From a virus, in the IMG/VR virus record IMGVR_UViG_3300009161_006369, positions 1-26,500 of that record: a stretch of 26,500 nucleotides of DNA. The stretch is one strand, 5' to 3'. Positions 1-26,500 of the stretch are shown here, one piece after another. Made by a program: the position numbers and the translations under genes. The notes beneath the pieces are model-generated. The model was not told where the DNA came from. It did not search any database and was given only the letters and a program-made list of their open reading frames with translations. How positions within the stretch are numbered: position 1 is the first letter of the stretch; each line of letters begins with the position of its first letter.

Positions 1-167
1 ACATATTTTTCAGCTGCTCTTCTTGATTGTAATGTTTTTAAAATATATCTAGAGCAAGTTTGATAAGTTTTAGCTTGCTTTAATATATTATCGTTTTGGT
101 CTTTTACTACATAAGAATCATCAATCTTATATAGAAACAATCCATCAGCCATATAAAGCATTTTCAT
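1..167 (-). CDS. Unknown small phage protein, C-terminus outside window
   Basis: An open minus-strand frame starts at the ATG at 165-167 and runs off the left edge, giving at least 55 residues (begins MKMLYMADGLFLYK). The start codon shares one base with the TAA stop of the next upstream gene (TAATG), typical of translational coupling in compact phage operons. A second in-frame ATG at 159-161 is possible. The visible part is rich in Lys, Tyr and Gln, with no recognisable motif or membrane segment. I do not recognise the family. The gene call rests on the open frame and the coupled start. Confidence 0.6.
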   Translation of the reverse strand, partial: MKMLYMADGLFLYKIDDSYVVKDQNDNILKQAKTYQTCSRYILKTLQSRRAAEKY

Positions 168-358
168 TAATCTTCAACCTCGAAATAATCAGATTCAATT
201 AAAGAACTCGATTTTAATTCTTCTACAATTGCTGGGTCTTGATATAACCCTCGCATAAAAGCTCTGACGATAAGGTCTTTTGTTTCATCATCATATTCTT
301 TTGACAATTCATCCCTCAAACGGTCACTCATTGCTCGAATCCACTTAATGTTTTCCAT
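167..358 (-). CDS. Unknown 63-aa acidic phage protein
   Basis: Encodes a 63-residue, mostly helical-looking acidic protein (begins MENIKWIRAMSDRL, ends with a Glu/Asp-rich tail). No domain is recognised. It lies between a promoter-like extended -10 box only five bases upstream of the ATG and a downstream gene whose ATG overlaps its stop. No good Shine-Dalgarno precedes the start; if the -10 box is used, the mRNA would be almost leaderless. Position in a compact same-strand series and the coupled stop support it as a real gene. Function unknown. Confidence 0.65.
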   Translation of the reverse strand: MENIKWIRAMSDRLRDELSKEYDDETKDLIVRAFMRGLYQDPAIVEELKSSSLIESDYFEVED

Positions 359-363
359 GGCTT

Positions 364-372
364 ATTATATCA
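364..372 (-). promoter_or_regulatory. Extended -10 promoter box (TGATATAAT)
   Basis: The minus strand reads TGATATAAT, a full TGn-extended -10 element, between the hairpin at 376-401 and the ATG at 358. There is no TTGACA-like box 16-18 bases upstream. Five bases separate the box from the ATG, so the predicted transcript start falls at about the initiation codon. The same TGATATAAT or a close variant recurs at 1297, 2346, 2598 and 6168 on the same strand. Confidence 0.5.
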
Positions 373-375
373 GGT

Positions 376-401
376 AGAAGGGGAGATTTCTCTCCCCTTC
401 T
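376..401 (-). terminator. 11-bp hairpin between two small genes
   Basis: A perfect inverted repeat, AGAAGGGGAGA / TCTCCCCTTCT, with a 4-nt loop lies directly after the stop of the minus-strand gene at 405-626. No strong U-tract follows on the minus strand, so it may be a weak terminator, an RNA-processing site or an mRNA-stabilising structure. Confidence 0.5.
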
Positions 402-404
402 AAT

Positions 405-626
405 TTAGTCTTCCCCTTCGATTTCTCCACATAATACAATCCGGCAAATATAACCAGAAAATGTATCTGTAGCGGGATGTAATATTTCATCAATATAATC
501 TACTTGTACTTCTGGATTAAATTCATTTTTAGAGTGGATAGCCAAAACCACTTCTGTATCTTGGCTATACTGTTCATATTTTTTATCTAATTCCTGAAGT
601 TTGGCGATTAGTTCTTTAAGTGTCAT
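405..626 (-). CDS. Small phage protein, LKELIxKLQ / TEVVLAI type
   Basis: A 73-residue protein with an N-terminal helix (TLKELIAKLQELDKKY) followed by a beta strand TEVVLAI. This layout is common among small phage proteins of unknown function that begin with a 'KELIxxLQ ... DTEVxI' segment. Its ATG overlaps the stop of the upstream Api92-like gene by four bases (ATGA), so the two are probably translationally coupled. A hairpin at 376-401 follows the stop. Assignment is to a general type, not a named family; function unknown. Confidence 0.7.
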   Translation of the reverse strand: MTLKELIAKLQELDKKYEQYSQDTEVVLAIHSKNEFNPEVQVDYIDEILHPATDTFSGYICRIVLCGEIEGED

Positions 627-1267
627 ACTTCTTCACTCTCCTCAAACATTTCAGCCCATTCATCCCATCCGCCCCATTTACCATCTTCCACTGCTTCTTT
701 AAATGTTTCATAAGAGCAAGTTTCTTCATATTTACCATCTTCACAGGTAAACTCATAATGGGAATCGTTTTCAATGGAACCAGACACCATTTCAAAAGTG
801 GCATTAGGATACATTGTAGATAATTTTATTACAAATTGTTCTGGTGTTCCCCAAGGAGAATTGAAGGTGTAGATGATTGTATTAAAATCAGGCAGTTCTT
901 TGGATTCACATTGAGAGGCATCCCATTTAACACCCCAGTTGTTAAGGTTCCAAGAATACCAATCATAATATCCAGTTGCGATGAATGCTTGTTGACTCTT
1001 TAATGCATTTTTGGCTGCATCAGAGTACAAAGGGTGATTGCTGTTGATGATTTCAGTAAGACCCATTGATGTAGAATGTGTTTCTTTGTTGTAATCAAGA
1101 ATCAATTTATCTACTTCAATATAGGGAGATTTTGTGTCCACTAATATCTCAGGCATAGGGATGAAAGAATTATAAAAATTCTCAACATCTACTTTGTTTT
1201 TAAAAGCGGTGTATTCTTCATTAGTTTGAAAAATACAAGTGAGTGAGTTCATGACCCAATTAGGCAT
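623..1267 (-). CDS. Api92-like ferredoxin-fold phage protein
   Basis: A 214-residue protein with the signature of the Api92/YubB-type family: an N-terminal MPNWVMNSLTC (usually MPNWCxNxLxI), a central FIPMPE, then YDWYSWNLNNWGVKWDAS, a tryptophan-rich W-NWG-KWD block around residues 100-117, and FNSPWGTPEQFV further on. The C-terminus is acidic. The family occurs on phages and plasmids and has a predicted ferredoxin-like fold without an established reaction. An AAGGG-type ribosome site lies upstream, as does an extended -10 box at 1297-1305. The last four bases overlap the next gene's start. Family call is confident; role unknown. Confidence 0.85.
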   Translation of the reverse strand: MPNWVMNSLTCIFQTNEEYTAFKNKVDVENFYNSFIPMPEILVDTKSPYIEVDKLILDYNKETHSTSMGLTEIINSNHPLYSDAAKNALKSQQAFIATGYYDWYSWNLNNWGVKWDASQCESKELPDFNTIIYTFNSPWGTPEQFVIKLSTMYPNATFEMVSGSIENDSHYEFTCEDGKYEETCSYETFKEAVEDGKWGGWDEWAEMFEESEEV

Positions 1268-1292
1268 TGTAGGAATACCCTTTCTTGTGATA

Positions 1293-1541
1293 CTAGATTA
1301 TATCAGATAATTCAAACTCTGCATCGTTATAGCGAACATTTTTTATGCTATGATTTTCCATGTCTTGATGATGAGTGATTATCTCATTTCCCCAAGCTCC
1401 ACCTTCTGCTACAATACAGATCTGAAGCATATAAATAATATCATTGAATTCTAATGCATACAATTTACCAGCAACATCATAATGGGGAATAACGCTATCA
1501 GGAATTTCCATTGTTCCTGTAATATTAAAATTAACTTTCAT
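1293..1541 (-). CDS. Unknown 82-aa small phage protein
   Basis: An 82-residue protein (begins MKVNFNITGTMEIPD) that looks mostly beta-stranded at the N-terminus. The start is supported by AGGA about eight bases upstream and by a good sigma70-type promoter at 1559-1587. Its terminal SDII codons and stop overlap the TGATATAAT box of the next gene downstream. No family recognised. Probably expressed from its own promoter, with readthrough into the Api92-like gene 25 bases on. Confidence 0.65.
   Translation of the reverse strand: MKVNFNITGTMEIPDSVIPHYDVAGKLYALEFNDIIYMLQICIVAEGGAWGNEIITHHQDMENHSIKNVRYNDAEFELSDII
1297..1305 (-). promoter_or_regulatory. Extended -10 box before the Api92-like gene
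   Basis: Minus strand TGATATAAT, 29 bases before the ATG at 1267. It overlaps the last codons of the 1293-1541 gene. No clear -35 element. Spacing leaves room for a normal leader carrying the AAGGG ribosome site. Confidence 0.45.
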
Positions 1542-1558
1542 TCTTATATCCTAGCTTT

Positions 1559-1587
1559 ATTGTAAAGGGGACTAACTTCATTGTCAA
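1559..1587 (-). promoter_or_regulatory. Sigma70-type promoter TTGACA-17-TACAAT
   Basis: On the minus strand a perfect TTGACA (1587-1582), a 17-base spacer and TACAAT (1564-1559) precede the 82-aa gene by 17 bases. This is the best match in the window to the housekeeping bacterial consensus and suggests host polymerase recognition, as for an early phage gene. The promoter sits within a GC-rich partial inverted repeat (AAAGGGGA ... TCCCCCTCTTT) that may also help terminate the preceding gene. Confidence 0.75.
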
Positions 1588-1595
1588 TCCCCCTC

Positions 1596-1636
1596 TTTAG
1601 ATAAATAAACCACCCTACATAATTTATTTATCTAAA
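1596..1636 (-). terminator. 14-bp perfect AT-rich hairpin at the glycosylase gene end
   Basis: TTTAGATAAATAAA (1596-1609) and its exact reverse complement (1623-1636) flank a 13-nt loop and overlap the stop codon of the gene at 1632-2309. The stem is almost pure A/T and has no U-tract directly after it. It probably acts with the adjacent GC-rich repeat at 1564-1598 as a terminator or 3'-end stabiliser. A role as a DNA-binding palindrome cannot be excluded. Confidence 0.55.
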
Positions 1637-2309
1637 ACTCGAAAGACAATTGTGGCTCCAAACATTCTGACCAATATCTAGAATCTTTTTGTCCCTGATT
1701 AATATCCCAATACAAGCATCTGGTAATATATGGAGATGATTTTATTTTGGCAGAATAATCCATCCAAATATTCTCTCCATCAATATAAGCCTGAATATCC
1801 CTCTTAGATTCTTTTCTGTATCCTTGAGTGTTCATATCAAGCAATCTTAACATATGTACATCTAAGCATACAATTTGAGCCTGATTTGGATAGCATAGTT
1901 CAAGGGCAAAGGATGTTTTAGCAAGTCCAATGCCTTTAAGGAACAATGCCAATCTGTTTCTCATCTCCATCCAAGATTCATTACTCGATTTTCTAAAAGT
2001 ATCTGGGTTCTCGAAAAACTTGTCTCGAAAATCCCAAATGCTTTCTGTTCGTTGATTATGACATCCACCTTTAGAGATATAGAGGAGATGAGATAATTGT
2101 TCTTTATCATCAATCCACTGCTCGAAATTCTTAATATGATTGTAGCATCTCACATTAGATTGCCAAGTGGAGTGAATGGATGTAAAAGCGAACAACCATC
2201 TTTTAAATATTTCTCCATCAGATTGTGGTGTGATGGAATTCCAGTAGGACGAGTATGTGGATATTTTAGATGAATCAAAACATCCAAAGATTGTATTGAG
2301 AGTGTTCAT
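1632..2309 (-). CDS. HhH-GPD superfamily DNA glycosylase
   Basis: A 225-residue protein with the hallmark of the endonuclease III / HhH-GPD base-excision family. A helix-hairpin-helix FLKGIGLAKTSFAL sits at about residues 123-136, followed by VCLDVHMLRLL, where Asp150 matches the essential catalytic aspartate. Lys131 in the hairpin is near the position used for Schiff-base chemistry in bifunctional members, but the spacing is off by one, so lyase activity is uncertain. The C-terminal four-cysteine iron-sulfur loop of endonuclease III is absent. It would remove damaged bases from phage DNA; the substrate cannot be read from sequence. It has an AAGGA ribosome site and a TGATACAAT box upstream. 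With uvsE it forms a small DNA-repair complement. Confidence 0.75.
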   Translation of the reverse strand: MNTLNTIFGCFDSSKISTYSSYWNSITPQSDGEIFKRWLFAFTSIHSTWQSNVRCYNHIKNFEQWIDDKEQLSHLLYISKGGCHNQRTESIWDFRDKFFENPDTFRKSSNESWMEMRNRLALFLKGIGLAKTSFALELCYPNQAQIVCLDVHMLRLLDMNTQGYRKESKRDIQAYIDGENIWMDYSAKIKSSPYITRCLYWDINQGQKDSRYWSECLEPQLSFEF

Positions 2310-2345
2310 TCCTTATCTTTCTATGTAGGGGTTAGAAGATAATCT

Positions 2346-2354
2346 ATTGTATCA
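2346..2354 (-). promoter_or_regulatory. Extended -10 box (TGATACAAT) before the glycosylase gene
   Basis: The minus strand reads TGATACAAT. The TGA is also the stop codon of the preceding gene (2352-2576). The box lies 36 bases before the ATG at 2309, leaving space for the AAGGA ribosome site. Confidence 0.45.
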
Positions 2355-2576
2355 GCCTACTACGATATTGTCATCAAAAATACCGACATTGTTTGGAAGA
2401 GATTTTACATCAAAGCGAATGTTAAAATACTTGTCTACTTTAATTCTTCTTGACTTCTGGATAGGGTCATTAGAGACAATGTGAATATTCTTTACCTTTG
2501 TGATAAAAACATAATCACCGGGTTTCGCACCAAAGTTTCTAACAACACGAGCACGGATAAGAGCACGATTTCGCAT
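2352..2576 (-). CDS. Unknown 74-aa basic phage protein
   Basis: A 74-residue, Arg/Lys-rich protein (begins MRNRALIRARVVRNFG) with a GAKPGDYVFITKVKN stretch suggesting a small beta-barrel, and a hydrophobic C-terminus. A strong AAGGAG ribosome site sits seven bases before the ATG. An extended -10 box (TGATATACT) lies just upstream in the divergent gap with the plus-strand gene at 2613. No family recognised; the basic N-terminus would suit nucleic-acid binding, but this is speculation. Confidence 0.65.
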   Translation of the reverse strand: MRNRALIRARVVRNFGAKPGDYVFITKVKNIHIVSNDPIQKSRRIKVDKYFNIRFDVKSLPNNVGIFDDNIVVG

Positions 2577-2597
2577 AACATTTCTCCTTAGGGCTTA

Positions 2598-2606
2598 AGT
2601 ATATCA
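2598..2606 (-). promoter_or_regulatory. Extended -10 box (TGATATACT) in divergent gap
   Basis: Minus-strand TGATATACT lies 21 bases before the ATG at 2576, leaving room for AAGGAG. It sits directly against the proposed start of the divergent plus-strand gene. Confidence 0.4.
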
Positions 2607-2612
2607 GATAGT

Positions 2613-3704
2613 ATGAGTGTGTCAAGAACTATTTTAAAGGGAATTTTATATGTCTGTAAAGTAGGGTATAAAAATAATATGCAAGACAAACATTTAGTTA
2701 TAGTACACACAAGAGAAGACAGAGATGTATTTATTAACAAGGTAGAGTATTCAAAAACAGTATATCATCCAGATGTAGATGGTGGCAAAGCTGAATCTGG
2801 AGATATAATTGTTGATAAGAAACAATGTATGGATTGGATATTCGCAAAATACATTGTAGATAATTATGATAATCTACATGAATATACAATTTTCTGTCAA
2901 GCAATTCCAGATGATCATGTGCACGAACCTTTATTAGCTATTAATTCTACATTTAAAGGTGGATTTGGATCTTTGTGTTATGCCAGATCAATTTACAATC
3001 AATATTATTTTGCTGGTGATAACCCAAGATATCATCCAATCTCTTTCGTGGCTGATTTAATTAATCTAGGTTTAAGAAATGCAGATAATATTAATAAATC
3101 AATATTTCTTTGTCATTGTGGCGCTATATTTTTTGTTCATAGAGATAATATAAGAAAAAGACCAAAATCATTCTATCAAAATATAATTGATATGGACGAT
3201 GATGAATTATTGCTCGAAAAATACATTAATCATGAGCCCCCCGATTTTTTCAAGAAGCAATTAGATAAAGCTCATCCTAGTTTATCTCATCTAAATATTA
3301 AAGATAAATTATTAGCTACATATGTTAAAAATAAAAGAGCTGATTTTTTTGGAACATGTATGGAGCCTTTGTGGTTTCTTGTGTTTTGTAATGATGATCT
3401 CTTTAATAAAATTAATAATGGACAAGCAGCAATGGGAAATAGATTTAATATTAATCTAAATTTATCTTCTTATAATATTGATGCTGGAGCTAACACAGGG
3501 CCATTTAGTTATACACCAGGTATCTCTATTATGAATTTTAAAAGACTCGAAAATTCTTGGTTCGATTTTGATTGCTCGAATTATCAAAAATGGCATAAAA
3601 CCTTAATTGAGAAAACTATCATAACAGGTAAAATGTTTGGGATAGATGGCAGAGGATATTTGGAACACTTAAAAATGATGGGTGTTAAACATATATCATT
3701 TTAA
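2613..3704 (+). CDS. DUF3431-like protein, possible glycosyltransferase-like enzyme
   Basis: A 363-residue protein. Two blocks recall the DUF3431 family: FAKYIVDNYDNLHEYTIFCQAIPDDH (about residues 77-102; the family has 'Y-HHIV-NYD-L-D-TVFLQG-P-DH'), and CGAIFFVHRDNIRKRP followed by SFYQNII (about 169-192; the family has 'GAQFAVSR-I-RP-FYE'). Such proteins occur near glycan-biosynthesis genes and are suspected of sugar transfer, but the reaction is not established. The ATG at 2613 lacks a ribosome site; the in-frame ATG at 2679, with GGG 12 bases upstream, is an alternative that removes 22 residues and keeps both motifs. It is a plus-strand insertion in a minus-strand region and ends in a hairpin next to tRNA-Arg. 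It could modify surface glycans or phage DNA/protein (inference). Confidence 0.65.
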   Translation: MSVSRTILKGILYVCKVGYKNNMQDKHLVIVHTREDRDVFINKVEYSKTVYHPDVDGGKAESGDIIVDKKQCMDWIFAKYIVDNYDNLHEYTIFCQAIPDDHVHEPLLAINSTFKGGFGSLCYARSIYNQYYFAGDNPRYHPISFVADLINLGLRNADNINKSIFLCHCGAIFFVHRDNIRKRPKSFYQNIIDMDDDELLLEKYINHEPPDFFKKQLDKAHPSLSHLNIKDKLLATYVKNKRADFFGTCMEPLWFLVFCNDDLFNKINNGQAAMGNRFNINLNLSSYNIDAGANTGPFSYTPGISIMNFKRLENSWFDFDCSNYQKWHKTLIEKTIITGKMFGIDGRGYLEHLKMMGVKHISF

Positions 3705-3708
3705 ATAT

Positions 3709-3734
3709 ATCCCCTCTGGTTTATTAGAGGGGAT
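3709..3734 (+). terminator. Hairpin terminator between DUF3431-like gene and tRNA-Arg
   Basis: ATCCCCTC (3709-3716) pairs with GAGGGGAT (3727-3734) around a 10-nt loop. It follows the plus-strand gene stop by four bases and ends two bases from the 3' end of the minus-strand tRNA-Arg, so it may serve both converging transcripts. The U-tract is weak on both sides. The same C4/G4 stem type recurs at 4919, 7369, 8733 and 11013. Confidence 0.6.
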
Positions 3735-3736
3735 TA

Positions 3737-3808
3737 TAGCTCCATCAAGAATTGAACTTGAAATTAAACTTTAGAAGAGTCTTGTTATATCCGTTTAACT
3801 ATAGAGCC
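3737..3808 (-). tRNA. tRNA-Arg (UCU)
   Basis: Read on the minus strand, the 72-nt sequence folds as a complete cloverleaf: acceptor GGCTCTA / TGGAGCT with G-U at the first and sixth pairs, D stem GTTA/TAAC, anticodon stem AGACT/AGTTT with loop CTTCTAA (anticodon UCU), T stem TCAAG/CTTGA with loop TTCAATT, and discriminator A. CCA is not encoded. It would decode AGA/AGG, common Arg codons in these AT-rich genes. Confidence 0.9.
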
Positions 3809-3828
3809 TTGTTACCACTTACATATCT

Positions 3829-3834
3829 ATTATA
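3829..3834 (-). promoter_or_regulatory. TATAAT box upstream of tRNA-Arg
   Basis: Minus-strand TATAAT predicts a transcript start about 14 nt before the tRNA-Arg 5' end. A copy of the polar CTCGAAAA motif abuts it at 3835. Confidence 0.45.
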
Positions 3835-3879
3835 CTCGAAAAATCTAGTCTTGCCAATACATTTCTCGATTTTTATAAG

Positions 3880-3952
3880 TTCCCCCGCCTCAGTACGATC
3901 AAGGAATTTCAGCTCCAAAAACTGATGTGATGCCAGGTTTCACTACAGGGGA
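3880..3952 (-). tRNA. tRNA-Gln (UUG) with an irregular T arm
   Basis: A 73-nt cloverleaf on the minus strand: acceptor TCCCCTG / CGGGGGA with the U1-A72 pair typical of tRNA-Gln, D stem GTGA/TCAC with a GG-containing loop, anticodon stem TCAGT/GCTGA with loop TTTTGGA (anticodon UUG), and discriminator A. The T arm is unusual. The stem CCTTG/TGAGG ends in a G53-U61 wobble where G-C is nearly universal, and the loop ATCGTAC has A54 and U58 exchanged relative to the usual U54-A58. It may be a weakened or specialised tRNA. CCA not encoded. Confidence 0.8.
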
Positions 3953-3968
3953 ATAATCTAACAAAAAT

Positions 3969-3974
3969 ATTATA
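3969..3974 (-). promoter_or_regulatory. TATAAT box upstream of tRNA-Gln
   Basis: Minus-strand TATAAT, preceded directly by TG, predicts a start about 10 nt before the tRNA-Gln 5' end. Confidence 0.45.
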
Positions 3975-3983
3975 CAAACAAAA

Positions 3984-4057
3984 TAGCCTGTAGGAGGATT
4001 GAACTCCTGGTCTCCTCCGTGAAAGGGAGGCATCTTAAACCACTCGACTAACAGGCC
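3984..4057 (-). tRNA. tRNA-Glu (UUC)
   Basis: A 74-nt cloverleaf on the minus strand: acceptor GGCCTGT / ACAGGCT, a D arm with GTGG in the loop, anticodon stem CCTCC/GGAGG with loop CTTTCAC (anticodon UUC, the usual tRNA-Glu loop), T stem AGGAG/CTCCT with loop TTCAATC, and discriminator A. CCA not encoded. Confidence 0.93.
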
Positions 4058-4067
4058 ATAGGTTTAG

Positions 4068-4076
4068 ATTATACCA
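4068..4076 (-). promoter_or_regulatory. Extended -10 box (TGGTATAAT) upstream of tRNA-Glu
   Basis: Minus-strand TGGTATAAT predicts a transcript start about 4 nt before the tRNA-Glu 5' end. This suggests the gene has its own promoter rather than being only part of a tRNA operon. Confidence 0.5.
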
Positions 4077-4164
4077 CAAAAAAAAGGTGAAAGCAAAATT
4101 TATCTGTAAAAAGACATTAGGTCTTTATGACTCGAAATATTATATTTGAATACAGGTGAAAGAT

Positions 4165-4782
4165 ATGCCAATTGAAGTGAAGTGTGTAGGTTGTAATAAA
4201 AATGTCATGAGATATCCTTGTGAATTAAAATCAAATAATCAATATTGGTGTTCTCATAAATGCAGATATCCAGATAATAAAAAAAGACTAGTTTCATGTT
4301 TAAAATGCAAAAAAGAATTTAAAAAATCAAATGCTGAATGTATTAAATTTCCTAATAATTTCTGTTCTCATTCATGTTCAGCTTCTTATAATAATACTCA
4401 TAAAAAATACGGTACCAAAAGATCAAAACTTGAAATTTACTTAGAAGAACAAATCAAAGCACATTATCCAGACTTAGAATTAGTATGTAATCAAAAATCA
4501 GCTATAGAATCAGAGCTCGATTTTTATTTTCCAGAATTAAGATTTGCTATTGAATTAAATGGTATCACACATTATGAACCTATTTATGGTGAAGACAAAT
4601 TCGAAAAGATACAAAATAATGACAAGAGAAAAATAATAGCTTGTTATGAAAAAGATATTGAACTTGCTATTATTGATTCTTCATCTTGTAGTTATTTAAA
4701 TGAAACAGCAAAAAATAAATATAAAATATTAGTGTTTGATTTACTCGAAAAAGTTAAAAACAGAAAGCCCTCAAATCAATGA
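4165..4782 (+). CDS. Zinc-ribbon, Vsr-like (EDxHD/DUF559-type) endonuclease, probable homing enzyme
   Basis: A 205-residue protein with two N-terminal Cys4 modules (C7/C10/C29/C33 and C45/C48/C67/C71, each CxxC ... CSxxC). A nuclease core follows: LDFYFPELRFAIELNGITHY (D119, E130, N132, H136) and a downstream NDKRKIIACYEKDIELAIID. This D ... ExNGxxH ... DxxK layout is that of Vsr-fold, DUF559-like PD-(D/E)xK nucleases. I chose ATG 4165 because AGGTGA six bases upstream makes a good ribosome site; the GTG at 4156 is in frame but lies inside that site. The gene is on the plus strand between tRNA-Glu and tRNA-Asn, both minus strand, the placement expected of a selfish homing gene. No intron is visible. 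Cleavage target unknown. Confidence 0.8.
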   Translation: MPIEVKCVGCNKNVMRYPCELKSNNQYWCSHKCRYPDNKKRLVSCLKCKKEFKKSNAECIKFPNNFCSHSCSASYNNTHKKYGTKRSKLEIYLEEQIKAHYPDLELVCNQKSAIESELDFYFPELRFAIELNGITHYEPIYGEDKFEKIQNNDKRKIIACYEKDIELAIIDSSSCSYLNETAKNKYKILVFDLLEKVKNRKPSNQ

Positions 4783-4789
4783 GGGCTTT
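4764..4789 (+). terminator. Intrinsic terminator of the endonuclease gene
   Basis: AAAGCCCTC (4764-4772) pairs with GAGGGCTTT (4781-4789) around an 8-nt loop; the stop codon lies at the base of the second arm. The symmetric A- and T-rich flanks make it usable from both sides, including for tRNA-Asn, whose 3' end is three bases away. Confidence 0.7.
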
Positions 4790-4791
4790 AG

Positions 4792-4864
4792 CTCCTGGGG
4801 CTGAGCTCGAATCAGCAACCTCGAAATTAACAGTTTCGCTCTCTTCCTATTGAGATACCCAGGA
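4792..4864 (-). tRNA. tRNA-Asn (GUU)
   Basis: A 73-nt cloverleaf on the minus strand: perfect acceptor TCCTGGG / CCCAGGA, D stem TCTC/GAGA, anticodon stem CGAAA/TTTCG with loop CTGTTAA (anticodon GUU), T stem GCTGA/TCAGC with loop TTCGAGC, and discriminator G as in bacterial tRNA-Asn. CCA not encoded. Two copies of the polar CTCGAA motif (4806 and 4820) fall inside it, in the T loop and at the anticodon stem edge. Confidence 0.93.
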
Positions 4865-4875
4865 CCATCAAATAT

Positions 4876-4881
4876 ATTATA
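4876..4881 (-). promoter_or_regulatory. TATAAT box upstream of tRNA-Asn
   Basis: Minus-strand TATAAT predicts a transcript start about 5 nt before the tRNA-Asn 5' end. A polar CTCGAAAT copy lies two bases upstream of it (4883). Confidence 0.5.
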
Positions 4882-4910
4882 CCTCGAAATTTAAGATTAT
4901 CAACACTCTT

Positions 4911-4942
4911 AAAAAAAATCCCCTCAGGTTTAATTAAGGGGA
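4911..4942 (-). terminator. Rho-independent terminator with eight U
   Basis: On the minus strand TCCCCT (4942-4937) pairs with AGGGGA (4924-4919), followed directly by eight T (4918-4911). It ends the 5006-6982 minus-strand transcripts and/or the candidate small RNA. Confidence 0.85.
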
Positions 4943-4974
4943 ATGAGTGAGTGTAAAGCTCTCGAAATCCTTAC
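4911..4974 (-). ncRNA. Candidate small RNA of about 64 nt
   Basis: Between the stop of the 5006-5272 gene and tRNA-Asn, the minus strand has a TATAAT box (4986-4981), then an imperfect hairpin with arms GAGAGTAAG and CTTTACACTC (one mismatch, one bulge), then a textbook terminator. Together they define a compact RNA of two stem-loops with no open frame. The alternative is that this is only the 3' end of the upstream mRNA, with a chance -10 match. No family recognised. Confidence 0.4.
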
Positions 4975-4980
4975 TCTCTA

Positions 4981-4986
4981 ATTATA
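4981..4986 (-). promoter_or_regulatory. TATAAT box before the candidate small RNA
   Basis: Minus-strand TATAAT preceded by TTTTCGAGG, the reverse complement of a polar motif copy at 4988. Predicted start at about 4974. There is no protein-coding gene between it and the terminator at 4911. Confidence 0.4.
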
Positions 4987-5005
4987 CCTCGAAAATTCAG
5001 ATATG

Positions 5006-5272
5006 CTACTTAAAGATCTTGTATTTATCAAAAACACTGTAAAATATTTCTCTACTTATATTTAAATCAACATTAATACCAGAAACAGTGGCAATTACAG
5101 TGGCAGAATTGTTTAATAGGGAATAGATAAAGACAGTGTAGTTATTGTCATTATCTTTAAAATATACACTCTTAGTATTCTTGCCTTCTCTCACTGAAAT
5201 AAGATCGCAGCTTTTGATATAATTTAATACATCACTTATATTAATATCTTCTCTAACAGCATCAATTACCAT
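5006..5272 (-). CDS. Unknown 88-aa phage protein downstream of uvsE
   Basis: A small protein (begins MVIDAVREDINISDVLNYIK) with alternating helix and strand character and no recognised motif. I prefer the ATG at 5272 because AGAGGTGG lies eight bases upstream; the in-frame GTG at 5281 falls inside that site. The start overlaps the last 11 bases of uvsE, so the two are likely translationally coupled. The intrinsic terminator at 4911-4942 closes the unit. Function unknown. Confidence 0.65.
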   Translation of the reverse strand: MVIDAVREDINISDVLNYIKSCDLISVREGKNTKSVYFKDNDNNYTVFIYSLLNNSATVIATVSGINVDLNISREIFYSVFDKYKIFK

Positions 5273-6161
5273 TTTTTCCACCTCTGTTTATCATTTCCAA
5301 GATAGCATGGTCTTTGCCTTTTAATTCTACATCCCATATTACATTTCTACCATAATCAGGAGGTAAATTATCAGCCATGTCCTTATGTGCTCGTGTATTA
5401 TCTTTACCCTCTGAATAATGAAATATTGGCTCGAATTTCCAGGTATTATAAGATGCATTAAAAGCTTCTTCTTCTGTATATCCATCAGAGAGCATTTTAT
5501 GATGCAATATATCAAATGTAATAGAATAACTAGGGAAATATTTAATTAAATTCCTTATGCTCCAAACACCCTTAGCATTATCATTATTCTCTAACACTAA
5601 TCTACTCTTTACACTGTCAGATAATCGCTCGAAATTCTTCTTAAATTTATCTGATATCTCTAAAGGATCTCCATCTTTACGACAATGTATATTTAATGGA
5701 TTATATGTGCTTCTCTCTAATTCAAATAAATCAAATAATTCCGCATGACTCTCTAAATCTGTTATAGAATTATTAATCACTTTGGGATCATCAGAAGTAA
5801 GAGAAATATATTCTGATGGATGTGCACTTACTCTAATACCTGTTTCTTTAATGGCCCTCTTAACTTTATCAATCTCATACTGTATTAATTTATAATTTGG
5901 CAGCTCAGATATATTTAAGTTAACCTCTGGATGATTTATTACAGGGACCAAATCACTCGAAATTCTATATCCCTTAATCTCCATAGCTGCACAATGTCTA
6001 ATAATTTTCTCTGTAGTGTTAAAATTATTTCTTACAATATCTGACAGCTTCTCTAATGACTCGATTTTTGATTTGCTCGAAAAACTCTTATATGTCATTG
6101 TTCGAAATTTAATATTTTTCTCGGCCAACACATTAGAGATACAACAAAGAGATAGTTTCAT
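5262..6161 (-). CDS. uvsE: UV-damage endonuclease (UvsE/UVDE)
   Basis: A 299-residue, full-length UVDE-family protein. These TIM-barrel metalloenzymes nick DNA 5' of UV photoproducts and other lesions and start alternative excision repair. The metal-binding residues are visible in order: H77 (VINHPEV), H114 (VSAHPSEYISL), H159 (NIHCR), E191 (VLENND), D217 and H220 (TFDILHH), H248 (IFHYSEG), H259 (RAHKDMAD) and E279 (DVELKGKD). The start ATG has TGATATAAT six bases upstream and only AGG three bases away, so initiation may be leaderless or depend on readthrough from upstream. It overlaps the following small gene. With the HhH-GPD glycosylase it would protect phage DNA from damage. Confidence 0.95.
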   Translation of the reverse strand: MKLSLCCISNVLAEKNIKFRTMTYKSFSSKSKIESLEKLSDIVRNNFNTTEKIIRHCAAMEIKGYRISSDLVPVINHPEVNLNISELPNYKLIQYEIDKVKRAIKETGIRVSAHPSEYISLTSDDPKVINNSITDLESHAELFDLFELERSTYNPLNIHCRKDGDPLEISDKFKKNFERLSDSVKSRLVLENNDNAKGVWSIRNLIKYFPSYSITFDILHHKMLSDGYTEEEAFNASYNTWKFEPIFHYSEGKDNTRAHKDMADNLPPDYGRNVIWDVELKGKDHAILEMINRGGKNGN

Positions 6162-6167
6162 ACACCT

Positions 6168-6176
6168 ATTATATCA
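6168..6176 (-). promoter_or_regulatory. Extended -10 box (TGATATAAT) at the uvsE start
   Basis: Minus-strand TGATATAAT lies six bases before the uvsE ATG. Standard spacing would put +1 on the A of the start codon, giving a leaderless mRNA. There is no -35 match upstream; a terminator hairpin occupies that space. Confidence 0.5.
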
Positions 6177-6181
6177 AACAA

Positions 6182-6213
6182 ATAAGAGAGATCATATTAA
6201 TGATCTCTCTTAT
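6182..6213 (-). terminator. 14-bp perfect hairpin between the 67-aa gene and uvsE
   Basis: ATAAGAGAGATCAT (6182-6195) and its exact complement (6200-6213) enclose a 4-nt loop. It follows the minus-strand gene ending at 6221 and precedes the uvsE -10 box. The sequence after it on the minus strand (TTGTTTG) is only a partial U-tract. The same DNA could also bind a dimeric regulator next to the uvsE promoter. Confidence 0.6.
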
Positions 6214-6220
6214 AATATAT

Positions 6221-6424
6221 TTAAATATATCCCACCATATCTAAACTTAATTGCATTTGTCTCATCACTGGGATAAAATCATTTACATCTATCTTCTCAT
6301 CTAATAAATGCTCGAAAATTTTAAGTGCATTCATCTTAGCACTCTCTGGCATATCAGGATAATTATAAAAATAAGAAACATAATCAATCAAAGCATCATA
6401 CAACATTTTATTTTTCTTTGTCAT
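6221..6424 (-). CDS. Unknown 67-aa helical phage protein
   Basis: A 67-residue, mostly helical protein (begins MTKKNKMLYDALIDYVSYFY, includes MPESAKMNALKIFEHLLDE). An excellent GAGGTGG ribosome site lies upstream, and only nine bases separate it from the stop of the radical-SAM gene, so the two form an operon. A hairpin follows. No family recognised. Confidence 0.7.
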   Translation of the reverse strand: MTKKNKMLYDALIDYVSYFYNYPDMPESAKMNALKIFEHLLDEKIDVNDFIPVMRQMQLSLDMVGYI

Positions 6425-6433
6425 CTTTCCACC

Positions 6434-6982
6434 TCATAATAATTTAATTCCCATCTTCCTTAAATATATTTTATCTATATAAGGAAAACCAGAAATATAT
6501 CCATCACCTATTTCTATTTCTTGTTCCATCATTAATTCCTCTGGTTTAATTTTATCAGAGAAATATATAATGTTCTGATTCTCACTCCCCCTTAATCCAC
6601 TCGAAATTCTTAATTCATCCTCATATCTACCATCAATCAAAACATCAATATAATTTAAACAATCCCTTAAACTAGAATTATTAATTTCATCTATTGTATA
6701 TCCAGAAAATAATATAATCCCCTTAGGTAAATTTAAATCATATAAGGGAATTAATAAATCTAAAATATCCCCTTGCTCTAATGGATCTCCCCCCGATATT
6801 GTCACACCACAAACATCCCCTATTTCTTTAATTATATCTAAGGGAAGAATATTTAATCCCTCGAATTTCCAAGTGGCAGGATTAAAACAATTCTTACATC
6901 CCTTAGAACATCCCTGAGTCCATATTACTAATCTTTTTCCTGGACCATTTACTTTAGATGTATGTATAGAATGAATTAACAT
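6434..6982 (-). CDS. NrdG-like radical SAM activating protein
   Basis: A 182-residue radical-SAM protein. The cluster motif CSKGCKNC (C25, C29, C32; CxxxCxxC) lies in a WTQGCSKGCKNCFNPATW context, preceded by NGPGKR, which closely matches class III ribonucleotide reductase activase NrdG (GPG ... GC-xxC-xCFNP-TW). VTISGGDPLEQ supplies the SAM-contacting GGDP motif. The family reduces SAM at a 4Fe-4S cluster to form a glycyl radical on its partner enzyme. No NrdD or other glycyl-radical enzyme is in the window, so the substrate is unproven, and an activase for another enzyme remains possible. The ribosome site (GGGAG, 12 bases away) is weak and spans a copy of the polar motif. Confidence 0.8.
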   Translation of the reverse strand: MLIHSIHTSKVNGPGKRLVIWTQGCSKGCKNCFNPATWKFEGLNILPLDIIKEIGDVCGVTISGGDPLEQGDILDLLIPLYDLNLPKGIILFSGYTIDEINNSSLRDCLNYIDVLIDGRYEDELRISSGLRGSENQNIIYFSDKIKPEELMMEQEIEIGDGYISGFPYIDKIYLRKMGIKLL

Positions 6983-7046
6983 AGGCTCGAATTTCTCCCT
7001 TATATGTATTATAAAATGTTGAACCTAATATAAGAGCTAAGGTAGA

Positions 7047-7070
7047 AAAGATATAATTAATTGTATCTTT
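7047..7070. promoter_or_regulatory. 24-bp near-perfect palindrome, operator-like
   Basis: AAAGATATAATTAATTGTATCTTT is self-complementary at 11 of 12 pairs, with no spacer. It lies about 65 bases upstream of the radical-SAM gene start on the minus strand. The form suits a dimeric repressor, but no protein is known to bind it. Confidence 0.45.
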
Positions 7071-7198
7071 CATATATAGGCTCGAAAAAAAGGAATATGC
7101 GAAATATATGCAGAAAATTACCTATTACCACTCATTTTAAATAGTTCAAATATTAAAATGGTCTTTGAAGGAAAAAAGCCCCGATAAATAGAAGATCA

Positions 7199-7281
7199 AC
7201 TTAATATATTTTTGTATGGACTTAATTTATTATTGTATGGATTAAGTCTATTATTGTATGGATTAAATCTATTTTTGATCC
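7199..7281 (+). repeat. 21-bp tandem direct repeats (about 4 copies)
   Basis: Units start at 7199, 7220, 7241 and 7262. The first three share the pattern AYTWARTNTATTNTTGTATGG (21 bp, loosely) and end in TTGTATGG. The fourth is 20 bp and degenerate, ending TTTTTGATCC. A 21-bp period is two DNA turns, so a protein bound to each unit would lie on the same face, as with iterons. Confidence 0.8.
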
Positions 7282-7285
7282 AATT

Positions 7286-7316
7286 AATATTCTAGCTAAG
7301 AGAATATTCTTTTTTC
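7286..7316 (+). terminator. Terminator-like hairpin with T-tract, no upstream gene
   Basis: AATATTCT (7286-7293) pairs with AGAATATT (7301-7308) around a 7-nt loop and is followed by CTTTTTT on the plus strand. It directly follows the 21-bp repeats. The AT-rich stem is weak. No plus-strand gene precedes it, so any transcript it ends would be non-coding. Confidence 0.5.
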
Positions 7317-7368
7317 CCTTATATATATTTTTCGAATTATTTGTTTGTTTTGATCCTAAAAATAATAA

Positions 7369-7405
7369 ATCCCCTTATAGTAAATGTCTATAGGGGGATA
7401 TTTTT
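7369..7405 (+). terminator. Strong orphan intrinsic terminator
   Basis: ATCCCCTTATAG (7369-7380) pairs with CTATAGGGGGAT (7388-7399) through 12 pairs, one of them G-U, around a 7-nt loop and runs into ATTTTT. It is the same C4/G4 type that ends coding genes elsewhere in the window, yet no plus-strand gene lies upstream back to 4782. Confidence 0.7.
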
Positions 7406-7471
7406 AATTCATATATGTTGTTTAAGAATATTGGATTTAATATATTCTATGTATATTTATCTGATTCCTTT

Positions 7472-7554
7472 GTCTCCACTGCATATATATATTTATCTAT
7501 AAAACGTTTATGTAGGGTATTAAAATGGGATTATGTCTCCACTAGGTCTCCACT
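7472..7554 (+). repeat. Three direct copies of GTCTCCACT
   Basis: Exact 9-mers at 7472-7480, 7535-7543 and 7546-7554, all in the same orientation; the last two are 11 bases apart (about one helical turn). I saw no other copy in the window. They lie upstream of the zinc-ribbon nuclease gene and may be binding sites for a regulator. Confidence 0.65.
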
Positions 7555-7750
7555 TTGATTTCTTTTGTGTATGTATTCTTTTTACACTTATCATTCTTTG
7601 CATTTTTGAGCATAAAAATTAGTGTTATTTCTATTTTTACAAGCTGAATGTATTTTATCAGGTATGAACACGATACATTCGAATTATAACAAGATAGTGG
7701 TTGATTTTGAGAGATTCTTTATTGTTGTTATGGTTTGTATAAATGTGTGT

Positions 7751-8728
7751 ATGAGAGAAGATAATTTTGTTTGTAGTGGTTGTGGTGTTAGCGGTTATAA
7801 AAGGCCGAGTGTGTTAAAAAAATTTAGGAATCATTTTTGTTCTAGAGATTGTAGTAGTAAACACAAGAATACTAATGTTGAAGTAAAGTGTTCTAGTTGT
7901 AATGTTTTGATTAAAAAAAAACAAAGTACATTAAATAAGAGTAAAAATCATTTTTGTTCTACAACTTGTTTTGGTAAGTTTAAAGAAAATAAAATCAAAT
8001 TAAATTGTTTGCAGTGTAATAATATTTTTTTAAGAGAGTTAAGTGCTATTAGATTAAATAATTTTTGTTCTTGTGATTGTGCTTATAAATACAGAAACAA
8101 AGCAATAACAATAAATTGTTCACAATGTAATAAAATATTTTTGAAAGCACCAAGCCAAATAAAAAATAAAAAGAATAATTTTTGTTCTGTAGAATGTCAA
8201 CATAAATTCGCAAATAAAAAGGTTCAAGTAAAATGTCTTGTTTGTGATGTTTTGTTTATGAAGTATTTATGTAATTCTATAAAAAACCCTAGACATTGTT
8301 GTTCAAAAGAATGTTATTATATTTTGATAAGAGAAAAAAAAGATTGGGGTAGTACGAGAAGCAAATTAGAAATTGCTATAGAGAATAAATTAAATCTGTT
8401 GTATGGTTTTGAGATTAGATACAACAAGACAGATATTGGTTATGAATTAGATATATATATTCCTGTATTGGATTTAGCAATAGAAATAAATGGAATATTT
8501 CATTATGAGGCAATCTTTGGTGAAAAAGAATTGTTAAGAAGACAAGAAATAGATAAAGAAAAAGTGGTGGAGTGTAGGGAGCTTGGGATTAAGTTATTTG
8601 TTATTGATGTAAGTAAAGATAAAAATAATAAGAAGGTTATGGCTCAAAGGATATTAGAGGTGGAGGGGATTGTTAGGGATAGGATTAGGGAATTGGGTTA
8701 TGTTGGTCAGATGGTTTTAGAAATTTAG
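7751..8728 (+). CDS. Five-zinc-ribbon, Vsr-like endonuclease
   Basis: Taken from ATG 7751 the protein has 325 residues. Five Cys4 modules, each CxxC then (F/C)CSxxC after about 17-19 residues, repeat at a 36-39 residue period (first cysteines C8, C47, C86, C123, C162). A nuclease core follows: YELDIYIPVLDLAIEINGIFHY (D234, E245, N247, H251), then EIDKEKVVECRELGIKLFVID. The core is closely similar to that of the nuclease at 4165-4782, which has two modules. The frame stays open upstream to 7622, but that N-terminus has no cysteine module and lies in AT-rich non-coding sequence; 7751 matches the paralogue's start best. No clear ribosome site, so the start is uncertain. Likely a homing or mobile endonuclease whose zinc ribbons read DNA (inference). 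Confidence 0.75.
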   Translation: MREDNFVCSGCGVSGYKRPSVLKKFRNHFCSRDCSSKHKNTNVEVKCSSCNVLIKKKQSTLNKSKNHFCSTTCFGKFKENKIKLNCLQCNNIFLRELSAIRLNNFCSCDCAYKYRNKAITINCSQCNKIFLKAPSQIKNKKNNFCSVECQHKFANKKVQVKCLVCDVLFMKYLCNSIKNPRHCCSKECYYILIREKKDWGSTRSKLEIAIENKLNLLYGFEIRYNKTDIGYELDIYIPVLDLAIEINGIFHYEAIFGEKELLRRQEIDKEKVVECRELGIKLFVIDVSKDKNNKKVMAQRILEVEGIVRDRIRELGYVGQMVLEI

Positions 8729-8731
8729 ATT

Positions 8732-8766
8732 AATCCCCTCTATTTTGTGGAGGGGATTTATTTTTT
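8732..8766 (+). terminator. Intrinsic terminator of the zinc-ribbon nuclease gene
   Basis: AATCCCCTC (8732-8740) pairs with GAGGGGATT (8750-8758) around a 9-nt loop and is followed by TATTTTTT. It starts three bases after the stop codon. Confidence 0.88.
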
Positions 8767-8819
8767 GTTATGGGATTTATTCTTTATGAGAAATTTAATT
8801 TTGTTTAGGGATTATTCTT

Positions 8820-11030
8820 ATGTGGTATAGATTAGCTGTTGTTGCTAAATTGATCAACAATCTTTATCCTGATAGTTTTTGGGTTAATGAGAAAAAAGAG
8901 AATGAATCAGGTGAAATTGTTTTAATTCCTAGACAAATTTCTTATGGGGAAAAGATGGGTGTTTTAGGGTGGATGAAATTATTATCCACTGGTCCAAATA
9001 ATGTTAATGATGAAGACAGATTATTAGATTTTTTAAATAAAAGAATTAGTATTGATGATAGTGGCAGAAAAGTATATCAATCTGTCAATAGAAGTTTAGT
9101 ATTATTATCAAATCCTGTTGAGGGTGGATTTTATATTAAAGAAAAAGAAGAGAATGAGTCTGGCAAAACAATTTTAATTCCTAAGTTTATTCCTCGTGGT
9201 AAAGAGATGGGTGCTAAGGAGTGGAAAAAATTATTACAAACAGGCACTCAATTTACTGATCAGGAAAGTTTAAATAATTTTTTAGTAAGTGATAAATTTA
9301 AGTATGAGGGTAGGAAGAAATTTTATATTCCTGGTGTGATAGGTAGTCCAACATTATTAAGTAATCCTATTCTTGGTGGTTTTTGGGTTAATGAGAAAAA
9401 TAATAATGAATTAGGGGAAGTGGAAACAAAACCTAGATTTATTGCTTATGGGGAACGGATGAATATTAAGGATTGGCTTAAGTTATTAAGCACCCATAAA
9501 ATTAATGCCAAAGACAAGGATAGCTTAAAGAACTTTTTAACTAATGATAAATTTAAGTATATTGGTGAAAGAAAATTTTATCTTCCTAATTTATCTGGTC
9601 AAGCTATTCTAGTAAGAAATCCAATACCAGAAGGATTTTATATTGAGGGTGTAGGTTTTATAGAACCATCAGCGCAAATGAATGTTTCTGAGTGGGGTAG
9701 ATTATTAAAAACTGATGTGATTAAGCAGAAGAAAAAAAGTTTGGAAGAATTTTTAAGTGACAAATTAATTAGAAATCATGATGGTGATTTAGTATATACA
9801 TTTAATCCTCAGAACAGATCAATATTATTTCAAAATCCAATCTCAGAAGGATTTTATGTTGGTGGTGATTTTATTAGTCCTGATAGAAAAATGAGTACAG
9901 GGGATTGGAATAGATTATTAGGCACAGATAATATTGTGGGAAATGACAGAGATAGTTTAAGAAAATTTTTAAGTAGAGATGGAAAAATAACAATAGTTGA
10001 TGGTAAGAATATATATAATTCTTTTGAAAGGGTTAAATTATTAAGAAATCCTGTTGAGGGTGGTTTTTGGGTAGGTAATAGATTTATTGAGCCTAATGAA
10101 GAGATGGGTATTGTACATTGGATTAAATTATTAAACACTAGTGGCAATAATGTTAGAAGTCAAAGTAATTTAAATGATTTCCTTGGTGACAGAAGAAGAT
10201 TCCGCACTATAAAAAACAGAAAAACCTACATACCAGTTAAGAGATCTTTCAGAGAGGGTTTATTTGGAGAAAGATTTAACAACTACAATAATGATGGTAT
10301 ATCTGTAAAATCTGGTGAACCTATTAAGGTATTAACAAACAAAACCAATATTTTGTATTTGGATTATGCTTTTAAGAAAAATGGTAAGATATTATTAGCT
10401 GTTGAAATTAATGGAAATCAGCATTATGGTTTTGTATCATTTGGTAAGAAATTATCATATCAAGATTGGCAAAAAGGATTAGAGAGAGATATCTTAAAAA
10501 TCAATTATTGCCATAACAATAATATTCCATTGTTGATATTTAATCATATGTTATCGCTTAAAGATTTTAAGTCTATTGTAGAAAAATTATATGAAAATTC
10601 CCAAGCTTATGATCAATATATACCTCAGCCTGTAATTGACAATAATGTTACAAATACATCATTGGAATTTATTAAGCGACAAATTTATTCTCATTTATAT
10701 CCTGTGTTTAATAATTTAATATCTTTTGAAAATGAAATATCTAAGAAAAATTATATAAAAGATACATTGATATTAATTTCTAAGCTTATGGGTATTTATG
10801 AGGGTGGTATTGACAAGACAGATTATGTAAAATCATTTGATGTTAATGTAGATTTGACATCTAATTATAATATTTGTTTAGCAATATATAATTCATTATA
10901 TCCTAATTTTCCATTAGATCAGGATGAAAAGATTACATATTCAGATTTATCTAGTGAGCAAAAAATTTACAAAGAAAAAACATTACCTATAAAGCCAAAG
11001 ACAATTGAACAAAATCCCCTTAAAGTTTAG
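8820..11030 (+). CDS. Modular-repeat protein with Vsr-like PD-(D/E)xK nuclease core
   Basis: A 736-residue protein. Residues about 13-476 hold six tandem repeats of 68-85 residues. Repeats 2-6 start with NPxxxGF(Y/W) at 98, 182, 267, 339 and 410, then have a W-(K/R/M)-LL-xT segment, a SLxxFL segment and often GRKxY. At 510-575 there is a nuclease-like core: LYLDYAF (D515), AVEINGNQHY (E529, N531, H535) and LERDILKINYC (D557), then IPLLIF. This matches the ExNGxxHY core of the two zinc-ribbon nucleases in the window. Residues 600-736 are helical and unassigned. I know of no family for the repeat; a modular DNA-reading array feeding a cleavage domain is the simplest model. It has AGGG about 10 bases before the ATG and ends in a terminator. 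Confidence 0.7.
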   Translation: MWYRLAVVAKLINNLYPDSFWVNEKKENESGEIVLIPRQISYGEKMGVLGWMKLLSTGPNNVNDEDRLLDFLNKRISIDDSGRKVYQSVNRSLVLLSNPVEGGFYIKEKEENESGKTILIPKFIPRGKEMGAKEWKKLLQTGTQFTDQESLNNFLVSDKFKYEGRKKFYIPGVIGSPTLLSNPILGGFWVNEKNNNELGEVETKPRFIAYGERMNIKDWLKLLSTHKINAKDKDSLKNFLTNDKFKYIGERKFYLPNLSGQAILVRNPIPEGFYIEGVGFIEPSAQMNVSEWGRLLKTDVIKQKKKSLEEFLSDKLIRNHDGDLVYTFNPQNRSILFQNPISEGFYVGGDFISPDRKMSTGDWNRLLGTDNIVGNDRDSLRKFLSRDGKITIVDGKNIYNSFERVKLLRNPVEGGFWVGNRFIEPNEEMGIVHWIKLLNTSGNNVRSQSNLNDFLGDRRRFRTIKNRKTYIPVKRSFREGLFGERFNNYNNDGISVKSGEPIKVLTNKTNILYLDYAFKKNGKILLAVEINGNQHYGFVSFGKKLSYQDWQKGLERDILKINYCHNNNIPLLIFNHMLSLKDFKSIVEKLYENSQAYDQYIPQPVIDNNVTNTSLEFIKRQIYSHLYPVFNNLISFENEISKKNYIKDTLILISKLMGIYEGGIDKTDYVKSFDVNVDLTSNYNICLAIYNSLYPNFPLDQDEKITYSDLSSEQKIYKEKTLPIKPKTIEQNPLKV

Positions 11031-11036
11031 GGGATT
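11013..11036. terminator. Probably bidirectional terminator between converging genes
   Basis: AATCCCCT (11013-11020) pairs with AGGGGATT (11029-11036) around an 8-nt loop. It overlaps the last codons of the plus-strand gene and lies four bases from the stop of the converging minus-strand giant gene. A T-rich run (TTGTTTTATTTTTG) follows on the plus side and TTTTG on the minus side. Confidence 0.8.
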
Positions 11037-11040
11037 TGTT

Positions 11041-14000
11041 TTATTTTTGTTTTATTGAATATCTTAATGTTTTTCTATTTGCTGTGATTTCATTTTGTTC
11101 TTCTGGTTGTCTTGGTTGCGGTTCAGGTGTTGTAATAGGTTGTTTAAGCATTTCAAGAACATATGGATCAACATTAGGAACAATATTCACATAACCCCTG
11201 TATGCAGAAATTTTTCTTTGTATTAATTGATTTATTTCAGGTAGCATATTATTAAGTTGATTTTTAATTTTTTGTAAATAACGATCAGACAATAAATTAT
11301 TTAAAACAATATCTTTGAAATTTTCTTTTCTTCGGTAGGATTCTTTCAGATTAATTTCAAGATAACTAAAACTCAATATATCTTCAAGCATTTCCAGCAA
11401 AACTTTTTTATCATAAATTATCTCATTATCACTTGCCTCTGACAGATTTTCGATTTGTGATCGATTTAATGTAATAGATTCTTTAAATATAACCTTTATC
11501 TGTTGGATTGATTGTATATTTTTGAGTTTGTTTAATCCATAAAAATTTTGTTGATCCACTATCAAATTGATTATTGGAGCAAATGTTAAATTGTCTGCAA
11601 TATATAATATTTGATATAAAATTGAAATATATAATGTGTTTAGTTCTTGAGGAATTTTGTCTCCTGAACCAGATTTTGTAATCATTTTTTGAACATTATA
11701 ATCATTGATATCTAAATTACCAAAATTATTCGAAACACAAGCATGAGCAAGTGAACCTAATCTATAATTCGTTTCAGAATTAGATGGATACAAATTTATA
11801 TTATTTAATATTTTTGTTATCAATAGCTTTATTTTTTCACCATATTGCACTGAATCTTGATTTTGATTATAATTTTCAACATAATATCTAATAGAGTTTA
11901 TATAATCTGAAGTTGGTAAAAGAATTTCATCATCATCTAAGGGCATAAGATAATAATCAATAAAACCAGTTTCTATAGAATTAATTAAATTATTTTCGTC
12001 CCAAGATCTATTAAACATATTATCATTGACAAATTTTATATCATCATTTGATAGTTGATTCTTTTGAATATATTTTTTCAATAAAAAGCTGAAAAAATCA
12101 TAAGCAGATGAATTGTATTTTAAATCTTCTAAGTTGATTTTTTTGCCTAAGAAATCACTTATTGACGTAGTTTCTGTAATTAAGTTAGATAAATAATTTT
12201 TATCTTCATCATTCAAAGAATAAATTAAATCACTTGTTTCAAACTTAGACATTTTTTCTTCAAAATTTATGAATCCAAATATCTTTTGAGCATTGTAAAG
12301 TTTTGTGGGATAATTAAAGCTTTCAATTTTGGCTAAATCTCTTTTTAATTGTTGGATGTCACTCTCTTGATTCGAATCTTTCAAGTGATTCCCATCTCTC
12401 AGCCATTTGTTAAGCATTATTTGGAATTGTGTTTTATTTAAATTGACATCAAAATCTATTAAATCAGGTCTTTCCATCACTAAACATAAAACATAAAAAT
12501 CTTCGGGGAATGTAGGTTTGCCTAATTGATCATATAATTTCAGGAGATTATCTTTATTTATTACATCTTGTAATTCATTGATATATTTTTTGACCAATGA
12601 ATTACAAATATTATTTTTGATATTTTGATTATTAATTATTATTTTAATTTCATCATCATTGTAAGGTTTATTAAGATTGTTTTTAGTTGTATCAAACACT
12701 GATAAAATGGGATATTTATCAAATGATTCAGGTTTAGCAAATAAAACACTTCTTCCTCCAAGTGTGTCGTAAGTGTAAGTGTTTGGATCATTATTTTCAA
12801 ATATATTTAATGGAATAAATTTTTCAGCATCAGAAAATCGAGATGAAGTATTATTGCTTCCACACAACACTACATCAAAATATTTAGAGAAAATTTCATT
12901 ACAAGCTTTTTCATATATATCTTTAAAGTCTTGATGATTGAATGAAGAGTATTTAGATTCAATGCTGTCTAAAGATATTGTACTTTGGTTAATCCAAATA
13001 TAAGATTGAGCCACCAAATTATCTTTTTTATCTGTTATGATGAAAATACCTGAATCTGAACCAAATGTATTTAAAAAAGCTTTATTTCCAGCTCCTTTAA
13101 TTTTTTGGCAACATCCAGTAATAGCTCCAACGAAAGCAAACCTTGAATCATTTTTAGGCAGTACTCTTGCAATATAAGAATCATTTTCCACTCTTAATTT
13201 GCTTAGATTTACATACCATTCACTTTCTTCAGGTCTTTCATCCATAAGTTTTTGTACTTCAAGGAATGATTTTATATCATCTTCTTGATATTTGAGCATT
13301 GCCTGGAATAATCTTTCATTGGTAATATTTTCATATCCAATGTCTTCAGCAGCAACATCATTAGTGATAGTTTTACGCAATTTTTCAAGTGGCATATTAG
13401 ACATTTCTGAGACAAGTTTAAATTCTTCGCCTTGTATCCTGATCGGTCTATTCCAATTTGATATTACACTAGATAAATTTTTTCTCAGCTTGGTTGTAGC
13501 ATCTCTTATAAAATCGCTTTTTCTATAAAATTCATAACTTACTTTTACAATATCATCGGATGTCATAATTTCATTAGTGTATTTTTTATAATCTTCTTCA
13601 GATAAATTTAAATCTTTTCTTAGCTTGTTTTCTATTTCTCTTCTTAGATTGATATTAAAATAGTTTTTGATAATGAATTCAGTGATTTTGGGATCATATT
13701 CTATTTTGGATAAATTAATTGTGTTATCTACAATATGTGGAATATCTACTATAGAATTACCACTAGATTCTGTTTGGCATTTTTGAACAAATGGGATTGA
13801 ATGTTTGCCCAAGATATAATTGAGATGTAATGCTGAATCAAAATGTTCTTTGTCAAAAGAAAAATTTTCGCCTTCAGAATACATTAGATTTAAATAATCT
13901 TTTCTGTCTAGCAATAATGGTGGGAGATTGTCTATATTAAATAATTCAAGATATAAATCTAAAAGTAATGCTGGAGTTCTGAAACCCATTCTTCTATCAC

Positions 14001-14550
14001 CAGCAAAACCATATTTCTGATTTCTTGATTCTAAAAATTGCAATAATACATTTACCTTAGAATCAGGATTTCTTTCAATATCACTGGGAACATTTATAGC
14101 TGTTAAATTTCTATGTCCAGACTTTGCTTGATAAATTATTTCATTTTGATTTTGTACTGTTACCAAAGCTATGTCTGAGTTGATACCTTTTTCAGACAGT
14201 TTAATTAATAAATTACAAAATCTTAAGAAATTACTTTTTCTATCTTCTCTGCTAGGATCTCCAAAGTTAATATCATATGGAAATTCTAATGATTGGAAGA
14301 AAGCATAGATTTGTCCTTTGTTTGGTTCATCTTCAATAAATTCAGATAATTTAATTCTGTTAGATTCTCTGACAACATTTTTATTTTTATCAATTTTTTC
14401 TTGAAGTTCAGTGTTAGCTACTCTGTATATTTTGTGAGCTAACGAAAAATATTTGGAAGAAAGTTTATATAAATGTTGATTGTCAGCTATTTGCGATTTC
14501 TTGATAAATCCAAATGCGAGTTTTTTATAATTTACTAATCTTACTTTCAT
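11041..14550 (-). CDS. Giant protein of unknown function with central CCQ / SYxW / DSIE domain
   Basis: An 1169-residue protein with no signal peptide or membrane segment. Its one recognisable block is a central domain at about 455-570: RVLPKNDSRFAFVGAITGCC then Q482 (C480, C481), QSYIW (516-519 SYIW), LDSIES (528-531 DSIE) and CGSNN further on. The same block lies near the C-terminus of the three plus-strand giants. The other ~1050 residues are Asn/Lys/Leu-rich, mostly helical, not clearly alignable to them, and end in a Pro/Gln/Glu-rich tail (about 1140-1155). No ribosome site is evident before the ATG; a TATAAT box at 14594-14589 could drive it. Opposite orientation and distinct architecture suggest an old relative rather than a recent copy. 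Strand order of the domain resembles acetyltransferase folds only weakly; no function assigned. Confidence 0.85.
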   Translation of the reverse strand: MKVRLVNYKKLAFGFIKKSQIADNQHLYKLSSKYFSLAHKIYRVANTELQEKIDKNKNVVRESNRIKLSEFIEDEPNKGQIYAFFQSLEFPYDINFGDPSREDRKSNFLRFCNLLIKLSEKGINSDIALVTVQNQNEIIYQAKSGHRNLTAINVPSDIERNPDSKVNVLLQFLESRNQKYGFAGDRRMGFRTPALLLDLYLELFNIDNLPPLLLDRKDYLNLMYSEGENFSFDKEHFDSALHLNYILGKHSIPFVQKCQTESSGNSIVDIPHIVDNTINLSKIEYDPKITEFIIKNYFNINLRREIENKLRKDLNLSEEDYKKYTNEIMTSDDIVKVSYEFYRKSDFIRDATTKLRKNLSSVISNWNRPIRIQGEEFKLVSEMSNMPLEKLRKTITNDVAAEDIGYENITNERLFQAMLKYQEDDIKSFLEVQKLMDERPEESEWYVNLSKLRVENDSYIARVLPKNDSRFAFVGAITGCCQKIKGAGNKAFLNTFGSDSGIFIITDKKDNLVAQSYIWINQSTISLDSIESKYSSFNHQDFKDIYEKACNEIFSKYFDVVLCGSNNTSSRFSDAEKFIPLNIFENNDPNTYTYDTLGGRSVLFAKPESFDKYPILSVFDTTKNNLNKPYNDDEIKIIINNQNIKNNICNSLVKKYINELQDVINKDNLLKLYDQLGKPTFPEDFYVLCLVMERPDLIDFDVNLNKTQFQIMLNKWLRDGNHLKDSNQESDIQQLKRDLAKIESFNYPTKLYNAQKIFGFINFEEKMSKFETSDLIYSLNDEDKNYLSNLITETTSISDFLGKKINLEDLKYNSSAYDFFSFLLKKYIQKNQLSNDDIKFVNDNMFNRSWDENNLINSIETGFIDYYLMPLDDDEILLPTSDYINSIRYYVENYNQNQDSVQYGEKIKLLITKILNNINLYPSNSETNYRLGSLAHACVSNNFGNLDINDYNVQKMITKSGSGDKIPQELNTLYISILYQILYIADNLTFAPIINLIVDQQNFYGLNKLKNIQSIQQIKVIFKESITLNRSQIENLSEASDNEIIYDKKVLLEMLEDILSFSYLEINLKESYRRKENFKDIVLNNLLSDRYLQKIKNQLNNMLPEINQLIQRKISAYRGYVNIVPNVDPYVLEMLKQPITTPEPQPRQPEEQNEITANRKTLRYSIKQK

Positions 14551-14579
14551 ATTAAAAAATTTCTGTGTTAAATGTATTT

Positions 14580-14610
14580 ACCCCTAGCATTATAAAGTTT
14601 TGTAGGGGAT
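14580..14610. other. Hairpin in the divergent gap between giant genes
   Basis: CCCCTA (14581-14586) pairs with TAGGGG (14603-14608) around a 16-nt loop that holds a minus-strand TATAAT (14594-14589). It resembles the terminators used elsewhere but lies upstream of both divergent genes, so it is more likely a regulatory structure or operator than a terminator. Confidence 0.4.
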
Positions 14611-14613
14611 TAT

Positions 14614-14643
14614 TTGTTATCTATGGGATTTAACATTTATAAT
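14614..14643 (+). promoter_or_regulatory. Candidate promoter TTGTTA-18-TATAAT for the giant-gene series
   Basis: TTGTTA (14614-14619), an 18-base spacer and a perfect TATAAT (14638-14643) precede the ATG at 14661 by 17 bases, with AGG in between as a ribosome site. Probably drives all three plus-strand giant genes, which are separated by only 33-34 bases. Confidence 0.5.
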
Positions 14644-14660
14644 CTTTATTAGGTATAAGA

Positions 14661-17600
14661 ATGAAAAGATATTCAGCAACATCAAAAAAAGCTCAACAAT
14701 GGATTAGAGAAGCAAGTAAAGACAATCTTTTTTTATGCTCAATTTATGATGAATTAGGGCATTTCAAGCAATCAGAGAGTATTTATGAATCTACAATCAA
14801 AATAGCACGATTTATAAGGGTTTCTGAAGATATTTTAGAAACGCCTGAAAACGAAGATGAAGAGGATGTTGATGTTCTTGTAATTGATGATGTTAACACA
14901 GGCAGATATGATTATGGCGATGTAAGTAGAATATCTGACCATGGTAATGTTGATATTGCGGATGAAACAAGTGCTAGTAAACAGCATATTAATGAATTTA
15001 TTCGTGCTTTATCAATGGGTGGTTCTAATGTCAGAAAGAGCTTGGAGCATTTAAGTCTTGCTGTTAGTAGATGGAGTAATCCTAATTTATTTAAAAGTTC
15101 TATCTTGTTGGCATTAAGTTATTATTATAAGAATCCTTTAATTGCTTCTGATGTATCTGTTTTTGTAGGTAATCAAAAATTATTAGCAGATGATATTGTT
15201 AATGGTGATATTGATCAAGACACTGTGGCATTGTTAGCTGAATTTCACAATAAAGGTGTTGAGAAGAGAAATAATTTTAATAGTGTGTATCAGCAAGTAA
15301 ATGAATTGCTTAAAACACACAGACCAGAATTGGCAAACAATGATCATATTATTAAGTTTATCTTATCAAGTTATAATGATCTTGGTTCCGAACTAACTCC
15401 CTATCAAATTAAGAATGTCATAAAAGATACAAACCTATTAGATGCTAATGCAGTGGATAGAGCTTTAATGTATGTAGAAGCAGCTAAATCCAAAAATCTT
15501 CCAAAATCTTCAAGTTTTAGTTATTCTTTGCTTAGAAGTATGATATTCTTTTTCTCAAAATATCCACAAGAAACTGTATTTAAAAGGGTGATAGCTTTAT
15601 TAGACACTGACAGAAGTTTATACGAATATACTCTTGGATTTTCTGGTTACAATTACTTAGAGACATTATTATTTGGCAGAGAAAATGCTATAAGTCAAGT
15701 AGAAATGAAATTATATCCTGAAATAGTGGATGGTTTTTTACAATCCCCTCTTCCACCTTACAATAGTGGATTAGGTCATTATGATCAACGAAGAATAGCA
15801 ATCCAATATATAAATCCTTTATTAATAGCCAAAGCTCCAATGAATAAATATGGAACAGATAACCAAGCTTTAGGCTTTGAATATTTTGCTGACAAAATGG
15901 AAGCATTTAATTATATGTCAGAAACTTATCCTGATGTTAAAAATTATCTTTGGTTAGCTGCTGGACATCAAATGATTCAAATGGATGGAGTAAATGGTAA
16001 AAAAGCATTTGAAAAGATGAGTCAGATTTGGCGAAGCAATCACAATATAATTTTAAGTCATTTTACGCCATCTTTAATGCCTGTTTACATCAAATATTTT
16101 TCTAATTACAAAAAAGATTTCACATTAAGTTCAGTTTTCGCTCCATTTAATACATGTTATTTGTACATTGGTGAAAAGATATACGATTATTCGCTAGCAG
16201 AAGTAAAACGTATATCTGAACAATTTGATTTATCCACTGGATTGCCTGATGATAATAAACTTACAATAGAACAATATGAAGTGGTCAAGCAACATTCAGG
16301 AAAATATCTTGATGGTAGACTAACTGGTTTATCAAATTTTAAATATGAGCAAAATATTATAGATATTTATTTTAGTTTTCCATTTGCTTATCAAATTCCA
16401 ATTGAAACTCTTGATAATTTTTATGAATTTGTCAAACATAATTATTCTGAAACGTTTAATATGGGAAGTTGTGTTAAAAACTTATTTATTTTAGGAAGAT
16501 TCGACACAGATTTATTTAAAGATGTTGCTGATTTATATATAGAAAGTATAAATGATCAAAACAAAGATTATTTATTAAGATTAATAACAGAGAAGAATAA
16601 ATCTGAAGTTCCATTTATTGGAAATTATGATTCATTAAAAGGTTTAGGTGATGTTGGTGGAAAATATCCAGATTTAACAAGTACTGAATTATATGCATGT
16701 CTGGGCAAACCTGAAGATGCATATAAAATAAGAGAAGCAATAGCAAAAAGTAAAAATTATTCTCAAATCATACCTCATAGTGAAGAATATAATAAGTTGT
16801 TTATTTTATTTGCTCAAAACTATAACATTCGTGGCAGAGATCCATCTATGTTAATAAGTTTAGTGGATTCTGTAATTCATGTAAATACTCCAAACAGAAC
16901 ATTTCAACAGTTCCATTATTTATCAGCTGCTATTGGTACATTTGATTTTAGCAATGTAAGTAGAAGAGCTTCTGATGCTTTGACCACTGTTAATTTTAGA
17001 AGTGAAACTAATGATATGTTCATTGGTGATATGTTCATAAGAGAATCTGGTATGAAAGCTGAACCCATCATCAATATTGGTGGTTTTGATGTTCTTTTTG
17101 AAATGACAGAACAAGAAATAAAAGAATGGTTGGAAAGCTTAAGGTTTAGAAATCCAGATAAATTTTTAAATGTATGGGTGGCTTATCGCCCTTATATAAA
17201 TAAATTCAATACATTAGCATTAAAATTAGATCGTAATATATTATATAACAAAATTTTATTTGATTTCTATAAAAAATTTTTTGATGGGATAAGATCTTTA
17301 AAACCCGATATATTTGATGATTTAGGTCCCGGATCAAGTTTTGAGAAAATTGTTACAGGTGATGTTTTTAGAAATTCAATTTATGAACATAAACAATATA
17401 TAAGAGCCAATTTAAGTGGTGGGTCAGAATGTGATGAAGAGCTTTCGAGGGTTTACAAACTTAATGTAAGATTACCTAAAAAAGTAATGTTACCTAAACA
17501 AGATTTAAGAACAATGATGACATCTTTTGGTGACAAAGAATCATTATCTAACATTGGTAAAATAGTTCAAATATTTGGAAATATAACATCTCAAATATTA

Positions 17601-18638
17601 GATGCTTATTCTTTTGATTTGTGTAGGAAAAATGGATATCCCACCAAAGGATTCGATTCTATTCCTGATCTACAATTGAAAGGCAACATAATCCACGATT
17701 TTGCTAATTTATTACCTACAAATTTAAATCAAAAATTTAATGGTTACGCTCAATATTTCTTAACTAATTTCCCTGATGATAAAAAGGGTGATTTGAGATT
17801 GGTGGGTGATGCTTGGAATTCTAGAATTTCTTTGTGGGATGATGATGATAATGTATTAGAAGAAGGCTTGGTATATGAATTTTCTGCTAAATATAATGTT
17901 TCAGATTTATCCCAGATTATTAAACACAACAGTTTTAGACAAGTAATGAAAGATTTGCCTGTTGAAAGTAAAGCATTCGCATATCAATTCTGTGATATTA
18001 GAGGATTACCAACAGAAGCAGACAATCAATCAGGAAGATATAAGAAATTATTTGCTGGTACTCAACAGGTATTTCTTGATGGATTGAAAGTAAAGTTACC
18101 TGATTGGGCATCTTTCACTGGCAAATCTGGAGACTTAACATTAAGATTTTTGAGAAGAGATGAACCACAAGGAATGTTCTTGGGCAGATTGTCAAAATGT
18201 TGTCAAGAACCTGAAAACTGGGCAGCTTCTTGTGCTTATGATGGACATTTGAATCCTAATGCTGCTTTTGCTGTATTTGAAGGACCCGAAGGATTAGTAT
18301 TTCAATCTTACGTTTGGGCAGACGAAGATGGTAATGTTTGTTTTGACAGCATCGAAAGTCCTATGTATGATTTCAGATCCAAATATAAAAATGATGGTCA
18401 ACAGCTTATGGAGGATTTTGCTGATTCATTGCCATCTGGAAAAATATGTACAGTGGGAAACAATTCATTTAGTTTCAATTCAGCAAACAAAAAACTATCC
18501 AATCCAACAGAGACAAATAAAATTCTATATGTAGCTCAATTATTATATGATTTTTGCCCAGCTAACTCTAGTTCTTTGTATACAGCAGATTCACAATCTC
18601 AATATAGTGTTGGTGTAGGTAAAAAAGAATCCAGCTGA
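14661..18638 (+). CDS. Giant paralogue A (1325 aa), C-terminal CCQ domain
   Basis: A 1325-residue protein, first of three consecutive paralogues. A helical N-terminus (about residues 27-52: IYDELGHFKQSESIYESTIK) is shared by all three, as are an FIRALSMGGSNVRKSL block and a YYYKNPL block in the first 180 residues. The long helical middle is less conserved. At the C-terminus are LPDWASF, then LRFLRRDEPQGMFLG, CCQ (1180-1182), an AASCAYDG ... NAAF segment, SYVW (1216-1219) and DSIE (1229-1232), then a helix and a GNNSF segment. No signal peptide or membrane span. Length and clustering would suit virion or injected proteins, and the conserved C-terminal polar and cysteine residues suggest an enzymatic or ligand-binding domain; both are inference. 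AGG ribosome site before the ATG. Confidence 0.9.
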   Translation: MKRYSATSKKAQQWIREASKDNLFLCSIYDELGHFKQSESIYESTIKIARFIRVSEDILETPENEDEEDVDVLVIDDVNTGRYDYGDVSRISDHGNVDIADETSASKQHINEFIRALSMGGSNVRKSLEHLSLAVSRWSNPNLFKSSILLALSYYYKNPLIASDVSVFVGNQKLLADDIVNGDIDQDTVALLAEFHNKGVEKRNNFNSVYQQVNELLKTHRPELANNDHIIKFILSSYNDLGSELTPYQIKNVIKDTNLLDANAVDRALMYVEAAKSKNLPKSSSFSYSLLRSMIFFFSKYPQETVFKRVIALLDTDRSLYEYTLGFSGYNYLETLLFGRENAISQVEMKLYPEIVDGFLQSPLPPYNSGLGHYDQRRIAIQYINPLLIAKAPMNKYGTDNQALGFEYFADKMEAFNYMSETYPDVKNYLWLAAGHQMIQMDGVNGKKAFEKMSQIWRSNHNIILSHFTPSLMPVYIKYFSNYKKDFTLSSVFAPFNTCYLYIGEKIYDYSLAEVKRISEQFDLSTGLPDDNKLTIEQYEVVKQHSGKYLDGRLTGLSNFKYEQNIIDIYFSFPFAYQIPIETLDNFYEFVKHNYSETFNMGSCVKNLFILGRFDTDLFKDVADLYIESINDQNKDYLLRLITEKNKSEVPFIGNYDSLKGLGDVGGKYPDLTSTELYACLGKPEDAYKIREAIAKSKNYSQIIPHSEEYNKLFILFAQNYNIRGRDPSMLISLVDSVIHVNTPNRTFQQFHYLSAAIGTFDFSNVSRRASDALTTVNFRSETNDMFIGDMFIRESGMKAEPIINIGGFDVLFEMTEQEIKEWLESLRFRNPDKFLNVWVAYRPYINKFNTLALKLDRNILYNKILFDFYKKFFDGIRSLKPDIFDDLGPGSSFEKIVTGDVFRNSIYEHKQYIRANLSGGSECDEELSRVYKLNVRLPKKVMLPKQDLRTMMTSFGDKESLSNIGKIVQIFGNITSQILDAYSFDLCRKNGYPTKGFDSIPDLQLKGNIIHDFANLLPTNLNQKFNGYAQYFLTNFPDDKKGDLRLVGDAWNSRISLWDDDDNVLEEGLVYEFSAKYNVSDLSQIIKHNSFRQVMKDLPVESKAFAYQFCDIRGLPTEADNQSGRYKKLFAGTQQVFLDGLKVKLPDWASFTGKSGDLTLRFLRRDEPQGMFLGRLSKCCQEPENWAASCAYDGHLNPNAAFAVFEGPEGLVFQSYVWADEDGNVCFDSIESPMYDFRSKYKNDGQQLMEDFADSLPSGKICTVGNNSFSFNSANKKLSNPTETNKILYVAQLLYDFCPANSSSLYTADSQSQYSVGVGKKESS

Positions 18639-18672
18639 CAAAATTAATGTAGAAAATAATCAGGAATCTAAT

Positions 18673-21600
18673 ATGCTCAAGTTTTCATCTATTCAAAAAA
18701 TCTCATCAAAAAAATGGCTGACAAGAGAATCAAAAAAATATATTAAAGTGGCTTCTTTTTATGACAGATTGAATAACTTCGATGAGTCTGATTCTGTCTA
18801 TGCTAATGCTATTTCAATGTTAAGATTAGCACAAGAACAAGAAGATGATAAAGAGCCTGATGTAGAATATCAAACTGAAGATATTGATCCTAATCCTTTA
18901 AATTCTGAATCTCCTGTTAATTTGGATTTTAAGGATAGATTTGGGTTACCTGGATATAGTGAAGATGAAGTGTTTAGCGGTTATGGTATGGGTTTGGATC
19001 CCACTTCTAAATACAATACACAATACAACACCAGACAACATGATGTCTTTGGGTTTTATTTGCCTATGATTTCTGGAAAAAAAGATTTAATTAATTCTTT
19101 CATTCAATCATTGTCTGTTGGTGGCAATAATATATTAGTTTCATTAAAATCTTTAGCTGAAAATTACAAAGATATATATAAAGACTCTAGTAGCAGTAAT
19201 AATATTAAAAATGCTTTAGGTACTGCCCTTGCTTATTATTACAAAAATCCATTATTTGTAAGATATGAATTGATTCTTGGTTCTTCATACTATATATTTG
19301 AAAACAATTTAAGAGATGGCGCTTCTGGTGTTGATGCCACTACCGTAAAGTTCATAAAAGATATCAATGATCAAAAACAACAAAGATCTGAAGCTTACAA
19401 TGATTATTTAAATACAATCAAAGAATTAATGACTCAATACAATATTCCACAAGATGTTGATGTAGTTAATTATTTTTATCGTGTTTATTTTGGTAATAGA
19501 TATAATATTGATCTCTTGAAACAAACAATGAGCACGTTTAAATATGATGAATTTAGATTTGCTGCGAGTATCACTTTAGGATCACAAAACGAATTTTTCA
19601 AAAATTTAAATGTAGTTGACATTATGGGAATTGATTATGTAAAGAAATTTATGGAAATACGTGGATTAAGTCATCTCACTGAATTTTATTTCAAATCTTT
19701 GGTAAAATTTAAAAGTGCCGGATTTGATTTCAACAAAAAATCATTATTAAATCAAAAATTAATTTTACCTTATATTGAAAAAATTTCAGATTTGCTAATA
19801 GATTTTGATGTCGAAGATTCAAAATCATTAACCAAATATGACGTATTATGCATAAAAGAATCATTTACACCAGAAGAATTTGCTCAAAAAGTGAAAGATG
19901 GTGTGATTGTTCTTGGTGGAAGAAACGGAGGCACTAGTTTACCATATGTGTCCGCTCTTCAAATCAAATCAAAAATCAGTGCAGAAGATTTGGAATATTT
20001 AGAGGCAAATAATAAAACTTTTAATCTAGAAAGAGAAGTGGTAGTTTTAAAACTTCTTGCTGAAAGAGGTAAAGAAATTGTTCCTTTTTTAGTGAAGAAT
20101 TGGCCTAGATTCAAATTTATTGACTCTGATAAAGAAGCACCATTATTTAATTTAAATGTGTATTTCGATTATGTTGTCAAATATGAAGATCAAATGAATG
20201 AGCTTTATGGCTGTCGTCACTTAAATAAAATGTATTCCATCATAGGTAATGACATTTTGAAATATAGACCAGCTGAAATTATCTTAATGACAGAGTATAG
20301 AAATGAATCTGGTGATTTTTTCGGTGGTCATTTTCCTATCACTCCTGAAATAATTGATAAATATGCTGAAAAAGCTGATATGGATTTTTTATCAAAAAAG
20401 CCAGAATATGGATATGAAATCACAATCAGCAAAGAGCAAACTGAACAAGTTAATCAATTTATAGAAGATCAATTTGGGAAAGCTTATGTAGATAATAGGA
20501 AAGTAAATTATATATTATTTTGTCTTGGAAAAATAGATTTCAATTTACTGGCTAATATTGGAAGTTTTTTATACAAAACACGACAAGGTATTCCGTATTT
20601 ATTCAAAGATAGATTAAAGTCTATTTCAGATAAAGGATTCTTTATTGGTGATATTAATAGATGTGGTGGTTTAGTAAATTCATCTGGCGACATTCATAAA
20701 GATTCTGTAGCTTCTGTTTCTAAATATTCCACAATAGAAGAATTTGATCAAGAATATGAAAAAGTTAGATATAGTATAGAAAGAACCTCATTATATCAAA
20801 ACATTAAACCAGGTACACCAGAATATGAAAAAATATTCTTGACTTTAATGTTAAATTTCAGAAGTAGAAATCGCAATCCTAATTTGATGATTAGATTGTT
20901 TGATGATATTTTGGATTCTACAATTTATAATACAAGAGATGCTGAAACTTGTAAAGCAGCACAACTTTTGGCTGGAAATGATTTGACATCTTTCACTCCT
21001 AGAATGGTGGCTAAATATAGTGCTATAAGCTCAGTAGTAGGATCAGTGATTGAAAATAAATTCCTGAAAGAATATCAAGATTTTGTTAATTTATTAAATT
21101 ACAATTCATTATATGAGCTTGAGCCTGAAAAAATTCAAGAATATATTAATGATGGTAAAATTACAGAAGAAGAAATCAACAATCTTTTTCCTAAATATTT
21201 TTCTTTAGATAGTATCTTGACCAAAAATTTGGATGAATATAACAACATAAAGAGAAAATTTATTAAATATTATATTGATAATTATTTTGATAAATCATTA
21301 TTATCTGATGTTGATGAAGGACTTAATTTGGAGTCTGTATATAAATCAATTATTGAAAAAGATTTAAGCAAAGAAGAGTTTGAATCCATATTGCGAAAAT
21401 TATTTAACAGCCAAGAATATCATATACCATTAAAATATCCATCTTACATACTTTCTGGAACTACAATGTATTTAAATGATTATGAAAATAAAGTTTTAGA
21501 AAATGTACGCAACGCTTCTGTTATAATACAGATCTTTAGCAAATTGGCAGAACCTATGTTAGATATGTATTCAAAAAAACAATATGGTATGCCTTATGCT

Positions 21601-22587
21601 AATTTATCCCCAAATAAAAAAAAATCAGCTATTCATGATTTAGCAAACACATTGCCAGATAATACGAATCAAGAAATGGTTGGCTTTGGTGAATACTTTA
21701 TCAACAACTATAGTCAAGCAAATAAAATAAAACTTAAATTAATTGGCAATATGTGGTCATCGTATATAAATATTTATGACGAGAATAAACAAATAGCAGG
21801 AGAACATTTAGTTAAAGAACTCTCTAAACAGATGAGTATGGAAGATTTATTCAAGAAAATAAAATTATCTTCTATGGCAGAGCTTATTGAAGATGTCAAA
21901 CCAAAAAATGATGACTTTTTGTTAGAGTTTGTCAATCATTATGGAGCTGGTTCTGATAAAGAATATTCTTCCGAACAACAAAAAATTATATATTCAGCTA
22001 CAGAACAAATTTATATTGAAAGTTTATCAGTGCCTTTGCCTGATTGGGCTTCTTTTGATAAGACCATACAAAAAAATAAAAAAGATAAAATTAGATTAAG
22101 GTTTTTATCAAGAGAAGATGCAAGAGGAATGTTCATTGGTCAATATGCTGAATGTTGCCAACATCCAACAAGCCATGCCGCTTCTTGTTCTTTTGATGGC
22201 CAGTCTAATCCTAATTCAGCTTTTATGTCCATAGAATTGAATGATGAATGGATAGGAGCTGGATATGTTTGGACAAATGAAGAGGGCGGACTTTGTATTG
22301 ACAGTATCGAGACAATAGGTAATGAATTGTTTCACTCAACAACAAATAAAGAGCTGTTTAAAAAATTATTAATAGATTTCTCAAACAGTTTAGGCGATAG
22401 AACTCTTTCTATGGGCTATGGTAAAGTTAATTTTGATAAATTTGACAAAGATGATGATCCATTACAAAATAATGATGAGTCTGTGATAAAAAAATATAAA
22501 GATTATCTTATAGATTTTACTCCAGGAAACACAGATGAAATGTATACAGATGCTAATGCACAAAGAATAGTACCTAAGAATCTATAA
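18673..22587 (+). CDS. Giant paralogue B (1304 aa), C-terminal CCQ domain
   Basis: A 1304-residue protein, second of the series, 34 bases after paralogue A with AGGA as ribosome site. It aligns over its length: N-terminal FYDRLNNFDESDSVYANAI, INSFIQSLSVGGNNILVSL, YYYKNPL, a middle FRSRNRNPNLMIRLFDDIL block (A has YNIRGRDPSMLISLVDSVI), IHDLANTLPDNTNQ (A has IHDFANLLPTNLNQ), then LPDWASF, LRFLSREDARGMFIG, CCQ (1161-1163), AASCSFDG ... NSAF, GYVW (1197-1200) and DSIE (1210-1213). The first position of the YxW motif is Gly here and Ser in the others, so that serine is not strictly required. It shares a poorly conserved acidic segment after the N-terminal helix. Function unknown. Confidence 0.9.
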   Translation: MLKFSSIQKISSKKWLTRESKKYIKVASFYDRLNNFDESDSVYANAISMLRLAQEQEDDKEPDVEYQTEDIDPNPLNSESPVNLDFKDRFGLPGYSEDEVFSGYGMGLDPTSKYNTQYNTRQHDVFGFYLPMISGKKDLINSFIQSLSVGGNNILVSLKSLAENYKDIYKDSSSSNNIKNALGTALAYYYKNPLFVRYELILGSSYYIFENNLRDGASGVDATTVKFIKDINDQKQQRSEAYNDYLNTIKELMTQYNIPQDVDVVNYFYRVYFGNRYNIDLLKQTMSTFKYDEFRFAASITLGSQNEFFKNLNVVDIMGIDYVKKFMEIRGLSHLTEFYFKSLVKFKSAGFDFNKKSLLNQKLILPYIEKISDLLIDFDVEDSKSLTKYDVLCIKESFTPEEFAQKVKDGVIVLGGRNGGTSLPYVSALQIKSKISAEDLEYLEANNKTFNLEREVVVLKLLAERGKEIVPFLVKNWPRFKFIDSDKEAPLFNLNVYFDYVVKYEDQMNELYGCRHLNKMYSIIGNDILKYRPAEIILMTEYRNESGDFFGGHFPITPEIIDKYAEKADMDFLSKKPEYGYEITISKEQTEQVNQFIEDQFGKAYVDNRKVNYILFCLGKIDFNLLANIGSFLYKTRQGIPYLFKDRLKSISDKGFFIGDINRCGGLVNSSGDIHKDSVASVSKYSTIEEFDQEYEKVRYSIERTSLYQNIKPGTPEYEKIFLTLMLNFRSRNRNPNLMIRLFDDILDSTIYNTRDAETCKAAQLLAGNDLTSFTPRMVAKYSAISSVVGSVIENKFLKEYQDFVNLLNYNSLYELEPEKIQEYINDGKITEEEINNLFPKYFSLDSILTKNLDEYNNIKRKFIKYYIDNYFDKSLLSDVDEGLNLESVYKSIIEKDLSKEEFESILRKLFNSQEYHIPLKYPSYILSGTTMYLNDYENKVLENVRNASVIIQIFSKLAEPMLDMYSKKQYGMPYANLSPNKKKSAIHDLANTLPDNTNQEMVGFGEYFINNYSQANKIKLKLIGNMWSSYINIYDENKQIAGEHLVKELSKQMSMEDLFKKIKLSSMAELIEDVKPKNDDFLLEFVNHYGAGSDKEYSSEQQKIIYSATEQIYIESLSVPLPDWASFDKTIQKNKKDKIRLRFLSREDARGMFIGQYAECCQHPTSHAASCSFDGQSNPNSAFMSIELNDEWIGAGYVWTNEEGGLCIDSIETIGNELFHSTTNKELFKKLLIDFSNSLGDRTLSMGYGKVNFDKFDKDDDPLQNNDESVIKKYKDYLIDFTPGNTDEMYTDANAQRIVPKNL

Positions 22588-22620
22588 TAAATAATGTAGA
22601 ATATATCCATTAGGTATCTT

Positions 22621-25600
22621 ATGAAAAAGTTTGCATCAATCAATAAAATATCCAGTCAGTTATTTTTAACTAAACGTGCTCAAACCTTCCTCAAAATGGC
22701 CTCAATTTATGATGAATTTGGCGATTATAAGATGGCAGAAGCTATACAGGCTGAAGCATTCAAATATTCAAAATATATCAAAATTGCTCAAGATTTATCA
22801 GATGACGAAGTTTCTGATCTTAATGATACTGCTGATGTAAATGAAGATATTGAAAACATTCCTTTAGAGAACACTAGGGACTTCGTAGATAGTCTAGCTC
22901 ATCCTGAATTAAGACATCCAGTTCTTAATTCTATTCCACTTGAATTTAAACTTGGAAAAGATCATGGATACTTAACTGGAAGTGATCTAGGATTACATCA
23001 TGGAGCAGTAACATATATTGAAAAAATAAATGGTTTCAATGATGTGGTGAAACTGTTGCTTTCTTGGTTATCTGCTGGTGGAAATAATATTCATAAAAGT
23101 TTAGTTTCTGTTTCTGTAAATTATAGAAATTTGAAAGCTGAATTAAATACTTTAGACTTTACCACAACAGATGAAACAAAAAGATATATTAATATAATAT
23201 TAGATGATAACACCTCATTTAACAAATCGCTTGGAACAGCTTTGGCTGCGTATTACAAAAACTCTAACTTTTTATTTTCTAATTTTTTCCAATTGATAAA
23301 AAATATCCGAGAAGGTAACATAGATGCTCAAAATGTAGCAACAATCAAACAACTTATCGAAAATGGCAAACAAGATATAGATTTTTCTATAAAAAGAAAA
23401 AATGAAGTTATTGAAGCTTTACCTGAATTACCTTCCAATCCTGAACTAGCTGATAAAGTAGTGTTTTATTTATATAAAAAATTAATAAAGCGTGAAACAA
23501 CATTAGAAGACATATCAAAAACAGACATCAAAAAACTTTCATTAGCAATTTTATATGGAAATAATGAATATGAACAAATTAAAGCAAAATATGAAATCAT
23601 AAATTATTTGCCAGAAAACTTGATTATGACAGTTATTGATAAGCCTGTAAGTCATTTAGATAGATCAATGTCAGATTCAATAAATAAAATTACAGGTTTT
23701 CAAACTGAGGTTGATTATAAAAGTCCTGTTTTTAAGTTTTTGTATGATTATTTAGCAGTACATCCTCAAGTTGGAAAAAAATTCAGAGATACAGGTCTCC
23801 CAGTCAAAGTAAGATACAATGAATTATTGTATGTTCTCAAATTTATTCCTCCAGATCAAGTTGATGCTTATTTAAATAATGAATTTCCAACCCAAAGACA
23901 AGATAGATTTGTATCATTAGGTAACTTTTTATTTGAACAAGGTCAGTTACCTGATTATGAATCTGTATGTACAGAGATAGAAACATTGACAGGTTCTAGG
24001 GATGTCTGGAAAAATTTGAATTATTATATTCTTTACAAAACTGATAAAGACAAAGCACTTACAGTTTTTAAGAATTTTATTGACAGATATCATCGCACAT
24101 CTGCCATAACTGAGGTCAATCTAACAATAGTTAATCCTAATGTATATTTAGATTATTTGATTAGTAATATTCAGTCAAATGATATTGTATCAAAAACAGA
24201 AGAGTTAAATGTTGCTTTTACTAAATTGGGTGATGAACTTTTTAAATATCCACCTATATTGGTTAATGAAATATGTAATAATATATCTAAAACTTATAAT
24301 TATGATGATCCTAGAGTTTTTGAGCTTCCATCAAAGATTTTAACATACAATCCTGATTTTACATCATTTTCCGAAGATGAGCAAAAAAGCGCACTTAGAT
24401 TTTTCAGATCTAATGAACATTTTGTAGAAATACCATATAGAAAAATATTGAACTTTAAGAAGTTCGCTGATATTGCTGATTCAGAAACTGCTGCTAATCA
24501 CATATTAATGTTTGGTGAACTAAGTCCTGAATGGGTAAAAAGAACTCCTAGAAACACGGGATTAAAAACTCCTCCAGAATTAATAAAACATATTGGTAAG
24601 CAAATATTAGATAATGGTTTTTTCATTGGTTCAATTGATACAGCTTTTGGTTTATTTGATAGAAATAATGTCGCAGAAGATCAAAAAAACAGACCAATAC
24701 AAGAATTGATTATAGCAAGAACTAATGCCAGAAGTTCTAATCAAGATGAATTAAGTGAAAAGTTGTTGATAATAGATCAAGTTAAAGAATCTATTAAAAA
24801 AGCAGCTGAAATCAATCCTGAATATAAAGCATTAGTTCCAGGATCAAGAGATTATTATTATATTGTTAGTTATTTATCTCATAATTATTCTGTGCGTGGG
24901 CAAAGTATTCAAAACTTTTTAAAACTCAGAGATTTGAGATTGAAAGCCAGAATCGCCGATAGATTTTCAATAAATTATGACAAAGATACTTCTGATATTG
25001 TAAAAACTGTAATAAGTGAAACTGGGCTGGAACCTACATCGACAAATTACAAAAAAGTTTTCAACATTTATGAACAAGTTAATAAAGCAACAATGTTTGT
25101 TTATAGTTATATTTCAAATAATGTTAAAATAGCTGCTATAATACAGATTCTTAGTGGAAATGATGATCGACATAATAATTATGGAGAACTTTTAAAAGAA
25201 TATGCTGGCAATTCAGATCTTAAAGAATATCAAATAGTTTATGATTTGGATTTTATTATAACAGATGAAGATCGAAATTTTTATGATGGGCATTATGATG
25301 CCATAGATCCATACTATAATAATATTGCCAATACAGTGTCTATTTTTGGAAGATTATTGCCTATTGTTTTAGATAAATTTGTTCAAACATACTTAAGAAT
25401 GCCGAATGTCAAAAGTATAAATGATATCCCTCTCAATAGAGTAAAAGATGTGTGTGATAAATTTTTTGAAAACCTGCCAACAAAAAGTCAAGATTATAGA
25501 GGCTTCGGTCAGTTTTTCATTCAAAGATTTAAGAGAATTAGTGACCTTGGAGAAATTAGAAAAATTGGCGAAGATTGGAATGCAACATTAAAAATATTTG

Positions 25601-26500
25601 ATGAAAACAATCGTGTAGTTGGAACCGAAGTTTTGAGAGACATTGCCTTAAAGCACTCAATGGAAGAACTTTCATTTATGCTTCAGATGACTTTCTTTAG
25701 TGAAATTTATGAAGATTATGAAGATGCCAATAAAGATTTTGTGAGAGTGTTTTGTAAATATGATTCAGATTTTGAAGATGCTAAAAAATATGAACACAAT
25801 AGAGATAATACAAAATATCCACTAAGAGAAAAAATTTATTTGGACAGTTTAAATGTCCCTCTTCCATCGTGGGCCAGTTATCGAAAAACAATACAAAAAC
25901 CGAATTCCAAATCAAAAATTACTTTGAGGTTTTTACCAAGAAGTGATGCCAGAGGATTATACCTTGGAATTATTGCTAGTTGTTGTCAGCATTTAGATGG
26001 ACAAGCTGCATGTTGTGCTATTGATGGCCAAATAAGCCCAAAGGCTGCGTTTATGATTTTTGAGTTAGATGGCCAATGGATTGGTGAGAGCTATACCTGG
26101 GAAGATAACAATGGTAATATTTGTATAGATAGCTTTGAAACTATTGGAGATGACGCTTATCACTCAGAAACAAATAAACAAATAATAAAAGAGTTATTAA
26201 TTGATTTTGCTCAATCAAGTTCCAATGACAATATTATAACTATGGGAAATAATAGATTTGATTTTGATCGAAGTCCATTAAATTTAATAAATCCCACTAA
26301 AAGTTATTTTGATTATAAAGATACCCTAAAGTATACATCATTATATAGAGATGACCATAGTAGTCAGAGTGTCATTATTGATTCCCGGATAAATCCTATA
26401 AGCCATGAGGAATATAGTAGAAACAATCCTGTTCATTATGATGGAAGTTTATGTCCAATATGCGGTGAGATGTCTTTAGATGATGATGGATATTGTGCTC
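22621..26500 (+). CDS. Giant paralogue C (partial, at least 1293 aa), CCQ domain plus zinc ribbon
   Basis: An open frame from ATG 22621 runs off the right edge with no stop that I found. The start has AGG ten bases upstream and lies 33 bases after paralogue B. It carries the shared N-terminus (MASIYDEFGDYKMAEAIQ), WLSAGGNNIHKSL, LAAYYKNSNF, LPSWASY, LRFLPRSDARGLYLG, CCQ (1121-1123), AACCAIDG ... KAAF, SYTW (1157-1160) and DSFE (1170-1173). Unlike A and B it continues into CPIC (C1278, C1281) then GYC (C1292), the start of a Cys4 zinc ribbon whose last ligand would be beyond the window. Function unknown; a DNA-, RNA- or protein-binding tail specific to this copy is plausible. Confidence 0.88.
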   Translation, partial: MKKFASINKISSQLFLTKRAQTFLKMASIYDEFGDYKMAEAIQAEAFKYSKYIKIAQDLSDDEVSDLNDTADVNEDIENIPLENTRDFVDSLAHPELRHPVLNSIPLEFKLGKDHGYLTGSDLGLHHGAVTYIEKINGFNDVVKLLLSWLSAGGNNIHKSLVSVSVNYRNLKAELNTLDFTTTDETKRYINIILDDNTSFNKSLGTALAAYYKNSNFLFSNFFQLIKNIREGNIDAQNVATIKQLIENGKQDIDFSIKRKNEVIEALPELPSNPELADKVVFYLYKKLIKRETTLEDISKTDIKKLSLAILYGNNEYEQIKAKYEIINYLPENLIMTVIDKPVSHLDRSMSDSINKITGFQTEVDYKSPVFKFLYDYLAVHPQVGKKFRDTGLPVKVRYNELLYVLKFIPPDQVDAYLNNEFPTQRQDRFVSLGNFLFEQGQLPDYESVCTEIETLTGSRDVWKNLNYYILYKTDKDKALTVFKNFIDRYHRTSAITEVNLTIVNPNVYLDYLISNIQSNDIVSKTEELNVAFTKLGDELFKYPPILVNEICNNISKTYNYDDPRVFELPSKILTYNPDFTSFSEDEQKSALRFFRSNEHFVEIPYRKILNFKKFADIADSETAANHILMFGELSPEWVKRTPRNTGLKTPPELIKHIGKQILDNGFFIGSIDTAFGLFDRNNVAEDQKNRPIQELIIARTNARSSNQDELSEKLLIIDQVKESIKKAAEINPEYKALVPGSRDYYYIVSYLSHNYSVRGQSIQNFLKLRDLRLKARIADRFSINYDKDTSDIVKTVISETGLEPTSTNYKKVFNIYEQVNKATMFVYSYISNNVKIAAIIQILSGNDDRHNNYGELLKEYAGNSDLKEYQIVYDLDFIITDEDRNFYDGHYDAIDPYYNNIANTVSIFGRLLPIVLDKFVQTYLRMPNVKSINDIPLNRVKDVCDKFFENLPTKSQDYRGFGQFFIQRFKRISDLGEIRKIGEDWNATLKIFDENNRVVGTEVLRDIALKHSMEELSFMLQMTFFSEIYEDYEDANKDFVRVFCKYDSDFEDAKKYEHNRDNTKYPLREKIYLDSLNVPLPSWASYRKTIQKPNSKSKITLRFLPRSDARGLYLGIIASCCQHLDGQAACCAIDGQISPKAAFMIFELDGQWIGESYTWEDNNGNICIDSFETIGDDAYHSETNKQIIKELLIDFAQSSSNDNIITMGNNRFDFDRSPLNLINPTKSYFDYKDTLKYTSLYRDDHSSQSVIIDSRINPISHEEYSRNNPVHYDGSLCPICGEMSLDDDGYCA

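Follow-up and report, generated by a model that had tools for sequence, protein, structure and literature searches.

The window, the whole 26.5-kb stretch of DNA analysed here, is an entire IMG/VR fragment from a huge phage. In its first 7.1 kb, the word CTCGAWW recurs in a single orientation across genes of both strands. The features of this region are as follows.

179..7087, plus strand: CTCGAWW array, 31 copies and 0 reversed (WWTCGAG on the minus strand)
623..1267, minus strand: Api92-like (DUF1281_C) gene, 0 copies inside in the window
1632..2309, minus strand: 8-oxoguanine glycosylase-like gene, 5 copies, including a pair spaced by 14 bp (2010/2024)
2613..3704, plus strand: opposite-strand gene with a DUF3431 match, 3 copies in the genome polarity
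4156..4782, plus strand: opposite-strand HNH-type gene, 2 copies within the gene, plus 1 directly beside it (4131)
4791..4864, minus strand: tRNA-Asn gene, two copies inside (4806 and 4820)
5262..6161, minus strand: UvdE gene, 5 copies inside
6434..6982, minus strand: gene for NrdG, anaerobic ribonucleotide reductase activating protein, the first leftward gene of the array
7088..7621, no strand: intergenic gap at a divergent switch, forming the upstream edge of the array in the sense of the minus-strand genes
CTCGAWW starts, plus strand, first part: 179, 207, 334, 1638, 1984, 2010, 2024, 2121, 3213, 3546, 3575
CTCGAWW starts, plus strand, middle part: 3835, 3865, 4131, 4516, 4744, 4806, 4820, 4883, 4961, 4988
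CTCGAWW starts, plus strand, last part: 5430, 5628, 5956, 6060, 6076, 6311, 6600, 6860, 6986, 7081

The first-pass annotation had reported 31 plus-strand copies of CTCGAWW and none reversed in the first 7.1 kb, extending from 179 to 7087, and our recount agrees. Its statement that the other 19.4 kb is free of the word in either sense has to be corrected: three reverse copies were found, at 12836, 17443, and 22305, which is about the chance level. When both strands were counted, the whole window held 34 copies compared with 5.4 ± 2.3 in shuffled sequences, and 0 of 100 shuffles reached 34. The tally of TCGA sites preceded by C was reproduced (32 of 36 before 7.1 kb versus 0 of 21 beyond), and the one-way polarity in tRNAs, gaps, and genes of either orientation was upheld. 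The abrupt end of the array is real, and relatives show similar edges at a divergent gene switch. The GC skew changes sign at the 7088..7621 gap, and two further copies are retained in the aligned gap of contig L009.

Most relatives were found by using the Api92-like gene as a marker. All of them, on contigs of up to 358 kb, carry the array in the same gene neighbourhood. In this uncultured huge-phage family, each phage has 30 to 60 copies confined to a single early-gene region, with the same polarity in L009, L011, L138, and additional family contigs. Eight non-redundant arrays (159 kb) contained 350 sense copies and 1 antisense copy, against 11–23 antisense copies expected. The remainder of the genome was at background level in the 358-kb and 300-kb contigs examined, and genes outside the arrays had 97 copies compared with 103 expected; the reverse orientation is thus selected against only within the array. 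The array takes up about 36 kb or less of the 358-kb genome (at most about 10%), and no mirror-image array was found elsewhere in the genome. Among aligned sites, 68% were kept versus about 30% for scrambled control words; gains and losses also occur at aligned places, always with the polarity unchanged. The checks proposed in the first-pass annotation thus gave unequal numbers on the two strands, enrichment over Markov models, and selection at positions not shared among relatives.

No array was found in other UvdE-bearing phages (L106–L136, 29–58% identity) or in distant Api92 relatives (L022–L029), in both of which the strands were roughly balanced, and DNA-level comparison with an annotated phage collection yielded no relative. 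Contig L138 belongs to a Kapaibacterium MAG, which may represent a host; CTCGAWW was not enriched in this MAG (250:301, versus 455:435 for controls). No other polar words of similar strength were found in G009, G006, G004, G003, and G005, where the weaker polar words may be coding repeats. A literature search for the word CTCGAWW found no relevant paper.

The motif is indifferent to gene direction. ORFs hold 257 of the 350 copies (73%), with 2.0 per kb in genes versus 3.2 per kb in intergenic DNA. Opposite-strand genes within the arrays, including clpP (Pfam E 5e-72), a methyltransferase gene, and a DUF3431 gene, contained 15 sites, all in the genome polarity, at 2.0 per kb, the density of the sense genes being 2.0 per kb as well. 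Genomic location, not gene identity, decides whether the word is present. In the G002 array, clpP has 2 copies, and homologues outside arrays, at 74–76% identity, have 0, 0, and 1; positions 5645–6190 of L009 contain 3 copies and the 77% homologue outside the array contains 0. The G009 homologue of the DUF3431 gene lies outside the array and has 0 copies, and so does the UvdE orthologue where it is located in a motif-free stretch (G005, G003, and G002). The segment with the HNH-type gene is missing from the 99% identical contig L011. Whole gene blocks within arrays lack the word, the motif-free stretches coinciding with gene blocks, and in all arrays the polarity is that of the majority gene direction of the block. 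Copies also reach about 0.1–2.6 kb upstream of nrdG and in G002 run there across an opposite 439-aa ORF.

The earlier claim that codon use fails to explain the polar motif holds, since all three codon phases are used in the arrays. The dipeptide Phe-Glu was encoded as TTCGAG in 74 of 149 cases inside arrays versus 13 of 654 outside. Since the arrays sit in skewed, mostly one-direction gene blocks, one might suspect that codon use, repeats at the protein level, GC skew, or common descent had produced the motif as an artefact. This can practically be dismissed, as Markov models fail to account for the motif, the same genes outside arrays are mostly without it, and gains arise at new places.

The density of CTCGAWW was about one per 150–450 bp, with a median spacing of 152 bp. 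Pairs at 7–13 bp were absent (0 versus 9.6 expected, with 0 of 2000 simulations as low), and 24 pairs were observed at 14–20 bp versus 9.7 expected, the minimum spacing being 14 bp. Single-base variants were mostly not enriched, indicating sharp specificity. No information was detected past about −4..+8 around the motif, neither a −10 partner nor any further signal occurred at a constant distance, and the distance to start codons gave no peak. A promoter element was considered and rejected for want of a partner box at a fixed position; near tRNAs the motif is in a few cases followed by TATAAT, with no clear overall excess. A structured RNA element was likewise rejected (unpaired probability of 0.44 versus 0.42 in a transplant control, and no recurrent fold), and Rfam returned only tRNAs on the window block. 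One recurrent terminator has CTCGAWW in its loop (G009, G002, G008, G010, and L009), with no general folding trend.

CTCGAWW is a functional strand-polar DNA motif. Explanations based on codon use or promoters, on hairpins, on Chi/KOPS, or on stoperators are either excluded or match it poorly. The first-pass annotation had pointed to Chi- and KOPS-type signals. A genome-wide translocase signal would account for a motif that is polar, gene-blind, short, and sharply defined; it is nevertheless unsupported and very unlikely, given the confinement to at most about one-tenth of the genome with background elsewhere, the lack of a mirror array, and the absence of enrichment in the single MAG representing a possible host. 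A Type III-like restriction enzyme needing two inverted sites can be evaded when all sites face one way, as with T7 and EcoP15I. Such evasion would explain avoidance of the reverse orientation, but it is highly improbable here, leaving unexplained why forward copies increased more than tenfold and why both orientations are at background level outside arrays.

Readings linked to transcription deserve more weight, as the agreement of polarity with the majority gene direction and the motif-free gene blocks fit such a role too. If an RNA-binding protein bound WWUCGAG, or an RNase cleaved it, in long early transcripts running leftward, the polarity would follow from only one strand being transcribed, the array edges would fall at divergent switches as observed, and the 14-nt exclusion would be compatible with an RNA footprint. 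This appears possible but unlikely, given the equal density in real opposite-strand genes, the copies upstream of nrdG, the lack of preference for an unpaired RNA context, and the copies inside a tRNA gene. The earlier claim that mRNA signals do not explain the motif is likely but short of proof, long read-through transcripts being possible. Polar transcription control on DNA, in which a bound protein stops or licenses leftward RNA polymerase, either like mycobacteriophage stoperators or as a non-template-strand elongation signal, seems rather improbable. It would suit an asymmetric site with a footprint of about 14 bp and an orientation tied to transcription of the block, and L5 repressor sites are likewise 13-bp, asymmetric, and orientation-dependent (PMC9283540). 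Those sites, however, take their direction from transcription and occur at promoters or in short gaps between genes, whereas here nearly three-quarters of copies are within genes, opposite-strand genes show no flip of the motif, and no partner signal was found at a fixed distance.

We tentatively prefer, at somewhat under an even chance, a strand-polar array of recognition sites for a phage-encoded, enzyme-like DNA reader that may nick or mark one strand. About as probable, in its boldest form, is a regionally confined strand-polar DNA code, of a sort previously undescribed, in which a phage enzyme would read about 60 head-to-tail WWTCGAG words in one early-gene segment. Through this reading the segment would acquire a physical direction or be marked on a single strand, and only within it would selection act against the reverse word. 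The reader, probably encoded by the phage, would recognize double-stranded WWTCGAG/CTCGAWW, presumably as DNA and not RNA, in one orientation; it would occupy about 14 bp, and adjacent sites may be filled in head-to-tail fashion. As a working mechanism, the segment would be processed strand-specifically, with a putative nick or mark on one strand only, as modelled on phages with localized single-strand interruptions. The two strands of the segment would then no longer be alike, a difference that could help with expression in the leftward direction, with the entry or packaging of DNA, or with recombination. Avoidance of the reverse word only inside the array would be expected if reverse cuts gave double-strand breaks. 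Against nicking, CTCGAWW is far denser than the sites of phage tf, which are 0.7–9 kb apart, and putative nicks 14–20 nt apart would free short oligonucleotides.

The one-way array, judged from sequence, points to a viral machine reading a DNA stretch in one direction. Keeping 30–60 polar words together in a single region of early type while eliminating the reverse word costs codon and amino-acid choice, and the array family makes the purpose of polar phage words testable by comparison. The reader would be a sequence-specific, direction-sensing protein, possibly useful as a nickase, methylase, or binding tool, and the arrays provide a sequence tag for recognizing the phage family and the region in metagenomes.

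Chi and KOPS are short polar signals, independent of genes and spread over whole replichores or chromosomes. CTCGAWW is similarly polar, short, and read irrespective of genes, but it forms one block with background elsewhere. The stoperators of Cluster A mycobacteriophages (L5 and TipsytheTRex) are many asymmetric sites of ~13 bp, orientation-specific and repeated across the genome (PMC9283540). The array shares the many asymmetric, orientation-specific sites, but differs in that stoperators are oriented per transcription unit and are found at promoters and in short spaces between genes, whereas clpP, the methyltransferase gene, and the DUF3431 gene retain the array polarity despite lying on the opposite strand, and 257/350 copies are in ORFs. 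Of the first-pass suggestions, a nickase site set has the closest known precedent, although nicking here is putative (PMC3517423, PMC11780129). Motifs of localized single-strand interruptions are known from tf/LUZ24-like phages, Rembedalsseter (TACT/RTGMC, WACTRTGAC), phiKMV-like phages, and T5; they are conserved among distant relatives, and the function of such one-strand motifs is still not known (PMC3517423, PMC11780129). In tf, 14 sites are on one strand and 0 on the other, sci13 and sci14 lying in minus-strand genes, and the approximately 14 sites in 46 kb are uneven and in the early half (PMC3517423); our control count for tf gave 14:0. CTCGAWW differs in the word itself, in having 30–60 sites in 7–36 kb with 14–20-bp pairs and a median of 152 bp instead of kilobase-scale spacing, and in being known from an array in the sequence, with putative nicks. 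Like the nick motifs of tf and Rembedalsseter, it is a short word without symmetry that is confined to a single strand (350:1), and as in tf it is mostly within genes, blind to gene direction, uneven along the genome, and conserved among relatives.

The word CTCGAWW was found 31 times on the plus strand of the window between positions 179 and 7087, with no reversed copy there, as the first-pass annotation had reported. Its claim that the word was absent in either sense further right did not hold, as three reverse-oriented copies were found right of the array at 12836, 17443, and 22305, a number near chance. Dinucleotide shuffling of the whole window gave 5.4 ± 2.3 copies, both strands summed, and no shuffle attained 34. 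On the minus strand, which is the coding strand for most genes of the array block, the word reads WWTCGAG, and the three letters preceding CGAG were TTT in 20 of the 31 copies, ATT in 6, AAT in 5, and TAT in none. Of the single-base variants of TTTCGAG, only those with A as the first or second letter were strongly one-sided; the variant ending in A (34:7, array orientation:reverse) and TTTAGAG (45:20) showed weak one-sidedness. By these variant counts, the word is sharply defined.

Since 26.5 kb is the complete length of the IMG/VR record, the window is a fragment. Its contents were as follows.

Array block, minus strand: Api92-like protein, 8-oxoguanine glycosylase-like protein, UvdE, and NrdG
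Array block, minus strand: four tRNAs
Array block, plus strand: DUF3431 gene and HNH-type gene
Right of the array block: homing-endonuclease-like ORFs and giant paralogous proteins

The array region appears to be early-type, given that it has short genes along with tRNAs and genes for nucleotide or repair functions. Three of the giant paralogues, about 1300 aa each, lie in a row (14661-18638, 18673-22587, and 22621-26499); they have similar N-termini, 26-28% identity to the first one, and a conserved C-terminal domain (CCQ...) also present in Microcystis phage MaMV-DC.

Relatives, as contigs assembled from metagenomes, were found via searches with UvdE, the glycosylase, and then the Api92-like protein. 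The UvdE and glycosylase searches yielded contigs L009 (about 86% DNA identity to the window; motif 26:0) and L011 (99%; 17:0), and the Api92-like protein yielded nine more close contigs (L013-L021) of 26 to 358 kb, representing six distinct phages once overlaps were removed. A segment at window 4059-4826, containing the HNH gene, is missing from the otherwise 99% identical L011 and already bears motif copies of correct polarity. A one-strand array surrounds the Api92-like gene in every close contig; none was found in distant Api92 relatives or other UvdE phages (UvdE identity up to 58%), and the annotated phage collection contained no close relative of the array phages. The 358-kb contig, G009, has near-identical (97%) ends of 545 bp and encodes DNA polymerase III alpha, ribonucleotide reductase, terminase, and a Mu-like portal; this Mu-type portal (48118-50499; L032:8118-10499) appears C-terminally fused to an MTES_1575/DUF559 restriction-nuclease-like domain. 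The Api92-like protein later also led to a 5.5-kb contig of the family (JALRHN010000140.1; motif 19:0) that belongs to a MAG classified in GTDB as 'Candidatus Kapaibacterium', a weak hint of the host; no motif enrichment was found in that MAG. The window, L009, L011, G008, and G010 end inside or near the array, and G006 within a few kb, which may reflect variable-region assembly trouble, retrieval bias, or unusual DNA structure. In a different phage, L106 (UvdE 58% identical), a strict repeat, TCTTAAA - about 15 nt - CTATAATAGTATG, occurs over 160-11208 at apparent ORF starts, with ATG immediately after the -10-like box; it resembles a phage promoter that would drive leaderless mRNAs. In phage contig G013 (40000-70000), GCAGCAG was strongly one-sided (41:1 in 20 kb), probably owing to coding repeats.

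The strand bias extended to the related phages. Eight non-redundant arrays (159 kb) contained 350 copies in one orientation and 1 in reverse, vs 11 (third-order Markov) to 23 (second-order Markov) reverse copies expected; therefore, the reverse word is avoided in arrays. Outside arrays in the same genomes, both orientations were at Markov background; a deficit in outside opposite-strand genes (4 array-polarity copies vs 16 expected) is a post hoc hint and was not relied on. Individual arrays are 7 to 36 kb long, with motif-free stretches in them, and begin at a divergent gene switch or close to one.

Motif polarity tracks the genome strand, not the gene strand. Per kb of array, sense genes had 2.0 copies, opposite-strand ORFs 1.8, and intergenic regions 3.2, the ORF classes being approximate because gene calls were mechanical. 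When opposite-strand ORFs were limited to lengths of 180 aa or more, they had 15 sites in 7.4 kb and 0 reversed; site-bearing members included a DUF3431 gene, a methyltransferase, and clpP, whose identification is certain (Pfam E 5e-72). Homologues outside arrays were mostly without the motif: clpP had 2 copies inside vs 0, 0, and 1 outside, the L009 gene at 5645-6190 had 3 vs 0 (77% identity), and the DUF3431 gene had 3 vs 0. Similarly, UvdE carried copies when located by nrdG (window, L009, and G009) and 0 when inside a motif-free stretch (G005, G003, and G002). The same genes thus differ by place, indicating that location, not gene, decides.

In seven aligned pairs of relatives, 68% of motif sites were conserved vs 30% for scrambled words, totals not fully independent as some phages are shared between pairs; for G009-G008, the values were 73% vs 22% for all 7-mers. 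At aligned positions, many sites nevertheless occurred in one relative only, with polarity unchanged every time, and some gains or losses entailed an amino-acid change. Within arrays, 74 of 149 Phe-Glu pairs were written TTCGAG; outside them, 13 of 654 were. These patterns argue that the sites reflect selection rather than ancestry.

Motif pairs 7-13 bp apart numbered 0 vs 9.6 expected under local jitter (0 of 2000 simulations) and pairs 14-20 bp apart 24 vs 9.7 expected, the 24 including the same site in several relatives (about 20 separate by inspection). The spacing suggests that the bound particle covers about 14 bp (or nt) and that further particles close by are tolerated or preferred. 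In L009 (8644-8680), a terminator-like hairpin, GGGGAGA-TTTTCGAG-TCTCCCC, carries one motif copy within the loop, and another copy lies 14 bp upstream; homologous sites are conserved in G009, G002, G008, and G010.

These features suggest a protein that reads the word in a single orientation and is as strict about it as an enzyme. Recognition at the RNA level, in long leftward transcripts, is a less favoured alternative; reading of DNA seems likelier, since the motif is equally present in opposite-strand genes and in the leaders that precede the first gene. If the DNA reader cut one strand, a nearby reversed copy would result in a double-strand break, and such cutting would account for the loss of the reverse word inside arrays only. 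Pairs 14 bp apart would then release short oligonucleotides, which counts against one-strand nicking. Stoperator-like polar control of transcription is a further, less favoured alternative. The array fails two of the defining tests of stoperators proper, the repressor sites of mycobacteriophages. The nearest documented counterpart is the one-strand nick motif of phages. All 14 sci sites of phage tf are on the top strand, 12 of them in the early half and two within minus-strand genes, and in the Rembedalsseter group (61 phages), 88% of nick-motif sites are in genes, with uneven spread (PMC11780129). Also counting against one-strand nicking, the array is far denser than the tf sites, with a median spacing of 152 bp vs 0.7-9 kb.

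Follow-up and report, generated by a model that had tools for sequence, protein, structure and literature searches.

The four giant proteins encoded in the window, that is, in the complete 26.5-kb virus record IMGVR_UViG_3300009161_006369 taken at its full length, were found to share a domain of about 190 residues, called here the CCQ domain after its Cys-Cys-Gln motif, which is predicted with high confidence to have the fold of the GNAT superfamily. Its predicted acetyltransferase-like fold, the different set of key residues and its recurrence in phages and bacteria together suggest that the CCQ family may represent a new type of enzyme that modifies proteins. The same record also encodes tRNAs, a UvdE endonuclease, a radical-SAM protein and an Ogg-type glycosylase. 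The features considered below are the following:

11041..14550, minus strand: protein A, 1169 aa, CCQ domain internal
14661..18638, plus strand: protein B, 1325 aa, CCQ domain C-terminal
18673..22587, plus strand: protein C, 1304 aa, CCQ domain C-terminal
22621..26499, plus strand: protein D, at least 1293 aa, CCQ domain C-terminal
12730..13272, minus strand: CCQ domain of A, CCQ codons 13105-13113 (BLASTP to B, C and D; alignments)
18048..18635, plus strand: CCQ domain of B, CCQ codons 18198-18206 (alignment; GNAT-fold model)
21979..22584, plus strand: CCQ domain of C, CCQ codons 22153-22161 (BLASTP; alignment)
25807..26451, plus strand: CCQ domain of D, CCQ codons 25981-25989 (alignment; GNAT-fold model)
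13273..13878, minus strand: helical module upstream of the CCQ domain of A, divergent (alignment of 21 proteins)
17493..18047, plus strand: helical module upstream of the CCQ domain of B (alignment of 21 proteins)
21430..21978, plus strand: helical module upstream of the CCQ domain of C (alignment of 21 proteins)
25258..25806, plus strand: helical module upstream of the CCQ domain of D (alignment of 21 proteins; mostly helical in the model)
14712..14828, plus strand: N-terminal helical-hairpin leader of B (profile search)
18727..18843, plus strand: N-terminal helical-hairpin leader of C (profile search)
22672..22788, plus strand: N-terminal helical-hairpin leader of D (profile search)

The frame of protein D is still open at the contig end, so the protein is incomplete and its length a minimum. 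The CCQ motif occurred once per giant, at residues 480 (A), 1180 (B), 1161 (C) and 1121 (D). Proteins B, C and D behaved as tandem paralogues along much of their length (BLASTP E values of 4e-69 for B-C, 1e-45 for B-D and 2e-66 for C-D), and protein A scored significantly against them in the domain region only, with domain-level E values of 8.9e-9 (A-D), 4.7e-8 (A-B) and 1.1e-6 (A-C). These values excluded chance similarity of the four copies. Common ancestry of the CCQ copies of A to D, and of the relatives described below, is shown at the level of sequence. A first-pass annotation of the window had proposed a domain common to the four giants, internal in one and C-terminal in the other three, and both points were borne out.

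According to the alignment and the model of the B domain, the domain begins with strand 1 (R-x-L-x-R-x-D), helix 1, the G-x4-C-C-Q motif and helix 2. Next come strand 2 (F-x-V), strand 3 ((A)-Q-S-(Y/W)-x-W) and strand 4, ending in D-(S/N)-(I)-E, and then helix 3, strand 5 with a final Gly and a variable tail with Y-x-D. In a 20-row alignment (A5) a Gly, the second Cys, the Gln, a Trp, an Asp, a Glu and a further Gly were invariant. When a distant bacterial branch was added, in which the Gln is replaced by Thr or Ile, three positions remained so: the second Cys, the final Glu of DS(I/F)E and the Gly that precedes the Cys pair by five residues. Among 26 members, the Cys pair was present in 25, the Asp of D-x-x-E in 25 and the Glu in all 26; the protein of a 379-kb phage (L016) has Ser in place of the first Cys. 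Over all members, the motif described earlier was thus strictest at this Gly, at the second Cys and at the DS(I/F)E Glu, whereas its first Cys and its Gln were not universal. The paired cysteines and invariant acidic residues, which had been read as a hint of catalysis or of metal/ligand binding, come down to one near-invariant Cys, Asp and Glu each, for which such a role would be putative. The homologous unit reached some 180 residues further upstream than first described, into a helical module with the pattern FG...W...HD...LP...FL...W, which could be aligned in most of 21 proteins, A to D included, and whose alignment was weak in A and in the Bacilli rows. Domain and module lie together towards the C terminus in most of the large proteins, phage or bacterial, that have the domain.

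Profile searches revealed no Pfam, NCBIfam or PHROGs family covering the CCQ domain, nor was any significant sequence match to it present in the PDB, so that its initial description as unassigned was confirmed. The remaining weak library matches (E > 0.002), whose families differed between members, were taken as chance, and no paper naming the domain was found in the open-licence PMC literature. A role in a known defence system was also considered and dropped, as for 6 proteins PADLOC yielded nothing convincing, the best match having an E of 0.0048 across 50 residues.

Relatives were found in phages and in cellular genomes. A tblastn search of 50,697 phage records with the B domain recovered MaMV-DH01 and the Microcystis phage MaMV-DC in three records, at 1e-13 and with 43% identity along half of the query (another three matches, at E 5-9, were disregarded), and MaMV-DC ORF68L (697 aa) and its MaMV-DH01 homologue, both annotated as hypothetical, are thus family members in isolated phages. 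ORF68L is shorter than the window giants and the hairpin leader was not seen in it by eye. An alignment-driven scan of IMG/VR yielded 11 relatives among 20 pattern matches, two of them on contigs of 300 and 379 kb; the sole match of the first single-protein viral scan (L008) proved to be a peptide-pattern match inside a DNA-polymerase-like ORF and was dropped. Among bacterial and archaeal assemblies (genome_contigs), 17 of 40 pattern matches were relatives, a lower bound since that scan used two short peptide patterns. Their labels were Obscuribacterales/Cyanobacteria, Chloroflexi, alphaproteobacterial and Bacilli/Clostridia, plus one Methanobrevibacter (contig L034), the last probably a binning error because its protein is nearly identical to that of Bacilli. 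Searching 72,556 plasmids with the MaMV-DC domain gave no match. Draws of genomes from two phyla were positive in 5 of 292 and 4 of 295 cases, centre genomes counted, and several genomes carried more than one CCQ copy. In one Obscuribacterales-type genome (L059, G005 contig C42) the domain lies within an open frame of 7394 residues.

The distant branch, from the cyanobacterial phylum and mostly with CCT instead of CCQ, joined the family with a profile probability of 98.3% and a score of 95.2, against a maximum of 17.8 in 30 shuffled-column controls. In a 30-row tree, B, C and D of the window formed a group (support 95/92) with proteins from the 379-kb and 300-kb phages, and elsewhere viral and cellular rows were interleaved; A, L020 and L060 formed long branches of unsure placement, and the L093 row is a mis-cut piece. 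Not all cellular copies lie in prophages, since one (L029) sits among ORFs that by eye are of a chromosomal housekeeping type.

Structure prediction, put forward from the outset as a check on the C-terminal domain of the 1325-residue protein B, was performed with AlphaFold on a 19-row alignment and gave a model (model 1) with pLDDT 82 and pTM 0.83. Its matches in the PDB were of GNAT type, with a best Foldseek E of 0.016 and Z up to 7.2, a value of about 7 being in the range reached by models without a clear match. All of the best 50 PDB matches listed bore acetyl- or acyltransferase names apart from bh2621 (2qml) and Rv1347c (1yk3), which we take to be GNAT-type as well. Model 2, built for the D domain plus its upstream module (pLDDT 76, pTM 0.72), matched GCN5 with E 6.5e-4, the best of both models, and the SidF transacylase with Z 9.8 and 4.2 Angstrom over 161 residues, in a comparison that barely tests the upstream helical module; its best 50 PDB matches listed are presumably all GNAT-type. 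TM-scores were modest, about 0.2-0.55, and the C-terminal part of both models was of low confidence. Whereas model 1 by itself would be weak evidence, model 2 raised the support for a GNAT fold, and the two are not fully independent because most alignment rows are common to both. On these two models and fold searches, a GNAT fold for the CCQ domain is predicted as very probable, and the acetyltransferase resemblance noted at first sight was right at the level of the predicted fold.

The CCQ family resembles the GNAT superfamily (GCN5, EryM, SidF, RimI-type) in predicted fold and in the order of strands and helices, but differs from it in having no Pfam GNAT match and no motif A loop, and in its own Cys and D-x-x-E signature. 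Motif A, [RQ]xxGx[GA], is the GNAT signature for the CoA pyrophosphate, and it was found in none of the 26 members. In the B model, the conserved Cys sits in the stretch joining helix 1 to helix 2 and the D-x-x-E closes strand 4, positions that in GNATs presumably flank the active cleft. For MYST acetyltransferases a pair of Cys and Glu has been put forward, which makes thioester chemistry a possible, putative route here. In the reading that we rank first, the family would be a new, divergent GNAT-fold transferase acting on proteins: an acyl-type group would be transferred to a protein, the conserved Glu/Asp that ends strand 4 would serve as the base, and the Cys between the first two helices would position the substrate or form a thioester. 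As the usual CoA pyrophosphate loop is missing, the donor would be held differently, or another donor would be used. In phages the domain would probably modify a host or phage protein during infection, and it would form the end of a long helical protein with a targeting or virion role. For this statement as a whole we consider the chances about even.

The absence of motif A and the lack of any GNAT profile match, in the four window giants as in 19 members, speak against this reading. They would suit a GNAT fold reused without catalysis, as a binding or scaffold module ending large helical proteins, with the conserved residues serving folding or ligand binding. The attachment of the same helical module in most of the 21 proteins fits this second-ranked explanation too. 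Near-invariant Cys, Asp and Glu residues across very distant members would, however, be unusual for a mere scaffold. Moreover, effector enzymes are often fused to ankyrin repeats, and two of the alphaproteobacterial proteins scanned (L030 and L031) carry such repeats fused to the CCQ domain, a comparison that speaks against a non-catalytic role. The wide, patchy spread and the ankyrin fusion make the domain look like an effector-type catalytic module and not like a structural part, and we regard non-catalytic reuse as a rather doubtful alternative to the divergent transferase. A cysteine peptidase, a transglutaminase-like domain or a metal-binding domain built around the Cys pair and the acidic residues would account for a conserved Cys near helix 2 and for the conserved Asp and Glu, but no conserved His was present in the alignment of members, the first Cys is not universal and the fold searches list GNAT-type structures; peptidase and transglutaminase were rejected on the missing His and the fold matches, and this whole group of explanations is very improbable.

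A kinship with PcfJ (PF14284) had also been suggested in the first-pass annotation. PcfJ proteins are likewise encoded by phages and plasmids, and by eye they share the order of elements and a Cys motif after the first helix, so that the CCQ family could be conceived as a divergent PcfJ branch in which the motif between helices 1 and 2 reads CCQ instead of HCV. PcfJ-named proteins appeared at ranks 10 and 39 among the best 50 matches listed in a viral fold search, both weak (E 0.03 and 0.13), and the 379-kb phage has a PcfJ gene adjoining its CCQ gene. The sequences themselves told otherwise: the profile-profile comparison, run against PcfJ, gave a probability of 0.2% and a score of 12.0, below the shuffled maximum given above, the distant CCT branch reached 0.3%, and the PcfJ profile matched neither the window giants, nor 19 members, nor anything in the window record. 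PcfJ was present in 1 of 7 phage records searched, and co-occurrence as a rule was dropped. Membership in PcfJ was therefore rejected as unsupported by the sequence profiles, and we hold a divergent branch of it to be quite unlikely. Only slightly less unlikely is a broader proposal, that a GNAT-fold family without the CoA loop, with its own Cys and D-x-x-E site and housed in large phage, giant bacterial and ankyrin proteins, is distantly linked through its fold to the PcfJ proteins of phages and conjugative plasmids in one widespread class of mobile-element protein modifiers. In the 379-kb phage, the PcfJ-family gene (L016, 8444-9676, minus strand, E 1.4e-14) and the CCQ gene are arranged tail to tail, and a second PcfJ match occurs elsewhere in that genome.

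In Iyer et al. 2017 (PMC5512222), the GNATs of 'polyvalent' proteins are placed with RimI-like GNATs. They are comparable to the CCQ domain as GNAT modules inside very large phage or mobile-element proteins, and differ from it in being RimI-like, whereas CCQ members match no GNAT profile; the four window giants have no significant Pfam domain, polyvalent anchor domains included. PMC5512222 and PMC7824862 suggest that GNATs of large phage proteins modify host proteins, which fits a protein-modifying role of the CCQ domain without proving it. The MaMV-DH01 paper (PMC9927357) states that mass spectrometry is still needed for the structural proteins of that phage. For a domain that the libraries do not name, the present analysis gives a fold, a set of conserved residues and easily obtained members, such as the MaMV-DC ORF and bacterial chromosomal genes; if the domain is an enzyme, its use several times per large-phage genome would point to a so far unrecognised means by which host or virion proteins are modified.

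An aldehyde-dehydrogenase-like gene directly followed the CCQ gene at 8 of 17 searched cellular loci, counting that of the query; all 8 were of Bacilli/Clostridia type (e.g. L039, 9058-10092), and the assignment is borderline, with 22.0 bits against a Pfam cut-off of 23 and no obvious catalytic Cys by eye. At another locus (L036, 2061-4169) a HopA1-family protein is encoded upstream of the CCQ gene.

Proteins B, C and D and the protein of the 379-kb phage start with a short helical hairpin, L..A..LD..G...AD.I...L..(K/R)hAQ. A first test with a regular expression gave a weak result, with matches in 5 of 339 N-termini and in 8 of 1244 internal windows; the [KR]hAQ end was found within the first 50 residues in 12 of 339 ORFs, and further in, in 3 of 339, 3 of 245 and 1 of 193. 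A 9-row leader profile detected 13 of the 888 stop-to-stop ORFs of the 379-kb phage at E <= 1e-3, six of them training rows, and the leader-bearing ORFs of that phage (L096-L114) were otherwise different in sequence. Among 330 ORFs from ten cellular loci the profile matched none, and likewise none of the 26 ORFs of L017. Our guess is that the hairpin could act as a signal for packaging or processing. A second recurrent start, MWYK/R-x-A, was observed in the window (8820) and in two large phages (L016 and L017, L096-L114), on ORFs otherwise different. The 736-aa ORF of the window that bears it (8820-11030) contains about six W-x-(K/R)-L-L-x-T repeats and a homing-endonuclease-like end (PHROG 9084, 4.8e-7). 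Further upstream, in the ORFs at 4156-4782 and 7622-8728, repeated Cys-rich, zinc-finger-like units with a similar C-terminal part (SKLE...E.NG..HYE) were recognized by eye.
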